Part shown: in pieces, positions 1 through 64,000 of the stretch
Position numbering within the stretch: the stretch's first letter is position 1
How the letters are laid out: every line of letters begins with the position of its first letter
Virus record (IMG/VR): IMGVR_UViG_3300008111_000018
Coordinates: 57,903-121,902 of that record
Strand: one strand, 5' to 3'
DNA from: a virus
DNA: 64,000 nucleotides
Notes under the pieces: generated by a model
What the model was told of the DNA's origin: nothing
Database searches by the model: none
The model's input: only the letters and a program-made list of their open reading frames with translations
Program-made: the position numbers and the translations under genes

Positions 1-1
1 T

Positions 2-379
2 TCAATTACTTCAATTCGTATTACTAATGCGGGAGCTGGATATACTGTTGCACCCACAATCACGATAGGTAATCCAATTTTAACATCTTCCGGAAACTTT
101 GTTTTAAACGAAGTTGTTGTTGGTTCATCAAGCAGCACAACTGCAAGAGTGAAATCGTGGAACTCAATTACTAGAGTTCTTCAAGTATCTCAGATTACTG
201 GTAAATTTGTAGTTGGAGAAAATATAGTTGGGGCCGCATCCAGCGCATCATACTACTTAAAAACCGTTGATGATTATGTCAGAATTGCAGATGATGGTTA
301 CGCTGCAAATAATGAAATTGAAGATGAAGCAGATCAAATAATAGATTTTAGCGAAGTAAATCCATTTGGTATGCCATAA
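2..379 (+). CDS. 14: Neck protein gp14, C-terminal part (partial)
   Basis: An open frame enters from the left edge and stops at 379, so only the last 125 residues are visible. They contain a glycine/threonine-rich beta-type stretch and an acidic tail with EADQIIDFSEVNPFG, which I associate with the C-terminus of T4-type neck protein gp14. The next genes are gp15, gp16 and gp17, the order expected after gp13-gp14, which supports the call. gp14 would join the head to the tail at the portal vertex. The assignment rests on position and the C-terminal tail; another virion protein is possible. Confidence 0.55.
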   Translation, partial: SITSIRITNAGAGYTVAPTITIGNPILTSSGNFVLNEVVVGSSSSTTARVKSWNSITRVLQVSQITGKFVVGENIVGAASSASYYLKTVDDYVRIADDGYAANNEIEDEADQIIDFSEVNPFGMP

Positions 380-426
380 ATAGTCTTCAATAGAATTGTT
401 AAATAGTAATACAATAAATTAGTGTC

Positions 427-1428
427 ATGTTTGAATACTTTTACCACGAAATATTAAGAAGAACTGTTGTTTCTTTTGGTTCTTTATTTAATAATATAGA
501 AATCAGGCATACAAATAATTCGGATCAAGTAGTCAGTATAATTAAAGTTCCTCTGGCATATGGCCCAACCCAAAAGTTTCTAGCAAGATTAAATCAATCG
601 CCAAATTTAAATAAACCGGTTCAAATTACATTACCCAGAATGTCTTTTGAATTTACTGGCCTGACATACGATTCAAGTAGAAAATCAACAACAACTCAAT
701 ATTTTACAGAGAAGTCTACACAGGATGGTAGTGAAATTAAAAAGGGATATTTACCAGTTCCATATAATATGCAATTTGAATTGAGTATTATGTCAAAACT
801 TAATGATGATGCTCTTCAAATTGTAGAACAAATTCTACCATACTTTCAACCAGCATATACTATGACAGTTAATTTGGTTGATACTATTAATGAAAAGAGG
901 GATATTCCAGTAGTTCTTGAGAATATCACAATGCAAGATGATTATGAGGGAGATTTTAATACAAGAAGAGTTTTAATTTATACTCTAAGATTCACCGCAA
1001 AAACTTATCTCTTCGGACCACTTTCTTCTGCAACCAGGGATATTATCAAAAAATCTTCGGTTGGATATGTTGCTGGAGGATATACAACAACTCCATCTAG
1101 AGATGTGGTGTATTCTGCCGAACCTAGAGCGATCAAAAATTATACTGGAATTGTTCTAACAAACATAACCAACGATATTGGAGTTGAGGACCTTGTTATT
1201 GAAGTAAATAATGCATCTACAATTACCGTCGATACTTATATCGATCTTGAGGGTGAGGAGTTATACATTAAGTCTAAGTCCGGTAACACAATAACTGTTG
1301 AAAGGGGTAAGGATAATACAACCATAACTTCTCACTTGGCAGGTGCTCCAGTAAAATCAATTACTGCCGCAGATGATGATCTAATAGAGCAAGGTGATGA
1401 TTTTGGATTTAGTGGTAGTATAGCATGA
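427..1428 (+). CDS. 15: Tail completion / sheath terminator protein gp15
   Basis: The 333-residue product resembles T4 gp15, which caps the top of the tail and joins it to the head. Landmarks shared with T4 gp15 are the start MFEYFYHEILRR, the segment SFGSLFNNIEI and the central IVEQILPYFQPAYT. It is longer than T4 gp15 (about 270 residues). The extra C-terminal part (from about residue 230) is rich in Thr/Val/Asp and may be a separate beta domain. The gene overlaps gp16 by four bases (ATGA), indicating translational coupling. The ATG at 427 gives the family N-terminus. Confidence 0.88.
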   Translation: MFEYFYHEILRRTVVSFGSLFNNIEIRHTNNSDQVVSIIKVPLAYGPTQKFLARLNQSPNLNKPVQITLPRMSFEFTGLTYDSSRKSTTTQYFTEKSTQDGSEIKKGYLPVPYNMQFELSIMSKLNDDALQIVEQILPYFQPAYTMTVNLVDTINEKRDIPVVLENITMQDDYEGDFNTRRVLIYTLRFTAKTYLFGPLSSATRDIIKKSSVGYVAGGYTTTPSRDVVYSAEPRAIKNYTGIVLTNITNDIGVEDLVIEVNNASTITVDTYIDLEGEELYIKSKSGNTITVERGKDNTTITSHLAGAPVKSITAADDDLIEQGDDFGFSGSIA

Positions 1429-1859
1429 AAATGACAAAAAAATTCGATAAGTTAAATGATGCTTTTAATGTAGATGGGGAAATAGTTCCTATCGACAATA
1501 AATCCGAAATTGAAAAATTTGAGAAGATATCCTCAGCAATGGATGATGTTAAAAAAGATTATGAATATACAAGAGGAAATCTTTATTCTATTATAGAAAA
1601 AGGTCAAGAGGCAATTAACGGAATTTTAGAATTGGCTCAAGAAAGTGAAATGCCAAGAGCTTATGAGGTTGCCGGACAACTGATTAAGAATGTCGCGGAT
1701 GCTACGGATAAGTTAATGGATCTTCAAAAGAAACTCAAAGATATTGAAGAAGAAAAGGTTGGTAAAGGACCCACTACAGTTAACAACGCTCTTTTTGTTG
1801 GATCTACTGCCGAGTTAGCAAAACTTTTAAAGCAGCAAACTCAAAATGAAGACATTTAA
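1425..1859 (+). CDS. 16: Small terminase subunit gp16
   Basis: This 144-residue, mostly helical charged protein sits directly upstream of the packaging ATPase region. It has the phrases DYEYTRGNLYSIIEKGQEA and GPTTVNNALFVGSTAELAKLL, typical of gp16 of T4-type cyanophages. gp16 forms rings that recognise the concatemeric DNA and stimulate gp17. The start overlaps the gp15 stop, and its own end overlaps the small gene that follows. The call rests on family phrases and position between gp15 and gp17. Confidence 0.85.
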   Translation: MKMTKKFDKLNDAFNVDGEIVPIDNKSEIEKFEKISSAMDDVKKDYEYTRGNLYSIIEKGQEAINGILELAQESEMPRAYEVAGQLIKNVADATDKLMDLQKKLKDIEEEKVGKGPTTVNNALFVGSTAELAKLLKQQTQNEDI

Positions 1860-2001
1860 ACAGTTTCAAGAAGACTGGAGCGATAAATATAAAAAGAGTA
1901 TTGATTGCTCTAGTCCAAAAGGATTTTCTCAACGTGCTCACTGTGCGGCGAGAAAGAAAAGAGCAAAAGGTGAGGAGACTAAATCAAAACCAGTTGAATG
2001 A
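1846..2001 (+). CDS. Small basic protein with CTS-like N-terminus
   Basis: A 51-residue ORF overlaps the end of gp16 and shares an ATGA with the next gene (1998). It starts MKTFKQFQED, resembling the capsid-targeting peptide of T4 internal proteins (MKTYQEFIAE), although the residue two before Glu is Phe rather than Ile/Leu. The rest is Lys/Arg-rich with two cysteines (DCSSPKGFSQRAHCAARKKR), a motif style that recurs in the following large protein. Tight overlaps on both sides favour a real gene. Function unknown; it could be a small head-internal protein. Confidence 0.6.
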   Translation: MKTFKQFQEDWSDKYKKSIDCSSPKGFSQRAHCAARKKRAKGEETKSKPVE

Positions 2002-3845
2002 AATATCCAAAATTTTCCCACAAAACGCCACATTTAAAGGCAAAACAACATCAGTTAGATCCTAATCTTGATCTTAAACAGTTAGTGCATCACGCTGCTG
2101 TTCAATATGTTGATCGTGATGCTGATGGTGATGTCGATGTTTTCGACAATCCCAAAAAGAGAATGCCAGATGAAAATCCAAAAGATATTAATGTTGGCGC
2201 TTGGTCAAGGAAATTGATTGCTAAGCAAAAAGGAGAAATTGAACATAGCAAAAAAAGAATTGCATATGAAGATACTGTAAAAGAAGAGGGTCTTCGCGAT
2301 TGGTTTGGTAAATCAAAATCAAAGGATGGTAAATCTGGTTGGGTAAATGTAGTTACAGGTGGAACATGTGCAAGTGATGAACAGGGAGAAGGAGTTCCAA
2401 AATGTGTGTCTTCTTCTAAAAGAGCAAGCATGACTCCTGCAGAAAGACGTTCCGCATCAAGAAGAAAAAAGGTAGCAGATTCTGGTCAACAAGAGAAATC
2501 AGGTGCTGCAAAACCAACTTATGTTTCTACAGATTCACCTAGAAAGAAAATCAAAGAAGAAATGGATATACAAGAAGCAAAAGATAAAAAAGGTAAAGGT
2601 AGCGGAACTAAAGATGCTTGCTACCATAAAGTAAAGTCTAGATATAGTGTTTGGCCAAGTGCGTATGCATCAGGTGCTTTGGTTAAATGCCGTAAGGTTG
2701 GTGCTGACAACTGGGGAACTAAATCAGAAAGTACGGATGCTTTAAATTATGAGTGGGATGGACCAATTAGAGAAAATCCAGGAAGATATTGTCCTAAATG
2801 CGAAAAAGTTGAGTCTAGAGATGAGTGTAAATACGGACAAAAATACTGGGATATGTTTTCATTACCTTCAGAAGTGGTTTCTGGAAAAAAAGACTATAAT
2901 ATAACTATGCCTACTATACCCGAATCAAAAGATGAAGAATATTCAATGGTTCGCGGCGAACTTCAAACTATCGAAAATGCCGTAAAAAGATTGCGAGCAA
3001 AAGTTGGAAAAGGTGAAGGTAATTTAGAGGCATGGGTTCAGTCAAAAATCACTAAAGCAGCAGACTATATTGATACTGCAGCAGACTATCTTGATGGCGG
3101 AGAAAGTGAAGTTGATGAGGCGTGTTGGTCCGGATATAAGCAAGTTGGAATGAAGAAAAAGGGCAAAAAAACAGTTCCAAATTGTGTGCCAGAACAAACA
3201 ATAGAAGACTTAAACGGAAATACTTTTGCGGAAGTAGTTGACGTAATCAAACCAGAACCAATCAAAGGTTTTAAATCTCAAATGAGCGAAGCAACAAGAC
3301 TGCAAGCACAGACTGGAAATGTCATCGCGGTAACTCTTTCATGGAGAGGAAAATATTATTCTCTCAAGATGTTCTTCCCACAAGTAAAGACACCTTCCAG
3401 AAAAGAAATCAACGATGAGATTCAAAAAGTTTATCCAGGTTCAATAGTCGTATACCATTCGGTTTCTGAAATTCAACCAGGACAACCACTTATTCAAACT
3501 TTTAGTTCCCAGGGCGGCAGTTCCGCAAAGTTAGGTTCAAATAAGAATTATGTAAAGACAATGGGAGAAGAAGTTGAAATTGGTGAAGATTGGCAATCAG
3601 TCAACCGTAAAGATAAAACTGATGGATTAAGTTCAGCGGCAGTTAAAGCATATCGTAGAGAGAACCCCGGTTCAAAACTTCAAACTGCAGTAACTGAAAA
3701 AAATCCAGAAGGAAAAAGAGCGAAACGTCGTGCTTCATTTTGTCGTCGAATGAAAGGAATGAAATCAAAACTAACTTCTGCAGAAACTGCAAGAGATCCA
3801 GATAGCAATATTAATAAAGCACTTCGCCGTTGGAATTGTAACTAA
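1998..3845 (+). CDS. Large cysteine-motif protein between gp16 and gp17
   Basis: This 615-residue hydrophilic protein contains several short modules with paired cysteines and many lysines: GWVNVVTGGTCASDEQGEG around residue 115, KDACYHKVKSRYSVWPSAYA around 205, WSGYKQVGMKKKGKKTVPNC around 375, and a C-terminal module with RRASFCRRMKGMKSKLTSAE ending in RRWNCN. These resemble the DUF5872-type modules seen in large phages, which I state as recognition only. It starts inside the preceding gene (ATGA). A role in the packaging machine or inside the head is possible because of position and charge, but no function can be assigned. Confidence 0.75.
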   Translation: MKYPKFSHKTPHLKAKQHQLDPNLDLKQLVHHAAVQYVDRDADGDVDVFDNPKKRMPDENPKDINVGAWSRKLIAKQKGEIEHSKKRIAYEDTVKEEGLRDWFGKSKSKDGKSGWVNVVTGGTCASDEQGEGVPKCVSSSKRASMTPAERRSASRRKKVADSGQQEKSGAAKPTYVSTDSPRKKIKEEMDIQEAKDKKGKGSGTKDACYHKVKSRYSVWPSAYASGALVKCRKVGADNWGTKSESTDALNYEWDGPIRENPGRYCPKCEKVESRDECKYGQKYWDMFSLPSEVVSGKKDYNITMPTIPESKDEEYSMVRGELQTIENAVKRLRAKVGKGEGNLEAWVQSKITKAADYIDTAADYLDGGESEVDEACWSGYKQVGMKKKGKKTVPNCVPEQTIEDLNGNTFAEVVDVIKPEPIKGFKSQMSEATRLQAQTGNVIAVTLSWRGKYYSLKMFFPQVKTPSRKEINDEIQKVYPGSIVVYHSVSEIQPGQPLIQTFSSQGGSSAKLGSNKNYVKTMGEEVEIGEDWQSVNRKDKTDGLSSAAVKAYRRENPGSKLQTAVTEKNPEGKRAKRRASFCRRMKGMKSKLTSAETARDPDSNINKALRRWNCN

Positions 3846-3861
3846 TAAGTAGGTTTTTATT

Positions 3862-5508
3862 ATGTCTGATGTTTATCTTGGCAATCCACTTTTAAAAAAA
3901 GCAAATACCCCAATTGAGTTTACTCAAGAACAAATTCTTGAGTTTATGAGATGTAAGGATGATCCCGTTTACTTTGCAAATAATTATGTAAAGATTGTAA
4001 CTCTGGATCATGGTCTTCAAACATTTAAACCATATCATTTCCAAGAAAAGTTAATCAATAACTTTCACAATCATAGATTCAATATATGCAAGATGCCTCG
4101 CCAGACGGGCAAATCTACAACTGTAGTATCATTTTTACTACATTATGCAGTATTTAATGATAATGTTAATATTGGTATTCTTGCAAACAAAGCAGCAACG
4201 GCACGGGAACTATTAGATAGATTACAAACCGCTTATGAAAATCTACCAAAATGGATGCAGCAAGGAATTATATCTTGGAACAAAGGTTCTTTGGAATTGG
4301 AAAATGGAAGTAAAATCTTGGCTGCTTCTACTTCTGCTTCTGCAGTTCGTGGTATGTCATTCAATATCCTATTTTTGGACGAATTTGCTTTCGTTCCAAA
4401 TCATATCGCAGACTCATTCTTTGCGTCAGTTTATCCAACAATTACTTCAGGTAAACAAACTAAAGTTATAATTGTTTCTACTCCACATGGTATGAATCAT
4501 TTTTACCGAATGTGGCATGATGCGGAAAAGGGTAAGAACGAATATGTCTTTACAGACGTTCATTGGAGTGAAGTTCCCGGAAGAGATGAGGAATGGAAAA
4601 AGCAAACAATTGCAAACACATCAGAACAACAGTTTAAGGTTGAGTTTGAATGCGAATTCTTAGGTTCTGTCGATACTCTAATTGCACCATCTAAACTTAG
4701 AACCCTTGTTTACGATGCCCCCAAGACCCGTAGTGCTGGTCTAGATGTTTATGTAGACCCAGAGGAGAATCATGATTATCTCATTACTGTAGACGTTGCT
4801 AGAGGTGTTGGAAATGATTACTCTGCGTTTACCATTATTGATATTACACAATTCCCCCACAAAGTAGTTGCAAAATATAGAAATAATGAAATTAAACCTA
4901 TGCTTTTCCCCAGTATAATTCACGAAGCGGCGACAGCATATAATAATGCATATATTTTATGTGAGGTAAATGACGTTGGAGATCAGGTAGCAAGCATTCT
5001 TCAATATGACTTAGAATACAATAATCTTCTCATGTGTTCTATGAGAGGTAGAGCAGGTCAAATTGTTGGTCAAGGATTTTCTGGAAAGAAAACTCAACTT
5101 GGAGTTAAAATGTCCAAAACTGTAAAAAAAGTTGGATGTCTAAACCTAAAGACAATGATTGAGGAGAGTAAACTTTTTCTTAACGACTATGAAATAATTT
5201 CGGAGTTGACAACATTTATCCAGAAGCACAACTCTTTCGAGGCTGAAGAAGGATGTAACGATGACTTGGCAATGTGCTTAGTAATTTATGCTTGGTTAGT
5301 AGCTCAAGATTATTTTAAAGAACTTACAGACCAAGATGTAAGAAAGAGACTATATGAGGAGCAAAAAAATCAGATAGAGCAGGATATGTCACCATTTGGT
5401 TTTATTAATGACGGACTAGATGAAACAAGTTTTACAGACAGTGATGGTGATAGATGGTATGTGGATGAATATGGCGATCGTGCGTATATGTGGGAATATC
5501 TATCATAA
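3862..5508 (+). CDS. 17: Terminase large subunit gp17
   Basis: A 548-residue packaging motor ATPase/nuclease. Visible motifs are Walker A PRQTGKST at about residues 79-86, Walker B ILFLDEFAF near residue 170, and a C-terminal RNase H-like nuclease beginning VDVARGVGNDYSAF near residue 312. gp17 cuts concatemers and pumps DNA through the portal. Length is slightly under T4 gp17 (610). The start follows TAATAAGTAGGTTTTTATT with no strong Shine-Dalgarno. The stop codon overlaps the start of the next gene (TAATG). Confidence 0.97.
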   Translation: MSDVYLGNPLLKKANTPIEFTQEQILEFMRCKDDPVYFANNYVKIVTLDHGLQTFKPYHFQEKLINNFHNHRFNICKMPRQTGKSTTVVSFLLHYAVFNDNVNIGILANKAATARELLDRLQTAYENLPKWMQQGIISWNKGSLELENGSKILAASTSASAVRGMSFNILFLDEFAFVPNHIADSFFASVYPTITSGKQTKVIIVSTPHGMNHFYRMWHDAEKGKNEYVFTDVHWSEVPGRDEEWKKQTIANTSEQQFKVEFECEFLGSVDTLIAPSKLRTLVYDAPKTRSAGLDVYVDPEENHDYLITVDVARGVGNDYSAFTIIDITQFPHKVVAKYRNNEIKPMLFPSIIHEAATAYNNAYILCEVNDVGDQVASILQYDLEYNNLLMCSMRGRAGQIVGQGFSGKKTQLGVKMSKTVKKVGCLNLKTMIEESKLFLNDYEIISELTTFIQKHNSFEAEEGCNDDLAMCLVIYAWLVAQDYFKELTDQDVRKRLYEEQKNQIEQDMSPFGFINDGLDETSFTDSDGDRWYVDEYGDRAYMWEYLS

Positions 5509-5738
5509 TGGAACTAGATAAGCAGATAAGATTAGGTCATCTTTTACTAACAGATAGAAAATGTAGAGTTTGTGGCGAAATTAAAAATTTAATTGGAGAA
5601 TTTTATAGAACTCGTAAAGATAGGGGCCCAGTTGCATCCTCATATTCGTATGAATGCAAAGAATGTACCATAAAAAGAATATCTGAAGGTAGAAAATCGA
5701 TAAAGAATTCATCTGAGTTTGATTATCCTGACTGGTGA
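5508..5738 (+). CDS. Small zinc-finger-like protein
   Basis: A 76-residue protein starting at the TAATG junction with gp17. It has two CxxC pairs, CRVCGE at about residue 18 and CKECTI at about residue 53, suggesting one zinc-binding fold. Small CxxC/CxxC proteins are often HNH-like or DNA-binding in phages, but no HNH histidines are visible. Coupled translation with gp17 suggests co-expression. Function unknown. Confidence 0.75.
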   Translation: MELDKQIRLGHLLLTDRKCRVCGEIKNLIGEFYRTRKDRGPVASSYSYECKECTIKRISEGRKSIKNSSEFDYPDW

Positions 5739-5780
5739 TTGCTATTCACGTCGTGTTTCCTCCCACGTAAAGTAAGTTTT

Positions 5781-5789
5781 TAATAAATA
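5781..5789 (+). promoter_or_regulatory. Late promoter box before gp18
   Basis: TAATAAATA lies 33 bases upstream of the sheath gene ATG in a 100-base spacer. It is close to the T4 late promoter TATAAATA recognised by gp55, which this phage encodes. Confidence 0.6.
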
Positions 5790-5821
5790 ATTTTTAGTTA
5801 ACTGAGATTACGGAGAAAAAC

Positions 5822-8023
5822 ATGGCGACTCCTCAATTATCTCCCGGCGTACTTGTAAGGGAGGTTGATCTAACTGTAGGAAGAGCTGATAATGTATTAG
5901 ATAATATCGGAGCAATTGCTGGTCCTTTTGCAATTGGTCCAGTTGAAGAAGCAATTGATATTACAACAGAGAATGAATTAATTCAAACCTTTGGAAAACC
6001 AATTTCAACCGATGCCCAATATGAATATTGGATGAGTGCATCATCATTCCTTTCATATGGTGGTGTTCTTAAGGTAGCAAGAGTGGATGGTGCAAACCTA
6101 GTAAATGCGAATGCAATCCGCAACGTTGCTGGAGTTTCTACTGCAGGTGAGCCAACACTAAAAATCAAAAACTTTGATGATTATGAGGCAAACTATGCAG
6201 ATGATATTGCAAACTACATCTTTGCTGCAAAAAATCCAGGACGTTGGGCAAATAATTTAAAAGTTTGTGTTATTGACGACAAAGCAGACCAAATTATTAA
6301 AGTAGGTTCTGATTTTGCTGGACAAGTTTCTGTTGGTATGGGTGTTACCACAACTCTTACTGATGTACCATCAGCTGGTGTTGGAACGACATCCCTTTTC
6401 AATGGATATTTGAAGGGTATTATTACTGGAGTAGGAACTGATACTGTTGACGTAAAAATCACTTCTCTGGTTTCTACAAATGGCACAAATACCCAAATAA
6501 CTTACGCTCCAAATTCCCGCCTGAGATCTTTTAGACCATCAACTGGTGGAGGAAACCTAACAGTAAATCTGATTACTAGTGCTGGAGTTGCTACAACTTC
6601 TACAACTATTAACACTGGAACTGCACCAATAAAAGATTGGTACAACGAGCAAACCTTATCATTGTCAAATACTGCGATTTATTGGAGTTCAATTGCACCA
6701 AAACCAGGCACATCACAATATGCCACAAATAGAAATGGTAAGAGTGATGAAATTCACATCGTAATTGTTGATGATACTGGAACTGTTACTGGAATCCAAG
6801 GAAACTTGGTAGAAAAGCATGTCGGTCTTTCAAAAGCATCTGATGCAGTATCTGCAGTCAGTGCTCCACAGAAAATTTGGTGGAAAGAGTATCTTGCAAC
6901 ATTCTCGAATTATGTTTATGTTGGAGACAACCCATCTGATGAGTTAAATGTAAATGAGACTGTTGTAGCAACAGGATTCTCTACAGCATTTACCGAATTC
7001 ACAAATGCTGAGGGTCTCTGGAATAAACCCTCACAAGGCATAACTTTTAGTGCATTGGGAAATGTTACTTATAACTTAACCGGTGGTTCTGATTATGGTG
7101 ACAATGGAACAGGAATGCAAGCAACCCTAGGTGATTTATTTACTACTTACAATTTGTTCTCAAATAGAGACGAAATTCAAGTTGATTACTTGATTATGGG
7201 TCCTGGAATGCCTAATAAGTTTGAATCTCAAGCAAAAGCAAACCACCTCATCTCAATTGCAAACTCCAGAAAGGATTGTGTTACAGTAATTTCACCACAT
7301 CGTGCTGATGTTGTTGACATTACAAATACAGACACTCAGACAGATAATATTCTTGAGTTCTTCTCACCACTTTCCTCTTCATCTTATGCAGTATTTGATT
7401 CTGGATATAAGTACACCTTTGATAGATTCAACAATAAGTTCAGATATATTCCCTGCAATGCAGACGTTGCTGGATTGATGGTTAGAACTAGTATTGTTGC
7501 CTATCCTTGGTTCTCACCTGCAGGTCAACAACGTGGAATCCTCAATAATGCAATTAAGTTGGCATATAATCCAAATAAAGCGCAGAGAGACCAACTATAC
7601 CCACAAAGAATTAACTCCATTATTAATCAACCTGGGCTTGGTATTCTGCTTTTTGGAGATAGGACTGCTTTAGGATATGCATCTGCTTTTGATAGGATCA
7701 ATGTTCGTCGTCTGTTCCTGACAATCGAACAATCACTCCAAAGAAGTGCAGAGGCTCAACTATTTGAACTAAACGACGAAATTACTAGAGCCAATTTTAG
7801 AAACATTGTCGATCCTTATCTTCGCGATGTTCAGGCAAAGAGAGGTCTTTATGGATTCTTGGTTGTCTGTGATACTTCCAACAATACTCCTGATGTTATT
7901 GATAACAATGAATTCCGAGCAGACATTTACTTGAAACCTGCAAAATCAATTAACTATGTAACACTTACTTTCGTTGCCACAAGAACTGGAGTAAGTTTTG
8001 AAGAAGTTGCTGGTACTATTTGA
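5822..8023 (+). CDS. 18: Tail sheath protein gp18
   Basis: A 733-residue contractile sheath subunit. The N-terminus MATPQLSPGVLVREVDLT is the typical sheath start. The C-terminal third has the conserved core that contacts neighbouring subunits, with LFGDRTALGYASAFDRINVR and IEQSLQRSAEAQLFELND. The middle (residues about 100-400) is variable and beta-rich, the protruding domains. It is preceded by GGAGAAAAAC as ribosome site and a late box. Tail tube gp19 follows. Confidence 0.96.
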   Translation: MATPQLSPGVLVREVDLTVGRADNVLDNIGAIAGPFAIGPVEEAIDITTENELIQTFGKPISTDAQYEYWMSASSFLSYGGVLKVARVDGANLVNANAIRNVAGVSTAGEPTLKIKNFDDYEANYADDIANYIFAAKNPGRWANNLKVCVIDDKADQIIKVGSDFAGQVSVGMGVTTTLTDVPSAGVGTTSLFNGYLKGIITGVGTDTVDVKITSLVSTNGTNTQITYAPNSRLRSFRPSTGGGNLTVNLITSAGVATTSTTINTGTAPIKDWYNEQTLSLSNTAIYWSSIAPKPGTSQYATNRNGKSDEIHIVIVDDTGTVTGIQGNLVEKHVGLSKASDAVSAVSAPQKIWWKEYLATFSNYVYVGDNPSDELNVNETVVATGFSTAFTEFTNAEGLWNKPSQGITFSALGNVTYNLTGGSDYGDNGTGMQATLGDLFTTYNLFSNRDEIQVDYLIMGPGMPNKFESQAKANHLISIANSRKDCVTVISPHRADVVDITNTDTQTDNILEFFSPLSSSSYAVFDSGYKYTFDRFNNKFRYIPCNADVAGLMVRTSIVAYPWFSPAGQQRGILNNAIKLAYNPNKAQRDQLYPQRINSIINQPGLGILLFGDRTALGYASAFDRINVRRLFLTIEQSLQRSAEAQLFELNDEITRANFRNIVDPYLRDVQAKRGLYGFLVVCDTSNNTPDVIDNNEFRADIYLKPAKSINYVTLTFVATRTGVSFEEVAGTI

Positions 8024-8057
8024 TTTAAATAAAACAAAAATTAGGGGGGAACTAAAA

Positions 8058-8672
8058 ATGGCAAACACTATTCAGGACTTCAAATCAGCACTCAAAGGCG
8101 GTGGCGCTAGGCCCAATCTATTCGAGGTAACTATTCCAACTCCACCATCCAATATAACTTTAGGTGATAATTTCAAATTACTCTGTAAGGCTGCTGCACT
8201 TCCGGCATCAAATGTTGGTTCCATTGACGTACCTTTTAGAGGAAGAATCTTTAAGGTTGCAGGTGACAGAACATTCGATGTTTGGACTGTCACAATTATA
8301 AATGATGAAGATTTTCTAATTCGTGAGGCTATGGAAAAGTGGATGCAAACTATAGCACAGTATGGTGATGCTAGTGGTTTTTCAAACCCAGCAAACTACA
8401 TGTGTGATGCATACGTACAACAGTTTAAGAGATCTAAGAGCACCGCCGGTAAAAACAGCCCTACTGGCGGCGGCCTTTCTCATGCTGCAACTTACAAATT
8501 CTTTGATATTTTTCCAACAAGTGTTTCTGCAATTGATCTTTCTTATGATAGTTCTGATACAATTGAAGAGTTTACTGTTGACTTCCAAGTTCAGTACTGG
8601 GCTCCTGTTTCCGCACAGGACAGTGCAGAAGACAAAAATAAAGATAAGGAAGATTCAAAAAAACAAAAGTAA
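8058..8672 (+). CDS. 19: Tail tube protein gp19
   Basis: A 204-residue tube subunit. I use the ATG at 8058 because it follows a strong AGGGGGGAAC ribosome site and gives MANTIQDFKSALKGGGARPN, the family N-terminus; an upstream in-frame start would overlap gp18. Inner motifs include RPNLFEVTIP and VPFRGRIFKVAGDR. Compared with T4 gp19 (163 residues) it has an extended Lys/Asp-rich C-terminus. It polymerises into the tube inside the sheath. Confidence 0.93.
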   Translation: MANTIQDFKSALKGGGARPNLFEVTIPTPPSNITLGDNFKLLCKAAALPASNVGSIDVPFRGRIFKVAGDRTFDVWTVTIINDEDFLIREAMEKWMQTIAQYGDASGFSNPANYMCDAYVQQFKRSKSTAGKNSPTGGGLSHAATYKFFDIFPTSVSAIDLSYDSSDTIEEFTVDFQVQYWAPVSAQDSAEDKNKDKEDSKKQK

Positions 8673-8684
8673 TAAAATGAGGAA

Positions 8685-8693
8685 TAATAAATA
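8685..8693 (+). promoter_or_regulatory. Late promoter box before gp20
   Basis: TAATAAATA ends 30 bases before the portal gene ATG and matches the boxes before gp18 and the gene at 12263. Recognition by gp55-RNA polymerase is inferred. Confidence 0.55.
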
Positions 8694-8723
8694 GTCTAAA
8701 GATTAAAAGTAATCAAATAAATT

Positions 8724-10421
8724 ATGGCAAAACTTTTTGGTTTTTCTATTGAAGATAATGAACCATTATCGCAAAGTGTAATGTCCCCCGTTCCTCCCAA
8801 TAAGGAGGACGGGGTAGACCATTATTTAACTAGTGGATTTTTTGGTTCGTATGTAGATATTGAAGGTGTTTATAGAACAGAATTCGATTTAATTAAAAGA
8901 TATCGTGAAATGGCGCTTCACCCAGAGTGTGATAGTGCCATTGAAGATATTGTAAATGAAGCTATCGTATCGGATAGTAATGATAGTCCTGTTCAAATTG
9001 ATTTGGACAATTTAAATGCTAGTGATGGCATTAAGAAAAAAATTAGAGAAGAATTTAAATATATTTTAGAACTTCTAGATTTTGATAAAAAAGCACACGA
9101 AATCTACAGAAATTGGTATATTGATGGTAGATTATACTACCACAAAGTAATAGATTTTAAAAATCCAGAGGCTGGTATACAAGAATTGAGATATATTGAC
9201 GCAATGAAAATGCGTTATGTACGCCAAGCAAAAAAGAAAGAAAATGATAGATTAAAAATTTCAAATAGAAATGTCGATAATCCAATGGATTTCGATTTTC
9301 CCGAAATTGAAGAATATTTTATCTATCAACCAAAAATGACATATCCAACAGGAACTCCAGCACCTGGAGCTCTTGGAGGTTCTAATGCAGGAATCAAAAT
9401 GACAAAAGATTCTGTGGCATATTGTACTTCAGGACTCGTTGATAGAAATAAGGGTTCAACGCTTTCATATCTCCATAAGGCAATCAAATCTCTCAATCAA
9501 CTTCGTATGATTGAAGATTCACTTGTTATCTACAGACTATCACGCGCACCAGAAAGAAGAATTTTCTACATTGATGTAGGCAATCTACCTAAAGTAAAAG
9601 CAGAACAATATCTCCGCGATGTTATGATGCGTTATCGTAACAAGTTGGTATATGATGCAAGCACTGGTGAGATTCGTGATGATAAAAAATTCATGGCAAT
9701 GCTTGAGGATTTTTGGCTTCCAAGAAGAGAAGGTGGAAGAGGTACTGAAATATCAACACTTCCTGGCGGACAAAACCTTGGAGAGATTACTGACATTAAT
9801 TATTTCCAAGAAAAACTTTATAGATCTTTAAATGTACCTACAACAAGAATTGGTGGAGATGGTGGGTTTAATCTTGGAAGATCATCAGAGATTCTTCGCG
9901 ATGAAGTTAAATTCAGCAAATTTGTTGCTCGTCTGAGGAAGAGATTTTCTTATATGTTTAGTGATATGTTGAGGACTCAATTGATCCTAAAAAATATCAT
10001 TACCCCAGAAGATTGGAATAGAATGGACGAACACATTCAATATGACTTCTTGTATGATAATCATTTTGCAGAACTTAAAGATGCAGAGTTGCTAAATGAA
10101 AGATTGGGTATGGTACAAATTGCTGAACCATATGTTGGAAAATATTTCTCTCAAGATTACGTTAGACGTAAGATTCTTCGTCAAACTGATGAAGAAATTT
10201 TAGAGCAAGACAAAATTATTAAAAAAGAAATTAAGGATGGAGTTATTCCAGACCCCAGTATACCTGTAGATCCTATGACAGGTATGCCACTAGAACCAGG
10301 GCAACAAACTTCTCAAATGGATTTGGGGCAACCAGTGATGGAACCAAATATAGACTCTCAAGGAAAATCAGTTGAAGCAAGTGGAAAAATAGCAGAAATG
10401 CCTAAGGGTGGGGAGATATAA
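8724..10421 (+). CDS. 20: Portal protein gp20
   Basis: A 565-residue portal subunit of the head-tail connector. Recognisable segments are REMALHPECDSAIEDIVNEA near residue 65, YRLSRAPERRIFYIDVGNLP near 270 and NVPTTRIGGDGGFNLGRSSE near 370, the region used as the g20 marker for cyanophages. Length is close to T4 gp20 (524) plus a proline/glutamine-rich C-terminal tail. It is followed by the small prohead core genes in the T4 order. Confidence 0.97.
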   Translation: MAKLFGFSIEDNEPLSQSVMSPVPPNKEDGVDHYLTSGFFGSYVDIEGVYRTEFDLIKRYREMALHPECDSAIEDIVNEAIVSDSNDSPVQIDLDNLNASDGIKKKIREEFKYILELLDFDKKAHEIYRNWYIDGRLYYHKVIDFKNPEAGIQELRYIDAMKMRYVRQAKKKENDRLKISNRNVDNPMDFDFPEIEEYFIYQPKMTYPTGTPAPGALGGSNAGIKMTKDSVAYCTSGLVDRNKGSTLSYLHKAIKSLNQLRMIEDSLVIYRLSRAPERRIFYIDVGNLPKVKAEQYLRDVMMRYRNKLVYDASTGEIRDDKKFMAMLEDFWLPRREGGRGTEISTLPGGQNLGEITDINYFQEKLYRSLNVPTTRIGGDGGFNLGRSSEILRDEVKFSKFVARLRKRFSYMFSDMLRTQLILKNIITPEDWNRMDEHIQYDFLYDNHFAELKDAELLNERLGMVQIAEPYVGKYFSQDYVRRKILRQTDEEILEQDKIIKKEIKDGVIPDPSIPVDPMTGMPLEPGQQTSQMDLGQPVMEPNIDSQGKSVEASGKIAEMPKGGEI

Positions 10422-10452
10422 ATAAAAACGATTACTGATTACATTTATAACA

Positions 10453-10614
10453 ATGGATGATTTAATGGATATGATTGCTGCTGAAGAATCACCTTCGCAG
10501 ATTAGCGATAAAATCAAAGACCTTTTGTTTGCTAAAGCTGCAGAAAAAGTTGATGAATTTAAACCTGAAGTAGCAAATTCGATGTTTAATAGCGAACCAG
10601 AAGAGGAAGAATGA
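10453..10614 (+). CDS. 67: Prohead core protein, gp67-like
   Basis: A 53-residue acidic ORF, MDDLMDMIAA at the start and EPEEEE at the end. T4 has the small acidic core protein gp67 in the same place, right after gp20. Composition, size and position fit. It overlaps the next gene by four bases (ATGA at 10611-10614). In T4, gp67 is needed for correct prohead shape and is cut by gp21. Confidence 0.72.
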   Translation: MDDLMDMIAAEESPSQISDKIKDLLFAKAAEKVDEFKPEVANSMFNSEPEEEE

Positions 10615-10931
10615 AATCCTTCAAACAATTCATCTCAGAATCAGTAAATATTTCCGGAGACTTTAACGGAAATCTTTACATTAACTCCCAACCAGAAACA
10701 CCACAACAGGTTGGAGAAGAGTATGTTGCGGATGTTTTGTGGCAAGGAAGTTTGTATAGGATGGAATTGGTTACTAAAAGTGGAATTCCATCTAAAAGAG
10801 ATTTAGGAGAACAACTTCAGGGAGATTATCCAGGAGCAGTCGTTCATCAGATTTATCCCGTAACTGAAAAGAATTTCAATATTAGAAACGCAAAAAGATA
10901 CCACCCATCAAAGTTGGAATGGATTGATTAA
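10611..10931 (+). CDS. Prohead core/internal protein in gp68 position with capsid-targeting N-terminus
   Basis: A 106-residue protein starting MKSFKQFISE followed by Ser. The first ten residues match the pattern of the T4 internal-protein targeting peptide (MKTYQEFIAE), with I-S-E as a consensus (I/L)xE cleavage site for prohead protease gp21. The gene sits where T4 gene 68 (prohead core) lies, between the gp67-like gene and gp21. The rest has a beta-type domain (DVLWQGSLYRMELVTKSG), and a similar fragment occurs in the 615-residue protein at 1998 (VTLSWRGKYYSLKMFFPQVK). Identity with gp68 is by position only. Confidence 0.65.
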   Translation: MKSFKQFISESVNISGDFNGNLYINSQPETPQQVGEEYVADVLWQGSLYRMELVTKSGIPSKRDLGEQLQGDYPGAVVHQIYPVTEKNFNIRNAKRYHPSKLEWID

Positions 10932-10933
10932 TA

Positions 10934-12208
10934 ATGGCTCAGTGGAATAAGACTACACAAGACTTTCTAAATCAAGAGAGAAGTCTCTTTGAAGTTTATA
11001 ATATTGCAGATCACTGGGGAAACCAGACTGACTGGAGACCTCAATTTACCAACAACAACAGATTTAAAATATCTCCATATCAAACAGTATTCTTTAACAC
11101 TTTCCAGTATGGTAAAGAGACTGATGTATGGGATGAAAGAGTAGTTGGAGTTGGAACTGCAACATTTAATGCAAATGCCAGTAATATTGTGATGCAAGTT
11201 GGGTCCACTCTTGGAAGTAAAGTTGTTCGCCAAACCAAGAATGTGATGAGATACATTCCCGGTAGAGGTGCAACTCTTGCATTTGCGATTCGTCTTGATA
11301 ATCCACAGGTAGGTATTCGCAGAAGATTTGGATTGTTTGATGAAAACAACGGTGTTTATTTTGAGGATAATGGGGGAACATATTCTTATGTACTCCGTAG
11401 TAGTGTAACTGGAATTGTTACAGAAACCAGAGTATACAGAGATGATTGGAATGGTGAAAAGTTTGATGGAAATGGTTGGACTGGAGTGACTGCAGACCCA
11501 ACAAAACAACAAATGATTTCCATCAATTATGAATGGTATGGTGCAGGAATGGTTCAGTTCAATTGGTTGATGAAGAATGAGACCATTGCATCCCATACTT
11601 TTGAGAACTCAAATACAAATCCAGGAGTGTGGTGTTCTACTCCATTCTTACCAATTAGACTTGAGATAGAAAATGTAACAGGTGTTGCAGGAACTCATTA
11701 CATGTATCAGGGTTCTAATTCTCTGATTCAAGAAGGAGAACCAGAGAAACTTGGAACTCTTGAGAGTATATCAAATACCATCGCAGGGACAACGATGGCA
11801 AATGCAAATACATTTTATCCAATTATAAGCATTCGTCTAAAATCTAGTAATCTAGGTGCGGTGATGCTTTTGAGATCATTGCAAGCAGCAACTGATGATA
11901 ATACTAATGTTTATTGGCAACTTTTAGAAAATGCAACACTAACTGGAGGAACTTGGGTAGACCATCCAGACCCAAACTCCTTTATGCAGTACAATATTAC
12001 TCAAACTGCAGTATCTGGTGGAACTGATCTTTTGAGTGGTTTTGTGATTGGTGGTGGTGGGTCTCTAGTTAATCTTGATGATAAAGCGGCACTTCAGTTA
12101 GGTAGAAGTGGTATTGGAACAATTAGTGATACTTATACTCTTGCTTGTGCAAGTCCTAATACTAACAAAGCAGCACTTGCAGTTCTGAACTGGATTGAAC
12201 AGAGGTAA
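10934..12208 (+). CDS. Virion structural protein, unassigned
   Basis: A 424-residue protein with the composition of a beta-rich particle protein (many Thr, Asn, Gly, aromatic residues) and no enzyme motif. It begins two bases after the stop of the preceding gene. Genes between gp20 and gp21 in marine T4-like phages commonly encode head-associated structural proteins, so a head-surface role is likely. I do not recognise the exact family. The segments PGRGATLAFAIRLDNPQVG and RRFGLFDENNGVYFEDNGG suggest a jelly-roll/lectin-like fold, as inference. Confidence 0.8.
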   Translation: MAQWNKTTQDFLNQERSLFEVYNIADHWGNQTDWRPQFTNNNRFKISPYQTVFFNTFQYGKETDVWDERVVGVGTATFNANASNIVMQVGSTLGSKVVRQTKNVMRYIPGRGATLAFAIRLDNPQVGIRRRFGLFDENNGVYFEDNGGTYSYVLRSSVTGIVTETRVYRDDWNGEKFDGNGWTGVTADPTKQQMISINYEWYGAGMVQFNWLMKNETIASHTFENSNTNPGVWCSTPFLPIRLEIENVTGVAGTHYMYQGSNSLIQEGEPEKLGTLESISNTIAGTTMANANTFYPIISIRLKSSNLGAVMLLRSLQAATDDNTNVYWQLLENATLTGGTWVDHPDPNSFMQYNITQTAVSGGTDLLSGFVIGGGGSLVNLDDKAALQLGRSGIGTISDTYTLACASPNTNKAALAVLNWIEQR

Positions 12209-12230
12209 TTTAAATCATAACTTGATTAAA

Positions 12231-12239
12231 TAATAAATA
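12231..12239 (+). promoter_or_regulatory. Late promoter box
   Basis: TAATAAATA lies 23 bases before the ATG at 12263, in the 54-base gap between two structural genes. Confidence 0.5.
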
Positions 12240-12262
12240 ACTAAAAGTGTACTATAAAAATA

Positions 12263-12814
12263 ATGGCTCATAGACCAGTTGGGGCGGGTTCCTCATTTAC
12301 ATTTACTGCAGGTGCTGCAACAACATCATCTGCCTTTTCGGTACAATCTAGTGTTTTGAGAGTGGTTGCAGTCGGTGGTGCAGCGCATATTTCTGTAGGC
12401 GGAAATCCATCAGCAACTTCTGCAGATTACTATGTTTCATCTGGAGAATCTGCCACTCTAGGTTTAACAAAAGCTTCAAATAAAGTTGTAGGCATAACTA
12501 CCGGCACAACAACAATTGTTACAGTTCCAGAAGGAACTCAAGTTCCTTTTGGTGTTGGTGATTATGTTACACTAACTGCAACAGGACAATCATATTACAA
12601 CTTCACACACCAGCAAGTTTTATCTGTAGATATTTCTTCTGGGGTAGGTGGTTACTATCAGACACGAATGACTGTTAATTATAATTCAAGTGGAATTGTC
12701 ACAGCATTCTCTTCAACAGATGCTACTGTAATTAATTCAAATAAAGTTTCTGCATACGGTGTAGGTGCAGGAACTCTGTATTACCAACAAGTACAAATTT
12801 CAGGAGATGCCTAA
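12263..12814 (+). CDS. Virion structural protein, possible head decoration
   Basis: A 183-residue protein rich in Ser, Thr, Val, Ala and Gly (for example GSSFTFTAGAATTSSAFSVQ), typical of beta-structured particle proteins. It has its own late promoter box and ends on the start codon of gp21 (overlap of one base). Part of the sequence (ITTGTTTIVTVPEG) looks like short repeat beta strands. A related-looking small structural gene lies at 44895. Function in the head is inferred from composition and position. Confidence 0.75.
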   Translation: MAHRPVGAGSSFTFTAGAATTSSAFSVQSSVLRVVAVGGAAHISVGGNPSATSADYYVSSGESATLGLTKASNKVVGITTGTTTIVTVPEGTQVPFGVGDYVTLTATGQSYYNFTHQQVLSVDISSGVGGYYQTRMTVNYNSSGIVTAFSSTDATVINSNKVSAYGVGAGTLYYQQVQISGDA

Positions 12815-13464
12815 TGAAACTAATTAGAGAAGAAATCGAAAGAGTAGAGGTTATTACCGAAGGAACTGGTAAGCAAGCAAAACTCTACATTAAAGGACCA
12901 TTCTTGCAAGCAGAATGCGTGAATCGCAATGGAAGAATGTATCCTATGCAGATTATGGAACGTGAAGTAAATCGTTATAACGAACAATACGTTCAAAAGG
13001 GACGTGCTCTTGGCGAACTAGGACATCCAGACGGACCTACTGTTAATTTAGATAGAGTTTCTCATAAAATTACAGAACTTTATCGCAGCGGAAATAACTT
13101 TATCGGAAAGGCACAAATTTTATCCACACCAATGGGTAAGATTGCGGAGTCTCTTCTTAAAGATGGAGTAACTCTTGGCGTTTCTTCTCGTGGTATTGGG
13201 TCTTTAAGAGAGAATAATAAGGGATATAAAGAAGTTGGTGAAGACTTTATGCTTGCAACTGCTGCTGATATTGTAGCAGATCCCTCAGCTCCCGACGCAT
13301 TTGTTCAGGGAATTATGGAAGGAAAGGAGTGGATTTGGGATGGTGGCATCCTTAGAGAAAAAATGGCAGAAAATACTAAGAATAAAATTAATACCCTTGT
13401 AGACCAAGGTATTCTTGAAGAATATAAGTTATCATTATTCAATGAGTTTTTAAACTCATTGTAA
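12814..13464 (+). CDS. 21: Prohead core protease gp21
   Basis: A 216-residue serine protease of the herpesvirus-assemblin/T4 gp21 type. The likely catalytic His is in GELGHPDGP (about residue 70) and the catalytic Ser in LGVSSRGIGSL (about residue 126). It would cleave scaffold, core and capsid proteins after (I/L)xE and then itself. This specificity explains the recurring N-terminal peptides in other genes here. It is followed by gp22 and gp23 as in T4. Confidence 0.94.
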   Translation: MKLIREEIERVEVITEGTGKQAKLYIKGPFLQAECVNRNGRMYPMQIMEREVNRYNEQYVQKGRALGELGHPDGPTVNLDRVSHKITELYRSGNNFIGKAQILSTPMGKIAESLLKDGVTLGVSSRGIGSLRENNKGYKEVGEDFMLATAADIVADPSAPDAFVQGIMEGKEWIWDGGILREKMAENTKNKINTLVDQGILEEYKLSLFNEFLNSL

Positions 13465-13474
13465 TTTATTAAAT

Positions 13475-13482
13475 TATAAATA
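13475..13482 (+). promoter_or_regulatory. Consensus late promoter box before gp22
   Basis: Exact TATAAATA, 38 bases upstream of the scaffold gene ATG. Matches the T4 late consensus. Confidence 0.65.
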
Positions 13483-13520
13483 AATATAGTTTATAACTAA
13501 AGGTTAAACGGAGAGTTCAA

Positions 13521-14690
13521 ATGTCTCGTGGAGATTTACAAGAAATGGAAGTAGGCACTAAACCATCCAGAACCGCTGTTAATGCAAATGCTAAAGCGGC
13601 GGATCCGATGTCAAAACTAACTACAGGTATTCCTGACGGCCAAACTGCAGGTTGGGAAGATCTTGGTGGACCTGATCCTTCAAACTATCGTTCAACGGAT
13701 GATTCAGCAAAACTGAAAACTCCTGGAGCAACACTCAAGCAAGTTAGAGATGTTGTAAATAAAGGCGCAGGTTCTGCTGATCCAATGAAGGGTCTTCATA
13801 AAGAGGAAGAAGAACTTGATAATGAGGATATGATTGAAGAAGAGAGTGATGAAGATGTAATCGAAGAGGCTGCTGAAGAAGAGGAAGAAGCACCTAAGAA
13901 AAAGGCAAAGAAAGAAGAAGAGAACGAAGAAGAAGAGGACGAAGAAGAAGAGGACGTAAAAGAAGAGTTTGATATTGAGGAAGATGTCAATGCTCTTCTT
14001 GAAGGTGAAGAGCTTTCTGAGGAATTCCAAGAGAAAGCACGCACCATCTTCGAGGCTGCTCTTCGTTCAAAAGTTGCTTCTATTCAAGAAGCACTTGAAG
14101 AGCAGTATGCAGTTGCACTTGCAGAAGAAGTTGAAGAAATTAAAGAAGCACTTTCTGAGCGTGTAGATGCATACCTTGAGTATGTTGCTGGCGAGTGGAT
14201 GGAAGAAAATGCACTCGTTATCGAACAAGGTCTTAAGACCGAGATGACCGAATCATTCCTCCAAGGAATGAGAGGTCTTTTTGAAGAACATTATGTATCA
14301 ATCCCTGAAGATAAATATGATGTGCTTGAGAGCATGGTAGAAAAACTTGATGAAATGGAGACAAAACTCAACGAGCAAATCGAGAAAAACGTTTCCCTTA
14401 ACAAGCGTCTCGCAGAGTCGGTTGCTGATGGAATCTTTGATCAAGTCGCTGAAGGTCTTGCAGACACTCAGAAGGACAAGCTCGCTTCACTTGCCGAAAG
14501 TGTTGAGTTTGAAAGTGAAGAAGAATATCGTGAAAAACTGGAGACTTTGAAGGAATCATATTTCCCTTCAAGAGTAATTTCTCCTTCAGCTAAAACTGAA
14601 TCTCTGTCAGAAGGTGTAGACAATGCACCCGAATTAATTTCAGGTTCAATGGCTGCATATCTGAAGACTCTTTCAGCATTCAGCAAATAA
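13521..14690 (+). CDS. 22: Major prohead scaffold protein gp22
   Basis: A 389-residue, very acidic, mainly helical protein. Residues about 95-155 are almost only Glu/Asp with a short lysine patch (PKKKAKKEE). The later half is coiled-coil-like with repeated LxEE/LxEx segments that would serve as gp21 cleavage sites. It is followed by gp23, as in T4. The acidic run creates a long Ser/Phe-rich open frame on the other strand that is not a gene. Ribosome site GGAGAG precedes the ATG. Confidence 0.92.
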   Translation: MSRGDLQEMEVGTKPSRTAVNANAKAADPMSKLTTGIPDGQTAGWEDLGGPDPSNYRSTDDSAKLKTPGATLKQVRDVVNKGAGSADPMKGLHKEEEELDNEDMIEEESDEDVIEEAAEEEEEAPKKKAKKEEENEEEEDEEEEDVKEEFDIEEDVNALLEGEELSEEFQEKARTIFEAALRSKVASIQEALEEQYAVALAEEVEEIKEALSERVDAYLEYVAGEWMEENALVIEQGLKTEMTESFLQGMRGLFEEHYVSIPEDKYDVLESMVEKLDEMETKLNEQIEKNVSLNKRLAESVADGIFDQVAEGLADTQKDKLASLAESVEFESEEEYREKLETLKESYFPSRVISPSAKTESLSEGVDNAPELISGSMAAYLKTLSAFSK

Positions 14691-14748
14691 TTGAATTTAA
14701 TATAATTCAAACCCAAAAAACAAACACTTAGTAAAAAGGTAAAAGCAA

Positions 14749-16176
14749 ATGTTCCAATCCGAGCATCTGCAGGAAAAGTGGGCACCCCTCTTAGACTATC
14801 AGGGTCTTGATCCAATCAAAGATTCTCATCGTAGAGCCGTAACCGCTGTCCTGCTCGAAAACCAAGAAAGATTTGTTAGAGAGCAATCTGCTTTCGACAA
14901 TGGCTCCATGAGTATGCTCATGGAATCACCAACCAACAGTGGCAATGCCGCTGGCGCTAGCGGCGCTTTTGGTAGTGGTGGTAGCCAAAGCGTTGCTGGT
15001 TTCGATCCAGTTCTGATCTCACTTATTCGTCGTTCAATGCCTAACCTGGTCGCTTATGACCTCGCTGGCGTTCAACCAATGAGTGGTCCTACTGGACTCA
15101 TCTTCGCAATGCGCTCCCGCTACACCAATCAGAGTGGTGCAGAAACCTTCTTCAATGAAGTAGATACTGCATTCTCTGGTACAGACTCAGGTTTCGATAC
15201 CACTCTTACTGGCGCTCATTCGCAAGTAGGTTCTGGTATTGGTACTACCGCACAGTCTGGTAGTAACCCAGCTCTTCTGAACGCTGCTTCAGTTGCTGCT
15301 ACCGATTATAACGTCGGTCAAGGTATGCCAACTGGCGATTCAGAAGCACTTGGCGATGCTGCAGGTAACCAGTTCAACCAGATGGCTTTCTCAATCGAGA
15401 AAGTTACTGTTACTGCAAAGTCACGCGCCCTGAAGGCTGAGTACTCACTCGAGCTCGCTCAAGACCTCAAGGCAATCCACGGTCTGAATGCTGAAGCGGA
15501 ATTAGCAAACATTCTCTCAACTGAGATTCTTGCTGAAATCAACCGCGAAGTTATTCGTACCATCTACATGACCGCTGAAAAGGGTGCAGCACAAAACGTT
15601 GCTACCGCTGGCGTATTCGACCTCGACGTTGATTCAAACGGTCGTTGGTCTGTTGAGAAGTTCAAGGGTCTTCTGTTCCAAATCGAGCGCGACGCTAACG
15701 CAATCGCACAAAGAACTCGTCGCGGAAAGGGCAACATCATCATGTGTTCTGCTGACGTTGCTTCAGCACTAACCATGGCTGGTGTTCTTGATTACACCCC
15801 TGCACTAAACGCTAACCTGAACGTTGATGATACTGGCAACACCTTTGCTGGTACTCTGATGGGCAAGTTCCGCGTATACATTGACCCATATTCAGCAAAC
15901 CTGACTGCAGGTAATGCAACTCCTGGTAACCAGTACTACGTTGTTGGTTATAAGGGTTCTTCACCTTATGATGCAGGTCTGTTCTATTGCCCTTACGTTC
16001 CTCTCCAGATGGTGCGTGCCGTTGGCGAAGACACCTTCCAGCCCAAGATTGGCTTCAAGACTCGTTATGGTCTTGTTGCTAACCCATTCGCTGAGGGTCT
16101 CAGCAGAGGTGAGGGTAGACTCAACGTTAACACCAACCGCTACTACAGAAGAGTTGCTGTTAAGAACCTTATGTGA
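14749..16176 (+). CDS. 23: Major capsid protein gp23
   Basis: A 475-residue capsid subunit with the HK97-type fold of T4-like phages. Marker stretches are SLIRRSMPNLVAYDLAGVQP and AMRSRYTNQSGAETFFNEVD. A likely gp21 maturation site is LME-S at residues 57-60, before a Gly/Ala linker. Codon choice is richer in C and G at third positions (AAC, TTC, CGC) than in the surrounding genes, as expected for the most highly expressed gene. A strong terminator follows. Confidence 0.98.
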   Translation: MFQSEHLQEKWAPLLDYQGLDPIKDSHRRAVTAVLLENQERFVREQSAFDNGSMSMLMESPTNSGNAAGASGAFGSGGSQSVAGFDPVLISLIRRSMPNLVAYDLAGVQPMSGPTGLIFAMRSRYTNQSGAETFFNEVDTAFSGTDSGFDTTLTGAHSQVGSGIGTTAQSGSNPALLNAASVAATDYNVGQGMPTGDSEALGDAAGNQFNQMAFSIEKVTVTAKSRALKAEYSLELAQDLKAIHGLNAEAELANILSTEILAEINREVIRTIYMTAEKGAAQNVATAGVFDLDVDSNGRWSVEKFKGLLFQIERDANAIAQRTRRGKGNIIMCSADVASALTMAGVLDYTPALNANLNVDDTGNTFAGTLMGKFRVYIDPYSANLTAGNATPGNQYYVVGYKGSSPYDAGLFYCPYVPLQMVRAVGEDTFQPKIGFKTRYGLVANPFAEGLSRGEGRLNVNTNRYYRRVAVKNLM

Positions 16177-16196
16177 TCCGCTTCACATAAATTTCA

Positions 16197-16222
16197 AGAG
16201 GGTCTTCGGACCCTCTTTTTTT
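16197..16222 (+). terminator. Terminator after gp23
   Basis: Hairpin AGAGGGTC-TTCG-GACCCTCT with a UUCG tetraloop followed by a T run. Confidence 0.92.
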
Positions 16223-16224
16223 AT

Positions 16225-16231
16225 CTAAATA
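16225..16231 (+). promoter_or_regulatory. Late promoter box before gp3
   Basis: CTAAATA directly after the gp23 terminator and 12 bases before the next ATG. The same CTAAATA form occurs before the genes at 39484, 40644 and 44508. Confidence 0.5.
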
Positions 16232-16242
16232 TTTAAAAAAAG

Positions 16243-16791
16243 ATGACAAGAGCTCAGATTGATAATAGAAATTTTTTATCTCCAACAGGATTTAAATTCA
16301 CTCTGACCAGAACACCACAAGTTGCATTTTTCTGCAACCAAGCAAACATACCTGAGTTAAATCTTGGTGTTGCGAACCAACCATCTTATCTGAAGGCGCT
16401 ACCAACACCAGGAGACACAATAGAATTTGGAGATTTAAGCATAAGGTTTTTAGTTGACGAAGACCTCAAAAACTACATGGAAATACAAAATTGGATTCGT
16501 GGTCTTGGATTTCCAGAAAGATTAGAACAGTTTGCAGAACTTCAGGAATCTGGATTAATTCAAGGAAATTATGTAAAAGATAGACAAAACATATATTCTG
16601 ACGGAACCTTACAAATATTAACAAGTAGTCAGATTCCTAATTTTGAAGTAACTTTCCAGGATTTATTTCCATATTCATTATCAACGATAATGTTTGATGC
16701 CACAAATACAGACATACAATACTTTACGGCTGATGTAAGTTTCAAGTATACTATTTACAATATAACAGATTTGCAAGGAAACTTATTATGA
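16243..16791 (+). CDS. 3: Tail tube terminator protein gp3
   Basis: A 182-residue protein between gp23 and uvsY, the place of gp3 in T4-type cyanophages. The sequence (NRNFLSPTGFKFTLTRTP, then FGDLSIRFLVDEDLKNYMEI) has the tail-tube-like beta fold expected of a protein that caps the tube. It overlaps uvsY by four bases (ATGA). The name relies mainly on conserved order and general fold; alternative is another tube-like completion protein. Confidence 0.7.
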   Translation: MTRAQIDNRNFLSPTGFKFTLTRTPQVAFFCNQANIPELNLGVANQPSYLKALPTPGDTIEFGDLSIRFLVDEDLKNYMEIQNWIRGLGFPERLEQFAELQESGLIQGNYVKDRQNIYSDGTLQILTSSQIPNFEVTFQDLFPYSLSTIMFDATNTDIQYFTADVSFKYTIYNITDLQGNLL

Positions 16792-17225
16792 GTTTTGATC
16801 TTGATATGATTCAAAAGATGTGGGAACAAGATTCTAAAATTGATATGGATAATCTTCATACAGAATCAACAAATATCCCAGGTCTTCACGCAAAATACTT
16901 TGAACTTTATAATACTATTTTTCTCCTAAGGAAAAAAGCAGAGCAGCAAAAAAGAAATATCAGACACGAAAGATACGAATATTATTCTGGTAAAGCAGAC
17001 CCAGAAGTTTATACGGAAAATCCATTTCCTAAAAAGATTCGCGATAAAGATACGATGCAAAAATATCTTGATGCGGATGAGAATCTTTCGACAGTATGTT
17101 TAAAAATTGATTATTATGATACAATGTTGACGTATATTGAAAGCATTTTAAAGATGATACAAAATAGAACATATCAAATTAAAAATGCAATTGAGTTTAT
17201 GCGTTTTCAGTCTGGATTAGGGTAA
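16788..17225 (+). CDS. uvsY: Recombination mediator UvsY
   Basis: A 145-residue helical protein corresponding to T4 UvsY (137 residues), which loads UvsX recombinase on SSB-covered single-stranded DNA. The shared core is YEYYSGKADPEVY and the C-terminal helix IKNAIEFMRFQSGLG, comparable to YYSGRGDGDEF and IKHIQDMRAFEAG in T4. It is followed by uvsW, as in T4-like genomes. Confidence 0.88.
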   Translation: MSFDLDMIQKMWEQDSKIDMDNLHTESTNIPGLHAKYFELYNTIFLLRKKAEQQKRNIRHERYEYYSGKADPEVYTENPFPKKIRDKDTMQKYLDADENLSTVCLKIDYYDTMLTYIESILKMIQNRTYQIKNAIEFMRFQSGLG

Positions 17226-17252
17226 ATAAATACTCATAGCAATTATGATGCT

Positions 17253-18725
17253 ATGAGTGACGTAATTATTGAAAAGAAGAATGAGGTTTGCATCAAACTC
17301 AATTGCGAACCTCATATTTTATATGAACTGCAACCGTACTTTACTTTTGAAGTTGAATCTGCAAAATTCATGTCCCAATATAGAAGTAGGCATTGGGACG
17401 GTAAGATTCGCCTGTTAAGTACTCATACGGGAGAAATTTACGCTGGTTTGTTAGATAAAGTTATTGACAAACTATCTCTCCACAAGTACAAATATGAGTT
17501 TAAAGAAAATAAGTTTTATGGAATGCCTTTTGAAGTTAATGAAGGCATCTCATACGAAGGCGTAAAAGACTATATGAAATCTATTTGTTCCCATTCTCCG
17601 AGGGAATATCAGATAGAGGGAGTATACGGTGCTCTACGACATAATAGAAAATTATTGATATCACCCACAGCCTCAGGTAAATCCTTAATGATTTATTCCC
17701 TTGTAAGGTATTATGTAGATAAAGGGAAAAAAATTCTTCTAGTTGTTCCAACGACATCCCTTGTAGAGCAGATGTACAAGGATTTCCAAGACTATGGTTG
17801 GGATGCTGAGTCATATTGTCACCGTATCTATTCTGGTAGGGAAAAAACAAATGAATACTCAGTAACGATTACTACATGGCAATCAGTTTATAAACTTGAA
17901 CGTTCATTTTTTGAGGAGTATGAAGTAATTATAGGGGATGAAGCACATCTTTTCAAGAGCAAATCGCTCATTGAAATTATGACTAAACTTCATCATGCAA
18001 AGTATAGATTTGGTTTTACAGGAACTCTTGATGGAACTCAAACTCACAAATGGGTTTTGGAAGGATTGTTTGGTCCATCATACAAAGTAACCAGAACCGA
18101 TGAATTGATGAAGCAGGGACATCTTTCTCAACTTGATATCCAATGTATTGTTCTTAAGCACACTCCACAAAAGTTTGAAACTTATGAGGATGAGATACAA
18201 TATCTGATTTCCCACGAACAAAGAAATAAATTCATAACCAATCTTTCTTTAGATATGAAAGGGAATACTCTTGTTTTATTTTCAAGAGTAGAAACTCATG
18301 GAGCTATTCTTTATGAGAAGATAAATAGCAATAAGCGAGATGATAGAAAAGTATTTTTCATTCACGGTGGAGTTGATACTGAAGAAAGAGAATTAGTTAG
18401 AGAAATTACAGAGAGAGAAAACAACGCAATTATTGTTGCTTCTTATGGAACTTTTTCTACTGGCATCAATATTAAAAATCTCCATAACGTTATCTTCGCT
18501 TCACCCAGTAAATCAAGAATCAGAAATCTTCAAAGCATTGGAAGAGTTCTTAGAAAGGGAAAAAATAAAGTAAAAGCAACCCTTTATGACATTGCTGATG
18601 ATTGCACTTCAAATTCAAAGAAAAATTATACTTTAAATCATCTCATTGAAAGAATTAAAATTTATAATGAAGAAAATTTTAACTATGAAATAATCACCGT
18701 ACAACTTAAGAAAAATGGGAATTGA
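17253..18725 (+). CDS. uvsW: UvsW RNA-DNA/DNA helicase
   Basis: A 490-residue superfamily 2 helicase. Motif I is SPTASGKSL near residue 137, motif II GDEAHLF near 228, motif III FTGTLDG near 255, and motif VI QSIGRVLRKGKNK near 427. In T4 it unwinds R-loops and branched recombination intermediates and switches replication from origin to recombination mode. The ATG at 17253 follows an ATG-rich leader without a strong ribosome site. The end overlaps the next gene. Confidence 0.95.
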   Translation: MSDVIIEKKNEVCIKLNCEPHILYELQPYFTFEVESAKFMSQYRSRHWDGKIRLLSTHTGEIYAGLLDKVIDKLSLHKYKYEFKENKFYGMPFEVNEGISYEGVKDYMKSICSHSPREYQIEGVYGALRHNRKLLISPTASGKSLMIYSLVRYYVDKGKKILLVVPTTSLVEQMYKDFQDYGWDAESYCHRIYSGREKTNEYSVTITTWQSVYKLERSFFEEYEVIIGDEAHLFKSKSLIEIMTKLHHAKYRFGFTGTLDGTQTHKWVLEGLFGPSYKVTRTDELMKQGHLSQLDIQCIVLKHTPQKFETYEDEIQYLISHEQRNKFITNLSLDMKGNTLVLFSRVETHGAILYEKINSNKRDDRKVFFIHGGVDTEERELVREITERENNAIIVASYGTFSTGINIKNLHNVIFASPSKSRIRNLQSIGRVLRKGKNKVKATLYDIADDCTSNSKKNYTLNHLIERIKIYNEENFNYEIITVQLKKNGN

Positions 18726-19110
18726 AGAAGATTTTTATGCTACTATCAAACTAAAAACTGGAGAGGAAATATTTGCTAAAGTTGCAGCTTCTGAGGAAGA
18801 AGATAGAACTTTATTAATTATTTCCAATCCAATTACTATTTCAGAAATAAAAAGCAGAACAAATATTGTTGGTTATAAACTAGAACCTTGGTTAAAAACC
18901 ACTAAAGAAGATATGTTTATAATTAATTTAGAAGATGTACTTACTCTTTCAGAATCTTCTGATGTTGAAATGATTATGATGTACCAATCCTATGTTCGCC
19001 AGACAAATAAAGAATCTTTGAACCAATCAAAAATTAATCGAAGAATGGGGTATATTGCTAACGTTAATGATGCTAAAGAAATCTTAGAAAAGCTTTATAA
19101 AAATAGCTAA
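18715..19110 (+). CDS. Sm-like domain protein
   Basis: A 131-residue protein overlapping the end of uvsW by 11 bases. Its first 75 residues (ATIKLKTGEEIFAKVAASEE, later IISNPITISE) have the strand pattern of an Sm/Hfq-like fold. A gene of this kind is common at this place between uvsW and gp55 in marine T4-like phages. An RNA-binding role is possible but not shown. The tail is basic and helical (NQSKINRRMGYIANVNDAKE). Confidence 0.6.
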   Translation: MGIEEDFYATIKLKTGEEIFAKVAASEEEDRTLLIISNPITISEIKSRTNIVGYKLEPWLKTTKEDMFIINLEDVLTLSESSDVEMIMMYQSYVRQTNKESLNQSKINRRMGYIANVNDAKEILEKLYKNS

Positions 19111-19161
19111 GTATTATCTTATCAACCCGGACAAGGGTTATTGTACATGTTTTAAGGAACC

Positions 19162-19190
19162 TTGTCAACTATTTGCACAAGTGGTATAAT
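19162..19190 (+). promoter_or_regulatory. Host-type promoter upstream of gp55
   Basis: TTGTCA and TATAAT separated by exactly 17 bases, 26 bases before the gp55 ATG. This is a near-consensus sigma70 promoter, so the late sigma factor would be made early by host RNA polymerase. Confidence 0.8.
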
Positions 19191-19215
19191 CTATACATAA
19201 TAATGATAAAAACTT

Positions 19216-19713
19216 ATGATTACCACAGCAGTTATGACCAAAAGAAAGAGGTCAGAGCATTATGTTAACAATAAAGAGTTTCTTGCTGCACTCATTAAGT
19301 ATCGTGAGGATAAAGAAATTGCAGAAATCCAAGGAAAGCCAAAACCTCCCATTCCTCGCTACATTGGAGAGTGTTTCCTGAAGATTGCAAATCACCTTTC
19401 CTTCAAACCAAACTTCGTGAACTATATGTTTAAGGAAGATATGATTTCTGATGGCATTGAAAACTGTGTTCAGTACATTCATAACTTTAATCCGGAGAAA
19501 TCTCAAAATCCTTTTGCTTATTTTACTCAAATCATTCACTACGCATTTCTTCGCCGTATTCAGAGAGAAAAGCGTCAACTAGAAATCAAGAACAAAATCC
19601 TTGAGCGTTCTGGATTTTCTGAAGTATTTGCAGACGACAACACCATTGACGGTGGGAACTATTCAGACTATAATTCCATTAAGGACGGAGTTCACAGCAA
19701 ACTGCGGTATTGA
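19216..19713 (+). CDS. 55: Late-transcription sigma factor gp55
   Basis: A 165-residue divergent sigma factor. The segment from residue about 55 (FVNYMFKEDMISDGIENCVQ, then QNPFAYFTQIIHYAFLRRI) is the sigma region 2-like core that contacts core polymerase and the late -10 box. In T4, gp55 directs polymerase to TATAAATA promoters with the gp45 clamp as activator; both are present here. The next gene begins immediately after its stop. Confidence 0.93.
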   Translation: MITTAVMTKRKRSEHYVNNKEFLAALIKYREDKEIAEIQGKPKPPIPRYIGECFLKIANHLSFKPNFVNYMFKEDMISDGIENCVQYIHNFNPEKSQNPFAYFTQIIHYAFLRRIQREKRQLEIKNKILERSGFSEVFADDNTIDGGNYSDYNSIKDGVHSKLRY

Positions 19714-20754
19714 ATGAAAGTAGCAATTATTACTGACCAGCACTTTGGAGCAAGAAAGAATTCTAAACTCTTTCATGATTATTTCTTAAAGTTCTACAAC
19801 GACGTATTTTTCCCTACACTCGAAGAGCAAGGGATTACTACTGTTGTAGATATGGGAGATACTTTTGATAGTCGTAAAGGAATTGATTTCTCTGCTTTGT
19901 CATGGGCTAAGAATAATTACTATGACTGTCTTCAAGAAATGGGTGTAAAAGTCCATACTATTGTAGGAAATCATACTGCTTATTATAAGAATACTAATAA
20001 TGTAAACGCAGTTGATTTACTTCTGCGTGAGTATGATAACGTGACTGTATATTCTGAACCAACTGAAGTGATGTTGGATAAACTCCTAACACTTTTTATA
20101 CCCTGGATTAATCAAGAAAATGAGGAAAGTACTCTCAAACTTATTCAAAAGACAACTTGCCCATGTGCGATGGGGCACCTTGAACTCCAAGGATTTAGAG
20201 TTAATCGACAAATCATCATGGAGCATGGTTTGGAAAGCAAGTTATTTGAGAAGTTCAAGCGTGTCTTCTCGGGACACTATCACACTCGATCGACTAACGG
20301 AACAGTCTTTTACTTAGGAAATCCATATGAGATTTACTGGACTGATGTAAATGATACTCGTGGTTTTACTATCTTCGATACTGAAACACTAGAACATACT
20401 CCAGTCGATAATCCTTATAAGATGTTTTACAACATTTACTATGAGGATACTAATTATCAAACATTTGATACTCGTGAGTATGAGAACAAAATTGTAAAAG
20501 TTGTTGTACGCAAAAAGTCAGATACTAAAAAATTTGAAAAGTTCATTGATAAACTTTATGCCTCAAATATTGCAGAACTCAAGATTATTGAGAACTTTGA
20601 TATTCAAGAACCTCAAGAGTTTGAAGCATTTGAAAGCGAAGATACTATTTCTATCTTGAATAGATATATTGAGGAGGCAGAAATCAGTCTTGATAAATCG
20701 ATCATTCAAAAAATGATGCAAGAAATCTATCAAGAGGCATGTGAATTAGTTTAA
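19714..20754 (+). CDS. 47: Recombination nuclease subunit gp47 (Mre11-like)
   Basis: A 346-residue metallophosphoesterase. Metal-binding motifs in order are TDQHFGARKN (residue about 7), MGDTFDSRKG (about 48), VGNHTAYYKN (about 83) and SGHYHTRSTN (about 187). With gp46 it forms the T4 Rad50/Mre11 complex that resects double-strand ends for recombination-dependent replication. It abuts gp55 and the small gene before gp46. Confidence 0.95.
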   Translation: MKVAIITDQHFGARKNSKLFHDYFLKFYNDVFFPTLEEQGITTVVDMGDTFDSRKGIDFSALSWAKNNYYDCLQEMGVKVHTIVGNHTAYYKNTNNVNAVDLLLREYDNVTVYSEPTEVMLDKLLTLFIPWINQENEESTLKLIQKTTCPCAMGHLELQGFRVNRQIIMEHGLESKLFEKFKRVFSGHYHTRSTNGTVFYLGNPYEIYWTDVNDTRGFTIFDTETLEHTPVDNPYKMFYNIYYEDTNYQTFDTREYENKIVKVVVRKKSDTKKFEKFIDKLYASNIAELKIIENFDIQEPQEFEAFESEDTISILNRYIEEAEISLDKSIIQKMMQEIYQEACELV

Positions 20755-21027
20755 ATGTTCATTCTAACTATTAATGGCAGAGAGACTGAAGGAGCATATT
20801 CTGTATTAGACGATGAGGGAGAGCATATCTTATATCTCTTTGAGGAGGAAGATGATGCTGTTCGATATGCTATGATGTTAGAAGAAGATGGATATCCTGA
20901 AATGCATATAATTGAAATTGAAGATGAAGTGATGGTAAAAACTTGCGAAATGCATGGATACCAGTATACTGTTATTACTCCCGATGATATTGTAATTCCT
21001 CCAAACACTGAACATGATTTTATTTAA
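20755..21027 (+). CDS. DUF3110-like small acidic protein
   Basis: A 90-residue protein located between gp47 and gp46 and overlapping gp46 by 14 bases. The sequence (EHILYLFEEEDDAVRYAMML, then CEMHGYQY) resembles my memory of the DUF3110 family, which is widespread in cyanobacteria and plastids (pattern LMFEEEDDAxRYAxLLE). If correct it is a host-derived clue pointing to a cyanobacterial host. Its role next to the gp46/gp47 nuclease is unknown. Confidence 0.6.
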   Translation: MFILTINGRETEGAYSVLDDEGEHILYLFEEEDDAVRYAMMLEEDGYPEMHIIEIEDEVMVKTCEMHGYQYTVITPDDIVIPPNTEHDFI

Positions 21028-22726
21028 AACTATTAGATGGAAAAACTTCTTAAGTACTGGAAATCAATATACGGAAGTTGATTTTACTGAAAATAAAACT
21101 AATCTAATCGTCGGTACAAACGGAGCTGGAAAAAGCACTGTTCTGGATGCACTTACATTTTCTTTATTTGGAAAACCATTTCGTAAGATTAATAAACCAC
21201 AACTAATCAACTCTGTAAATGAGAAGGATTGTAGAGTTGAAGTTGAGTTTTCAATTGGAAACACTGATTGGAAAATTGTAAGAGGAATTAAACCAGCACT
21301 GTTTGAGATTTGGAGAAATGATACTCCTTTAGACCAGTCTTCAGCTGCTCTGGACCAACAAAAGTGGTTTGAACAGACTGTTCTTAAGATGAACTACAAG
21401 TCTTTTACTCAAATTGTAATTTTGGGTTCGAGTACTTTTGTTCCCTTCATGCAACTTTCTGCTGCTCATCGTCGAGAAGTAATTGAAGATTTGCTTGATA
21501 TTAAAATCTTCTCTTCGATGAATATTGTAATAAAAGAAAAGATTCGTCAATCAAAAGAAGAAATCAAAGTTCTTGAATTGAAGAAAGAATCTCTTCTTGA
21601 TAAAGTCAAGATGCAGCAGGAGTTTATTGAAGAACTTGAAAATCGCGGAAAGGAAAGTATTGATAATAATAATAGGAAAATTTCCGATTTAGATAAAGAA
21701 ATCCAACAACATATGGATGAAAATAGCTCTTTAGAGGAACCTCTTTATGAGTATATCAGAGAGCAAGATAAGTTAGTTGGATATGCTGATAAACTACGTA
21801 AACTTGGAAACCTAAAAGGTAAGATTTCTCAAAAAGTATCTACAATTACTAAAGAGCATAAATTCTTCACAGAGAATACGGTATGCCCTACTTGTACCCA
21901 GTCTATTGAGGAGGTCTTCAGAATAAATAGAATTAACGACGCTCAATCTAAAGCAAAGGAGTTGCAATCTGGTTATAAAGAACTGGAGGAGGCAATTAAA
22001 GAGGAAGAAGAGCGAGAGCGTCAATTCACTTCTCTATCGAAGGAGATCTCAAAACTAACAAATGGCATTTCTCAAAACAATATTAAGATTAACGGATTAC
22101 GGAGACAAATCCGAAATCTTGAACACGAAATTCAAGTTCTTACCGAGAACCTTGCAAACAGAAATTCTGAACATGAGAAGTTAGAATCCTTCAAAGACAA
22201 CTTAAAAACTACATACGACGAACTCGCTTCTAAAAAAGACACAATCAACTATTACGATTTTTCGTATAGTTTGCTTAAAGACGGTGGAGTAAAATCCAAA
22301 ATCATTAAAAAGTATTTGCCGCTCATCAATCAACAAGTTAATCGTTACTTGCAGATGATGGATTTCTATATTAACTTTACTCTTGATGAGGAATTTAACG
22401 AAACCGTCCAGTCACCTATTCATGAAGATTTTTCCTATGCTTCTTTTAGTGAAGGAGAAAAAATGAGAATTGACCTTGCACTACTCTTTACTTGGAGAGA
22501 AGTTGCAAGAATGAAAAACTCAGTCAATACAAATCTTCTGATTATGGATGAGGTGTTTGATAGTTCACTTGATGGATTTGGAACCGAAGAGTTCCTTAAG
22601 ATTATTCGTTATGTGATTAAGGATGCAAACATCTTTGTTATTTCTCATAAGACAGGTCTTGAGGACAGATTTGAAAGTGTCATCCGATTCGAAAAGGTCA
22701 AAGGTTTTTCGCGTATGGTGGTTTAA
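21014..22726 (+). CDS. 46: Recombination endonuclease subunit gp46 (Rad50-like)
   Basis: A 570-residue SMC/Rad50-type ATPase. Walker A GTNGAGKST is near residue 36, the zinc-hook CPTCTQ near 296 lies between two coiled-coil arms, the signature FSEGEKMRIDLAL is near 484, and Walker B LLIMDEVFD near 510. It is the partner of gp47. The start overlaps the preceding small gene, giving coupled translation. Confidence 0.96.
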   Translation: MILFKTIRWKNFLSTGNQYTEVDFTENKTNLIVGTNGAGKSTVLDALTFSLFGKPFRKINKPQLINSVNEKDCRVEVEFSIGNTDWKIVRGIKPALFEIWRNDTPLDQSSAALDQQKWFEQTVLKMNYKSFTQIVILGSSTFVPFMQLSAAHRREVIEDLLDIKIFSSMNIVIKEKIRQSKEEIKVLELKKESLLDKVKMQQEFIEELENRGKESIDNNNRKISDLDKEIQQHMDENSSLEEPLYEYIREQDKLVGYADKLRKLGNLKGKISQKVSTITKEHKFFTENTVCPTCTQSIEEVFRINRINDAQSKAKELQSGYKELEEAIKEEEERERQFTSLSKEISKLTNGISQNNIKINGLRRQIRNLEHEIQVLTENLANRNSEHEKLESFKDNLKTTYDELASKKDTINYYDFSYSLLKDGGVKSKIIKKYLPLINQQVNRYLQMMDFYINFTLDEEFNETVQSPIHEDFSYASFSEGEKMRIDLALLFTWREVARMKNSVNTNLLIMDEVFDSSLDGFGTEEFLKIIRYVIKDANIFVISHKTGLEDRFESVIRFEKVKGFSRMVV

Positions 22727-22740
22727 CTCACTTAAGAATC

Positions 22741-22878
22741 ATGCAAGTCCCAAACTGGCAACACCACTCTAAGAAGGAGCAGAAGCGGAAACTGAAACCG
22801 CAAGCACTCCGACAAGCAAAAGCACGACGCCAAGCACTCAAGAACCGCCTCTCACGGGGCGGTTCTTCTTTTTTATAA
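22741..22878 (+). CDS. Possible 45-residue basic peptide
   Basis: An ORF starting MQVPNWQHHSKKEQKRKLKP, extremely rich in Lys, Arg, Gln and Ala, begins 14 bases after gp46. Its last codons run through the terminator hairpin, so it may be a chance ORF. There is no clear ribosome site. Confidence 0.3.
   Translation: MQVPNWQHHSKKEQKRKLKPQALRQAKARRQALKNRLSRGGSSFL
22840..22874 (+). terminator. Terminator after gp46
   Basis: AAGAACCGCC and GGCGGTTCTT form a 10-bp stem followed by a T run. Confidence 0.9.
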
Positions 22879-22881
22879 ATA
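22874..22881 (+). promoter_or_regulatory. Late promoter box with conserved leader
   Basis: Exact TATAAATA. The leader after it (CTAAAAAGTCTTTGTAAAA, then ATG) is nearly the same as the one before the gene at 51595. Confidence 0.65.
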
Positions 22882-22901
22882 TCTAAAAAGTCTTTGTAAA
22901 A

Positions 22902-23354
22902 ATGAAAGCAAAAGAAGTTAGAGAGATAATGGAAGCATATGCTTCTATGTACTCACAAGTTAAAGAAAAACTTGATGAAGTTAAAGTTGCTACTACTACA
23001 CAAAATGATAGAATTCCAAATTTTGAAACTGAAAAGAAAGCAAAACAAGTTCCTGGACTAAGAGTTAATAAACCATCATCTCCTGTGGAAGAAGAGGTTG
23101 ATCTCTTTGATTATCTGTTAGAATACCTAGTTGCCGAAGGATATGCTGATACCAACAAGGCAGCTCTTGCTATTATGGCAAATATGAGTGAAGAGTGGAG
23201 ACAGAGTATTGTTGAGCAAATGACTGGTGGTCCAACAGATAGTCCATCTGATAACAAAACTTGGAATAAGGGACAAACATTAAAAGACCCTAGAGCACAA
23301 AAAATTTATAACAAAATGACGGGTCCAAATCCAGTAAAACTTCCACCTGCATAA
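22902..23354 (+). CDS. Putative head-internal protein, LxEAY family
   Basis: A 150-residue protein with two conserved blocks also seen in the genes at 38294 and 51595: an N-terminus of the form MKAKEVREIMEAY, and an acidic block LFDYLLEYLVAEGYADTNKA followed by MANMSEEWRQSI (residues about 68-105). Glu11 in I-M-E before Ala fits the gp21 prohead protease consensus. I infer a protein packaged in the prohead and trimmed. A consensus late promoter precedes and a terminator follows, so it is a single-gene late unit. Confidence 0.7.
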   Translation: MKAKEVREIMEAYASMYSQVKEKLDEVKVATTTQNDRIPNFETEKKAKQVPGLRVNKPSSPVEEEVDLFDYLLEYLVAEGYADTNKAALAIMANMSEEWRQSIVEQMTGGPTDSPSDNKTWNKGQTLKDPRAQKIYNKMTGPNPVKLPPA

Positions 23355-23376
23355 GACACTTCCAAAACTGGCACAC

Positions 23377-23403
23377 AAGAGGGTTTCACGACCCTCTTTT
23401 TTT
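23377..23403 (+). terminator. Terminator with -10 box following
   Basis: AGAGGGT-TTCACG-ACCCTCT with a T run. TATAAT at 23405-23410 starts one base after the T run, so a promoter for the CobT-like gene may be fused to it; no good -35 is visible. Confidence 0.85.
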
Positions 23404-23433
23404 GTATAATAGTCTCATACGAAAACAAGTCGA

Positions 23434-25623
23434 ATGTCCGTCCGTCACGAAATCAAATCTCAACTTGCAAAACTCCTTGCTACTGAAGACCTTGTAGTTG
23501 AGCACAAGAAAGTAGAGACCGCTTGCTTCAACGTTCATACTCGTGTCTTAACTTTGCCTTTGTGGGAGAAGGCAAGTGGACTTGTGTATGACCTTCTGGT
23601 GGGTCATGAGGTCGGTCATGCACTCTTCACTCCCGATGAAGACTGGTTGGAAACTGTGAAAGTTCCTCAGCAGTTTGTAAATGTTGTTGAGGATGCACGT
23701 ATTGAAAAACTAATGAAGCGTAAGTATGCTGGACTTGCCAAGACTTTCTTCAACGGTTATAAAGAACTGAACGAGGAAGATTTCTTCCAACTTGGAGATG
23801 AAGATATTTCTACTTTTAATCTTGCTGACCGTGCTAATCTTTATTTTAAGATTGGTAACTTTCGGACTCTCAATTTTAAACCCGAAGAGAAAGAAATCAT
23901 TAATTTGATTGATGCTTGTGAAAGTTTTGCAGATACTCTGATTGCTGCAGAAGAACTTTATAAGTATTGTAAGAAAGAAAAAGAGCAACAACAGAAGGTT
24001 TCTGATTTCGATTCTCACGAGACTCAAGGAAATTCACAATCTCCTGCAAGTGATTTTGTGGAGACTAATGATTCCTCTTCTGAACAAGAAGGTGAGAGTG
24101 ATAAGTCTCAGGAACAACCTGGCGAATCTGATTCTTATGGTGGAACGGCTCAAGGAAATGAAACTCCTGTAAAATCTTCTGATACTGAAGAAGAACCTGA
24201 AGTTCGCACTGCAGAATCTCTGGAAGATAAGATTCGTGATCTTGTTGGAAACGATGACTATGAGAATACGTACATTGAGATTCCTAAAGTAAATCTTGAA
24301 ACTATTATTGGTAAGAACTATGATGTTCATAAGGATATTGATGACTCTTTTTCTCATCAACAGAAACTTCATAATGAACATGCAAAAGATAGAGGATATG
24401 CTCCAGTAAATCTTTATAAAGAAGTTGATATTGAGTTTAAGAAGTTTAAGTCTTCTGCTCAAAAAGAGGTCAACTATCTGGTGAAAGAGTTTGAATGTCG
24501 CAAAGCAGCAGACCAGTACGCTCGTTCTTCAACTGCTCGAACTGGTGTTCTTGATACTACTCGTCTTCATACCTACAAGTACAATGAAGACCTGTTCAAG
24601 AAAGTTTCTGTGATTCCTGATGGTAAGAATCATGGTCTGGTATTTGTTCTGGACTGGAGTGGTTCTATGGCTGAAGTGATGCTTGATACTTGCAAGCAAC
24701 TCTTTAATCTTGTTTGGTTCTGCAAGAAAATTTCCATTCCTTTTGAGGTTTATGCTTTCACCAATGAGTGGCGTCGTGGTGAGTATGATTATGAGAATGA
24801 CCGTTATTTTGCTGCAGACCGTACTCCTCATTATGAGAAGAAAGATGGTCTTTTGGTTGTGGATGAAACTTTCTCCATGATGAATATGCTTACTAGCAAA
24901 GTTTCTGGTAAAGAGTTAGAACATCAGATTCTTAACATTTGGCGTCTTGCTTATTGTTTTGGTAGGACTTATAGTTCTCCTTATACATACTCTAATCGTC
25001 TTAGTCTTTCGGGAACTCCTCTAAATGAAGCACTGATTACCCTTCATCAAATTCTTCCTAGGTTTCAGAAAGAGAACAAACTGCAAAAAGTTCAGTGTAT
25101 TGTTCTGACTGATGGTGAAGCAAGTCAATTAGTTTATCATCGAGAAGTTAAAAGGCATTGGGAAAAAACCCCCTTTCTTGGAACTGGATATATTAATCCA
25201 CATAATACTTTTATTCGCGATCGTAAACTTGGAACTACATATAAGATTGGTTATGGGTATCATGATTTTACCGATACTCTTCTAAGGAATCTGAAGGACA
25301 AGTTCTCTTCTACAAACTTTATTGGTATTCGTGTTCTTGAACCTCGCAATGCAAACCGATTTATTCAACTCTACCATTCTCATAATGATAATCAGTATGA
25401 AAAAATCCAGAATGATTGGAAGAAAGTGAAAAGCTTCACTATTACTAAGTCTGGTTATGATGCATATTTTGGGTTGTCTGCAACCGCACTTTCTCAGGAA
25501 TCTGAGTTTGAAGTTGCTGAAGATGCAACAAAGTCTCAAATCAAGTCCGCTTTTGTAAAGTCTTTGAAGACTAAAAAACTAAATAAAAAAGTATTAGGAG
25601 AATTTATTTCTTTGGTAGCATGA
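23434..25623 (+). CDS. CobT-like protein: metalloprotease motif plus VWA domain
   Basis: A 729-residue protein. Near residue 53 is GHEVGHALFTPDEDW, an HExxH zinc-protease motif. The middle (about 185-270) is a low-complexity Ser/Glu/Gln linker. The C-terminal half is a von Willebrand A domain with the metal-site motif VFVLDWSGSMAEV near 405 and a TDGEASQLVY segment near 560. Such proteins are called CobT in T4-type cyanophages because of resemblance to the cobaltochelatase subunit. Together with the MoxR-type ATPase at 26369 it probably makes an ATPase/VWA chaperone pair; a cobalamin role is only inferred from the name. Confidence 0.88.
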   Translation: MSVRHEIKSQLAKLLATEDLVVEHKKVETACFNVHTRVLTLPLWEKASGLVYDLLVGHEVGHALFTPDEDWLETVKVPQQFVNVVEDARIEKLMKRKYAGLAKTFFNGYKELNEEDFFQLGDEDISTFNLADRANLYFKIGNFRTLNFKPEEKEIINLIDACESFADTLIAAEELYKYCKKEKEQQQKVSDFDSHETQGNSQSPASDFVETNDSSSEQEGESDKSQEQPGESDSYGGTAQGNETPVKSSDTEEEPEVRTAESLEDKIRDLVGNDDYENTYIEIPKVNLETIIGKNYDVHKDIDDSFSHQQKLHNEHAKDRGYAPVNLYKEVDIEFKKFKSSAQKEVNYLVKEFECRKAADQYARSSTARTGVLDTTRLHTYKYNEDLFKKVSVIPDGKNHGLVFVLDWSGSMAEVMLDTCKQLFNLVWFCKKISIPFEVYAFTNEWRRGEYDYENDRYFAADRTPHYEKKDGLLVVDETFSMMNMLTSKVSGKELEHQILNIWRLAYCFGRTYSSPYTYSNRLSLSGTPLNEALITLHQILPRFQKENKLQKVQCIVLTDGEASQLVYHREVKRHWEKTPFLGTGYINPHNTFIRDRKLGTTYKIGYGYHDFTDTLLRNLKDKFSSTNFIGIRVLEPRNANRFIQLYHSHNDNQYEKIQNDWKKVKSFTITKSGYDAYFGLSATALSQESEFEVAEDATKSQIKSAFVKSLKTKKLNKKVLGEFISLVA

Positions 25624-26129
25624 AGACATTCCAAGAATTTATGGTAGAGTGCTGCTCTATTCAAGAAACCTCTTTGAATAGAGTTCGCTCAAAATCACAA
25701 AAAGGTGGCATGGCAATTATGTCTGCCCAAAGAGGTGATAAGTCAAAGACGGAAAATAAGTCTCGTTCTAAGCAACTAGAGAAAGACATTAGAGGTGCTG
25801 GTCTTCCGGGACCTACTAAAGTTTCTGGAAGATATACCGAAAACCCAGGAACTCCTCAAGAGAAGAAAGTTGGTGAGAAATCACACGTAATTTCTTCTGG
25901 TAAAAAGGGTAAAAGAACTTTTAAGAAAGCAATCACTAAACTTGGTAAGAAATATAATCAAGATTCTGTTTTAATTCAAAAGAAACCAAAAGGTGGTGCT
26001 CAACTTGTTGGAACTAATAAGTCTTGGCCTGGAGAAGGTAAGCGTGTTAAAGTTGGTAAAATGAAACCAGGTAGAACTGGTGAATTCGATACAAAAGTTA
26101 AAAACAAAACATTTACTTATGAAGACTAA
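25620..26129 (+). CDS. Basic protein with capsid-targeting N-terminus
   Basis: A 169-residue, lysine- and glycine-rich protein starting MKTFQEFMVE, then Cys-Cys. The first ten residues are nearly those of the T4 internal-protein targeting peptide (MKTYQEFIAE), with M-V-E as likely gp21 site. The body has short conserved-looking stretches (KGGMAIMSAQRGDKSKTENK, GKKYNQDSVLIQKKPKGG). It overlaps the CobT-like gene by four bases and the next gene by 11. A basic, DNA-associated protein injected with the genome is a plausible role; no catalytic motif is recognised with certainty. Confidence 0.75.
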   Translation: MKTFQEFMVECCSIQETSLNRVRSKSQKGGMAIMSAQRGDKSKTENKSRSKQLEKDIRGAGLPGPTKVSGRYTENPGTPQEKKVGEKSHVISSGKKGKRTFKKAITKLGKKYNQDSVLIQKKPKGGAQLVGTNKSWPGEGKRVKVGKMKPGRTGEFDTKVKNKTFTYED

Positions 26130-26304
26130 ATTTCCATTTGAACACGTAGTAAAATACGACACTAAAGAAATATGGATTAAGTGTAATAGTAGTACAACTG
26201 CTATGGGCATTCCTGCACTTGTAAAAAAATATTACCCAGGTTATACCGGACATATTGCCAGTGAGGAGTACCTAAAAGAACTCAAGAACCAGTTGGCAAA
26301 CTGA
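26119..26304 (+). CDS. Hypothetical protein, 61 residues
   Basis: The ATG at 26119 lies inside the end of the previous gene, which suggests coupled translation. Sequence MKTKFPFEHVVKYDTKEIWI then a C-terminal helix EEYLKELKNQL. No family recognised. A terminator follows six bases after its stop. Confidence 0.6.
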   Translation: MKTKFPFEHVVKYDTKEIWIKCNSSTTAMGIPALVKKYYPGYTGHIASEEYLKELKNQLAN

Positions 26305-26310
26305 CCACCG

Positions 26311-26333
26311 GGGTCCCAAGCGGACCCTTTTTT
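26311..26333 (+). terminator. Terminator with TATAAT immediately downstream
   Basis: GGGTCC-CAAGC-GGACCC plus six T. TATAAT follows at 26338-26343, within the same 35 bases, and probably starts the CobS-like transcript. Confidence 0.85.
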
Positions 26334-26368
26334 GGTTTATAATGACTAGGTTGAAACAAAGCAAACGA

Positions 26369-27460
26369 ATGGCACTCTCCTCCGACTACATCCGCACTTC
26401 TCTTCAAAACCTCTATGGAAACACCGTAACTGGTGCTGATATTCGTGCCTGGTGTAATCTGAACGATGCTAACTATCAAACCGTAACTAAGAAACTTGAT
26501 CAATTCAAAGTTGGTCGTGGCAAATGGAATCTTGAAGTGACTCAACAAAAAGTAGAAGAAATCGAACGTACTTTCCAAGCACCCTCTGTGGTTCCTCCTA
26601 TCGAACAAAACCTCATTCCTGATAAAGATGATACCTTCGTCAAGTTTGGTAACTTTAACGATATTAAAAAAATTATTCAGTCCCGTCTTTTTTATCCAAC
26701 GTTCATTACGGGTCTTTCGGGTAATGGTAAAACGTTCAGTGTGGAGCAAGCTTGTGCTCAACTGAAGCGTGAACTGATTCGTGTAAACATTACGATTGAG
26801 ACTGATGAAGACGACTTGATTGGTGGTTTCCGCCTTGTTGATGGGAATACTGCTTGGCACAACGGTCCCGTCATTGAGGCACTGGAGCGAGGAGCAATCC
26901 TACTTCTTGACGAAATCGACCTCGCTAGCAACAAAATTCTGTGCCTCCAATCCATTCTTGAAGGAAAAGGTGTCTTCCTGAAAAAGATTGGTCGCTGGGT
27001 AAAACCTGCTACTGGTTTCAATGTGATTGCTACTGCCAATACCAAGGGTAAGGGTTCTGATGACGGCCGTTTCATTGGCACCAACGTTCTCAACGAGGCA
27101 TTCCTTGAGCGTTTCCCCGTTACCTTTGAGCAGTCATATCCTGCTCCTGCTACTGAGCAAAAGATTCTGGAAGGCATCGCTCTGGACCTTGGTGTGGAAG
27201 ACCGTGACTTCTGCAAGCGCATGGTGGATTGGGCGGATATCATCCGCAAGACCTTCTATGACGGTGGTATTGAGGAAATCATCAGCACCCGTCGTCTAGT
27301 CCACATCATCCGTGCTTACAGCATCTTCCAAGATAAGGCAAAGGCAATCCAAGTGTGTGTGAATCGCTTTGATGACGAAACCAAACAGGCTTTCCTGGAA
27401 CTGTATGATAAAGTGGATGCTGACTTTCAGATGCCTGTTGACGAACAACAAGCAAACTGA
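26369..27460 (+). CDS. cobS: CobS-like MoxR-type AAA+ ATPase
   Basis: A 363-residue AAA+ ATPase. Walker A GLSGNGKTF is near residue 112 and Walker B ILLLDEIDLAS near 180; the sensor region IATANTKGKG follows. I use the ATG at 26369 (MALSSDYIRTSLQNLYG) because the upstream in-frame ATG at 26342 lies inside a TATAAT box just after a terminator. The family is called CobS in cyanophages. Its usual partner is a VWA protein, and the CobT-like gene lies just upstream. Confidence 0.92.
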   Translation: MALSSDYIRTSLQNLYGNTVTGADIRAWCNLNDANYQTVTKKLDQFKVGRGKWNLEVTQQKVEEIERTFQAPSVVPPIEQNLIPDKDDTFVKFGNFNDIKKIIQSRLFYPTFITGLSGNGKTFSVEQACAQLKRELIRVNITIETDEDDLIGGFRLVDGNTAWHNGPVIEALERGAILLLDEIDLASNKILCLQSILEGKGVFLKKIGRWVKPATGFNVIATANTKGKGSDDGRFIGTNVLNEAFLERFPVTFEQSYPAPATEQKILEGIALDLGVEDRDFCKRMVDWADIIRKTFYDGGIEEIISTRRLVHIIRAYSIFQDKAKAIQVCVNRFDDETKQAFLELYDKVDADFQMPVDEQQAN

Positions 27461-27469
27461 TAGAATATT

Positions 27470-27495
27470 TGGAGGTCAATGTGCCTCCTCTTTTT
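27470..27495 (+). terminator. Short terminator after cobS
   Basis: GGAGG-TCAATGTG-CCTCC followed by CTTTTT. A 5-bp stem, so weaker than the others. Confidence 0.6.
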
Positions 27496-27515
27496 ATCCT
27501 TTACTATGAAACACA

Positions 27516-28004
27516 ATGTCTGAAAACTTTGAGAGCACTTATAAAGATTTTATTCTTGGAGATAATATGATTTCTGGTGGATGTGGAACTGACATCATTA
27601 ATTTTGGTACTATTCAACCATCTCAAGATTATTTGTATGAGGATGGAATTAGTTTAACTGGAAATCCTTATGCTGCCTCTGATACGATTACTTTTAATTC
27701 GCCTATGACTGAAGATACAAACAAAAATGGATTTTGGAAATACAATGAAGACAAAATCCTAAAGCAACTTGAGGAGTATATTGCTGGCACTTATAGTCAG
27801 CATTATGTAGATAGGACTGGTGGTGGAACTGAGCAAACACTAGACAAGATTAAGCACAATCGTCGTGAAGGTTTCTGTGCTGGTAATATTACCAAGTACA
27901 CAGATCGTTATGATACTAAAGGTACTCCTCGTGCTGATCTATTCAAGGTTCTGCACTATACTATTCTTTTGATTAACCACCTTAACCTTGTTGAAAATAA
28001 GTGA
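27516..28004 (+). CDS. DUF3310-like protein
   Basis: A 162-residue protein whose C-terminal part (GFCAGNITKYTDRYDTKGTP followed by DLFKVLHYTILL) matches the DUF3310/SaV-like pattern of phage proteins sometimes called nucleotide kinase-like. The N-terminal 80 residues are Asp/Thr-rich and not recognised. It is at the head of the clamp and clamp-loader genes; its stop overlaps the gp45 start. Nucleotide metabolism is possible, but function is unproven. Confidence 0.65.
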   Translation: MSENFESTYKDFILGDNMISGGCGTDIINFGTIQPSQDYLYEDGISLTGNPYAASDTITFNSPMTEDTNKNGFWKYNEDKILKQLEEYIAGTYSQHYVDRTGGGTEQTLDKIKHNRREGFCAGNITKYTDRYDTKGTPRADLFKVLHYTILLINHLNLVENK

Positions 28005-28669
28005 TGAAACTCTCTGATAAAACTCTGACTCTGCTGAAGAACTTTTCTTCCATTAATCAATCCATTCTGTTTAAGGAAGGGAGCAGTCTTCGCACTATTT
28101 CTGTAATGAAGAACATTCTTGCAGAGGCAACAATTGAAGAAGAACTGCCTAAGGATTTTGGTATCTATGATCTAAACCAGTTTCTTAATGGACTCAATCT
28201 TCACCAAAATGCTGAACTAGATTTTCAGAATGATGGTTATGTTGTAATCAAAGAAGGTAAGTCTCGCTCTAAGTATTTCTTTGCTGATCCCAATGTAATC
28301 ATCACTCCTCCAGACAAAGATATTGTTTTGCCTAGTGAAGATGTTTGTTTCCTTCTTGATACCAAAGAACTTGACAAACTCCTTAAGGCTGCTGCTGTGT
28401 ATCAACTTCCTGACCTGTCTGTGGTTGGTGAAGCAGGTGTGGTGAAACTGGTAGTTCGTGATAAGAAGAACGATACCTCTAACGATTTCTCTGTGGTTGT
28501 CGGTGAAACCGATGAAGTATTCACTTTTAACTTCAAGGTAGAGAACATCAAGATTATTCCTGGAAACTATGAGGTCGTAATCTCCAGTAAACTTTTGTCA
28601 CGATTCAAGAATACTGGGTTTGATGTGACTTATCATATTGCTCTGGAGCCTGATTCTACATTTGGTTGA
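28004..28669 (+). CDS. 45: Sliding clamp gp45
   Basis: A 221-residue clamp of the PCNA/beta type for DNA polymerase gp43 and also the late-transcription co-activator. The sequence MKLSDKTLTLLKNFSSINQS and the overall length fit T4 gp45 (228). The ATG at 28004 overlaps the previous stop; the gp45 stop overlaps the next start (TGATG). Confidence 0.93.
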   Translation: MKLSDKTLTLLKNFSSINQSILFKEGSSLRTISVMKNILAEATIEEELPKDFGIYDLNQFLNGLNLHQNAELDFQNDGYVVIKEGKSRSKYFFADPNVIITPPDKDIVLPSEDVCFLLDTKELDKLLKAAAVYQLPDLSVVGEAGVVKLVVRDKKNDTSNDFSVVVGETDEVFTFNFKVENIKIIPGNYEVVISSKLLSRFKNTGFDVTYHIALEPDSTFG

Positions 28670-29181
28670 TGAACATCTTTGTTACTTCTCCTTGGCCTGC
28701 TGAGAGTGCCATTTGCCTCCCCGACAAACATATTGTCAAAATGCCCCTAGAGTGCTGTCAGATGCTCTCTATCGTTGCTTCTGACAAGTGGGGGCATGGA
28801 TATGGCACTCTCCCTAAGGCAGATGGGACCCCCTACAAGACCGAGAAAGGAGCATTCCGCAATCATCCCTGCACCAAGTGGGCAATGGAGAGTATCCATA
28901 ATGCCTACTGGTTAATTAAGTGGGGATTGAACTTGTCTGATGAATACTGCCTGAGGTATAATAAAACTCACTCCTGCTATAAAACCCTTGTAGATGCATA
29001 CTACTTGTTCCCCAAGGGTAAGATTACAGAAGTAAGTCCATTTGCTCGTGCTATGCCCGAGGAATGGAAGTTTGACGACACTATTGATACATTTGAAGCA
29101 TACAAAAAATACATCGCATCCAAACCTTGGGTTGCTGATAATTATCTTCGTATGCCTCAACGAAAACCTGAATGGATTTAA
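28669..29181 (+). CDS. Conserved phage protein, unnamed
   Basis: A 170-residue protein beginning MNIFVTSPWPAESAICLPDK with KMPLECCQML at about residue 25 and NHPCTKWAMES near 65. I know this pattern as a widespread, uncharacterised protein of tailed phages, sometimes given a DNA-repair label without proof. It sits between the clamp and the clamp-loader genes with no gaps, so it is part of the replication operon. No catalytic residues can be assigned. Confidence 0.7.
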   Translation: MNIFVTSPWPAESAICLPDKHIVKMPLECCQMLSIVASDKWGHGYGTLPKADGTPYKTEKGAFRNHPCTKWAMESIHNAYWLIKWGLNLSDEYCLRYNKTHSCYKTLVDAYYLFPKGKITEVSPFARAMPEEWKFDDTIDTFEAYKKYIASKPWVADNYLRMPQRKPEWI

Positions 29182-29183
29182 TT

Positions 29184-30128
29184 ATGAGCAGTGATTTCCT
29201 CTTCGTGGAACGATATCGTCCTCAAGTAATTGATGACTGTATTCTTCCTGATGATACTAAAAAAACCTTTAAGGAGTTTGTAGCGAAGGGGGAGATTCCT
29301 AATCTCCTTCTTGCTGGACCTCCTGGTATCGGTAAAACTACAATCGCAAAAGCATTATGCAATGAGTTGGGGGCAGATTATTATGTCATCAATGGATCCG
29401 ACGAAGGACGTTTCTTGGATACTGTGCGGAACCAAGCAAAGAACTTCGCTTCGACCGTCTCACTTACGGGATCTTCTAAACACAAGGTCATCATTATTGA
29501 CGAAGCTGACAACACGGGAAATGATGTTCAACTCCTACTACGGGCGAATATTGAGGCATTTTATAACAACTGCCGATTCATCTTCACCTGCAACTACAAG
29601 AACAAGATTATTGAACCTCTTCACTCCCGATGTGCTGTCATCGACTTCACCATCAAAGGGAAACAGCGTGTACAACTCGCAGGTAGTTTCTTTCAACGAC
29701 TTCAATCAATCTTGGATGCGGAAAAGATTGAGTACGATCAAAAAGTCGTTGCGGAACTTGTATCAAAACACTTCCCAGATTTTCGTAGGGTCCTCAACGA
29801 ATGCCAGAGGTATTCTACAGGAGGAAAAATCGACTCGGGCATTCTTGCATCTTTCTCAGACGTTTCTGTAAATGAACTCATCAAAAACCTCAAAGATAAA
29901 AACTTTACTGAAGTCCGAAAGTGGGTGGTCTCCAACTTGGATAACGATGCTTCTAGTCTACTTCGCAGGGTTTATGACGCCGCTTTTGATTGTCTTTCAC
30001 CCTCATCTATCCCTGCTGCCGTTCTTGTTGTTGCTAAGTACCAATACCAATGTGCGTTTGTGGCTGACCAGGAAGTAAATCTTCTTGCTGCTCTTACTGA
30101 AATTATGTGTGAGTGTGAATTTAAATGA
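29184..30128 (+). CDS. 44: Clamp loader large subunit gp44
   Basis: A 314-residue AAA+ ATPase. Walker A AGPPGIGKTT near residue 41, Walker B VIIIDEADN near 104 and the Arg-finger region PLHSRCAVIDF near 150. With gp62 it opens and loads gp45. The ATG at 29184 (MSSDFLFVERYRPQ) is preferred over an upstream start that would overlap the previous gene. Confidence 0.96.
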   Translation: MSSDFLFVERYRPQVIDDCILPDDTKKTFKEFVAKGEIPNLLLAGPPGIGKTTIAKALCNELGADYYVINGSDEGRFLDTVRNQAKNFASTVSLTGSSKHKVIIIDEADNTGNDVQLLLRANIEAFYNNCRFIFTCNYKNKIIEPLHSRCAVIDFTIKGKQRVQLAGSFFQRLQSILDAEKIEYDQKVVAELVSKHFPDFRRVLNECQRYSTGGKIDSGILASFSDVSVNELIKNLKDKNFTEVRKWVVSNLDNDASSLLRRVYDAAFDCLSPSSIPAAVLVVAKYQYQCAFVADQEVNLLAALTEIMCECEFK

Positions 30129-31240
30129 TTATTTCCGAACAAGACGCTCAATGGGCTGCTGGTGAATTTATCAATTATTTCTCTCAAATGGGAAATATTG
30201 AGGATTATTTGCGTTTTGTGAAGAAAGAAGTTATTAAGAGTTCTAATACACTTGCGCCACTTCATGATGAATTTCTGAATGAAGATATTCATCCGGAAGA
30301 TATGGAGTTTGATATTAAGTTTATTGGCGACCGTTTTCAGCAATCATTACCACAAGAACACTACAACACTCTTTTGAAGGTTGTATCCTCCCACAATAAT
30401 GAATCGAATATTCCTGGTAGAGAATTGCGGTGGATGGTGTATGAAAAGAATACTGGAAAGGTAGTTGGATTTATTCGTTTTGGTTCTCCAACTATTAATT
30501 CTAAACCAAGAAATGAATGGTTGGGAAAAACTCCAGACCTTTCTATTTTCAATCGTCATGCTGCTATGGGATTTGTAATTGTTCCTTCTCAACCTTTTGG
30601 ATACAATTACCTTGGTGGAAAACTCCTTGCTCTACTTTGCTGCTCTCACTACGCAAGAGAAACACTAAACAAAGTGTTTGAAAAAGATATTGCTCTCTTT
30701 GAAACAACTTCTCTGTATGGTTCAACTACAGATGCATCTCAGTATGATGGTCTAAAACCATTCATGCGATATAAAGGTTTGACTGAGAGTAAGTTCTTAC
30801 CTCTTCTTCATGATGATGTGTTTCATAAACTTCACGATAGATTTACCTATCTCAATAACAATACACCTTTGACTGATAATAAGGCATCATCTAAAAAGAT
30901 GAAGCGTCAGACAAAAATGATTTCGATCATAAAAAATTCTCTTCAAGATAAGAAAAAACTTGATGAGTTTAATCGTGTAATTGATGTTGCATTTAATCTC
31001 ACTCAAAAGAAGAGATTTTATATTTCTGATTATGGATATTCAAATGTTCGTGAAGTGATACTTGGCGAACATACCCAACTTCTTCGTGGTTCAAACTGGG
31101 ATAAATTTTATCTAGAAAACATTATTTCTTGGTGGAAGAAAAAAGCGTCGAAGAGATATGAAAAACTAAAAGAAGAAAATAGGTTCCGAACAAAAGTTGA
31201 ACTTTGGACCGATGATGACGATATTCAGATTATACGATGA
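30125..31240 (+). CDS. DUF4338 / DruA-like protein
   Basis: A 371-residue protein inserted between gp44 and gp62, which are neighbours in T4. It overlaps both by four bases. The central part (GKVVGFIRFGSP, then AAMGFVIVPSQPFGYNYLGG, then IALFETTSLYGSTTDA) has the layout I associate with DUF4338, the domain of DruA from Druantia defence systems and of some transposon-linked proteins. Similarity is by eye only. The C-terminus is Lys/Arg-rich and helical. Its place in the replication operon suggests a DNA-related role. Confidence 0.6.
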   Translation: MIISEQDAQWAAGEFINYFSQMGNIEDYLRFVKKEVIKSSNTLAPLHDEFLNEDIHPEDMEFDIKFIGDRFQQSLPQEHYNTLLKVVSSHNNESNIPGRELRWMVYEKNTGKVVGFIRFGSPTINSKPRNEWLGKTPDLSIFNRHAAMGFVIVPSQPFGYNYLGGKLLALLCCSHYARETLNKVFEKDIALFETTSLYGSTTDASQYDGLKPFMRYKGLTESKFLPLLHDDVFHKLHDRFTYLNNNTPLTDNKASSKKMKRQTKMISIIKNSLQDKKKLDEFNRVIDVAFNLTQKKRFYISDYGYSNVREVILGEHTQLLRGSNWDKFYLENIISWWKKKASKRYEKLKEENRFRTKVELWTDDDDIQIIR

Positions 31241-31623
31241 CTTACGAACTTAAAGATTGGTTGAATTCTATCAACTTCACAAAAGAAGATTTGATGAAAG
31301 ATGATGAGACAAGCATAAAAGAATATGCACCTTACATTATCAATAAATGTTTATCGGGTCAGATTGACACGATTCTTTTTGCTAATGAAATGAATATGAA
31401 TCACCATCTCGATAAACGTATGCAATATTCATTTTATCTAAATAGTTTGAGGAAAAAGAAGAGATTTTCTCCCTGGCTCCGAAAGGATAAGGTTACAGAC
31501 TTAGAATGTATAAAACAATACTATGGTTATAGTAATGAAAAAGCATCCCAAGCACTGAAAATCCTGACAAAAGAACAACTAACTTTCATCAAAAAACGAC
31601 TTGATATTGGAGGAAAAAAATGA
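31237..31623 (+). CDS. 62: Clamp loader small subunit gp62
   Basis: A 128-residue, helical, charged protein in the gp62 position, after gp44 and before regA. It is shorter than T4 gp62 (187). The segment MQYSFYLNSLRKKKRFSPWL is typical of the cyanophage form. It overlaps the neighbours on both sides by four bases. Confidence 0.82.
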   Translation: MTYELKDWLNSINFTKEDLMKDDETSIKEYAPYIINKCLSGQIDTILFANEMNMNHHLDKRMQYSFYLNSLRKKKRFSPWLRKDKVTDLECIKQYYGYSNEKASQALKILTKEQLTFIKKRLDIGGKK

Positions 31624-32057
31624 CTACTACGGTAGAACCTACTGTTGAATGGTCTCAAGACCAAATGGTAGAAGTAATTCTTAATGAACCTGACGACTTC
31701 CTTAAAGTTCGTGAAACCCTGACCCGTATCGGAGTTGCTTCACGTAAGGAGAAAAAACTCTATCAATCTTGCCATATTCTACATAAGCAAGGTAGATATT
31801 TCATCGTTCACTTTAAAGAATTGTTTGCTCTTGATGGTAAACATGCAAATCTTACAGTAAATGACGTTCAGAGACGCAATCGTATTGTTCGTCTTTTAAC
31901 TGATTGGGGTCTAATTACTGTTGTTAATCCAGACTCTGTACTTGATATTGCACCACTAAATCAAATTAAAGTTCTTGCATATAAGGACAAAGGAGATTGG
32001 ATTCTGGAGCAAAAGTATAACATTGGTAAGAAAGGAAAAGCAGTAGAAACCGAATAA
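31620..32057 (+). CDS. regA: Translational repressor RegA
   Basis: A 145-residue protein corresponding to T4 RegA (122), which binds early mRNAs at their start sites and shuts off translation. The region VRETLTRIGVASRKEKKLYQ and HILHKQGRYFIVHFKELFAL is the RNA-binding core. It follows gp62, as in T4. Its targets here cannot be read from sequence. Confidence 0.93.
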   Translation: MTTTVEPTVEWSQDQMVEVILNEPDDFLKVRETLTRIGVASRKEKKLYQSCHILHKQGRYFIVHFKELFALDGKHANLTVNDVQRRNRIVRLLTDWGLITVVNPDSVLDIAPLNQIKVLAYKDKGDWILEQKYNIGKKGKAVETE

Positions 32058-32101
32058 ATAGGTCCACACAACACAAACTCGCTTTTAAAGGAGCTACCAT
32101 A

Positions 32102-32542
32102 ATGACTAACCTTGCAACTTCTAGGTTTACCTCTGCGGATCTTCCTGGTCTGATGGATAGGATTGCTCGCAATAGTATTGGAATGGATGAATACTTTGAC
32201 CGAATTTTTAACATTCATGAAACTACTTCTAATTACCCACCATATAATTTGATTCATATTAGTAATGTAGAATCTCGACTTGAACTTGCACTCGCTGGAT
32301 TTAAAAATGAGGAAGTACATGTATACACAGAGTATGGAAAACTTTTTATCGAAGGACAAAAAGAAGATAAAGAGTCTGATACCAATTACGTCCATAAGGG
32401 ACTGGCTCAAAGAAGTTTCAAGAGAGCATGGACACTATCAGACGATACGGAAGTACGAGAAGTCTTATTTGAGGATGGACTACTTACAGTAAAACTTGGC
32501 AAGATCGTTCCAGAACACCATACTCGTAAAGATTATCTATAA
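32102..32542 (+). CDS. Small heat shock protein Hsp20
   Basis: A 146-residue alpha-crystallin-type chaperone. The core runs from LELALAGFKNEEVHVYTEYG (about residue 60) to EVLFEDGLLTVKLGK (about 120). Common in T4-type cyanophages next to the replication genes and thought to help fold virion proteins. A ribosome site AAAGGAGCTACC precedes the ATG. A terminator follows. Confidence 0.95.
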   Translation: MTNLATSRFTSADLPGLMDRIARNSIGMDEYFDRIFNIHETTSNYPPYNLIHISNVESRLELALAGFKNEEVHVYTEYGKLFIEGQKEDKESDTNYVHKGLAQRSFKRAWTLSDDTEVREVLFEDGLLTVKLGKIVPEHHTRKDYL

Positions 32543-32565
32543 ATACAACTGAATATCGTCGGCGC

Positions 32566-32607
32566 GAGGAGCACCTGGCAAAATCCAGGTTGACTCCTCC
32601 TTTTTTT
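32566..32607 (+). terminator. Bipartite terminator after hsp20
   Basis: Outer stem GAGGAG/CTCCTC encloses an inner stem CCTGG/CCAGG and is followed by seven T. Confidence 0.9.
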
Positions 32608-32618
32608 GTTGGTAGAAT
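32590..32618 (+). promoter_or_regulatory. Promoter embedded in terminator, before gp43 unit
   Basis: TTGACT and TAGAAT are separated by exactly 17 bases; the -35 box lies in the 3' half of the hsp20 terminator. It drives the gene at 32640 and DNA polymerase. Confidence 0.75.
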
Positions 32619-32639
32619 AAGGGAAACTTGTGATGTAAG

Positions 32640-32903
32640 ATGGAAAAACCCCTAGTAAAAATTATTGCATTATTGAACAACTTAATTTTAATAAGTGAAA
32701 TTAAAGAAGTTGGTGCCGATATTGGAGAACCTGATTGTAAATTAGTCAGTCCATTTGTTATTAGGAGTGATTATACTATGGAACCTTTTCTTTGTGGGTA
32801 CACAAAGGAAAAGAATTTTATGATTAGTTCGGATAAAATTATTACACTTGCTGACCCAACTCCAACTCTACTTGAAAAATACGAGGATTTGATTAAAGAA
32901 TGA
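32640..32903 (+). CDS. Hypothetical protein upstream of DNA polymerase
   Basis: An 87-residue protein, MEKPLVKIIALLNNLILISE at the start and an acidic end. The strand-rich pattern with KLVSPFVIRSDYTMEPFLCG could be a second Sm-like fold similar to the protein at 18715, but this is a weak impression. Its stop overlaps the gp43 start, so it is co-translated with DNA polymerase. Confidence 0.7.
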   Translation: MEKPLVKIIALLNNLILISEIKEVGADIGEPDCKLVSPFVIRSDYTMEPFLCGYTKEKNFMISSDKIITLADPTPTLLEKYEDLIKE

Positions 32904-35401
32904 CACAAAAGTTCTATACTAATATTCAGTTGATTGGGAATCAATTTTTGGTTCGTGGAGTAGATAATGGCAAAAGATTTGAAACTAGGGATGAGTTTTT
33001 CCCAACTCTCTTTGTAAAAACTAAAAAAGATTCTAAGTATAGAACACTAAGCGGAGAAGCAGTAGAACCAATCAATCCTGGAACAGTAAAGGATTGTCGT
33101 GAGTTCTACAAAAAGTATGATGAAATTGATGGATTCGAAATTTACGGAAATGATAGATATATCTATCAATACATCTCGGAAAAATATCCAGAAGATGAAA
33201 TCAAGTTTGATATTAGTAAAATCAAACTTGTAACTTTGGATATTGAGGTTGCATCTGAACAAGGATTCCCTGATGTGGAATCTTGTTCGGAAGAAATCCT
33301 TGCAATTACAATTCAGGACTATACGACTAAAGAAATTGTTACTTGGGGAGTTAAACCATTCAATAACAAACAGAGTAATGTGACGTATCACTACTGTCCC
33401 AGTGAGCATGAACTTCTTAATCATTTCATCAACTATTGGATGATTGACGTTCCAGATGTTGTGACTGGATGGAATATTCAAATGTATGATATTCCATATA
33501 TTTGTAAGAGACTAAATCGTGTTCTTGGCGAGAAACTCATGAAGAGATTTTCAAACTGGGGACTAGTGACTGAAGGTGAAGTGTTTATTAATGGACGTAA
33601 GCACACTACATTTGACGTTGGTGGATTAACTCAACTTGATTATCTCGATCTTTATAAAAAGTTTACTTATAAAGCCCAGGAATCTTATCGTCTCGATTAC
33701 ATTGCTGAAGTAGAACTCGGTCAGAAAAAACTGGACCACTCTGAGTTTGATACATTTAAGGACTTTTATACGAAGGGGTGGCAGAAGTTTATTGAGTATA
33801 ACATCGTTGACGTAGAACTTGTTGACCGTCTGGAAGACAAGATGAAGTTGATTGAACTTGCACTTACGATGGCATATGATGCTAAAGTAAATTATGCTGA
33901 TGTGTTTTACCAAGTTCGGATGTGGGATAATATCATCTACAATTATCTCAAGAAACGTAACATTGTTATTCCTCCAAGAAATAAGTCTCAGAAGAATGAA
34001 AAGTATGCTGGTGCGTATGTAAAAGAGCCAAAACCAGGAAAGTATGACTGGGTTGTAAACTTTGACTTGAATAGTCTATATCCACATTTGATTATGCAAT
34101 ATAATATTTCACCAGAAACTCTTATGGAAGAGAGGCACCCAACTGTTACTGTAGATAAGATTCTAAATCAAGACATTAGTTTTGAAATGTATAGTGATTA
34201 TGCTGTATGTGCTAATGGCGCAATGTTCCGCAAAGATGTTCGTGGATTTCTTCCAGAACTGATGGAAAAAATGTATCAGGATCGTGTCATCTTCAAAAAG
34301 AAGATGATTGAAGCAAAAAAAGAATATGAGAAGACCAAGAACAAGGAACTTGTGAAAGAGATTGCTCGATGTAATAACATTCAGATGGCTAAGAAAATTT
34401 CTCTAAACTCTGCTTATGGTGCTATTGGTAATCAGTATTTTCGTTATTACAAACTTGAGAATGCTGAAGCAATCACTTTGAGTGGTCAAGTTTCTATCCG
34501 ATGGATTGAAGGTAAAATGAATACATACCTCAATAAGATTCTTAAGACCCAGGATGTTGATTATGTCATTGCTTCTGACACTGATTCCATTTATCTTAAT
34601 ATGGGCCCTTTGGTTGAAAGTGTATACAAAGGAAGAGAGAAAACTACTGAAAGCGTTGTTTCGTTCCTTGATAAGGTCGCTTCGATGGAACTTGAAAAGT
34701 ATATTGAAAGTTCTTATCAAGAACTGGCGACATATGTGAATGCATATGACCAAAAGATGCAGATGAAACGGGAGAATATTGCCGACCGTGGAATCTGGAC
34801 TGCCAAGAAACGATATATTCTTAATGTTTGGGATAGTGAAGGGGTTCGATATAAAGAACCTAAACTGAAGATGATGGGCATTGAAGCAGTTAAATCTTCA
34901 ACTCCTGCTCCTTGTCGCAAGATGATTAAAGATGCTCTTAAATTAATGATGAGTGGGACTGAAGATGAGGTAATCGATTTTATTGAGAAATGTCGCCTTG
35001 AATTTAAGACACTTGCTCCAGAAACTATCTCTTTCCCAAGGTCAGCTTCTGATGTAGTTAAGTACCAATCATCTTCGAATATCTATATCAAGGGGACTCC
35101 TATTCATATTCGTGGAGCACTTCTCTTCAATCATTATATTAAACAGAATAAACTAACAAACAAATACTCCCTCATTCAGAATGGCGAAAAGATAAAGTTT
35201 ATCTATTTGAAAAAACCAAATAGTATTCATGAGAATATTATCTCTTTCATCCAAGAGTTTCCTAAGGAACTTAACCTTGACAGATACATAGACTATGACC
35301 TACAATTTGAGAAAGCATTTCTAGAACCACTCAAAATTATCCTTGATGCTATTGGGTGGAGTGTGGAAAAAAAAGTAAACCTTGAATCATTTTTCTCTTG
35401 A
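32900..35401 (+). CDS. 43: DNA polymerase gp43 (family B)
   Basis: An 833-residue replicative polymerase. The 3'-5' exonuclease motif [12 protein letters not shown] is near residue 112; the polymerase motif [11 protein letters not shown] is near 390 and motif [14 protein letters not shown] near 555. Length is near T4 gp43 (898). The gene looks intact. Its stop overlaps the uvsX start (TGATG). Confidence 0.97.
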
Positions 35402-36295
35402 TGGACTTCCTTAAAGATATTGTAAAAGAAATTGGTGGTGAGTACACCCAACTTGCCTCAGATATTGATGAAACTGAAAAGTATGTTGACACAGGTTCGT
35501 ACATTTTTAATGCACTGGTTTCAGGTAGCATATTTGGCGGCGTATCTGGGAACAAGATTACTGCTATTGCTGGAGAGTCTTCTACTGGAAAAACTTTCTT
35601 TTCTCTCGCTGTGGTTAAGAATTTTCTTGATTCTAACCCCGATGGTTATTGTCTCTACTTTGATACTGAGGCTGCTATTACTAAATCGCTTGTAGAATCC
35701 CGTGGAATTGATACTTCTCGTTTGGTTGTTGTTAATGTTGTTACTATCGAAGAGTTTCGTAGTAAAGCACTAAAGGCAGTAGACTTATACTTAAAAAAAC
35801 CTGAAGGAGAGCGCAAACCCTGCATGTTTGTGCTAGACTCTCTTGGTATGCTTTCCACTGAGAAAGAAATCACTGACGCACTCAACGACAAACAAGTTCG
35901 TGATATGACCAAATCCCAACTGGTCAAAGGTGCATTCCGAATGCTCACACTCAAACTAGGTCAAGCAAATGTTCCACTTCTTGTCACAAATCACACATAC
36001 GATGTCATCGGAGCTTACGTACCAACTAAAGAAATGGGAGGAGGTTCTGGACTCAAATACGCAGCAAGTACGATCATTTATCTCAGCAAAAAGAAAGAAA
36101 AGGATGGACTATGGTCTTCTTGAACTCGGTGAGATTGGTGGACTTTGGAAGAATGTAGCAGGTCGTTATGAAATTGATGGTAAAAAGATTTATGCTAAGC
36201 AGATTCTAAAAGAACCTGAGGTATATTTCACAGAAGAAGTAATGCAACAATTGGACGAAATCGCACGTAAGGAATTTAGTTATGGAGAAGGTTGA
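35401..36295 (+). pseudogene. uvsX: UvsX recombinase interrupted by internal deletion
   Basis: The first 240 codons encode a normal RecA-type recombinase: Walker [13 protein letters not shown] near residue 59, Walker [12 protein letters not shown] near 143, and [20 protein letters not shown] near 205. After KKKEKDG the frame is broken and stops at 36123. The C-terminal part ([20 protein letters not shown] to the end at 36295) continues in another frame from about 36108. In relatives about 35-45 residues lie between these parts. So roughly 110-130 bases appear missing, with a frame change. gp41 starts inside its 3' end. Real lesion or assembly error cannot be told from sequence. Confidence 0.85.
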
Positions 36296-37658
36296 GTTTC
36301 TAATTCTTAGAAACCTGTTACATAATGAAGAATATATTAGAAAAGTAATACCCTTTATTAAATCTGAATATTTTGAAGATCAAAATCAAAGAATAGTATT
36401 TGATGAAATACTATCTTTCGTTCAAGAATACAATCAACCAGCAACCAAAGAAGTTCTTTGTATTGAGGTGGAGAAAAGAACAGACATTAATGAGCAATCT
36501 TTTAAGGAGATTGTTCATTTAATTTCTTGTTTGGAAAGTGTACCTACTGAATTTCAATGGTTAGTCAATACCACTGAAAAATGGTGTAGGGATAGGGCAA
36601 TTTATATTGCTCTGATGGAATCGATTCATATTGCTGATGGTAATGATGAAAACAAAAATCGCGATAGTATCCCTTCTATTCTTTCTGATGCCCTTGCTGT
36701 AAGTTTTGATAACCACGTAGGTCATGATTACCTGCAAGATTATGAACAAAGATATGAGTCTTATCACAAAAAGGAGGATAAAATTGAATTTGATCTTGAA
36801 TACTTTAACAAAATCACGAAAGGTGGTCTCCCTAACAAAACTCTTAACATCGCTCTTGCTGGTACGGGCGTCGGCAAATCTCTATTCATGTGCCATGTGG
36901 CTAGCTCCGTCTTGCTCCAAGGGCGGAACGTTCTGTACATTACGTTGGAAATGGCAGAAGAACGCATTGCTGAAAGAATTGATGCAAACCTCCTGAATGT
37001 TCCTATTCAGGACATCACTAATTTGTCAAAGCAGATGTTTGAAAACAAGGTAACCAACCTTTCAAAGAAAACACAAGGGACCTTAATTATTAAGGAGTAT
37101 CCGACTGCATCTGCTCATTCTGGGCATTTTAAGTCTTTATTAAATGAACTTTCTCTTAAAAAATCATTTAAACCCGATATTATTTTTGTAGATTACTTAA
37201 ATATCTGTGCTTCCTCCCGATATAAAGGGAATAGTAACATTAACTCTTATACCTTTGTAAAAGCAATTGCAGAAGAACTTCGTGGTCTTGCTGTGGAGTT
37301 TAATGTTCCAATCGTCAGTGCTACTCAAACTACTCGTAGTGGTTATGGTTCTTCTGATGTTGAACTAACTGATACTTCAGAGTCTTTCGGTCTTCCTGCA
37401 ACTGCTGACTTGATGTTTGCATTGATTTCTACAGAAGATTTGGAAGGTCTTGGTCAGATTCTAGTCAAGCAACTTAAGAATCGTTATAATGATCCTACCA
37501 TTCATAAACGTTTTGTTGTTGGTATTGACCGTGCTAAGATGCGTCTTTATGATTGCGAACAATCTGCTCAACAAGATATCCTTGACAATGGAAAGGATGA
37601 AGAGTATGATTATGAAGAAAAGAAACCTAAAAAATCATTCGAAGGATTTAAATTCTGA
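36282..37658 (+). CDS. 41: Replicative helicase gp41 (DnaB-type)
   Basis: A 458-residue helicase with an N-terminal helical domain and a RecA-like core. Walker A is LAGTGVGKSLF near residue 193; YITLEMAEERIAERIDAN follows and IIFVDYLNIC near 304 is Walker B. It unwinds the fork with primase gp61 (46533). The start lies inside the uvsX 3' end. Confidence 0.95.
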   Translation: MEKVEFLILRNLLHNEEYIRKVIPFIKSEYFEDQNQRIVFDEILSFVQEYNQPATKEVLCIEVEKRTDINEQSFKEIVHLISCLESVPTEFQWLVNTTEKWCRDRAIYIALMESIHIADGNDENKNRDSIPSILSDALAVSFDNHVGHDYLQDYEQRYESYHKKEDKIEFDLEYFNKITKGGLPNKTLNIALAGTGVGKSLFMCHVASSVLLQGRNVLYITLEMAEERIAERIDANLLNVPIQDITNLSKQMFENKVTNLSKKTQGTLIIKEYPTASAHSGHFKSLLNELSLKKSFKPDIIFVDYLNICASSRYKGNSNINSYTFVKAIAEELRGLAVEFNVPIVSATQTTRSGYGSSDVELTDTSESFGLPATADLMFALISTEDLEGLGQILVKQLKNRYNDPTIHKRFVVGIDRAKMRLYDCEQSAQQDILDNGKDEEYDYEEKKPKKSFEGFKF

Positions 37659-37659
37659 T

Positions 37660-38064
37660 ATGACTATTGATCTTAATAAGTATATTGAGTTTGTTAATAC
37701 AACAACCTCAAAACAAAGTAAAGAGCATACACCATTTATTGATCGTCTAATGGAACTTCGCCAAGAAGAGTTTCCTACTGAACGAATTCTTACTGCTGCT
37801 GTAGGAATGTCTGCTGAAGCTGGTGAGTTCACTGAGATTGTAAAGAAGATTATCTTTCAAGGTAAACCAGTAAATCAAGAAAATCTTTTCCATTTGAAGC
37901 GTGAACTTGGAGACATTATGTGGTATGTTGCTCAAGCGTGTCTTGGACTTGATGTTTCACTTGAAGAAATTATTCAGATGAACTTTGAGAAACTGAATGC
38001 TCGTTATCCTGAAGGTGCTTTTACTATTGAACGTTCTGAAAATCGTGTGGAGGGAGACCTGTGA
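37660..38064 (+). CDS. mazG: MazG nucleotide pyrophosphohydrolase
   Basis: A 134-residue all-alpha NTP pyrophosphohydrolase. The metal-binding motifs are EAGEFTEIVKK near residue 54 and ELGDIMWYVAQA near 84 (ExxE...ExxD type). The ATG at 37660, two bases after the gp41 stop, is preferred over an upstream start inside gp41. MazG is a frequent metabolic gene of cyanophages, thought to act on (d)NTPs or signalling nucleotides. Confidence 0.93.
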   Translation: MTIDLNKYIEFVNTTTSKQSKEHTPFIDRLMELRQEEFPTERILTAAVGMSAEAGEFTEIVKKIIFQGKPVNQENLFHLKRELGDIMWYVAQACLGLDVSLEEIIQMNFEKLNARYPEGAFTIERSENRVEGDL

Positions 38065-38246
38065 CTAAAGAAAAACAAGTAACAGTTAAAATGGATGCTC
38101 GTACAGCAGCAGCAGTTCGTCAAGTTCTGTTTGACGCACAAAAAGGATACACTTATGATGAAATGAGTGTTCCTCCTCGGGTTTCTGATATTCGTGGAGT
38201 CATTCGAGACCTTGATGATAATATTGGCGCTGTTCTTGGTGTTTGA
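38061..38246 (+). CDS. Hypothetical protein, 61 residues
   Basis: It starts with GTG overlapping the mazG stop (GTGA), preceded by a very good ribosome site GGAGGGAGA. Sequence VTVKMDARTAAAVRQVLFDA is helical; a ribbon-helix or small regulatory protein is possible. A terminator begins in its stop codon. Confidence 0.75.
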   Translation: MTKEKQVTVKMDARTAAAVRQVLFDAQKGYTYDEMSVPPRVSDIRGVIRDLDDNIGAVLGV

Positions 38247-38265
38247 CCCTTCGGGGTCTTTTTTT
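38245..38265 (+). terminator. Terminator after mazG unit
   Basis: GACCC-TTCG-GGGTC followed by seven T. Confidence 0.88.
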
Positions 38266-38272
38266 ATAAATA
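38265..38272 (+). promoter_or_regulatory. Late promoter box
   Basis: Exact TATAAATA directly after the terminator T run, 22 bases before the ATG at 38294. Confidence 0.65.
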
Positions 38273-38293
38273 AATAAAAAACTATTTGTAAAG

Positions 38294-39313
38294 ATGGATA
38301 CCAGAGAACTTAGAGGTTTATTTGAAGCTTATCAGCAGGTTCATGTATCTGTTGATGAAGCAGTAAAGGGACAAGATACTGGAGAAAGAAGAGAAGCGTC
38401 TCGCGAAAGAAAGCGTGGAGATAAGCGTCTTTCTCCATCAGCAGGAAAAGCAAATGCTGATAAAATGGAAAGAGATATTAAGTTCTACGATAAGGTTACT
38501 AAAAAAACAAGACCTTCAGTTGTTGGTATGACGCATGAAGAGGTTGGGAAGATTGACGAAGAACCAACTCTCGGTAGAATTAAATCGGCAATGGCATCGC
38601 AGAGGTCAGCGCAAAATGCTGCTGGCATGAGAGGTTCTGAATTGACCCATGGAGCTAAACCAGCAGCAAAATCATCAGCAGGTTCTGCTGCAATAAAACC
38701 ACAACCTAGAAGTAGAGAATTTTCTCATGGTGGTTCTGGAACTCCCCTTAAAGCAACTCTAAAGGGCGGATTAACTATGTCATACGAACCACAAGGAAAT
38801 CAACTCGAAGAAGATTTTGATATCTTTGATATTGTCCTTGAGTTCCTCCAAGTAGAAGGATACGCAGAAACTCTGGAAGAAGCAGAGTGGATTATGGCAA
38901 ATGAATTGGATGCTGAAGACATCGATGCAATCCTTGAAGCAGAAGGTTCATACGGACAGACACCTAAAGCAAGACAAGCAATGGGTAAACTTGCTATCGC
39001 AAGACGTGAGAAACCAGCAAGTGAGTATTCACAGAAAGGTGAAAAGACTAAGAAAGTAAAAGAAATTGAAAAGCACACTCGTAGGATTGATAATGGTCCT
39101 GATGTAGGAAATCGTGGTAAGAAATCTACTAAACCAAGATACTCTGGGATGTTAGGTAAATCTGGTAGGGGTAAACTTGACCAAGATAGTAGAGATTATG
39201 CAAGAGATAGTGCTGTTGAGTATACTTCTGGTGGACACAAACCTGGTTCTGGTACTGTAACTAAGAATCCTAAGAAACTGCGTAAGCAAAAAGCAATGGG
39301 TGAGCACGACTGA
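38294..39313 (+). CDS. Large putative head-internal protein, LxEAY family
   Basis: A 339-residue basic and Ser/Gly-rich protein. N-terminus MDTRELRGLFEAY with Glu11 in L-F-E fits a gp21 cleavage site. Residues about 163-174 hold SYEPQGNQLEED, a motif repeated three times in the protein at 41939. Then comes the acidic FDIVLEFLQVEGYAETLEEA block shared with the proteins at 22902 and 51595. The C-terminus NPKKLRKQKAMGEHD is also found inside the 41939 protein. I infer a packaged, processed internal protein. A host-type promoter and tRNA-Ala follow. Confidence 0.72.
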   Translation: MDTRELRGLFEAYQQVHVSVDEAVKGQDTGERREASRERKRGDKRLSPSAGKANADKMERDIKFYDKVTKKTRPSVVGMTHEEVGKIDEEPTLGRIKSAMASQRSAQNAAGMRGSELTHGAKPAAKSSAGSAAIKPQPRSREFSHGGSGTPLKATLKGGLTMSYEPQGNQLEEDFDIFDIVLEFLQVEGYAETLEEAEWIMANELDAEDIDAILEAEGSYGQTPKARQAMGKLAIARREKPASEYSQKGEKTKKVKEIEKHTRRIDNGPDVGNRGKKSTKPRYSGMLGKSGRGKLDQDSRDYARDSAVEYTSGGHKPGSGTVTKNPKKLRKQKAMGEHD

Positions 39314-39344
39314 TAAATAACCACGGAAGGTTGCTCTAACCCAC

Positions 39345-39373
39345 TTGACTTTTAGTTGAGTGGGTTTTATAAT
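39345..39373 (+). promoter_or_regulatory. Host-type promoter with inverted repeat, before tRNA-Ala
   Basis: TTGACT and TATAAT separated by 17 bases. The -35 lies in the hairpin CCCACTTGAC...GTTGAGTGGG, which with the TTTT after it could also terminate the upstream transcript. Confidence 0.75.
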
Positions 39374-39383
39374 CTTTATATTC

Positions 39384-39456
39384 GGGGATATAGCTCAGTT
39401 GGTAGAGCGCGGTCTTTGCAAGGCTGATGTCAGGAGTTCGAGTCTCCTTATCTCCA
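39384..39456 (+). tRNA. tRNA-Ala(TGC)
   Basis: 73 nt, acceptor GGGGATA pairs with TATCTCC, anticodon loop TTTGCAA, T-loop TTCGAGT. CCA not encoded. Isolated from the main array, with its own promoter. Confidence 0.95.
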
Positions 39457-39458
39457 TT

Positions 39459-39465
39459 CTAAATA
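39459..39465 (+). promoter_or_regulatory. Late promoter box
   Basis: CTAAATA two bases after tRNA-Ala and 18 bases before the ATG at 39484. Confidence 0.5.
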
Positions 39466-39483
39466 CTTGTAAAAAGTATTATA

Positions 39484-40620
39484 ATGGCAGCAGAAAAAAT
39501 AGACGCCAATAGAGGGGATTTGTTTGAAGCATTTTTTGCTGCAGCTGTTGCTGCAAGATTTGTTAAAAGAGCAAAAACAAAAAGTGCAAAAGTACTCCCC
39601 AAGATATCATCCAATGATGTGGATGGTGTTTTAACTGAGATGATGAAAAAAGGATATACTAAAAATGTAAACGATGTTGGTAGTGCGGTAATTGATACTG
39701 TAAGTGTAAATGTATCAATTCCCAAAAAAGCATTGTCTTTCTTACAGGATAGGTCTAATTGGGCTAAAGTTTCTGACTTGAGAACTGGTGCAGTAAACTT
39801 TGCAAACTCTCATTCAAGACTTAACGCACAAGCGAGAGGACTATCTATAAATGAAAGGCAAGATATTATTAAAGTAACTGCTGCTGGAACAGAAGACCAG
39901 AAGGGAACAAAGGCGGATGTTAAGGTTGAAGTAAACTCTCCAACCAATCCAGACAAAAAATTTAGAAATGTTGATTACTCTCTAAAAGTTACTGGAGGAG
40001 AACAGTTCCACCAAGTTTCTGGATTGGGATTTGACAAGTTTTTAGATATATTCGGTCAGATGGGAATAAATGTATCTCCAGTTTCAGGTGCATATGAGAA
40101 GAGTTTAAGTGACTTTTTTGATGTTGAAGTTTATACTAAAAAATATTCAAGTAGAGAGCAGGCACAATCTACTGGTGGTGGAGATAATCTAAAGAAAAGT
40201 GCCAGAGTAGTTTATGAATACGCAGCAAAAGTTCTGCAGGAAGGTTTGAATGCAGAAGGACAAAATTCTGTAAAAATAAAATTTGCCGATTATATCATCT
40301 ATGGTTTGTCTAGGGGAGTTAGAACTGAACTTGTTAAGTTTGCTGGTAGTGGAAAAGTAAAAACCAGAGTTGCTGATAGGCAGTTCAGAAATGTTTTAGT
40401 TTCAAATAGATATTCCGTTGAAATTAAAAAAACTGGAGACCCTAAAATAGAAATATATCTTGCCGACGAGAATGGCAAGAAAAGAAGCGGTAAAGATTAT
40501 TTTGTTATGCAGATAAGGTATAAATTAGAAGTTGCCAGCGGAACTTCTGGCGGAAGTAAAGTCTATAGATTTTATCCAAGAAACTATCTGGAAGCACAGG
40601 CAGGAATGTTCTTAATCTAA
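39484..40620 (+). CDS. Unassigned late protein, possible PD-(D/E)xK-type nuclease
   Basis: A 378-residue protein with N-terminus KIDANRGDLFEAFFAAAVAA. In the middle, TKADVKVEV followed by YSLKVTGGEQFHQVSG places Asp, a later Lys and Gln in the arrangement used by PD-(D/E)xK restriction-type nucleases. This is a motif impression, not a proven match. The C-terminus is beta-rich. It is expressed late (CTAAATA box) next to the capsid-targeted nucleotidyltransferase. Alternative: a structural or internal head protein. Confidence 0.5.
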   Translation: MAAEKIDANRGDLFEAFFAAAVAARFVKRAKTKSAKVLPKISSNDVDGVLTEMMKKGYTKNVNDVGSAVIDTVSVNVSIPKKALSFLQDRSNWAKVSDLRTGAVNFANSHSRLNAQARGLSINERQDIIKVTAAGTEDQKGTKADVKVEVNSPTNPDKKFRNVDYSLKVTGGEQFHQVSGLGFDKFLDIFGQMGINVSPVSGAYEKSLSDFFDVEVYTKKYSSREQAQSTGGGDNLKKSARVVYEYAAKVLQEGLNAEGQNSVKIKFADYIIYGLSRGVRTELVKFAGSGKVKTRVADRQFRNVLVSNRYSVEIKKTGDPKIEIYLADENGKKRSGKDYFVMQIRYKLEVASGTSGGSKVYRFYPRNYLEAQAGMFLI

Positions 40621-40623
40621 ATA
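40617..40623 (+). promoter_or_regulatory. Late promoter box overlapping preceding stop
   Basis: CTAAATA overlaps the TAA stop of the previous gene and lies 20 bases before the ATG at 40644. Confidence 0.5.
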
Positions 40624-40643
40624 TAAGTATATCAACACGAAAT

Positions 40644-41933
40644 ATGAAAAGTTTTCTCAATTTTCTAACTGAAGCAAAAGAATCGCAAGCAGCAATGCAA
40701 GCGAAGAAACTTGGATACTCTGGGGACGGCCATGGTGGATGGATTGACCGCTCCGGTAAACTTGTTGCAAGAACTGAAAAGGGAAAGTTAAAATTTACTG
40801 ATGGAAGAAAACCAAAAGGTGCAGAACAACCAGCAGCAGGAAGACAACCCGCTGGTGCTGCTCCAACTGCACAACCAACTCAAGCAGGACAAGCACCTGC
40901 GCCACAACCTCAAGCAGCACCAGGACAAGCACCAGAAGAGCAACCTGCAGAAGAACTGCCACCACTTACCGTTGTGTTTGGTCGCTTCAATCCACCAACA
41001 GTAGGACACGAAAAACTTCTCAAGTCGGCAAAGAGAATTGCTACTGGTGGAGATATTAAGATTTACCCTTCAAGGTCTCAAGACCCTAAAAAGAATCCTT
41101 TAGATCCTAATACTAAGGTTTCTTATATGAAAAAAATGTTCCCCGAATTTGAAGAGAACATTATTAATGATGAAGAAATGAAAACCATTTTTAATGTTCT
41201 AGTGACTGCAAATGAAGATGGATATACTAATGTCAATATTGTTGTTGGTTCTGACCGTCAAGCTGAGTTTGAAAACCTTGCTCAAAAGTATAATGGGGAC
41301 CTTTATAACTTTGACTTAATTCGTGTAGTTTCCGCTGGTGTAAGAGATGCAGATGCTGAGGGTGTTGAAGGAATGTCTGCATCTAAGATGAGAAAGGCTG
41401 TAGTAGATGATGATTTTAAATCATTTCGTAGAGGAACTCCAAAGACACTTGATGATGCAGAAACTCAATCACTTTTTAATGCCGTTCGCCAAGGAATGGG
41501 AGCAAAGAAATCAAAAGTCAAGAAAGAAAGTTTTGCTTTATGGCAGATTGCTCCAAAGTATGATATGAAAAATCTTCGAGAAAATTATATAAGAGGAAAA
41601 ATATTCAATCTTGGCGATAAAGTTCAGAATTTAAATACTGGTTTGATTGGTGAAGTGATGCGTAGAGGAACTAATCATTTAATTTGTGTAACCGAAGAAG
41701 GTTATATGTTTAAGTCTTGGATCAAAGATTTAATGGAATATACTGAAGTTAAGATGGATCGTATGTATAGAACTCCAGGAAAACCAAATACGCTTGTTGG
41801 AACTGCTGGATATCTTAAATATGCATTCGAACAAACACCTGGTTCTAAATTTGGGAAAGAAAATATCCAACCAGGCGGTAAAGCATTCTTGAATTTCATA
41901 AATAAGTATAAGAAACAAAAAGTACGTGCTTGA
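40644..41933 (+). CDS. NMNAT/NadR-like nucleotidyltransferase with capsid-targeting N-terminus
   Basis: A 429-residue protein. It starts MKSFLNFLTE then Ala, a T4-like capsid-targeting peptide with an L-T-E gp21 site. Residues about 55-110 are a Pro/Gln/Ala linker. The nucleotidyltransferase domain starts at TVVFGRFNPPTVGHEKLL (about 112), whose GRFNPPTxGH is the phosphate-binding (H/T)xGH motif, and includes GSDRQAEF and a terminal EGMSASKMRKA like the SxTxxR motif. Family members join nucleotides to small phosphates (NMNAT, PPAT, cytidylyltransferases); the substrate cannot be told. The C-terminus has a separate Sm/SH3-like part (GDKVQNLNTGLIGEVMRRGT). Confidence 0.82.
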   Translation: MKSFLNFLTEAKESQAAMQAKKLGYSGDGHGGWIDRSGKLVARTEKGKLKFTDGRKPKGAEQPAAGRQPAGAAPTAQPTQAGQAPAPQPQAAPGQAPEEQPAEELPPLTVVFGRFNPPTVGHEKLLKSAKRIATGGDIKIYPSRSQDPKKNPLDPNTKVSYMKKMFPEFEENIINDEEMKTIFNVLVTANEDGYTNVNIVVGSDRQAEFENLAQKYNGDLYNFDLIRVVSAGVRDADAEGVEGMSASKMRKAVVDDDFKSFRRGTPKTLDDAETQSLFNAVRQGMGAKKSKVKKESFALWQIAPKYDMKNLRENYIRGKIFNLGDKVQNLNTGLIGEVMRRGTNHLICVTEEGYMFKSWIKDLMEYTEVKMDRMYRTPGKPNTLVGTAGYLKYAFEQTPGSKFGKENIQPGGKAFLNFINKYKKQKVRA

Positions 41934-41938
41934 TAAAG

Positions 41939-44467
41939 ATGTCTACTAATCCTCTGAATGATATTTCCAAGGTTTATTTGGAGCAGGTCGCTACTGTTGA
42001 AGAAGGTGTACGTCCTGGAAATGTTGAAACTCCTCTTGATAAAGCAACATTCAAAAAGCGTAGAAGAAGTCTTGCTGGAAAAGAAAAAAGTGCTGAGGCA
42101 AGAGCAAGAGGGCACGAAGGTAAAGAATGGTATAACAGTGGAAGAACATATTCTCCAGATGAAGCAAAGAGAAGTCGTGCAAATATGGATGATGAAGAAA
42201 GACGCACAAGACATCGTAGTGCTGTAGACCCCGATGATGATAATGATAATAACTACTCTGCAGACAAGACAAAGAATCCTAAGAAACTCCGTAAGCAAAA
42301 AGCAATGGGAGAGTCTGCAGTTCCAGGAAAACCTGCAGAAAGACTTGGTGCAGTAACTACCATTCCAAAGAAAGAGAGAGATGCTGCAAGAGAGAGGTTA
42401 CTTGCAAAAGCAAAAGCAATGCGAGAAAAAAAGGGGATTAAAGAAGCAGCAAAACCAGATTATTTGGATTTTGATAAAGATGGGAATGAAAAAGAATCTA
42501 TGAAAAAAGCTTTAAAAGATAAAGCAAAAAATAAAGTAGAAGAAGCGAATGATGGAAACTTGGCAAATAATTATCCCCCATACGACAAAGTAACTAGAGG
42601 TGATGTTATTGCAGGTGCTCTAGGAAAAGACCAACTAGGTGGTAAAAAGAAAAAAGTAACCAAGGAAGAGTATTCAAATTGGAGACAAGACCTTTCTGAA
42701 GTAATTGGTGAAGTTGCTAAAGATAAAAAAGAAGATAAAATATCAGAAAAAAAAGTAAACAATACTATTAAGATTAATCCTGATATTAAAGAAGCGGTTG
42801 AAAATCTTGGTGGCACTCTACTTGAGATGGTAGAAGTTGATGAAGTTGATTATGTTGTTGAAAGTGTATATGACGAACTTTTAGATGAAGGTTATGATGA
42901 AGATGAGATTGAAGAGGCAATCGAATTTGCACTTACTGAAGCAAAAGTAACTTTCGGCCATGATACTCCCAGCAGCCAAAAGAAAAGAGGTAATTTAGTT
43001 GCAGCGGTCGGTAGACTTGCAAGACAAAAACTTTCTAGCAAAGTTCGTAGTGCTAAAAAAGCAGCAGGTGCAGCAGTTGCTAGAGGTGCAAGAAAGGTTG
43101 CTAAAGGTGCATTGAGTGTTGCCAGAAAAGCAGAGGGTGGAGATGCAAAACCAAGTGCAGCACACACTAAAACAAGAAGCGCATCTACATATCGTGGTGC
43201 TGGAGCAGGTCAAAAAGAAAGAGTAAGTAGCGGTTCTTATCAAGCACCAAGTGCAACTAAAAAGAAAGCAGAAAAACCCGCCGATCCTTGGGAAGGAAGT
43301 GCAACAACTCCAGCAAAACCAAAAGCAAAAACTAAAAAAGCAGCAGCACCTAAAGCAAAAACTCCTGCAGCAACTCCAAAGAGAAAAAGAAAGTCTAAAT
43401 TAGATGACCTTCTTGCATCAGTCCGCAGTGAGAATATTCATTTTGGCGAACAAAGTTTTGATATTAGTCCTGCAGGGCATAGACAGCAGCAAAGAATTGA
43501 AAAAGCAACTAAATTGCAACAGGCAACTAAAGGTGCAGAATCAAGTGCTGCAAGTTCTGCTGTAAAGAGACTTGGTGGTTCTGGAATTAGTCTCCCACTT
43601 GCAAATTCTTATGAACCAAGAGGTAAAGAACTGAGCGAAAATCCTCTTACTTCACTTGACAAATTAGCGAGAGGCACAGCACAGACTGTTGGTGGTACTA
43701 TTGGTAGAAACCAAGGACAAAAAACTGGTATTCCTGGTGGAGGAACTGTTGGTGGACTTCTTGGTAGACAAAAAGGAGGACAAATGTATGATAAGGCAAA
43801 AGGAACTATTGGTGGACTTCTCAAGCAATCTTATGAGGTAGATGGTGAAAATCTTGAAGAACTCTCATTACCAGGAACTGGTAGAGTGATGGCACCCAAA
43901 GGAATGTCCCTTGGTTTTCAGAACAAATTTTTAGGAATGAATGTTGGTCCAAGACAGGAACTTCCACTAAGTAAGACTTATTCCCAATCTTCTGTAGATA
44001 GATATAATCGCAGCGCAAGTGCGCCAAGTACTTTGGAAAAAATGGGTTCTGGTCCATTAGCAAATAGGCATATTAGCATTCCAAAATCAAAACCAACTGT
44101 TGCATCTACAACTCCAGCAAAACCAGTTGCACCCAAACCCCAAACTGCATCTGCAGCTATGGCTAAAGCATTTAAGGGAACTCCTTTAAGTGGTGTAGCA
44201 AATATTGCAAACAAATATGATGAAAGAAGTAATTATAGAAATCAACCACCTGAATTAAGAAGGATGATGGGTCTTCAAAATTCTTACGAACTAGAAGGAA
44301 ACCAAATTGACGAAAAAACTTTATCTTCTAAAGAGACTAAAGAAAAAGAAAGAATTGTAAAGTCTATGAAAGATAAAGCATCTGATTTTGAAAAGAGATA
44401 TCCTGGTCGTGGTAAGGAAGTAATGTATGCTACTGCTACAAAACTTGCCAAAAAAATTGCAAAGTAA
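41939..44467 (+). CDS. Giant basic head-internal protein with SYExxG repeats
   Basis: An 842-residue, Lys/Ala/Ser-rich, low-complexity protein. Early it has TKNPKKLRKQKAMGE, the same as the C-terminus of the 38294 protein. An acidic segment (VYDELLDEGYDEDEIEEAIE, about 300-320) recalls the LxEAY family block. The middle is a histone-like basic region (KAAGAAVARGARKVAKGALS). Three copies of SYE-xx-G-xx-(L/I)xE occur, encoded at about 43607, 43829 and 44282. The end (YPGRGKEVMYATATKLAKKI) is a tail I know from many cyanophage proteins. I infer a DNA-associated, protease-processed core protein. Confidence 0.72.
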   Translation: MSTNPLNDISKVYLEQVATVEEGVRPGNVETPLDKATFKKRRRSLAGKEKSAEARARGHEGKEWYNSGRTYSPDEAKRSRANMDDEERRTRHRSAVDPDDDNDNNYSADKTKNPKKLRKQKAMGESAVPGKPAERLGAVTTIPKKERDAARERLLAKAKAMREKKGIKEAAKPDYLDFDKDGNEKESMKKALKDKAKNKVEEANDGNLANNYPPYDKVTRGDVIAGALGKDQLGGKKKKVTKEEYSNWRQDLSEVIGEVAKDKKEDKISEKKVNNTIKINPDIKEAVENLGGTLLEMVEVDEVDYVVESVYDELLDEGYDEDEIEEAIEFALTEAKVTFGHDTPSSQKKRGNLVAAVGRLARQKLSSKVRSAKKAAGAAVARGARKVAKGALSVARKAEGGDAKPSAAHTKTRSASTYRGAGAGQKERVSSGSYQAPSATKKKAEKPADPWEGSATTPAKPKAKTKKAAAPKAKTPAATPKRKRKSKLDDLLASVRSENIHFGEQSFDISPAGHRQQQRIEKATKLQQATKGAESSAASSAVKRLGGSGISLPLANSYEPRGKELSENPLTSLDKLARGTAQTVGGTIGRNQGQKTGIPGGGTVGGLLGRQKGGQMYDKAKGTIGGLLKQSYEVDGENLEELSLPGTGRVMAPKGMSLGFQNKFLGMNVGPRQELPLSKTYSQSSVDRYNRSASAPSTLEKMGSGPLANRHISIPKSKPTVASTTPAKPVAPKPQTASAAMAKAFKGTPLSGVANIANKYDERSNYRNQPPELRRMMGLQNSYELEGNQIDEKTLSSKETKEKERIVKSMKDKASDFEKRYPGRGKEVMYATATKLAKKIAK

Positions 44468-44471
44468 AATC

Positions 44472-44478
44472 CTAAATA
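44472..44478 (+). promoter_or_regulatory. Late promoter box
   Basis: CTAAATA four bases after the preceding stop; 30 bases before the ATG at 44508. Confidence 0.5.
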
Positions 44479-44507
44479 TCTATGGATACCCTGTATAGGA
44501 GGACATC

Positions 44508-44681
44508 ATGGGAGCAGTAGTCGCAGTGGTAAAACCACTTGTAATTTCAATTGCAACTCATCCAGCAGTGAAAAAACTTGTTGTTGAGCTTCTTGAGAAA
44601 TATGTAAAGACAACTGATAATACCATTGATGATGTAGTTGTTGCTTTGGTTAAGGATAAACTCTTTACACCACAAGCATGA
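44508..44681 (+). CDS. Small amphipathic protein
   Basis: A 57-residue protein preceded by one of the best ribosome sites in the window (ATAGGAGGACATC). N-terminal hydrophobic stretch AVVAVVKPLVISIATHPAVK and a helical acidic C-terminal half. It overlaps the next small membrane gene by four bases. The pair could be a holin-type system, but this is only based on size and hydrophobicity. Confidence 0.7.
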   Translation: MGAVVAVVKPLVISIATHPAVKKLVVELLEKYVKTTDNTIDDVVVALVKDKLFTPQA

Positions 44682-44842
44682 TTACTTGCTTTGTAACTAA
44701 CTGGGGAGTAACCATTGTTCTTGGTCTATTACTAACCGCTTCCGAGTGGTTAGCAAAAACAAAAAGATTTGAAGAGAATGGGTTACTTGATTTAACAACT
44801 AGTTTTTTGAGAGTTGTTTTACGTAAAGGAGACCAAAAGTAA
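44678..44842 (+). CDS. Small membrane protein, holin candidate
   Basis: A 54-residue protein with one membrane segment (WGVTIVLGLLLTASEWLA) and a basic C-terminus. It overlaps the preceding small gene (ATGA) and ends in a terminator. Holin function is a guess from topology. Confidence 0.7.
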   Translation: MITCFVTNWGVTIVLGLLLTASEWLAKTKRFEENGLLDLTTSFLRVVLRKGDQK

Positions 44843-44856
44843 GGTCTCTTTTTTTT
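44829..44856 (+). terminator. Terminator after the small membrane genes
   Basis: GAGACC-AAAAGTAA-GGTCTC followed by eight T; it contains the stop codon of the preceding gene. Confidence 0.88.
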
Positions 44857-44863
44857 ATAAATA
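44856..44863 (+). promoter_or_regulatory. Late promoter box
   Basis: Exact TATAAATA, starting at the last T of the terminator, 31 bases before the ATG at 44895. Confidence 0.65.
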
Positions 44864-44894
44864 ATTTTTAGCAAATAACTTTACGGAAAAGAAC

Positions 44895-45419
44895 ATGGCA
44901 CTCTGGGGAAATAATGACAACAAAGGTTCTGGAGGCACAGTATCATTAAATTATACTACGCTTGAAGTAATCGGAACCGCAACTACATTCGGTCAGGTTG
45001 GCGCAGCCGCAACTGGCGATGTTATCAGATTTGGTATTCGTGGTAGTGGTGGTACTTACTTTGGAGATGCTGTAATCGTTGGTATTGCTAGCACAACTTC
45101 CCTTTCAATTGCTTCAACTGCTGGTCTAAGTGGATCCGCTATTGCAGCAACAAGTTTCTACATTAGCGAGCTTCCAAAATATACCGTTCTTGATAGTACT
45201 TATAGTGAAGCATCTTACGGCGTAATTGATAAGCAAGTTTATGGTATTTCTACGGATGGTGCTCCTTCAACGTATGGTGGATTTACACATCAGGGTTGGG
45301 TTGGTGTAACAACTTATATTGATTGTGATGGAAACTTCAGAGTTAAGAGTGAAGTATTAGTTGCAATGTCTGGAATCACAACTGGCGCTGACGGAATTCT
45401 TTATCCAACGCCTGTTTGA
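44895..45419 (+). CDS. Virion structural protein, Ser/Thr/Gly-rich
   Basis: A 174-residue beta-type protein starting MALWGNNDNKGSGGTVSLNY. Composition is like the protein at 12263 and like decoration or tail-associated proteins. Strong late promoter and ACGGAAAAGAAC ribosome site. The particle location is unknown. Confidence 0.78.
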   Translation: MALWGNNDNKGSGGTVSLNYTTLEVIGTATTFGQVGAAATGDVIRFGIRGSGGTYFGDAVIVGIASTTSLSIASTAGLSGSAIAATSFYISELPKYTVLDSTYSEASYGVIDKQVYGISTDGAPSTYGGFTHQGWVGVTTYIDCDGNFRVKSEVLVAMSGITTGADGILYPTPV

Positions 45420-45425
45420 TAAAAT

Positions 45426-45818
45426 ATGATTTTTAATGATTTGAATGAGGATAATTTTATTTTATTTGCTATAAAAAATTATGAAAACCCTCAAGCTGTA
45501 ACTAAAGAAGATTTTGAAAAAGATTTAAATCATTTTAAATATATCAAAAGACTTTTGAAAAGGTATAAAAAATCAGGTGAACTTAAAACTCACCTGATTT
45601 TAAACCATTTTATTATTCTATATAATATTTTTTCTGAGGCAGCAACACCAATGCTGTTTTTTAAAATAGAAAAAGAACTTTGGCCTTGTTTAAAATCTTT
45701 TATAATATTTTTGAATAGGTTACCGGAATATCCAAAATCCGGTATTCATAACATTCAAGTCGATCTTTACTGTCTAGGAGAACTCTATAAAATCTATAAT
45801 GGAAAAGAAGAAGATTGA
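45426..45818 (+). CDS. Conserved phage hypothetical protein
   Basis: A 130-residue helical protein (DLNHFKYIKRLLKRYKKSGE, then LILNHFIILYNIF). I recognise it as a family common in marine T4-like phages without known function. It overlaps the next gene by 20 bases. Confidence 0.72.
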   Translation: MIFNDLNEDNFILFAIKNYENPQAVTKEDFEKDLNHFKYIKRLLKRYKKSGELKTHLILNHFIILYNIFSEAATPMLFFKIEKELWPCLKSFIIFLNRLPEYPKSGIHNIQVDLYCLGELYKIYNGKEED

Positions 45819-46014
45819 TAGAATCATTTCAATAATAAGAGAGCAAATGGTTGCCAATGCTCCAGGAGCTCAAGGTGGTTTTTCTGGTTCTGCAGATTCA
45901 AAAGGTCCAGTCGCTGGATTTGACCCTGTTATGGGATTATCAAGAAGAAAGAAATATGCGTCTTTAGGAACGGGATCCCGCAAACGCTGGATGAAAAATA
46001 AACCATCGCAGTAA
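45799..46014 (+). CDS. Small basic hypothetical protein
   Basis: A 71-residue protein with a helical start (KKIDRIISIIREQMVANA), a Gly/Ser-rich middle GAQGGFSGSADSKGPVAGFD and a basic end SRKRWMKNKPSQ. The middle resembles the linker in gp23 (GASGAFGSGG), which may be chance. Overlaps the preceding gene. Confidence 0.68.
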   Translation: MEKKKIDRIISIIREQMVANAPGAQGGFSGSADSKGPVAGFDPVMGLSRRKKYASLGTGSRKRWMKNKPSQ

Positions 46015-46018
46015 ACAA

Positions 46019-46366
46019 ATGTTCGGTCAAGACTCAAAAATTAAGGTTGCTGTTCTTGAAGAAAGAGTGAAAATTCATGAAGAAATGGTAGAGCGTGTAG
46101 ATGCTGCCATTCAAACCTTAAGTGAGACTAATCAGAACATTTGTAAGATGCTTGCGGTTCACGACGAAAGAATTTTTAACTGTGCCAGAAGTGATGAAGA
46201 TATTAATGAGAAAATTGGTAAGTTGGAAGTTAAAGTTGATGAAATATCAAAATTTAAATGGATGGTAGCGGGCGTAGTTGCAATTGCTTTATTATTTGTC
46301 CCAGTTGTAACAGATTTTATAACTTCTTCTGTAAATTCATTATCAGAACAAGTAAGAAATAAATAA
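46019..46366 (+). CDS. Coiled-coil protein with C-terminal membrane segment
   Basis: A 115-residue protein. Residues about 8-78 form a coiled coil (KVAVLEERVKIHEEMVERVD) and residues about 80-100 a membrane helix (WMVAGVVAIALLFVPVVTDF). Such small phage membrane proteins are seen near lysis genes or as inner-membrane anchors. No family name. Confidence 0.72.
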   Translation: MFGQDSKIKVAVLEERVKIHEEMVERVDAAIQTLSETNQNICKMLAVHDERIFNCARSDEDINEKIGKLEVKVDEISKFKWMVAGVVAIALLFVPVVTDFITSSVNSLSEQVRNK

Positions 46367-46480
46367 TTGAGTGTTGGCACAAGATGCCAGTGAAAACTAA
46401 AAATAAGACAACGATTTATTCACTGCAAAAAATTACAAATTCAGTTATAAAGTGGACTGCAATTATGACGGTTTTGTGTA

Positions 46481-46508
46481 TTGACAAAACCCAGTAGTCT
46501 GGTAGAAT
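46481..46508 (+). promoter_or_regulatory. Host-type promoter before primase
   Basis: TTGACA and TAGAAT with a 16-base spacer, 24 bases before the primase ATG. It starts the primase-nrdA-nrdB transcript. Confidence 0.72.
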
Positions 46509-46532
46509 AAGTAGACTCCTCAATGTATTGTC

Positions 46533-47501
46533 ATGGATTTTGTTGATGTTAAATACATCAATTTGATTTCTTCCAGATTTCAAAAGTTTAAAAAGGTAAA
46601 AAATAATCTGTATAATTTTCGTTGTCCGATTTGTGGAGATTCCCAAAAGAATAAGAATAAGGCAAGGGGATATCTTTATCAAGTAAAAAATAATACAAAT
46701 TTTAAGTGCCATAATTGTGGTGTTAATGTATCCTTTAATAATTTTTTAAAACAAATTGATACTACAATTCATAAGCAGTATACTTTTGAAAAATTTAAAG
46801 AAGGTCATACTGGAAAAAATTTTTCAGTAGAAGAACCAGTATTTCAATTTGAGACGCCAAAATTCAAACAAAAATTGGATTTGCCTAAAGCGTCAACAAA
46901 TCCCAATGCAAAAAGTTATTTGGAAAGTAGAAAATTAAACCCAGATAACTATTATTACGCCGAAAAATTCAAGGAGTGGACTAATTCTCTTCAACTAACA
47001 TTCGACAATACAGATAAAGATGAACCAAGGATTATAATACCCTTGTTTTATCAAAATACTTTAGTCGGATTTCAGGGTAGAGCACTTGGTCCCAGTAAGG
47101 TAAAATACATTACAGTAATGCTCAACGATGATGCACCAAAAATTTATGGTCTCGATGAAGTCCAAAAAAGTGAAACTGTCTACATTACAGAAGGTCCATT
47201 TGATTCTTCCTTCATTCGCAACGCGATTGCTCTTTGTGGAGCTGATGGTGATGTTACTAAGTGGGGTATTTGCGATTGTGTTTGGATATACGATAACGAA
47301 CCACGTAATCCAGAAATCCTATCAAGAATTTCCCGTGTTATCGGAGACGGACAAAAAGTTGTTATCTGGCCTTCAACAATAAAAGAAAAGGACATTAATG
47401 AAATGACATTATCTGGACTTGATGTTCAATCTGTGATAGAATCTAATACTTACTCTGGTTTAGAAGCAAAACTTAAATTTACTACCTGGAAGAAAATATG
47501 A
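46533..47501 (+). CDS. 61: DNA primase gp61
   Basis: A 322-residue primase. N-terminal zinc ribbon FRCPICGDS (about residue 29) with FKCHNCGVN (about 62); TOPRIM motif VYITEGPFDSS near 215 and CVWIYDNEPRN near 249. It works with gp41 helicase. The stop overlaps the nrdA start by four bases. Confidence 0.93.
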   Translation: MDFVDVKYINLISSRFQKFKKVKNNLYNFRCPICGDSQKNKNKARGYLYQVKNNTNFKCHNCGVNVSFNNFLKQIDTTIHKQYTFEKFKEGHTGKNFSVEEPVFQFETPKFKQKLDLPKASTNPNAKSYLESRKLNPDNYYYAEKFKEWTNSLQLTFDNTDKDEPRIIIPLFYQNTLVGFQGRALGPSKVKYITVMLNDDAPKIYGLDEVQKSETVYITEGPFDSSFIRNAIALCGADGDVTKWGICDCVWIYDNEPRNPEILSRISRVIGDGQKVVIWPSTIKEKDINEMTLSGLDVQSVIESNTYSGLEAKLKFTTWKKI

Positions 47502-49730
47502 GCAATGGTACAAAGGTTAAAAAGCGCGATGGTCGAATTGAATCTCTTGACCTAGACAAAATGCATTTGATGGTTGAAGAGGCATGTAATGGTCTTGCAG
47601 GAGTTTCTGCAAGTCAAGTTGAAATGACCTCTGGTATTCAATTTTATGACGGAATTACCACTGCAGAAATTCAAGAGATTCTGATTCGTTCTGCTTCAGA
47701 TTTGATTGATCTGGACCACCCAAACTACCAATATGTTGCCGCAAGGTTACTTCTCTTTGCTGTTCGTAAGCAACTATATGGGAAGATGAAAGAACTTCCC
47801 ACCTTAGAACAACACATTTATCAGTGTGTTAATCATGAAGTTTATGATAATGATGTCTTTAACAAGTATTCTCAGGAAGAGATTGCAAAAGTTAATAGTT
47901 TTATTGATCATGACCGTGACTATCTTTTCACTTATGCAGGTCTACGTCAAGTCGTTGACAAGTACCTCGTGCAGGATAGAAGCGGTGGTGGAGTATATGA
48001 AACTCCACAATTTATGTACATGATGATTGCTCTGACTATCTTTGCAGAGTATCCTAAAGAAACACGTCTTTCCTATGTAAAGAAGTATTATGACGCAATC
48101 TCAAAACACAAAATCAACATTCCAACCCCCATCATGGCAGGAGTTAGAACGCCACTTAGACAATTTGCTAGTTGTGTTCTTGTTGATGTTGATGACACCC
48201 TCGATTCTATCTTTAGCAGTGATATGGCTATTGGTCGATACGTTGCACAGAGGGCGGGAATCGGCATCAACGCTGGTAGGATCCGTGGCATCAACAGCAA
48301 AATCCGAGGGGGAGAAGTTCAACACACGGGTGTTGTACCATTTCTCAAGAAGTTTGAAGCAACTGTCAGATGTTGCACGCAAAATGGCATACGAGGTGGA
48401 TCCGCGACAGTCCACTTCCCAATCTGGCACCAAGAAATAGAACATCCAAATTAGCAAGTTGTTCTATGAAAGATTTATTCAAGACGGTGAGATCACGCTT
48501 TTCTCTCCACATGATGTCCCTGGACTTTATGATAGCTTTGGACTCCCTGAGTTTGAGAATCTCTACCTACAATATGAAAACGATCCGTCCATTAAGAAAA
48601 AAACTATTAAAGCACAAGAACTCATCCTTAGTCTTCTTAAGGAACGTGCAGAAACGGGTCGTGTCTACATTATGAACATTGACCATTGCAATTCTCACTC
48701 ATCATTTAAGGATAAGGTAAACATGAGTAATCTCTGTCAAGAGATTACTCTACCTACAGATCCTATTCAGCACATTGATGATAATATGGGAGAGATTGCA
48801 CTTTGCATTCTTTCTGCTATTAATGTTGGAAAGGTAAAGTCTGATGAAGAACTTGAGGAACTTTGTGATCTTTCTGTCCGTGGACTTGATGAGTTGATTG
48901 ACTATCAGAAATACCCCGTAGAGGCGGCAGAAATCGCCACTAAGGCACGTCGTTCTCTTGGTGTAGGGTTTATTGGTCTTGCTCATTATTTAGCTAAACT
49001 TGGATTCAATTATGATTCTCAGGAAGCATGGGACGCTGTTCATGGACTTTCTGAATCATTCCAATATTATCTTCTAAAGGCATCTAATCAACTTGCTAAA
49101 GAAAAGGGATATTGTGAATATTTTGGACGTACTAAGTATGCTGATGGAATTCTTCCAATCGATACTTATAAAAAAGATGTAGACGAAATTTCATCTATTG
49201 ACCTTCAGCATGATTGGGAAACTCTTAGAGCATCTATCTTGGAACATGGCCTCAGGCACTCAACACTGTCCGCACAGATGCCATCGGAGAGCAGTTCCGT
49301 TGTGTCAAATGCAACAAATGGAATCGAACCTCCTCGCGGATTCTTGTCCATTAAGAAAAGTAAAAAGGGACCACTTAAGCAAATTGTTCCACAATATCAA
49401 TCTCTTAAGAATAATTACACGCTTCTTTGGGATATGAAGTCTAATCGTGGTTATATTAATGTTGTTGCTGTAATGCAAAAGTTCTTTGACCAAGCAATTT
49501 CTGGTAACTGGAGTTATAATCCAGAAAATTATGACGATAATGAAGTTCCAGTTTCAGTTATGGCAAATGACTTTTTGACTACATACAAGTACGGGTGGAA
49601 AACTTCTTACTATCAAAATACTTATGATATTAAGACTGATGAGGTAGTAGAAGAAAAACCCAATCTTCAAGATTTGCTAAGTGAGTTAAGTTCAGTAGAG
49701 GAGGGAGAGTGTGAATCCTGTGCAGTTTAA
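47498..49730 (+). pseudogene. nrdA: Ribonucleotide reductase large subunit NrdA with internal deletion and frameshift
   Basis: The first frame (47498-48454) has the ATP-cone start KVKKRDGRIESLDLDKM and the conserved GIRGGSATVHFPIWHQEIE, then stops. The second frame continues from about 48446 (IQISKLFYERFIQDGEITLF) to 49730 with the catalytic NLCQE and the C-terminal redox pair CESC. In class Ia NrdA about 20-25 residues (a loop like DIIVLKNNKG...RKLDYS) lie between HQEIE and IQISK. They are absent here and the frame changes. The flanking sequences are otherwise fully conserved, so the loss is recent or an assembly error. Confidence 0.85.
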
Positions 49731-49733
49731 AAT

Positions 49734-50759
49734 GATAAACTTACCACTCAACAACTTGGATACTTCTGGAGACCCGAAGAGGTCTCTCTTCAGAAGGATC
49801 GTGGAGATTATCAAACGCTGCGTCCCGAACAGAAGCATATCTATACTTCTAATTTGAAGTATCAGATTATGCTTGACTCTGTTCAAGGTCGTGGTCCTGG
49901 TATGGCATTCATTCCTTATTGCTCACTTCCTGAACTTGAGGCATGTATGGAAGTATGGGGATTTATGGAGATGATTCATAGTCGCTCATATACTTACATC
50001 ATCAAAAATATCTATTCTGACCCTTCTGAGGTCTTTGATACTATCATTGGAGATGAGCGTATTCTGGAACGTGCTAAAACCGTCACAGAGTCATATGATG
50101 ACTTTATTCAATCAGCACAAAATTATGGTACATCTAATGATTGGATGTATAGACTTGAAGGTGTCACAAACGCAAAGGAAACACTCAATGACGTTAAACG
50201 AAAACTCTATCGAGCAGTCGCAAACGTTAATATTCTTGAAGGTATTCGCTTCTACGTTAGTTTTGCTTGCAGTTTCGCCTTTGGCGAACTTAAACTCATG
50301 GAAGGATCCGCTAAGATTATCTCTCTTATTGCAAGAGACGAAAATCAACACCTAGCACTTACTCAGAATATTCTGAATAAGTGGAGGGAAGGTGATGATC
50401 CTGAAATGCAAAAGATTATGAAAGAGGAAGAAGAGTGGACGTATAAAATGTTTGATCGTGCTGTAAACGAAGAAAAGAAATGGGCAGATTATCTGTTCAA
50501 AGATGGCAGCATGATTGGACTAAACGACAAACTTCTTCAACAGTACGTAGAATGGATTGCAAATAGAAGACTTAAAGCAATTGGGTTAAAGCCCCAATAC
50601 GATATTTCAGCAAACAATAATCCACTACCTTGGACTCAGCACTGGATCTCCTCTAAAGGTCTTCAGGTGGCACCCCAGGAAACGGAGCAGGAAACATATA
50701 TTGTAGGTGGTTTGAAGCAAGATATGAAAAAAGACACATTTAGTGGATTTAAACTATGA
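49734..50759 (+). pseudogene. nrdB: Ribonucleotide reductase small subunit NrdB, 5'-truncated
   Basis: The frame that encodes NrdB begins three bases after the nrdA stop with DKLTTQQLGYFWRPEEVSLQ, which in relatives follows about 30-40 N-terminal residues. There is no ATG, GTG or TTG start in that frame before the internal Met at 49854. The rest is well kept: radical/iron residues EMIHSRSYTYI (E, H, Y) and RDENQHLAL (E, H). So the start region appears deleted and joined to the nrdA end. An internal start would lose helix residues needed for the fold. Confidence 0.78.
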
Positions 50760-50760
50760 T

Positions 50761-50814
50761 TTAAGACTGAAGTTGAATGTTGTATAAATAAATATAACTC
50801 AACTTCAGTCTTAA
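50761..50814 (+). promoter_or_regulatory. 16-bp perfect inverted repeat enclosing a late promoter
   Basis: TTAAGACTGAAGTTGA (50761-50776) is the exact reverse complement of TCAACTTCAGTCTTAA (50799-50814). The 22-base loop contains the late box TATAAATA (50783-50790). The ATG of the endonuclease follows two bases later. Transcripts coming from nrdB would carry the full hairpin up to the start codon; transcripts from the late box would not. Confidence 0.85.
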
Positions 50815-50815
50815 A

Positions 50816-51334
50816 ATGAATAACTATATTCTTTACTATTACTTAAGGGAGGACTTTAGTTCTCCCTTTTATGTTGGTTATGGAAAACCAAGAAGAATAC
50901 ACGCAAAACATTTGAGGAGTAATGGAGCAAATTTATTACCATCAAGAGAAAGAAGGTGGATTGTAAAATCTGGATTAACTAAAGAAGAAGCAATAGAACT
51001 TGAAATAAAACACATAGCACTCTGGAAAAGAGAATGTGATGGAGGAGTTTTATTAAATCAAAATCTTGGTGGAGAAGGAAAACCAGGAGGACAAAAAACG
51101 AAGGGATTTAGTGGTAGAAAACATAGTGAAGAAAGTAAAAAGAAAACCTCATTAAAAGTTTCTGGTAAAAATAATCCAAAAGCAAAAAAATATATCTTTA
51201 TTTCTCCAGAGGGTAAAAAACATATTATAGAAGGTGGTGTTAAGAAGTTCTGTAAGGAAATAGGAATAACTTATGATGCGGTTTTGGGAAAGAAAAGTAA
51301 GAATACAAAAGGTTGGACTATCATAAATACCTAA
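50816..51334 (+). CDS. GIY-YIG homing endonuclease with NUMOD3
   Basis: A 172-residue protein. Residues about 4-25 (YILYYYLREDFSSPFYVGYG) are the GIY-YIG catalytic start in the YIL...YVG form; Arg near 30 and Glu at EIKHIALW follow. At about 100 is the NUMOD3 DNA-binding motif GFSGRKHSEESKKKTS, then a NUMOD1-like end (KKFCKEIGITYDAVLGKKSK). It is free-standing behind nrdB. There is no Shine-Dalgarno; translation seems controlled by the hairpin in front. Confidence 0.9.
   Translation: MNNYILYYYLREDFSSPFYVGYGKPRRIHAKHLRSNGANLLPSRERRWIVKSGLTKEEAIELEIKHIALWKRECDGGVLLNQNLGGEGKPGGQKTKGFSGRKHSEESKKKTSLKVSGKNNPKAKKYIFISPEGKKHIIEGGVKKFCKEIGITYDAVLGKKSKNTKGWTIINT
51322..51329 (+). promoter_or_regulatory. 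Late promoter-like box
   Basis: CATAAATA followed by CCTAAAAA, inside the end of the endonuclease gene and 20 bases before the next ATG. Confidence 0.45.
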
Positions 51335-51349
51335 AAATAATCAATACAA

Positions 51350-51556
51350 ATGAAAACTTTTAGGGAGTTTATTTTTGAAATGTCCTACCAAGGAATGAGT
51401 AGAGAAAAGGAAAATAGAATTAAAAAACAAATGACTGCTGCTAAAAAGTCGGCAAAGAAAGCATCTCAAAGTGGTGATATTGAAGCAGAAGTTAGGCACG
51501 ATGAAAGATATAGAGCAATGAGAGATAAAGTAAAAAGAAGAGACTTACCTTTTTAA
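51350..51556 (+). CDS. Small basic protein with capsid-targeting N-terminus
   Basis: A 68-residue protein starting MKTFREFIFE then Met. The first ten residues follow the T4 internal-protein pattern MKTYQEFIAE, with I-F-E as likely gp21 site. The remaining 58 residues are helical and strongly basic (KKQMTAAKKSAKKASQSGDI), as in T4 internal proteins. Confidence 0.72.
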   Translation: MKTFREFIFEMSYQGMSREKENRIKKQMTAAKKSAKKASQSGDIEAEVRHDERYRAMRDKVKRRDLPF

Positions 51557-51566
51557 ATCAAAACAA

Positions 51567-51574
51567 TATAAATA
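51567..51574 (+). promoter_or_regulatory. Late promoter box with conserved leader
   Basis: Exact TATAAATA; the leader CCTAAAAAGTATTCGTAAAA before ATG is nearly the same as before the paralogue at 22902. Confidence 0.65.
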
Positions 51575-51594
51575 CCTAAAAAGTATTCGTAAAA

Positions 51595-51999
51595 ATGGAC
51601 GCACAAGATTTTCGTAGTCTTCAAGAAGCATATATGGAAGTTGTTGAAAATCAGCAACTTGATGAGGGTAAAATGCCATTAGATAAAGAAAGAAGAACTA
51701 GAATTGGCAGACAAATTGGAAAAAGAGCTCATAGTATATCAACGGAGATTAGTGCTTCTGGATCAGGATTTATGCCAAAAGGTATCCGAGATAAATTAAA
51801 ACAAAGTGCTGCCAAGAAAACTGGAGAAGTAAGAAAAATGATGGGAGCACTGAAGTCAGCACAAAAAAATGAAAATTATGATTACTACGACATCATCCTT
51901 TCACATTTACTTGATGAAGGATATGCTGAAACCCCAGAAGCAGCAGAAGCAATTATGGTGAATATGAGTGAAGAGTGGAGAGACTCCATTATCGGTTAA
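51595..51999 (+). CDS. Putative head-internal protein, LxEAY family
   Basis: A 134-residue paralogue of the protein at 22902. N-terminus MDAQDFRSLQEAY (L-Q-E before Ala at residue 12) and C-terminal block YDIILSHLLDEGYAETPEAA followed by MVNMSEEWRDSI. The middle is basic. Late promoter cassette shared with the paralogue. Inferred to be packaged and trimmed by gp21. Confidence 0.7.
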   Translation: MDAQDFRSLQEAYMEVVENQQLDEGKMPLDKERRTRIGRQIGKRAHSISTEISASGSGFMPKGIRDKLKQSAAKKTGEVRKMMGALKSAQKNENYDYYDIILSHLLDEGYAETPEAAEAIMVNMSEEWRDSIIG

Positions 52000-52018
52000 T
52001 TTGTTTTTTTGATTTGTT

Positions 52019-52168
52019 ATGTTACCAAAAATACTTTCTCAGGATTCAAACTATGATGAATGGTGCGAACAGGAAATCCTGAACGCATATAAACAAGCAG
52101 CAGAATGTGATGAGTTTATGTTTGGTGACTATGACTATTGTAAAGAATGGTTAGGCACAAATAACTAA
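52019..52168 (+). CDS. Small acidic hypothetical protein
   Basis: A 49-residue ORF, MLPKILSQDSNYDEWCEQEI, rich in Asp, Glu, Tyr and Cys. It starts 20 bases after the preceding stop. Small acidic proteins of this kind are common early products in phages. No family recognised. Confidence 0.5.
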   Translation: MLPKILSQDSNYDEWCEQEILNAYKQAAECDEFMFGDYDYCKEWLGTNN

Positions 52169-52207
52169 TCTCATATAGATAGGGGGAGATCACACTCCTC
52201 TTTTTTT

Positions 52208-52369
52208 ATGCCCAAAAATCAACTGACTAAAGAAGAAATTAAAGTTAGAGTCTTAAAGTTAAAAAATAATCTTCACAAAGATCATATTAGACCCGAAATG
52301 GATATGAAGGGTCTTGCCAATAAATATCTGAACGAAGTTCTTGATATTATTGATGAGTACAGATATTGA
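52208..52369 (+). CDS. Small helical hypothetical protein
   Basis: A 53-residue ORF, MPKNQLTKEEIKVRVLKLKN. Its ATG follows a run of seven T after a weak hairpin (GGGGGAGATCACACTCCTC), so there is no leader with a ribosome site between terminator-like element and start. It overlaps the next gene by 17 bases. Confidence 0.6.
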   Translation: MPKNQLTKEEIKVRVLKLKNNLHKDHIRPEMDMKGLANKYLNEVLDIIDEYRY

Positions 52370-52796
52370 CTATGAAAATCCTTGGACCTACAATGGAAAG
52401 GTGTTTGGTTCAAGTGATATTCAAGATTATTTTGGTTTTGTATACCATATTCATTGCAACAAAACTAATAGGGACTATATTGGTAGAAAATATTTCTGGA
52501 GTTTCCGCACACCGAAGGGAAAATCTAGAAAAGTTAAATCAGAGTCTGATTGGAAAAAATATTACGGATCATGCCCAGAACTCAAAGAAGATGTAGACAA
52601 ATATGGTAGGGAGAATTTTACGCGCACTATTTTATCATTACATAAAACAAAGGGCAAAACTAACTTCGAAGAAACAAGACAACTCTTCTTCAACAATGTC
52701 CTTACAGAATCCCTTGACAGTGGAATCCCAAGGTACTACAATAGCAACATCCTCAACAGGTACTTCCGAAAGGACTATTATGAACGCAACGACTGA
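52353..52796 (+). CDS. SegE-like GIY-YIG endonuclease
   Basis: A 147-residue protein with GFVYHIHCNKTNRDYIGRKY near residue 25, a YxY...YIG form of the GIY-YIG core, then KSESDWKKYYGSCPELKEDV. This layout fits the SegE-type GIY-YIG family known in T4-like phages. The catalytic Glu could be in NFEETRQLFF. Whether it is an active homing enzyme is unknown. Confidence 0.75.
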   Translation: MSTDIDYENPWTYNGKVFGSSDIQDYFGFVYHIHCNKTNRDYIGRKYFWSFRTPKGKSRKVKSESDWKKYYGSCPELKEDVDKYGRENFTRTILSLHKTKGKTNFEETRQLFFNNVLTESLDSGIPRYYNSNILNRYFRKDYYERND

Positions 52797-52953
52797 AGAT
52801 ATTGTCGCTCATGTAAGGTCTTGGTCCCTTGATCGTGCTGCGAATATGGATGTAGATAAAGAGGATGCTCGTGCTATTCTTGCTGAGTTCTATGAGTGGA
52901 TTGAACCAGAAACTGATGAATTGGAAATTGTTTCCCTAGAACCAGAAGATTGA
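52780..52953 (+). CDS. Small acidic hypothetical protein
   Basis: A 57-residue ORF overlapping the SegE-like gene end by 17 bases, MNATTEDIVAHVRSWSLDRA followed by an acidic C-terminus. The region ARAILAEFYEWIE is helical. No family recognised. Confidence 0.6.
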   Translation: MNATTEDIVAHVRSWSLDRAANMDVDKEDARAILAEFYEWIEPETDELEIVSLEPED

Positions 52954-52978
52954 CAAAATCTAAATAAAAACTTATAAT
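52950..52978 (+). promoter_or_regulatory. Consensus host-type promoter
   Basis: TTGACA and TATAAT separated by exactly 17 bases, the best -35/-10 match in the window. It reads toward the lysozyme gene. Confidence 0.85.
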
Positions 52979-52984
52979 GCTTAT

Positions 52985-53003
52985 AACCCACCTAAGGTGG
53001 GTT
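52985..53003 (+). terminator. Hairpin at the predicted transcript start
   Basis: AACCCACC-TAA-GGTGGGTT lies seven bases after the -10 box, so the new RNA would begin with it; followed by TCTTCG rather than a full T run. It may terminate upstream transcription or protect the 5' end of the downstream RNA. Confidence 0.6.
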
Positions 53004-53106
53004 TCTTCGTAATGAGACTTTGAATGAAAATTAGAGCCGTGGAAAGTGCCCTTTGAGAAAAGGGTGTACCCCCTTTCTATACGGATGTAGAGTTCAATTA
53101 ATTTTA

Positions 53107-53760
53107 ATGCTTAACTTCTTTACTGTAGCCGTTCCTCTAGTAGCGATGGTTACAACCAATACGGCAACACTGCCATTCTCTAGTTATAAACTGCAAGGTC
53201 CGCCTCCACCAGTGGATGCAAAACCTTATTCTATTATTAAAGAGTTTGAACCTGAGAAGACAGCAATCCTAGAGGTTGCACCACCAAAGCCAAAAGAGAA
53301 AAGGTTAATTTGTAAAGGGTGTAATGAACAAGAGAATGTCACCCTGGCATTTTTCCAGGATCGTGGTATTAGAGACAGAAACGCCCTTGCTACCATCATG
53401 GGCAATATTAGACAGGAATCCACATTCGTGCCTAATATCTGCGAAGGTGGTAGCAGAACCAGTTGGAGTAACTGCGGAGGCGGTTACGGACTGATTCAAT
53501 GGACATCTGCCAACAGATATTATGGATTGGGTGATTTTGCTAAGAAGTATGGTGGTTCTCCATCAGAACTTCACACGCAGCTTCGTTATCTGACGACTGA
53601 AGTTCAATGGCAACGTATTGAGAACAGGATGAAAACTCCTGGGAAACCTATCAATCGTTACATGGACTATGCGTATAGTTGGATTGGTTGGGGCATTCAT
53701 GGTGCCCGCACTTCGTATGCTCATGAGTATGCTTCCAAACTGATCACGGTAGAAGTTTGA
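53107..53760 (+). CDS. Secreted phage tail-lysozyme-type endolysin
   Basis: A 217-residue protein. The ATG at 53107 gives a hydrophobic N-terminus FFTVAVPLVAMVTTNTATLP, a signal peptide or signal-anchor. From about residue 75 comes a lysozyme-like domain of the phage tail lysozyme type: IMGNIRQESTFVPN with catalytic-type Glu, and GGGYGLIQWTSANRYYGL. Two CxxC-type pairs (CKGC) precede the domain. The signal and the spanin-like gene downstream suggest an endolysin rather than a tail component. Confidence 0.75.
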   Translation: MLNFFTVAVPLVAMVTTNTATLPFSSYKLQGPPPPVDAKPYSIIKEFEPEKTAILEVAPPKPKEKRLICKGCNEQENVTLAFFQDRGIRDRNALATIMGNIRQESTFVPNICEGGSRTSWSNCGGGYGLIQWTSANRYYGLGDFAKKYGGSPSELHTQLRYLTTEVQWQRIENRMKTPGKPINRYMDYAYSWIGWGIHGARTSYAHEYASKLITVEV

Positions 53761-53790
53761 TACAATAGAATATAAAACTGAATAATAAAT

Positions 53791-53821
53791 AGAGGAGAGC
53801 GGTTGCTACTCCTCTTTTTTT
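53791..53821 (+). terminator. Terminator after the lysozyme gene
   Basis: AGAGGAG/CTCCTCT stem with T run; the ATG of the next gene starts at its last base. A late-like box TAATAAATA lies at 53783-53791. Confidence 0.85.
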
Positions 53822-54232
53822 ATGTTTAATTTTAACTTCGGAAAGAAGAAACCAGATAAGAAGCAGATAATCCTTATAGGCGTCATACTCAGCGGTATCG
53901 TAGCAACCCTCTCCCAATGCACAGGAGCGCCCCAGGAGCGCCTCTGGGACCTCCTAGACGAGGTTCAGAGGGTTCTGTTCCCAGGCACCGTAATCAACGA
54001 TGTGCTGCTTCAGGACCCTGGTGTGGTGGATAGGAGAGTCTGGAGAGATGTGGACAGAGCAATCGTAGAGTATGAACGCTTGACAAGAGACTCTGATCCA
54101 CCTAGAGTACCTTTGTCGAGGTTGATAGAGAGGCCTTTAGATACTTCTAAGTGTTATACTGAAGAGTGCAAGAAACTTGGAGGAGAAATGAGGATATGTG
54201 CTCCATGGCTTGACACCTGTAAAAAGGAGTAG
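53822..54232 (+). CDS. Membrane-anchored cysteine protein, spanin candidate
   Basis: A 136-residue protein with a basic start, one membrane segment (IILIGVILSGIVATLSQC) and a C-terminal region with four cysteines (CYTEECKKLGGEMRICAPWL). The Cys after the hydrophobic stretch resembles a lipoprotein site, but -1 is Gln, so not canonical. Position after the lysozyme suggests a spanin. The ATG follows directly on the terminator T run without ribosome site. Codons are somewhat more GC-rich than in the neighbours. Confidence 0.6.
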   Translation: MFNFNFGKKKPDKKQIILIGVILSGIVATLSQCTGAPQERLWDLLDEVQRVLFPGTVINDVLLQDPGVVDRRVWRDVDRAIVEYERLTRDSDPPRVPLSRLIERPLDTSKCYTEECKKLGGEMRICAPWLDTCKKE

Positions 54233-54257
54233 TAGAATAAACAGGTAAACAAATTAA

Positions 54258-54329
54258 GGGCTCATAGTTAAGCGGATATAACTACCGCCTTCTAAGCGGT
54301 CGTCCCTGGTTCGATTCCAGGTGAGCCTG
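54258..54329 (+). tRNA. tRNA-Arg(TCT)
   Basis: 72 nt, acceptor GGGCTCA/TGAGCCT, anticodon loop CTTCTAA, T-loop TTCGATT. First gene of the large array. Reads AGA, a codon common in this AT-rich genome. Confidence 0.93.
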
Positions 54330-54358
54330 TTGACTTTTTTAAATAAAAGTCTTATAAA
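54330..54358 (+). promoter_or_regulatory. Host-type promoter with inverted repeat and late box
   Basis: TTGACT-17-TATAAA. The spacer holds GACTTTT-TTAAAT-AAAAGTC. The -10 is also a perfect late box TATAAATA (54353-54360), so both forms of polymerase could start here. Confidence 0.65.
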
Positions 54359-54381
54359 TAAACACACTTAGGTCGAAAACA

Positions 54382-54483
54382 ATGTCTTTCCAAATCACCA
54401 TCAAACAGATTAGTAATCTCGATTGCCGCGAATGGCATATTGAGGGTACTCCCCTGTTTGCTGAAATGGAAAGACATATGTAA
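54382..54483 (+). CDS. Possible 33-residue peptide
   Basis: MSFQITIKQISNLDCREWHI to a stop at 54483, with its own promoter and a strong terminator after it. Size and isolation suggest a microprotein; it could also be an RNA gene. Confidence 0.45.
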   Translation: MSFQITIKQISNLDCREWHIEGTPLFAEMERHM

Positions 54484-54508
54484 GATGTAATCCATAAAAG
54501 CAAAAGAC

Positions 54509-54544
54509 AGGGGAGAGAAACCAAAAGTTTCCTCCCCTTTTTTG
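54509..54544 (+). terminator. Terminator
   Basis: AGGGGAG...AAAC-CAAAA-GTTT...CTCCCCT then T run. The stretch 54545-54664 after it holds no gene I can support; it contains one hairpin GGTGGT-TGAGAG-ACCACC. Confidence 0.85.
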
Positions 54545-54664
54545 TTGCTTGGACCAGTTTCCTAAGCGTCCACCAATCTCCCCCCAGAGCCCAAAAGGTG
54601 GTATTCTTAAAGGGTGGTTGAGAGACCACCAGCACATCGACAACTGAATATCTATCACATTATT

Positions 54665-54736
54665 GGGACATTAACTCAGCGGTAGAGTATTCGGCTTTTA
54701 ACCGATTAGTCCTCGGTTCGAATCCGAGATGTCCCA
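54665..54736 (+). tRNA. tRNA-Lys(TTT)
   Basis: 72 nt, acceptor GGGACAT/ATGTCCC, anticodon loop CTTTTAA, T-loop TTCGAAT. Confidence 0.95.
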
Positions 54737-54740
54737 CCTT

Positions 54741-54814
54741 GACCCATTAGTGTAGCGGTCTATCACGCCACCCTGTCACGGTGGAGAACACGGGTTCAAA
54801 TCCCGTATGGGTCG
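54741..54814 (+). tRNA. tRNA-Asp(GTC)
   Basis: 74 nt, acceptor GACCCAT/ATGGGTC, anticodon arm CCACC-CTGTCAC-GGTGG. Confidence 0.95.
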
Positions 54815-54862
54815 TTGCTGATTTGCGCTGGAGCTGATAATCCAGAATGCCGTCAGCATTAA
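54815..54862 (+). other. Structured spacer between tRNA-Asp and tRNA-Glu
   Basis: TGCTGA...TCAGCA closes a stem that contains a second stem CTGGA-GCTGATAA-TCCAG. The inner loop contains CTGATAA, the anticodon loop of tRNA-Ile(GAT), so it may be a tRNA remnant. Confidence 0.55.
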
Positions 54863-54934
54863 GTTCCTATCGACTAGCGGTTAGGTCACCACCCTTTCAA
54901 GGTGGCAGCACGGGTTCGAATCCCGTTAGGAATA
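54863..54934 (+). tRNA. tRNA-Glu(TTC)
   Basis: 72 nt, acceptor GTTCCTA/TAGGAAT, anticodon arm CCACC-CTTTCAA-GGTGG, almost the same arm as tRNA-Asp, suggesting a common origin. Confidence 0.94.
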
Positions 54935-54938
54935 CCAA

Positions 54939-55000
54939 GGAAACATAGCTTAGTTGGTAAAGCATTCGACTGATAACTGGTTCGAGTCCAGTTGTTTCCA
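54939..55000 (+). pseudogene. Damaged tRNA-Ile(GAT)
   Basis: Acceptor GGAAACA/TGTTTCC, D-arm and T-arm ACTGG-TTCGAGT-CCAGT are complete, and the 5' anticodon stem with loop CTGATAA is present. The 3' side of the anticodon stem and the variable loop (about 11-12 bases) are missing; total 62 nt. It cannot fold as a normal tRNA. Confidence 0.8.
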
Positions 55001-55054
55001 TTGTTGTCTTGAGGCAACCTAAATCGCACTTAGGTTAATTGAAGGCAACATTAA

Positions 55055-55143
55055 GGAAGTGTGGCAGAGAGGTCTAATGCAGTGGATTGCTAATCCGCCG
55101 ATGTCTTTATAGGCATCCGTTGGTTCGAATCCAACCACTTCCG
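55055..55143 (+). tRNA. tRNA-Ser(GCT)
   Basis: 89 nt with long variable arm, acceptor GGAAGTG/CACTTCC, anticodon loop TTGCTAA. The spacer before it (55001-55054) contains the stem AACCTAA-ATCGCAC-TTAGGTT. Confidence 0.94.
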
Positions 55144-55146
55144 TTT

Positions 55147-55220
55147 GGCAGTATAGCTCAGTCTGGCAGAGCACGGGTCTCATATGCCTATGGTCGATAG
55201 TTCAAATCTATCTACTGCCT
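55147..55220 (+). tRNA. tRNA-Met(CAT)
   Basis: 74 nt, acceptor GGCAGTA/TACTGCC, anticodon loop CTCATAT, T-loop TTCAAAT. Could be elongator Met or, if lysidine-modified, Ile. Confidence 0.88.
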
Positions 55221-55221
55221 T

Positions 55222-55292
55222 GTGTCGTTAGTCTAATGGTAAGACAGGAGATTGTGGTTCTCTATATGAGGGTTCGATTCCCTCACGGCACC
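55222..55292 (+). tRNA. tRNA-His(GTG)
   Basis: Acceptor GTGTCGT/ACGGCAC, anticodon arm GAGA-TTGTGGT-TCTC, T-loop TTCGATT. C after the acceptor is typical of tRNA-His. Confidence 0.93.
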
Positions 55293-55294
55293 CC

Positions 55295-55366
55295 GCCCTT
55301 ATAGCTCAGTGGTAGAGCAACTCACTAGTAATGAGTAGGTCGTTGGTTCAAATCCGACTGAGGGCT
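55295..55366 (+). tRNA. tRNA-Thr(AGT)
   Basis: 72 nt, acceptor GCCCTTA/TGAGGGC, anticodon arm ACTCA-CTAGTAA-TGAGT, so A34. G1-C72 and C2-G71 fit Thr identity. A34 is rare in bacterial tRNAs outside Arg(ACG). Confidence 0.88.
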
Positions 55367-55438
55367 TCTGAGGTCGCCAAGTGGTAAGGCAGCGGGTTTT
55401 GGTCCCGCCATTCGTGGGTTCGAATCCTACTCTCAGAA
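55367..55438 (+). tRNA. tRNA-Gln(TTG)
   Basis: 72 nt, acceptor TCTGAGG/TCTCAGA with T1-A72 as usual for Gln, anticodon arm GCGGG-TTTTGGT-CCCGC. Directly abuts tRNA-Thr. Confidence 0.92.
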
Positions 55439-55441
55439 CTT

Positions 55442-55515
55442 GTCCTTTTAGCTCAGTGGAACAGAGCAGTAGGCTACGAACCTATGTGTCGGGAGTTCGA
55501 ATCTCTCAAAGGACG
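55442..55515 (+). tRNA. tRNA-Arg(ACG)
   Basis: 74 nt, acceptor GTCCTTT/AAAGGAC, anticodon arm TAGG-CTACGAA-CCTA. Confidence 0.94.
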
Positions 55516-55516
55516 C

Positions 55517-55545
55517 TTGACAGATTCTTTAGAGTCTGTTACTAT
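55517..55545 (+). promoter_or_regulatory. Host-type promoter with spacer inverted repeat, copy 1
   Basis: TTGACA-17-TACTAT. The spacer is ACAGATTC-TTTA-GAGTCTGT, a hairpin or operator. The same element recurs at 56899; a variant is at 57075. Confidence 0.8.
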
Positions 55546-55566
55546 ATAAAAGTGATAGTGGGTAAT

Positions 55567-56070
55567 GTGATTCACTACAATCGCCAGTCAGAAGATACTT
55601 TTGTACTTGATAAACCAGAGTTGAATAATATCAGAGCATTTATTCAATCCAAGATTTATAAGTTCGTCAAAGAGATTATGAACTCTACTGATGAACTTGT
55701 AATTACTCAATCGTGGATTAACAAGTCTGGTAAAGGAGAATCTCATCACGAACACGTTCACCCAAATAGTTTGGTGAGTGGAGTATGGTATCCTGTGATT
55801 AATGAACAACTACCACCCATTCAGTTTCGTAGTAAATCACAAAGAGATGTGAGTCTTCAATGTGAGAAGTTCAATAACTTTAATAGTGCTACATTTCTGT
55901 TGCCAATGAAAGCAGGAGAACTGATTATCTTCCCTAGTAATCTGACTCATAGTGTTCCTGCTAATCAATCAGAAACAGAACGAATCAGTTTGTCCTTTAA
56001 TACTTGGGCAAAGGGTAGTCTTGGTGATATAAATTCTTTAACTTATCTTCCACTTGAGAGGTGCGTATGA
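55567..56070 (+). CDS. 2OG-Fe(II) oxygenase, probably 5'-truncated
   Basis: The frame encodes a 2-oxoglutarate/iron oxygenase core: SWINKSGKGESHHEHVHPNS with the metal histidines, LLPMKAGELIIFPSNLTHSV with the distal His, and TERISLSFNTW with the Arg. There is no ATG near the expected N-terminus; only GTG codons at 55552, 55558 and 55567 directly after the promoter, so I give 55567 as tentative start. About 30 or more N-terminal residues seem absent compared with the family. It overlaps the next oxygenase gene by ATGA. Confidence 0.65.
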   Translation: MIHYNRQSEDTFVLDKPELNNIRAFIQSKIYKFVKEIMNSTDELVITQSWINKSGKGESHHEHVHPNSLVSGVWYPVINEQLPPIQFRSKSQRDVSLQCEKFNNFNSATFLLPMKAGELIIFPSNLTHSVPANQSETERISLSFNTWAKGSLGDINSLTYLPLERCV

Positions 56071-56648
56071 ACAATCCTAATACACAACTGAAAGACCTTA
56101 TTCACGTAGAGCGTGGTATTATTCCGCCAAATCTATGTGATTATCTCGTAGATGAGATTGAAAAGAAAGAATGGAGACCTCATAGTTGGTATAATGCCGT
56201 GCAGGGAACATTTGGTTCAGAAGAAACAATGGAACTTGATGTTCAGAATATTACTGCGGAACATCAATCGCTCTTGACGCCTTTTATGATTCAGGCAGGT
56301 GCTGCATATAATGCCAAGTATCACTTTGAATGTGAACGAACGATGCAGATTATGAACAAGTTCTCTGCGATTCGTTTCAATCGTTATAGTCCTGGTCAGA
56401 TTATGAGACAACATCACGACCACATTCACAGTCTCTGGAATACACAAGACGCTGGAATTCCAGTGCTTTCATTCATTCTAAATTTGAATGATGACTATGA
56501 AGGAGCAGATTTATATTTTTGGGACGACTACATTGTGCCTCTTGGTAAAGGCGACATCATAATGTTTCCCAGCCTTTTTCTCTACCCACACGGCGTAACT
56601 GAAGCAACTCGTGGTCGTCGATTTTCAGCCGTAAGTTGGGCGTGGTGA
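56067..56648 (+). CDS. 2OG-Fe(II) oxygenase, prolyl-4-hydroxylase type
   Basis: A 193-residue oxygenase. RFNRYSPGQIMRQHHDHIHS has the HxD metal pair, and FPSLFLYPHGVTEATRGRRF the distal His and the 2OG-binding Arg. ATG at 56067 overlaps the stop of the preceding gene. This enzyme class is very frequent in cyanophages; substrates are unknown (protein, lipid or sugar hydroxylation). Confidence 0.88.
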   Translation: MNNPNTQLKDLIHVERGIIPPNLCDYLVDEIEKKEWRPHSWYNAVQGTFGSEETMELDVQNITAEHQSLLTPFMIQAGAAYNAKYHFECERTMQIMNKFSAIRFNRYSPGQIMRQHHDHIHSLWNTQDAGIPVLSFILNLNDDYEGADLYFWDDYIVPLGKGDIIMFPSLFLYPHGVTEATRGRRFSAVSWAW

Positions 56649-56892
56649 TTAAAAATCAGATTCCCATAAACAAATTAAAAAATTTACTTGATTTGATTGC
56701 TTTACCATTCTATCAAGTTTTTGCATTTCGCATCTTTTTTTAGCAGCAATTTTTTGTCTTTCTCTAGTTTCATCTGATATTTTTCTTCCAGTCATTCTAT
56801 CTGATATTTTTTTCCTATATTCTGGAGTTCTATAAGATTGTGCTGCTTCTCGCATTTTTCTTTTAGTTTCTTCAGAATGCTTCTTTCCTTTA
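56649..56892 (-). pseudogene. Remnant of a NUMOD3 homing endonuclease
   Basis: The minus frame encodes SKGKKHSEETKRKMREAAQS then YRKKISDRMTGRKISDETRE, two NUMOD3-type repeats normally at the C-terminal side of GIY-YIG or HNH endonucleases. The catalytic part is missing; the frame is cut where the promoter copy at 56899 begins. It is the only minus-strand gene remnant in the window and overlaps nothing else. Confidence 0.75.
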
Positions 56893-56898
56893 GATGCT

Positions 56899-56927
56899 TG
56901 ACTGATTCTTTAGAGTCTGTTACTATA
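56899..56927 (+). promoter_or_regulatory. Host-type promoter with spacer inverted repeat, copy 2
   Basis: TTGACT-17-TACTAT. The 40 bases from GATTCTTTAGAG to AAAGTGATAG are almost identical to the element at 55517, so this is a duplicated promoter. It drives tRNA-Leu. Confidence 0.8.
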
Positions 56928-56991
56928 TAAAAGTGATAGAGGGTAAGTCACTGTTATATCCTTATGAGATATATCACACTTACTCCATCAA

Positions 56992-57073
56992 GTCGATGTG
57001 GCGGAATTGGTAGACGCGCTGGGTTTAGGTTCCAGTAGATTAATCTGTGGAGGTTCAAGTCCTCTCATCGACA
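56992..57073 (+). tRNA. tRNA-Leu(TAG)
   Basis: 82 nt with long variable arm, acceptor GTCGATG/CATCGAC, anticodon arm CTGGG-TTTAGGT-TCCAG. The D region contains GTGGCGGAATTGG. Confidence 0.95.
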
Positions 57074-57074
57074 C

Positions 57075-57103
57075 TTGACAAACTATCAAAAGTTTGTTAC
57101 TAT
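57075..57103 (+). promoter_or_regulatory. Host-type promoter with spacer inverted repeat, copy 3
   Basis: TTGACA-17-TACTAT with the spacer repeat ACAAACT-ATCAAA-AGTTTGT. The repeat sequence differs from copies 1 and 2 but the geometry is the same. Drives the hairpin array and following tRNAs. Confidence 0.78.
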
Positions 57104-57115
57104 ATAAAAAACAAA

Positions 57116-57173
57116 TCCTAAAATCTAAAAGGTAGAAGTTTATAACTTGTAGGTTCGAATCCTACTTTGGGAA
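57116..57173 (+). pseudogene. Degenerate tRNA-like gene
   Basis: A perfect T-arm GTAGG-TTCGAAT-CCTAC is followed by TTTGGGA, which can pair with TCCTAAA at 57116. Between them only 26 bases are left instead of about 41, with a collapsed arm AAGTT-TAT-AACTT. Not a functional tRNA; identity unknown. Confidence 0.6.
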
Positions 57174-57325
57174 TTGGCAATTATAGAACCGCCACTTTAT
57201 AATTGCCAAATCGGTATCTATGGAACGGCCATTCTGTAGATGCCAAACCTAGCAACTAAAGAACCGCCATTCTGAAGTTGCTATAACTTGGAAAACACAA
57301 AACACCGCCACGTTTTGTGTTTTCC
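57174..57325 (+). ncRNA. Tandem array of four hairpins with conserved ACCGCCA-type loop
   Basis: H1 57174-57209, 12-bp stem TTGGCAATTATA. H2 57213-57244, 9-bp stem with G-T pairs. H3 57250-57283, 8-bp stem TAGCAACT. H4 57290-57325, 14-bp stem GGAAAACACAAAAC. The stems differ completely, yet the loops read ACCGCCAC, ACGGCCAT, ACCGCCAT and ACCGCCAC, mostly preceded by GA. Different stems with kept pairing and constant loops are the mark of a selected RNA structure. It lies between a promoter and tRNA-Gly, so it would be transcribed with tRNAs. No known family recognised. Confidence 0.8.
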
Positions 57326-57329
57326 TCCT

Positions 57330-57401
57330 GCGGAGTTAGTTCAGCGGTAGAACGCTATCCTTCCAAGTTAGATGTCGTCGGTTCGATTCCGATACTCCGC
57401 T
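57330..57401 (+). tRNA. tRNA-Gly(TCC)
   Basis: 72 nt, acceptor GCGGAGT/ACTCCGC, anticodon loop CTTCCAA. One mismatch in the anticodon stem (CTATC/GTTAG). Confidence 0.92.
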
Positions 57402-57439
57402 CTTGGTAGTCCCTAGCGATTAACTAGGTAGACGCCAAA
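57402..57439 (+). other. Hairpin spacer
   Basis: CCTAG-CGATTAA-CTAGG, a 5-bp stem with a 7-base loop like an anticodon arm, enclosed by TTGG...CCAA. Not a complete tRNA. Confidence 0.5.
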
Positions 57440-57508
57440 GGAAGTTAAGTCAAAGAAACGAGACAAGCAGACAATGCCCTTTGAACTGGTGTAAGTCCAG
57501 TAACTTCC
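57440..57508 (+). ncRNA. tRNA-sized structured RNA with non-canonical arms
   Basis: 69 nt. GGAAGTTA pairs with TAACTTCC like an acceptor stem; ACTGG-TGTAAGT-CCAGT is a 17-base T-arm equivalent, but the loop is not TTCRANY. The remaining part can form TCAAAG...CTTTGA enclosing a 23-base purine-rich stretch. No anticodon arm is visible. Could be a decayed tRNA or another RNA. Confidence 0.5.
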
Positions 57509-57514
57509 TTATAA

Positions 57515-57587
57515 TGGGGTGTAGCTCAGCGGTAGTAGCGGGATGCTGTTAACATCTAGGTCGCAGGTTCGATCCCTGCCGCCCCAG
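57515..57587 (+). tRNA. tRNA-Asn(GTT)
   Basis: 73 nt, acceptor TGGGGTG/CGCCCCA, anticodon loop CTGTTAA, T-loop TTCGATC. Confidence 0.94.
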
Positions 57588-57590
57588 TTG

Positions 57591-57682
57591 AAAGGACTTA
57601 GGTTCTTTCATAAGAATCGGGACTATCATATCCGATTCACTAAATCCTAAGTTTGCTTAGGTCGGGGACTTGATCACCCCCG
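57591..57682 (+). other. Hairpin-rich spacer between tRNA-Asn and tRNA-Val
   Basis: Contains GAAAG...CTTTC, GAATCGG-GACTATCATAT-CCGATTC, CCTAAG-TTTG-CTTAGG and CGGGG-ACTTGATCAC-CCCCG in series. In addition ACTTAGG near the start can pair with CCTAAGT, so an alternative fold exists. No ORF. Confidence 0.6.
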
Positions 57683-57687
57683 TTAGA

Positions 57688-57759
57688 GGGCGATTAACTC
57701 AGCGGTAGAGTGCCTCCTTTACACGGAGTAGGTCGGCGGTTCGAATCCGTCATCGCCCA
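57688..57759 (+). tRNA. tRNA-Val(TAC)
   Basis: 72 nt, acceptor GGGCGAT/ATCGCCC, anticodon arm CTCC-TTTACAC-GGAG. Confidence 0.95.
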
Positions 57760-57776
57760 TATATAAAGTAAAAAAT

Positions 57777-58106
57777 ATGATATACAAAAGACCTTGGGGA
57801 ACTTATGAAATTCTTCTAGAAGAGGAAAATTATAAAGTTAAAAGAATCGTAGTTAATCCTTATCAGCAGTTCTCTCTACAGTATCACAATCATAGAGATG
57901 AGTACTGGACTATTGTTGATGGATCTGGAAAAGTAATTATTGATGGAACTGAATACTCAACTTCTTCAAAGACTTCATATTATATACAAAAACAATCCGT
58001 TCATAGAGCATCTGCCGACAGTGATGGTCTGACCTTTATTGAAGTTCAGGTTGGTAAGTGTGATGAAGATGATATAGTAAGATTGCAAGATGACTATGGA
58101 AGATAG
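57777..58106 (+). CDS. Cupin protein, mannose-6-phosphate isomerase type
   Basis: A 109-residue single cupin domain. RPWGTYEILLEEENYKVKRI and FSLQYHNHRDEYWTIVDGSG carry the metal-binding HxH...E, and ADSDGLTFIEVQVG the last strands. It matches the C-terminal domain of type II mannose-6-phosphate isomerase/GDP-mannose pyrophosphorylase. Alone it could isomerise fructose-6-P to mannose-6-P, fitting the GDP-mannose epimerase at 61483. It starts 17 bases after tRNA-Val. Confidence 0.88.
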   Translation: MIYKRPWGTYEILLEEENYKVKRIVVNPYQQFSLQYHNHRDEYWTIVDGSGKVIIDGTEYSTSSKTSYYIQKQSVHRASADSDGLTFIEVQVGKCDEDDIVRLQDDYGR

Positions 58107-58133
58107 TTGCATAAATATTTCAAAAAGAGTATA

Positions 58134-58568
58134 ATGGAAAAACTTTATAAACTCTTAAGTGATGCTCAGTCATCACTTTTTGTTTTATTCCATAAAACCT
58201 GGGCTTTTCATTGGAATGTTGTTGGCGAAGATTTCACCCAACTCCACCAACTCTTCGGTGGTCAATATGAAACTATGTTTGAAGAGATTGATCGTCTCTC
58301 AGAGCATATGCGTTATTTGAACGTAAAACCTCTCAGTTCTCTTTCGAGAATGCTTGAGGTAACTCAAATCAAAGAAGCAGCAAGTTCAACAGGAGCAAAA
58401 GAAATGCTTCAAGAACTTCTTGATAACAATACCAAGTTTTGTGAACTGATGCAAGAGATTTCGGAAGAGTCTGAAAATCAAAAGTCATATGCTACTGCCA
58501 ATCTAGTTCAAGATTTAATGGAGTCTCATGGCAAATTTGTTTGGATGTTAAGATCGCACTTACAATGA
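58134..58568 (+). CDS. Dps/ferritin-like DNA-protection protein
   Basis: A 144-residue four-helix protein. HKTWAFHWNVVGEDFTQLHQ (about residue 18) followed by YETMFEEIDRLSEHMRYL is the Dps signature with His, Asp and Glu of the ferroxidase site. Bacterial Dps binds DNA and oxidises iron with peroxide. ATG at 58134 is preferred; CATAAATA at 58109-58116 just upstream could be a late promoter. Confidence 0.9.
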   Translation: MEKLYKLLSDAQSSLFVLFHKTWAFHWNVVGEDFTQLHQLFGGQYETMFEEIDRLSEHMRYLNVKPLSSLSRMLEVTQIKEAASSTGAKEMLQELLDNNTKFCELMQEISEESENQKSYATANLVQDLMESHGKFVWMLRSHLQ

Positions 58569-58583
58569 ATAGGATGAAGAACA

Positions 58584-58835
58584 ATGATTTCAATAAGATG
58601 TAAAGATTGTAATAAAGAATTAATAGGACACCAAACTAAAACAGTTACTTGTGGTTGTCCAAATATGGCAACAATTCGTGGAGATAAAGTTTCAGCTGTT
58701 GACTTATCTCGCATTGTTATGTTAAACTCTATTCAGAGAGAACAAAAATCAAATTTTCTCTCTTCACAAGATCTTGCTTTTCAGGAAGCAAGACGCCAAC
58801 GTAAAGTAAAGCGTTTGGATTTTGAGGTTCGTTGA
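58584..58835 (+). CDS. Zinc-ribbon-like small protein
   Basis: An 83-residue protein with CKDCNKELIGHQTKTVTCGC, two CxxC-type pairs forming a likely zinc ribbon, then a basic helical C-terminus (EARRQRKVKRLDFEVR). No named family. Confidence 0.78.
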   Translation: MISIRCKDCNKELIGHQTKTVTCGCPNMATIRGDKVSAVDLSRIVMLNSIQREQKSNFLSSQDLAFQEARRQRKVKRLDFEVR

Positions 58836-58847
58836 ACCTCTAATATT

Positions 58848-58933
58848 GGAAGCGTGGCCGAGTGGTTTATGGCAGTTGTCTTGAAAACAACCAACGTTAA
58901 TAGCGTTCGTGGGTTCAAATCCTACCGCTTCCG
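58848..58933 (+). tRNA. tRNA-Ser(TGA)
   Basis: 86 nt with long variable arm, acceptor GGAAGCG/CGCTTCC, anticodon arm GTTGT-CTTGAAA-ACAAC. Confidence 0.95.
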
Positions 58934-58995
58934 TTTTAAGAATAGTTACAAATTTAACAATTTCTTCAACAGTGTTACGATATGAACACAAAGAG

Positions 58996-59026
58996 TTGAC
59001 TTTAAAATGTCTGTGATTATTATATA
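58996..59026 (+). promoter_or_regulatory. Possible host-type promoter
   Basis: TTGACT with TTATAT or TATATA 18-19 bases downstream, before the small-gene cluster at 59049. Confidence 0.5.
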
Positions 59027-59048
59027 GTAGTATCACAGGAACAAACCT

Positions 59049-59198
59049 ATGGATCAACACACCTATGATAATTGGGTGAAGATCAAGGCAACTTTTGAAG
59101 CCTCTGGTAACACCAATAATATGTTTTATTATAGGTCATGTGAAATCGTGAAGACTAAAAAAGATCCTCTTGCAAAGTTTCTTGGAGATGAGAAATGA
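59049..59198 (+). CDS. Small hypothetical protein
   Basis: A 49-residue ORF, MDQHTYDNWVKIKATFEASG, ending FLGDEK. It overlaps the next gene by four bases. Together with the next genes it forms a compact run of overlapping micropeptide genes. Confidence 0.65.
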   Translation: MDQHTYDNWVKIKATFEASGNTNNMFYYRSCEIVKTKKDPLAKFLGDEK

Positions 59199-59398
59199 TG
59201 CACGAACAAGAAGAATTTATCACACGTTCTGAAGTTCAGGAGATGATCGATGCTGCTATACGAAGACACAACCGTAATGCTTCTATCATTAGTATGTGCG
59301 TCGGTTGGGTGGTTCTTGCTTTATTTGCTGAGGGACTTTTGAGATTGGTTGGGGTTATTCCACCTTTACTTCCATTTCTTAAAATTACTTTAAACTAA
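59195..59398 (+). CDS. Small single-span membrane protein
   Basis: A 67-residue protein with a charged N-terminal helix (ITRSEVQEMIDAAIRRHNRN) and a membrane segment (IISMCVGWVVLALFAEGLLR). Function unknown. Confidence 0.7.
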   Translation: MMHEQEEFITRSEVQEMIDAAIRRHNRNASIISMCVGWVVLALFAEGLLRLVGVIPPLLPFLKITLN

Positions 59399-59511
59399 TG
59401 GTATCAATTACAGAAGAAGATTTGCAAAAATTAAATCAAAGAGTTTTTCAACAAAAAATGGATGAACTCTTCGAAGAACCATCAACTTACGAGGACGAAG
59501 AAGATGAGTAA
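59398..59511 (+). CDS. Acidic micropeptide
   Basis: A 37-residue ORF, MVSITEEDLQKLNQRVFQQK followed by an acidic end. Start shares a base with the previous stop (TAATG) and it overlaps the next ORF by eight bases. Confidence 0.55.
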   Translation: MVSITEEDLQKLNQRVFQQKMDELFEEPSTYEDEEDE

Positions 59512-59593
59512 TACAATTTTTACAGCAATGACTATCATTGGTATTGTTGGATTGTTTATTGTATGGGGACTCAATAATGCATATCCCCAATAA
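59504..59593 (+). CDS. Membrane micropeptide
   Basis: A 29-residue ORF consisting almost only of one membrane helix (IFTAMTIIGIVGLFIVWGLN). Small single-span peptides are typical photosystem subunits in cyanobacteria, but no specific match is recognised. Confidence 0.55.
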   Translation: MSNTIFTAMTIIGIVGLFIVWGLNNAYPQ

Positions 59594-59777
59594 GCAAAAG
59601 TATAATTTTGCAATGTCTGCTTTTGTGAGAATGTATGGACACGGTATTGCAAACAATATAGATATTAAACAGTTTTGCAAAGAATGGTCTACTAGAACAG
59701 ATAATGCACCATTACAAGGACTTGACGAAGTGGACCAATACATGTACTATGAATACAAGAACTGGAGAGGAAGATGA
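59577..59777 (+). CDS. Small hypothetical protein
   Basis: A 66-residue protein, MHIPNKQKYNFAMSAFVRMY with an aromatic acidic end (YMYYEYKNWRGR). Overlaps both neighbours. Confidence 0.65.
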   Translation: MHIPNKQKYNFAMSAFVRMYGHGIANNIDIKQFCKEWSTRTDNAPLQGLDEVDQYMYYEYKNWRGR

Positions 59778-59890
59778 TTTTCCACTTAGTTGAGACACTA
59801 GCAGCAAGTCCTTTCTTTCTTTTCTTATGTGGATGTGGGTTGACAATCATACCATTTGCTGGTATTATGTTTATACACAAAAACAAGTAA
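59774..59890 (+). CDS. Membrane micropeptide
   Basis: A 38-residue ORF with hydrophobic core SPFFLFLCGCGLTIIPFAGI and a short basic end. It ends directly at the 5' end of tRNA-Pro. Confidence 0.5.
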   Translation: MIFHLVETLAASPFFLFLCGCGLTIIPFAGIMFIHKNK

Positions 59891-59964
59891 CGGAATGTAG
59901 CTCAGTTTGGTAGAGCACTCGCTTTGGGAGCGAGATGTCGCAGGTTCGAATCCTGTCATTCCGA
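59891..59964 (+). tRNA. tRNA-Pro(TGG)
   Basis: 74 nt, acceptor CGGAATG/CATTCCG, anticodon arm CTCGC-TTTGGGA-GCGAG. Starts at the base after the preceding stop codon. Confidence 0.95.
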
Positions 59965-59982
59965 CTCATAAAACTTCACTTT

Positions 59983-60213
59983 ATGAAAATGTATCCAGAA
60001 CTTTCAGATCTCCAAAAGTTTACAGTCGAAGAGTTTCAAGAAGATTTTGATAATCTAATAGAAAGAGTAGAAAATGGCGAATCATTTATTATTACTGATG
60101 GAGAAAGAAACGCAGTGATAGTTCCATATAACGAAACCATAAAGTTTGCAGTAGAATCTAAAGTGGATGCTGATGTAATACGAATACATACCGACCACGA
60201 AGAAGGTTCTTGA
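59983..60213 (+). CDS. Phd/YefM-like antitoxin-type protein
   Basis: A 76-residue protein with FTVEEFQEDFDNLIERVENG followed by ESFIITDGERNAVIVPY, the pattern of Phd/YefM DNA-binding antitoxins (VENGExxIIT...xAVLVP). No toxin gene is adjacent. It may regulate transcription or neutralise a host toxin. Confidence 0.75.
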   Translation: MKMYPELSDLQKFTVEEFQEDFDNLIERVENGESFIITDGERNAVIVPYNETIKFAVESKVDADVIRIHTDHEEGS

Positions 60214-60238
60214 CGAAGAGTTCCAGGTCCTCTACAAT
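60210..60238 (+). promoter_or_regulatory. Host-type promoter before tRNA-Ile
   Basis: TTGACG-17-TACAAT, starting in the last codons of the Phd-like gene and 14 bases before the tRNA. Confidence 0.72.
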
Positions 60239-60252
60239 AGATCTGGTCTTAT

Positions 60253-60324
60253 GGGACTGTCGCCTATGGGTTAAGGCCCACTGCTTATAACGGTGTGAAC
60301 TGAGTTCAAGTCTCAGCAGTCCTA
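60253..60324 (+). tRNA. tRNA-Ile(TAT), first copy
   Basis: 72 nt, acceptor GGGACTG/CAGTCCT (first pair G-T), anticodon arm CACTG-CTTATAA-CGGTG, T-arm CTGAG-TTCAAGT-CTCAG. Confidence 0.88.
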
Positions 60325-60328
60325 CCAC

Positions 60329-60400
60329 GGGAGTATAGCTTAATGGTTAGAGCGGGCTCCTTATAAGGGCTTAGTCTGGGTTCAACTCCCAGTATTCCCA
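60329..60400 (+). tRNA. tRNA-Ile(TAT), second copy
   Basis: 72 nt, acceptor GGGAGTA/TATTCCC, anticodon arm GGCTC-CTTATAA-GGGCT, T-loop TTCAACT. Same anticodon as the tRNA just upstream but different in sequence. Confidence 0.85.
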
Positions 60401-60402
60401 TC

Positions 60403-60475
60403 GCTCCTTTAGCAATCTGGTGAATGCAGCGAACTCATAATTCGCCCGAGGCGTGTTCGATCCACGCAAGGAGCA
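60403..60475 (+). tRNA. tRNA-Met(CAT)
   Basis: 73 nt, acceptor GCTCCTT/AAGGAGC, anticodon arm GCGAA-CTCATAA-TTCGC. Could be Met or lysidine-type Ile. Confidence 0.88.
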
Positions 60476-60477
60476 TA

Positions 60478-60497
60478 GGACAGAAACAAATCTGTCC
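60478..60497 (+). other. Hairpin after the last tRNA
   Basis: GGACAGA-AACAAA-TCTGTCC without T run; probable 3' end processing or stabilising structure of the tRNA transcript. Confidence 0.6.
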
Positions 60498-60500
60498 ACC

Positions 60501-60529
60501 TTGACTTCTCCAAGTCAAACCCTTATAAT
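60501..60529 (+). promoter_or_regulatory. Host-type promoter with palindrome over the -35
   Basis: TTGACT-17-TATAAT. TTGACTT-CTCC-AAGTCAA is a perfect inverted repeat covering the -35 box. Confidence 0.82.
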
Positions 60530-60551
60530 ACTAAGGTCAACATTCAAAACA

Positions 60552-60767
60552 ATGACTCTCACAGCAAAATTCAAGAAAGACGTTCAAACCCTTCGTGGTG
60601 CAGCAAACGGCGATTTCTATCTTGATGTAAAGAATCCGAAACTCTACAAAAAGGTTCGTCGTTTTTATGAGAATGAAGGTGTAGTATTCTCTGGTGATCC
60701 CCTTGATGACTATGAAATGCTTATGGAATATGTTCTTGCAGATCTTGAATCCGTTGAGGTTGCATGA
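60552..60767 (+). CDS. Small hypothetical protein
   Basis: A 71-residue protein, MTLTAKFKKDVQTLRGAANG then LYKKVRRFYENEGVVFSGDP and an acidic helical end. The ATG at 60552 lies 22 bases after the -10 box; an earlier in-frame ATG would start inside tRNA-Met. Overlaps the next gene by four bases. Confidence 0.75.
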   Translation: MTLTAKFKKDVQTLRGAANGDFYLDVKNPKLYKKVRRFYENEGVVFSGDPLDDYEMLMEYVLADLESVEVA

Positions 60768-61012
60768 CAACACGACTTCCTAAAGTCCTTTTAGAACGTG
60801 AAGGATATCGATTTGTAGAAGTTGGTATTCTTGAAATCAACGGTAAACCTGATTATCGTATGCAAAAGCAAAACGAATACACCAAACGCTGGAATGACAT
60901 TTATCTTTTTGATAATGTTCTACAATGTTCTACTGCTATGGAAGACATTGAATATGCGAAATGGTTAGACCCTGATAGGGTCCCTTGTTATGTGAGAGAC
61001 GATGATGAGTAA
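60764..61012 (+). CDS. Small hypothetical protein
   Basis: An 82-residue protein, KVLLEREGYRFVEVGILEIN with RWNDIYLFDNVLQCS in the middle and an acidic end. Co-translated with the preceding gene. No family recognised. Confidence 0.72.
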   Translation: MTTRLPKVLLEREGYRFVEVGILEINGKPDYRMQKQNEYTKRWNDIYLFDNVLQCSTAMEDIEYAKWLDPDRVPCYVRDDDE

Positions 61013-61060
61013 ATAGTCACGGATGGACTTTAACAGCACTGGTCGGGAGCAAAACCCCTT

Positions 61061-61294
61061 ATGTCTAAATCTGATTTGCTTCGGTGGATTGGGAATATTC
61101 TCCTCATCATTGGTTATCAAACTATGTTATGGGGAGAATTTAAATATGGTTTAATGATAAAGGTTGTTGGAGGATTACTCACAGTACCCTTTGCTATTAA
61201 ACTTAAACTTTGGGATGTACTATTCTTATGTGCATTCTTTGGTATTACCGAGATATCAAAGTTAACCCAAATTTTCTTAGTTTCACAAAACTAA
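61061..61294 (+). CDS. Small multi-span membrane protein
   Basis: A 77-residue protein with two to three hydrophobic segments (WIGNILLIIGYQTMLWGEF, MIKVVGGLLTVPFAIKL, LFLCAFFGITEI). Cyanophage genomes often carry proteins of this SemiSWEET-size class, but no specific call is made. Confidence 0.65.
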   Translation: MSKSDLLRWIGNILLIIGYQTMLWGEFKYGLMIKVVGGLLTVPFAIKLKLWDVLFLCAFFGITEISKLTQIFLVSQN

Positions 61295-61420
61295 GTGGTG
61301 GAGTCAAAATGACCCCTATGAGTTTCTTGCTTCTCTCAAGAGCAAGTGGTGCGGATGGGACTCTCTCCCGCCTGGTTTCCAATTTCCAGTCAAAGAATTG
61401 GTGGCGAGCCTGAATTGCGA

Positions 61421-61449
61421 AGGTGGGTTGCATAAACCCACCTTTTTTT
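61421..61449 (+). terminator. Terminator with -10 box following
   Basis: AGGTGGGTT-TGCATA-AACCCACCT-type stem with seven T; TATAAT at 61451-61456 begins two bases after the T run and could start the sugar operon. Confidence 0.88.
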
Positions 61450-61482
61450 ATATAATATATACTAAGAGTAATTTATTCATCT

Positions 61483-62550
61483 ATGAGTGACTATAAGAAA
61501 ACAGCACTTGTTCTTGGTGCTGGTGGTTTTATTGGAAGCCACATGGTAAAAAGACTGCGGGCAGAAGGGTATTGGGTCCGTGGTGTAGATCTTAAATATC
61601 CTGAATTTTCAATTTCTGAGGCAAATGAGTTTGTTCAGGGGGATTTGAGAGACGCTAATTTTGTGGAAAGAGTGCTTCAGTTTAAAGGATATCTCGGCAA
61701 TTTCTATCACTTTGTAGCATCTCAATATATTGATACTTTTGATGAAATCTATCAGTTTGCTGCTGATATGGGTGGTGCAGGATTTGTTTTTTCTGGTGAG
61801 AATGATGCTGACATTATGCATAATTCTGCAAGTATTAATTTGAATGTCCTTGAGTCTCAGAGACAGTTGAATGACTTTAAGGGAGTAAACAAAACTAAGA
61901 TTTTTTACTCTAGTTCTGCTTGTATGTATCCAGAACACAATCAATTAGACCCAGATAATCCAGATTGCCGTGAAGATTCAGCATACCCCGCAAATCCAGA
62001 TTCTGAATATGGTTGGGAGAAGTTGTTCTCAGAGCGGTTGTTTTTCGCTTATAATCGTAATTATAGGATCCCTGTTCGGGTTGCTAGGTATCATAATATC
62101 TTTGGACCAGAGGGAACTTGGGAAGGAGGTAGAGAAAAAGCGCCAGCAGCAATCTGCCGTAAAGTTGCCTATCTTCCTGAGGAAGGTGGAACCATCGAAG
62201 TGTGGGGAGATGGCCTACAAACTCGTTCCTTCTTGTATATTGATGAATGCATTGAAGCAACCCGCAGATTGATGGATAGTGATTTTATGGGACCAGTTAA
62301 TATTGGTTCTGAAGAAATGGTAACTATCAATCAACTTGTTGATACTGCTGCCAAAGTTGCTGATAAAGTGGTAGGTAAAGAACATATTTTAGATGCCCCT
62401 CTTGGAGTTCGTGGACGTAATTCAAATAATGATTTGATTCGTGAAAAACTGGGATGGGATTATTCTCAGGCACTTGAAGATGGAATTGCTAAAACTTATT
62501 CTTGGATTAAAAATCAAATTCTGAAAAAAGACTCCAAAACTTCTTCTTGA
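61483..62550 (+). CDS. GDP-mannose 3,5-epimerase-like NAD-dependent epimerase
   Basis: A 355-residue extended short-chain dehydrogenase. NAD motif GAGGFIGSHM near residue 11, Ser motif SSSACMYPE near 143, catalytic YGWEK near 175. Several long matches to plant GDP-mannose 3,5-epimerase are visible by memory: ADMGGAGFVFS, GTWEGGREKAPAA, WGDGLQTRSF and GVRGRNSNNDLIREKLGW. It would convert GDP-mannose to GDP-L-galactose or GDP-gulose. With the cupin and the following glycosyltransferase it suggests a sugar-modification pathway (host LPS or virion). Confidence 0.9.
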   Translation: MSDYKKTALVLGAGGFIGSHMVKRLRAEGYWVRGVDLKYPEFSISEANEFVQGDLRDANFVERVLQFKGYLGNFYHFVASQYIDTFDEIYQFAADMGGAGFVFSGENDADIMHNSASINLNVLESQRQLNDFKGVNKTKIFYSSSACMYPEHNQLDPDNPDCREDSAYPANPDSEYGWEKLFSERLFFAYNRNYRIPVRVARYHNIFGPEGTWEGGREKAPAAICRKVAYLPEEGGTIEVWGDGLQTRSFLYIDECIEATRRLMDSDFMGPVNIGSEEMVTINQLVDTAAKVADKVVGKEHILDAPLGVRGRNSNNDLIREKLGWDYSQALEDGIAKTYSWIKNQILKKDSKTSS

Positions 62551-62552
62551 TA

Positions 62553-63479
62553 ATGAAAAAAATATACCTTGTTAATACAAGTGAGTATCCGACAAAGGGT
62601 ACTCACTATTTGATGAGTATGAAATTTGTGAATGGTTTTTCTTTATATGGTCTTGAAGCATATGATTTAAAAAACTTTGAAGAAATCGAAGATTCTGAAG
62701 ATCAAATATTCTTGATGTGTGATAACTTTTATGATCAAAGAAGTTCTAATTGGATGGACTACTTTGATTATTTGGCAAATAAGTTTCAAAAAACTACTTG
62801 GATTTTTTGGACTTTCCATAATGTATTGAATAATCACTATAAAGAAAAAGACTTTCCATTCAAAAAGTATATTTTTACTGGAGAGTATTATAGAGATCCT
62901 GATTTTTCATATTTTGGAGAGCACTTCAGGGAATATGTAAATCATCCAAATTATGTTTCTCTTCCTTTTGCTGCCAGTATTAATCCAAATGATATTGATT
63001 ATATTCTATCCCAAAGAACTGATGAGTATGATTGTGGATTTTCGGGATGCAACTATAAGGAGGAATGGTCTCGTAAGTTAGAACAAAAATATAATTGCTT
63101 TATTCATTATTGGCCTCCATTTCTTGATGAATCTGAACGTATCCGAAACGCTTTTCTAGGTTCTAAAATTTGTCTAGGGTTTAACTCCGACGATAATATT
63201 AAAAATGGTCTACCTACAGAAAGAGTATTTGAGGGCATTGCTTACGGTTGTGTAGTTTTAACTGATTGTGAAATGGCTGTAGATGCAACTGATGGTGTTG
63301 CAGTTTATGTTTCGGATTATACTGACTTGGAAAAAAAAGTGGAGTATTATCTAAACAATGAAGAAGCACGTTTAGAAAAACAAAAACAAGGAAAGTTGTT
63401 TGCAAAATCTAAAGGAACATATTATAGTGTTATTGAAAACTTCTTAAAAACGATCAATAAAATTTACAATGAGTCATGA
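62553..63479 (+). CDS. Glycosyltransferase, CgeB/GT1-like
   Basis: A 308-residue protein. The C-terminal half (GFNSDDNIKNGLPTERVFEG, YGCVVLTDCE, EYYLNNEEARLEKQKQGKLF) is the glycosyltransferase type found in CgeB-like proteins, with the sugar-nucleotide binding ExxxG...G pattern. It starts two bases after the epimerase stop and overlaps nadE by four bases. Likely uses the product of the epimerase; acceptor unknown. Confidence 0.8.
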   Translation: MKKIYLVNTSEYPTKGTHYLMSMKFVNGFSLYGLEAYDLKNFEEIEDSEDQIFLMCDNFYDQRSSNWMDYFDYLANKFQKTTWIFWTFHNVLNNHYKEKDFPFKKYIFTGEYYRDPDFSYFGEHFREYVNHPNYVSLPFAASINPNDIDYILSQRTDEYDCGFSGCNYKEEWSRKLEQKYNCFIHYWPPFLDESERIRNAFLGSKICLGFNSDDNIKNGLPTERVFEGIAYGCVVLTDCEMAVDATDGVAVYVSDYTDLEKKVEYYLNNEEARLEKQKQGKLFAKSKGTYYSVIENFLKTINKIYNES

Positions 63480-64000
63480 ATAGAATTACTGATTATAATA
63501 AGGTAAAGACTGATATTGTTAAGTGGTTGGGTGATTATGCCATAGAATATCCAACTATTAAGTCTTTTGTTGTTGGAGTTTCTGGTGGAATTGATTCTGC
63601 TGTTGTAGCAACTCTTTGTGCAGAAACCGGTCTTCCAACTTATGTTCTTTCTATGCCACTCCATTCTAGTGCTAAGAATGATACTTTGTCTGATGAGTAT
63701 AGTTCTTTACTGGAAGATAAGTATGATAATGTTACTAAGATTAGAATTGATTTAACGAGTACATATGACCAACTCGTAAATTCTTTCGAATCAATTAATT
63801 CTCAGTTTGTTTCAAATCAATTGGCAAATGCGAATACAAAGTCTCGTATTCGCATGGTTACACTATATCAAGTTGCGGGTTCTGTAAGTGGTATTGTTGT
63901 TGGTACTGGAAACAAAGTTGAAGATTATGGTGTAGGATTTTATACTAAATATGGTGACGGTGGAGTTGATATCGCCCCTATTGCAGATCTTTATAAGACT
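63476..64000 (+). CDS. nadE: NAD synthetase NadE, N-terminal part (partial)
   Basis: The frame starts MNRITDYNKVKTDIVKWLGD and runs off the window. The PP-loop VVGVSGGIDSAVVATL (about residue 33) and GTGNKVEDYGVGFYTKYGDG (about 142) are the ATP and deamido-NAD binding motifs of NH3-dependent NadE. It converts nicotinate adenine dinucleotide to NAD. It overlaps the glycosyltransferase gene. Together with the NMNAT-like enzyme at 40644 it suggests the phage supports NAD pools. Confidence 0.92.
   Translation, partial: MNRITDYNKVKTDIVKWLGDYAIEYPTIKSFVVGVSGGIDSAVVATLCAETGLPTYVLSMPLHSSAKNDTLSDEYSSLLEDKYDNVTKIRIDLTSTYDQLVNSFESINSQFVSNQLANANTKSRIRMVTLYQVAGSVSGIVVGTGNKVEDYGVGFYTKYGDGGVDIAPIADLYKT

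Follow-up and report, generated by a model that had tools for sequence, protein, structure and literature searches.

The open reading frame (ORF) at positions 40644..41933 (+ strand) of the window, by which we mean the 64,000 bases analysed here, encodes a 429-residue nucleotidyltransferase (NTase) that begins with a conserved capsid-targeting peptide (CTS) of the T4 type. The window forms the final part of a 121,902-base IMG/VR virus record, and its gene content is of the T4-like cyanomyovirus type. The explanation that we favour, and consider reasonably probable as a whole, is that the NTase is an adenylyltransferase expressed late and carried as head cargo. Its first ten residues would take it into the prohead core, where the prohead protease gp21 would cut after the LTE motif at residue 10 and leave the mature enzyme, with Ala11 as predicted N-terminus, beside the DNA; judging by T4, it would then probably enter the cell together with the genome. 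Once there, the HUP-fold enzyme would transfer an adenylyl group from ATP to a small phosphorylated acceptor with release of pyrophosphate, candidate acceptors being NMN, nicotinate mononucleotide, phosphopantetheine or something shared with a DUF6267 partner.

The steps of this explanation differ in strength. Presence inside the head is likely, as is cleavage by gp21, predicted from the sequence. Injection into the host, by analogy with T4, and activity as an adenylyltransferase both seem probable, and a substrate from the NAD(P) pathway is a tentative suggestion; roles in NAD synthesis and in anti-defence are unproven. The main additions of the present analysis are the conserved targeting peptide, a shared 'DGHG' module and the link to DUF6267 (PF19782), the detection of this protein family in virions being already published.

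Domain organisation and genomic position of the NTase

The ORF starts with ATG, belongs to the cyanophage T4-GC190 family, whose cyanomyovirus members are labelled 'cytitidyltransferase' or 'NMNAT', and matches phrog_395 'cytidyltransferase' over its full length (4.6e-105). Relatives were found by tblastn in 533 phage records, 335 of them covering at least 80% of the query; these records are mostly from cyanomyoviruses, plus jumbo phages and Methylophilales phages. The targeting peptide MKSFLNFLTE (40644..40673, +) is followed by the DGHG module (residues about 10–57; 40671..40814, +), which contains DGHGGW and is supported by HMM search, tblastn and blastp. A linker rich in Pro, Gln and Ala follows (residues 55–107; 40806..40964, +); its 53 residues include 13 P, 9 Q and 14 A, and pLDDT is below 50 at residues 54–103. 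The nucleotidyltransferase domain (residues 105–290; 40956..41513, +), placed by AlphaFold2 pLDDT and VIA fold matches, carries the motifs GRFNPPTVGH (residues 113–122; 40980..41009, +) and SASKMRKA (residues 245–252; 41376..41399, +). At the C-terminus lies a phrog_4808-like, SH3-like barrel (residues about 308–366; 41565..41741, +), for which the fold match is weak (best Z 7.2, Foldseek E 0.0024) and goes no further than an SH3/KOW-like arrangement.

A first-pass annotation had reported the ORF at this position, both motifs and the Pro/Gln linker, all of which are present as it described them; it had overlooked the DGHG module in the interval between targeting peptide and linker, and the C-terminal domain. 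The NTase domain that it proposed is backed by the phrog_395 match and by structure, although the Pfam family CTP_transf_like (PF01467) scored 17.5 bits, under the cut-off of 21. Glycerol-3-phosphate cytidylyltransferases have the signature RTEGISTT; that signature is absent (the ORF reads EGVEGMSASKMRKA), and the PF01467 score is below cut-off. No ADP-ribosyltransferase domain of the kind found in T4 Alt was detected in the ORF.

The motif CTAAATA, which resembles a late promoter, lies at 40617..40623 (+) and precedes the start codon by 27 nt. Nine of 17 late-promoter-like motifs, including that of the NTase gene, were located 15–45 nt upstream of an ATG-started ORF, where 0.77 were expected. 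Over the whole window CTAAATA was not enriched (9 occurrences vs. a shuffle mean of 14), so simple enrichment was dropped as an argument and only its position upstream of genes is taken as non-random.

The neighbourhood matches the block around ORF91 of cyanophage S-SCSM1, which comprises a tRNA-Ala gene and neighbours labelled virion protein. Upstream in the window are a relative of S-SCSM1 ORF89 'virion protein' (38294..39313, +; 38% over 112 aa), a tRNA-Ala gene in the same position as in S-SCSM1 (39384..39456, +) and a phrog_33928 ORF (39484..40620, +) that takes the place of ORF90 and gave no blastp match to it; downstream is a relative of ORF92 'virion protein' (41930..44467, +; 38% over 328 columns). 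In all, blastp matched three window neighbours to proteins of S-SCSM1, namely ORFs 89, 92 and 95.

The N-terminus aligns with T4 internal proteins

The N-terminus of T4 ipII/ipIII, MKTYQEFIAE|A, aligned with MKSFLNFLTE|A of the NTase ORF. In the T4 CTS, positions 4 and 7 serve targeting and positions 8 and 10 processing, and gp21 cleaves after L/I-x-E, as described in the accessible text of PMC9026906, which also gives Alt as an ADP-ribosyltransferase. The NTase ORF has F4, F7, L8 and E10 at these key positions and so shows the marks of a T4-type CTS, that is, about ten residues with an aromatic residue at 4, F7, L or I at 8 and E10; like IPII and IPIII, it continues with Ala. It resembles T4 IPI–III and Alt in its ten-residue N-terminal peptide and in that gp21 is encoded by the same genome, and differs from them in that the NTase payload is unrelated and that cleavage and delivery are here predictions from sequence.

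The L-T-E cleavage site claimed by the first-pass annotation was found at residues 8–10, and the match in the T4 register exceeds chance: among 130 ATG-started window ORFs of at least 60 aa, four carried MKx[FY]xxF[LIMV]xE at the first ATG, compared with 0.0005 on average over 2000 shuffles. The predicted cutter, the gp21 prohead protease, is encoded at 12814..13464 (+; PF03420 1.5e-40; 75% to the S-SCSM1 prohead protease), followed by the prohead scaffold gp22 (13521..14690, +; 75% over 240 aa to the S-SCSM1 prohead core scaffold) and the major capsid protein gp23 (14749..16176, +; PF07068 2.3e-152). Thus, the window holds both a gp21-type protease and a gp23 bearing an [LI]xE-type site, L-M-E|S at residues 57–60, where the predicted gp23 cut is read from the sequence.

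Conservation of the targeting peptide across clades

For a broader view, 376 loci were collected from viral contigs as the nearest relatives of five queries, representing the clades of the window (A), S-SM1 (B), Sf-CH3 (C), Melnitz (D) and S-WAM1 (E). The NTase ORF was found in 80/80 loci of each of clades A, B and C, in 78/80 of D and in 55/56 of E, counts that are not independent because loci within a set are related; moreover, one of the search patterns sat near the N-terminus and another was the short CTS itself. Among the ORFs fetched from clades A, B and E, all 215 had an [LI]xE|A site, LxE in 165 and IxE in 50, and it stayed constant in these clades whereas the distance from the start to GRFxP ranged from 33 to 113 residues. 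Across the 376 loci scanned, the tight CTS pattern marked 157 NTase ORFs and just two other ORFs of at least 60 aa.

With the loose pattern, a CTS was recorded in 80 NTase ORFs of clade A, 80 of B, 55 of E and none of C or D. In the Melnitz-like clade D the standard pattern failed in 78/78 ORFs; a form one residue shorter, with [ILM]xE at positions 7–9, was present in 71 of the 78. In ORFs of the Sf-CH3-like phages (clade C), no more than a dozen or so residues separate the start from the enzyme motif, and there is no CTS. Homologous NTase domains, at 27–33% identity, are also encoded by the jumbo phages Klebsiella K64-1, Pectobacterium CBB, Pseudomonas 30-3 and Vibrio 2.275, under the label 'cytitidyltransferase'. 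Unlike the window ORF, these free NTases lack the CTS, the DGHG module and the C-terminal domain; in three of the four examined the start is similarly close to the enzyme motif, at about a dozen residues or fewer, and in that of Pseudomonas 30-3 it is a little farther away, likewise without a CTS. A FastTree phylogeny built from the NTase domains placed the CTS-bearing groups A, B, E, F and D together, apart from C and the jumbo phages (node support 0.81). This clustering, with its modest support, suggests that the CTS was acquired once or lost once in the history of the family.

Orthologues in virions

Members of the family have been reported, on the basis of mass spectrometry, from virions of five cyanophages, each known here from the accessible part of its source. 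The T4-GC190 putative citidylyltransferase was detected in purified S-SM1 virions and not in S-PM2 virions (PMC3037559), and the S-SM1 gene SSM1_190 carries the annotation T4-LIKE GC 190. S-SCSM1 ORF91 'NMNAT' was detected in virions by mass spectrometry (PMC9602691); by blastp this protein (QFG06348.1) is 60% identical to the window NTase over residues 1–426. Further virion evidence consists of two peptides for S-SZBM1_140 (PMC9146016) and three for S-CREM2 ORF154 (PMC10665884), and detection of the S-CBWM1 orthologue is known here through a citing paper. The S-SCSM1, S-SM1 and S-CREM2 proteins are of one family with the window ORF and share its CTS, NTase and C-terminal domains; they differ from it in sequence divergence only, and the window phage additionally has nadE. 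All three orthologues examined, a set without S-SZBM1 and S-CBWM1, begin with a CTS (MKSFLQFLKE, MKKFSAFLNE and MKNFSSFLTE).

Since such detection is published, packaging of this family has in effect been proposed before, and a rise in host NAD on entry was likewise put forward in the accessible text of PMC9602691 and PMC10665884. The novelty that the first-pass annotation saw in a packaged NAD enzyme is therefore reduced: the enzyme in the virion and the idea of NAD on entry were already in those two papers. No mention of a targeting peptide or gp21 site was found in the accessible portions of the virion-proteome accounts, nor were cleavage data for cyanophage NTase homologues found in the accessible literature. 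Likewise, no description linking a capsid targeting sequence with cyanophages or Synechococcus was found in the accessible text of a literature from which subscription journals were mostly outside scope.

Using scan matches tied by hand to annotated CDS starts, we compared CTS status with virion detection. In S-CREM2, 3/3 strict-CTS CDS were detected vs. 52/219 overall (p 0.013), as were 5/7 loose-CTS CDS (p 0.009). In S-SCSM1, one of three strict-CTS CDS was marked as virion protein vs. a background of 45/282 (p 0.41), and one of five loose-CTS CDS (p 0.58). When both phages were pooled, 4/6 strict-CTS CDS were in virions (p 0.015). That a CTS predicts virion detection is thus suggestive, not firm. 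In S-PM2, the NTase forms the C-terminal portion of a 591-aa protein that has a DUF6267-like N-terminal portion and no CTS, which, if this is the gene concerned, fits the absence reported in the accessible account of S-PM2 virions, a proteome that also missed seven structural proteins.

Two alternatives bear on whether the NTase is cargo at all. It might be an abundant late protein present in virion preparations through co-purification, without packaging or injection, as authors of two proteome papers allowed in the accessible text and as the low peptide counts in two phages (2–3) would permit. Those accounts could not tell packaging from co-purification, and here the CTS bears on the choice: a conserved T4-type CTS with a gp21 site gives a specific reason to expect packaging. 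Detection reported for five phages, the conservation of peptide and cut site, and the absence of the CTS-less CBB_73 from the accessible part of the virion table of Pectobacterium phage CBB, whose rows go from CBB_38 to CBB_104, also speak against co-purification, which we regard as quite unlikely. Alternatively, the NTase could be packaged and serve within the head, as part of the core or of a vertex, and have no function in the cell; its gene sits among virion-protein genes, and core proteins or DNA could be ligands of its SH3-like and DGHG domains. The catalytic residues are invariant in CTS-bearing and free forms alike, and a purely structural part would not need them, which weakens this proposal and makes it rather improbable. 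The T4-like packaging route suggested by the first-pass annotation is thus supported by the IPII/IPIII alignment, the conserved site, the presence of gp21 and gp23, and the orthologues in virions.

Active site and candidate substrates of the NTase

Structure prediction of the active site, a check named by the first-pass annotation, was run with AlphaFold2 on 68 sequences and recovered the NTase fold, residues 105–290 having pLDDT blocks mostly of 84–92 with dips to 64–80. In the 68-sequence alignment G113, R114, F115, P117, P118, G121, H122, S245 and R250 were invariant; in one of 33 sequences with jumbo phage homologues, G113, R114, P117, G121, H122, S245 and R250 remained so. NMNATs have a first motif of the GxFxPxHxGH type and a second of the [ST]xTxxR type, and the ORF shows both, with T in place of H in the first and S in place of T in the second; R114, H122 and R250 are invariant. 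The active site looks intact and adenylyltransferase-like, as judged from alignment and model, and the invariant G-R-F-x-P...G-H and S-x-S-x-M-R signature is consistent with adenylyl transfer.

The NTase shares the HUP nucleotidyltransferase fold and both signature motifs with NadM, NadD, NadR and CoaD, and differs from them in its low identity in structural alignments (about 9–17%) and in scoring below every curated cut-off reported. Foldseek placed NadM first (5.2e-05) and CoaD second (7.1e-05). In VIA, which covers only the families on its list, CoaD (5h16) gave Z 13.9 (rmsd 3.1, 156 aligned), and NadM, NadD and MthNMNAT gave Z about 13 (2r5w 13.1, rmsd 3.4, 158 aligned). On these models the CoaD and NadM/NadD folds are tied, so the fold does not separate the substrates. 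The best profile match to a solved structure was the UPF0348/TmcAL-like HUP protein MJ0951 (3gmi; E 0.0012, weak at only 22 bits), followed by MJ0541 NMNAT (0.0086), in which SGTEIR aligned to SASKMRKA, NadR (0.22) and CoaD (0.43). Single-sequence phmmer found no true match among solved relatives, the best hit (E 0.42) being of low complexity. NCBIfam searches stayed below cut-off throughout (TIGR01526 15.8/341, NF006479 14.2/164, TIGR00482 11.8/112 and the CoaD family TIGR01510 13.9/103.3 bits).

In the window nadE, encoding NAD synthase, occupies 63476..64000 (+; PF02540 1.7e-34); the gene noted there by the first-pass annotation is real and runs off the contig end. PF02540 was present in just one of 15 other NTase-bearing records, some of which are fragments, so nadE was rejected as a functional partner and the link drawn earlier between the two genes is not supported. 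DUF6267 is a steadier partner of the NTase. It adjoins the NTase in clades B, C, D and E: when loci with less than 900 nt upstream were omitted, its motif KWDG[AS]P stood upstream of the NTase, at a distance of no more than 2.6 kb, in 77/78 loci of clade B, 72/74 of C, 64/70 of D and 53/53 of E, and in 0/79 loci of clade A, that of the window. The window's own record has an unlinked DUF6267 gene (C1:18043-18990), and DUF6267–NTase fusions are seen in the S-PM2 protein and the phrog_455 profile. This conserved neighbour offers a functional lead besides NAD synthesis. No publication naming DUF6267 was found in a literature search from which subscription journals were mostly outside scope.

Three substrate assignments were weighed on this evidence. 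The NTase could adenylylate NMN or nicotinate mononucleotide and so raise NAD at time zero, either to serve metabolism or to counter defences that deplete NAD, a partly published idea for which the S-SCSM1 authors suggested an NAD role (PMC9602691, accessible text). The resemblance of GRFxP..GH and SxSxMR to NadM/NadR, the MJ0541 and NadR profile matches, the Foldseek rank of NadM and the nadE gene in the same phage point that way. Sequence ties to solved NMNATs are weak, however, the CoaD score equals or exceeds theirs, TIGR01526 is far from its cut-off, nadE is rare in other NTase-bearing records and the conserved block showed no NAD-pathway gene among its neighbours. The NMNAT identity given by the first-pass annotation was therefore not upheld, and no evidence was found for the anti-defence role it proposed; we give this assignment limited credence. 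The highest Z score, TxGH in the first motif and a KKNPL stretch that P. aeruginosa CoaD also has would suit an enzyme that resembles phosphopantetheine adenylyltransferase and acts on coenzyme A. Against this stand the TIGR01510 score, the alternation of T and H in TxGH/HxGH among homologues and the first-motif G-R, which is typical of NadM and not of CoaD, so that a CoaD-like activity appears improbable. The NTase might instead work with DUF6267, a protein that looks akin to polynucleotide ligases or covalent nucleotidyltransferases, to repair or tag the ends of RNA or DNA, or to recycle ligase-derived NMN. The upstream position of DUF6267 in four clades, the fusions and the unlinked copy in the window's record favour this, as do residues invariant in seven DUF6267 sequences (K50, D52, G53, E365, G366, V368 and K377). 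Its invariant elements K-x-D-G, Q-x-D, E-G-x-V and K-x-V-x-R follow in an order that would correspond to motifs I, III, IV and V of ligases. A DUF6267 profile searched against solved structures returned mainly coiled coils and no ligase, NCBIfam likewise gave no ligase, and clade A lacks the upstream motif; such end chemistry is a possibility that we hold with reserve.

Further proteins with the targeting peptide or the DGHG module

Besides the NTase, the CTS scan marked three window ORFs. One encodes an S-adenosylmethionine (SAM) lyase (25620..26129, +; PF23780 7.1e-17) that begins with MKTFQEFMVE|C and is 55% identical to S-CREM2 gp6, a virion protein according to the accessible text of PMC10665884. 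The others are a 106-aa phrog_1742 ORF (10611..10931, +), whose 79% identical CTS-bearing counterpart S-SCSM1_30 was not marked as a virion protein, and a 68-aa ORF (51350..51556, +). In S-CREM2, the kinase gp14 and the SAM lyase gp6 begin with a CTS, as the window NTase does, and gp14 and gp12 (phrog_3561) have the DGHG module in common with it; all three differ from it in carrying other payloads. The recurrence of the module in a virion kinase and in a phrog_3561 protein was unexpected, as was the CTS-tagged SAM lyase of the window.

The CTS on the kinase and the SAM lyases, together with the shared DGHG module, supports a general cyanophage cargo system. Tentatively, one may go further and picture a modular head-cargo tag, the CTS often joined to a swappable DGHG module, on unrelated enzymes that would enter with the DNA; the NTase would have gained this tag and, instead of serving ordinary NAD synthesis, might act together with the ligase-like DUF6267 protein on the ends of nucleic acids or on by-products of ligases. 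The payloads would then be the NTase, an APH-like kinase and the large phrog_3561 protein, with the SAM lyase carrying the peptide alone. A CTS on the SAM lyase, the kinase and others would let the set of injected enzymes be predicted from sequence.

S-CREM2 gp12 is labelled 'Cas9'; it matched no Pfam family at E 0.1, so its assignment as a Cas9 nuclease is doubtful and was set aside. Its CTS-like stretch begins about 17 residues into the annotated protein and is preceded by a CTG codon, a candidate start only.

Other CTS-bearing ORFs in the window

The capsid-targeting sequence (CTS) was also found at the start of an S-adenosylmethionine lyase (25620-26129; PF23780, 7.1e-17), which shares 55% identity with an S-CREM2 virion protein and is a candidate injected anti-restriction enzyme. 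Two further small ORFs, at 10611-10931 and 51350-51556, begin with a targeting peptide in the T4 register. The neighbours of the window nucleotidyltransferase (NTase), at 38294-39313 and 41930-44467, have repeats in common, such as NPKKLRKQKAMGE and SYExxGxxLxE; the latter could represent several prohead-protease sites within one protein. Late-promoter-like sites (TATAAATA/CTAAATA) were located 15-45 nt upstream of an ATG ORF in 9 of 17 cases in the window, where TATAAATA occurred nine times on the plus strand and never on the minus strand.

The DGHG module and NTase neighbours in other phages

The DGHG module, which lies between the CTS and the linker of the window NTase, also occurs elsewhere: virion kinases have it (two copies), as does a phrog_3561 protein that carries a Cas9 annotation but gave no Pfam match. 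These recurrences mapped to L400:7704-12846 in S-CREM2 and to L396:1449-3509 and 3676-4101 in S-N03. The DUF6267 protein, found in the window's own record (C1:18043-18990; L097) and in L410, is unlinked to the NTase in the former, and the two are fused in S-PM2; the motif order of the DUF6267 protein appears ligase-like.

S-CREM2 gp156 (L401:31013-31726), a virion protein, is encoded two genes past the NTase. It contains a GGNANYNYTPYSDIDLHLV stretch, which we take to resemble a Pol-beta-type nucleotidyltransferase motif. In a clade C (Sf-CH3-like) locus, the ORF directly after a CTS-less NTase (L234:3561-3926) begins with MKTYTEFIAEA, near-identical to the T4 IPIII peptide.

Follow-up and report, generated by a model that had tools for sequence, protein, structure and literature searches.

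The protein sponges CsrB and RsmZ are built from several hairpins that differ in their stems and display one loop motif, with GGA in most loops. Tandem RNA units also occur in type III toxin-antitoxin (TA) systems (ToxI, antiQ, TenpI, CptI), where near-identical repeats lie beside a toxin gene, and in the C. difficile AbiF RNA antitoxin RCd22, in which two tandem hairpins neutralise the toxin protein by direct binding (PMC12373285). Spacers of tRNA precursors can be put to use as well: in E. coli, 3'ETS-leuZ is freed by tRNA processing and works as a sponge (PMC7154689). In phages, the RNAs GOLLD and ROOL, of unknown function, are found beside tRNA islands (PMC12286853). Here we describe four tandem hairpins with a common loop in the tRNA array of a viral contig and compare them with these systems.

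The 64,000-nt window that we analysed forms the last part of a viral contig of 121,902 bases. As judged from a wcaG RNA (RF01761) at 61318-61415, 20 tRNA genes called by ARAGORN and the nearest neighbours, S-SRM01 and S-CREM1, its source is a T4-like cyanophage. Between a tRNA-Leu (anticodon TAG; 56992-57074) and a tRNA-Gly (anticodon TCC; 57330-57402), both assigned by ARAGORN to the + strand, lie a promoter, a tRNA-like element and the hairpin array, in this order. The host-type promoter of the original prediction was recovered as a sigma-70-like TTGACA-N17-TACTAT with a TG before the -10 box (57075-57103), and its spacer holds the inverted repeat ACAAACT atcaa AGTTTGT; this promoter type is also present in more than 75 cyanophage contigs. 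Downstream of it we found a shortened tRNA-like element of 58 nt (57116-57173) that was absent from the earlier description. It has a 7-bp acceptor stem (TCCTAAA/TTTGGGA, 57116-57122 with 57166-57172), a perfect T-arm, degenerate D and anticodon arms and the discriminator A57173, and was recognised by its fold and by a score of 23.5 bits against the Rfam tRNA model, under the gathering score of 29; the same model left the hairpins unmatched. The array itself (57174-57325) exactly fills the remaining gap, with hairpin 1 beginning right after A57173 and hairpin 4 ending 4 nt before the tRNA-Gly, which it had correctly been said to precede.

Four tandem stem-loops with the predicted loops at a common place were borne out on the + strand, with a unit spacing of 37-41 nt. 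Their dimensions had to be revised: in place of stems of 12, 9, 8 and 14 bp, we found 14 bp including one G-U pair in hairpin 1 (57174-57209; loop ACCGCCAC at 57188-57195), 12-13 bp including three G-U pairs in hairpin 2 (57213-57244; loop ACGGCCAT at 57225-57232), about 12 bp in hairpin 3 (57250-57283; loop ACCGCCAT at 57263-57270) and a perfect 14 bp in hairpin 4 (57290-57325; loop ACCGCCAC again, at 57304-57311). Full pairing, also claimed for each stem, does not hold for hairpin 3, which contains a 2x2 internal mismatch (A-A, A-G). A search for intrinsic terminators (stem-loop plus T run) returned no terminator-like site in 57174-57330, and a promoter score of hairpin 1 on both strands was dismissed as a by-product of its AT-rich palindrome.

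The RNA fold of 57174-57330 gave exactly four hairpins at -63.9 kcal/mol, compared with -26.9 +/- 3.4 kcal/mol for shuffles (z = -11). Four stems of at least 11 bp are observed, and mononucleotide shuffles of the stretch reached a maximum of two (6 of 2000). When the four units were aligned without gaps, 9 of the 12 stem pairs had changed on both sides while 95.8% of the cells were paired; this covariation, measured among four units within one array, three of them related, was matched by none of 500 shuffles and stood far above every slid control. The stems had been described as having no sequence in common, which is true of hairpin 4 but not of the other three. The arms of hairpins 1-3 share 7-9 of 12 bases, and compensatory changes are seen among them, so these three are diverged tandem duplicates, to which the stem of hairpin 4 is unrelated. 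Read on the + strand, to which the promoter and the tRNAs also belong, all four non-Watson-Crick pairs of hairpins 1 (one) and 2 (three) are G-U; the fold of the - strand is rearranged and weaker (z = -6). The restriction of G-U pairs to the + strand and the poorer fold of the - strand therefore favour an RNA read from the + strand over a DNA cruciform.

The loop reads A-C-S-G-C-C-A-Y throughout, varying only at positions 3 (C/G) and 8 (C/U). A possible pair between its outer A and U would reduce the loop of hairpins 2 and 3 to a hexaloop CSGCCA (CGGCCA in hairpin 2), and in hairpins 1 and 4 the outer positions are A and C. The loop core is unchanged among hairpins 1-3, whose stem arms differ at 4-5 of 12 positions, and hairpin 4 carries the same loop despite its unrelated stem. 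In 4.4 Mb of fetched DNA, an ACSGCCAY loop on a stem of score at least 8 occurred twice outside the array and its second copy (see below), both times in a scan preselected for that loop. Taken together, the compensatory changes, the G-U pairs confined to the + strand, the folding z score and the invariant loop core support selection on RNA structure plus loop, as had been proposed.

Related cyanophage contigs, gathered via neighbouring proteins and via the promoter motif, offer a view of the site with and without the array. The empty site, represented by 16 distinct sequences from 23 contigs, consists of tRNA-Leu, a short TTGACAATCAAACTAAAATAGTTTATGATTGTC-type promoter and, directly after it, tRNA-Gly, and in S-CREM1 the slot behind the corresponding tRNA-Leu is occupied by a manA RNA (RF01745). 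The array is thus a cassette inserted into the tRNA array. Among the matches listed, its sole other carrier is the IMG/VR contig 3300027793_001204 (L006), in which the hairpins are 100% identical, the 436 nt corresponding to 57075-57510 differ by one base and the flanking genes are about 91% identical. Because near-identity over 436 nt stands against roughly 9% divergence of the flanks, the cassette is carried by two different phage strains and was exchanged recently; the identity between the window and L006 reflects this exchange and provides no evidence of constraint. The suspicion that the array might be an assembly product can be laid aside, because the identical block lies in an independent contig of another strain.

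Further homologous units, for which the original prediction had proposed a search of phage and cyanobacterial genomes, were almost entirely absent. A covariance model of the array (R1) found only the window and L006 among 166 fetched sequences (82 + 84) and 46 whole records, and across 386 cyanobacterial genomes it returned no homologue, only AT-rich palindromes, loop-less sequences and single weak matches with no array. Scans of IMG/VR and GTDB for the tandem-loop pattern yielded no array besides L006 among the matches listed, and the remaining matches fell in protein-coding sequence or consisted of direct repeats lacking hairpins. A scan for loops of the hairpin 4 type gave 96 stretches and no array, and blastn of the array against phages and plasmids gave no match. 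The lack of homologous units even in close relatives, which would have counted against the original prediction, is thus nearly complete in the sequences searched; it is L006, together with the covariation within the array, that sustains the finding. In Rfam 15 at E<=10 there was no credible family for the hairpins (mir-290 alone, 17.2 bits, E 2.1, far under the cut-off), in support of the claim that they belong to no known phage RNA family. The array looks like a real, undescribed RNA, structurally well supported and phylogenetically almost an orphan, for which we propose a function below.

Compared with the described systems, the array has in common with CsrB and RsmZ the design of many hairpins displaying one loop, but its ACSGCCAY loops lack GGA and it has no match in Rfam. 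Like type III TA repeats it consists of tandem RNA units of similar length, but its stems vary where those repeats are near-identical, and no toxin gene adjoins it; the first gene past the array, beyond three tRNAs, encodes a ManA-like cupin by ORF inspection. CRISPR arrays combine identical repeats with unique spacers, whereas these hairpins have differing stems and only the loop in common. GOLLD and ROOL are hundreds of nucleotides long and contain pseudoknots, and the array in the window is unmatched. The manA RNA that takes the same slot in S-CREM1 is a multi-helix RNA of 192 positions; no manA match was obtained in 56880-57780 at E<=10, with S-CREM1 (L002) as a positive, and no wcaG match was obtained in this interval at the same threshold. 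By eye, loops 1 and 4 show a short complementarity to GUGGCG of the wcaG RNA.

Spacers in the tRNA arrays of S-SRM01 (L001, 5842-5878) and S-CREM1 (L002, 6402-6438) hold the abiF RNA (RF03085), which is likewise a small hairpin RNA (37 nt) with a conserved loop. It differs from the array in loop, stem and length and comes as one or two units rather than four, and the abiF model, positive in both phages, did not match the array at gathering or at E<=10. No abiF protein is annotated within the approximately 12 kb fetched around these abiF hairpins, which are candidate antitoxin decoys. The E. coli 3'ETS-leuZ provides a precedent for a tRNA spacer working as a sponge, the role that we propose for the array, although the leuZ spacer sponges sRNAs and contains no tandem hairpin array.

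Of the three functions originally suggested for the hairpins, a sponge or decoy fits best. We tentatively propose that the array is a structured RNA cassette, excised from the tRNA precursor, which would act as a multivalent decoy for a host factor, a reading that we consider quite possible without relying on it. Transcription from the promoter at 57075 would cover the array together with the tRNAs, and host tRNA maturation would cut it out by 3'-end cleavage past the tRNA-like element and by RNase P at the tRNA-Gly. Such excision is plausible because the array abuts the tRNA-like element on one side and the tRNA-Gly on the other, and because it exactly spans the distance between them, tRNA processing is predicted to yield an RNA of about 155 nt, which should be released provided that the tRNA-like element can still be recognised. 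The array is indeed placed between tRNA processing sites, of which the 5' one hangs on this degenerate element, and with its score of 23.5 bits the element may escape processing. The product would carry four stable hairpins, each showing the core C(C/G)GCCA as a hexaloop above a closing A-U or A-C, and would titrate a host factor with affinity for the loop. Because loop position 3 tolerates C or G, the ligand is more likely a protein that binds RNA, perhaps a toxin or a nuclease of a defence system, than an RNA. Four copies of one loop on stems too different to mispair are what a multivalent binding array would be expected to show. We also count in favour of a decoy that other tRNA-array spacers contain compact RNAs whose loops are constant while their stems diverge, and that the abiF RNA hairpin, whose C. 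difficile relative binds a toxin protein, is found in such spacers. Much less probable, in our estimation, is the wider proposal that the array stands for a new class of phage RNA, multivalent loop-display RNAs that are cut out by host tRNA enzymes and block an RNA-binding host protein, either a toxin or one involved in defence, and that it is one of several exchangeable anti-host RNA cassettes in cyanophage tRNA arrays.

The loops could instead form kissing pairs with RUGGCSGU in an RNA of host or phage origin, which would make the array an sRNA sponge or an antisense set. Loops of 8 nt on stable stems are well suited to kissing; moreover, complementarity exists between loops 1 and 4 and positions 7-13 of tRNA-Leu (GUGGCGG, 7 nt) and between loop 2 and UGGCCG of tRNA-Ser (positions 8-13, 6 nt), and the reverse complement of the loop reads a start codon followed by Ala (RTG GCS). 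We nevertheless regard such pairing as unlikely: permuted loops equal the tRNA complementarity in 12% of trials (p = 0.12), sense matches of the same loops occur in tRNA-Gln and tRNA-Arg, no RUGGCSG(U) target in 1.8 Mb of mostly cyanophage sequence was conserved beyond the tRNAs, and loop 2 mispairs centrally with the target of the other loops. A role as antisense to the D-arms of class II tRNAs (Leu, Ser), striking at first, was dropped at the same p value. The set of small antisense RNAs suggested originally found no support, with one loop differing centrally and no target standing out. A search of phage DNA and phage tRNAs for pairing partners of an sRNA sponge gave no convincing target. 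Distinctly unlikely, too, is a special case of the decoy, in which the array is an RNA antitoxin or defence decoy mimicking the RNA that a host toxin or defence nuclease takes as its partner (type III TA, AbiF-like or CRISPR-type). The abiF RNA is present in the tRNA arrays of S-SRM01 and S-CREM1, and the hairpins of these sister phages may act in this way; the spacing of the units resembles the 34-50 nt of type III antitoxin repeats (PMC12373285), and insertion and exchange of a cassette would suit an arms race. Against this, the stretch matches no Rfam RNA family at E<=10, its units are far from near-identical repeats and the 386 cyanobacterial genomes held no host homologue.

It is also conceivable that the hairpins are a passive spacer by which maturation of the neighbouring tRNAs is protected or timed, or exonucleases are blocked, the likeness of the loops being a remnant of tandem duplication. 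The relatedness of hairpins 1-3 and the position between the tRNA-like element and the tRNA-Gly are in keeping with this, but stems that have drifted around a constant loop core, the same loop on the unrelated stem of hairpin 4 and relatives that manage without an array make it improbable. Processing signals for the tRNA precursor, the last of the original suggestions, became less likely because these tRNAs are also processed in relatives that lack the array. To a DNA-level element, with palindromes serving recombination, replication or protein binding, we assign hardly any probability. Recent exchange of the cassette and the presence of palindromes in a module-swapping array speak for it, yet a constant centre with variable arms is the opposite of a palindromic protein site, and the G-U pairs of hairpins 1 and 2 would be A-C on the other strand.

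The array is not alone in its design. A leader RNA, GATAGAGGTTAAGTCACTGTTATATCCTTATGAGGTATATCACACTTAATCCATC, stands behind an inverted-repeat promoter (TTGACA-IR-TGTTACTATATAAA) at 56898-56990 of the window, with a partial copy near 55517, and recurs at more than 80 places in IMG/VR loci (e.g., L292, L297 and L001). Across 15 aligned variants its outer helix was 100% paired, with compensatory changes at 5 of the 7 outer pairs, and the copies searched had no Rfam match; it probably represents an RNA, so far undescribed, that belongs to the tRNA arrays of cyanophages. A triple-hairpin spacer RNA at about 6250-6320 of L001, found also in L302, L322, L326, L338, L346 and L368, has the invariant loops CCTCTAAT, AGTGTC and GGGCACTC on stems that covary, with double changes at 6 of 21 pairs. 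Its second and third loops are complementary to each other and could form a kissing pair, and the L001 copy lacks an Rfam match. The triple hairpin and the leader RNA share the array's combination of constant loops and variable stems, which makes the array, itself rare, one of a larger group of spacer RNAs that can be exchanged.

Several other features of the region are worth recording. In the promoters at 55517, 56898 and 57075 and their relatives, the spacer between the -35 and -10 boxes is an inverted repeat whose arms covary from copy to copy (AAACT/AGTTT, AGATTC/GAGTCT, AAATTC/GAGTTT), forming either a putative regulator site or a putative RNA 3'-end structure. Behind the tRNA-Gly, the spacer at 57404-57510 is structured (z = -2.9) and common to L005, L006, L347 and L364; further on, the spacer at 57588-57687 folds into four hairpins (z = -3.7), one of which, GGGGACTTGATCACCCCC, recurs in many relatives. 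An ORF on the - strand (56649-56855) resembles, by eye, NUMOD3-type repeats of homing endonucleases and is possibly a remnant beside the array. A tRNA at 54939-55000, possibly shortened, was missed by ARAGORN and scores 50.3 bits in Rfam.

If the array is a decoy, its C(C/G)GCCA loop would be a bait with which to capture a protein that binds RNA or serves defence in cyanobacteria. Spacers within the tRNA arrays of cyanophages are suggested to be swap sites for small structured RNAs, most of them absent from databases, and such swapping suggests a reason besides codon use for which these phages may keep their tRNA arrays.
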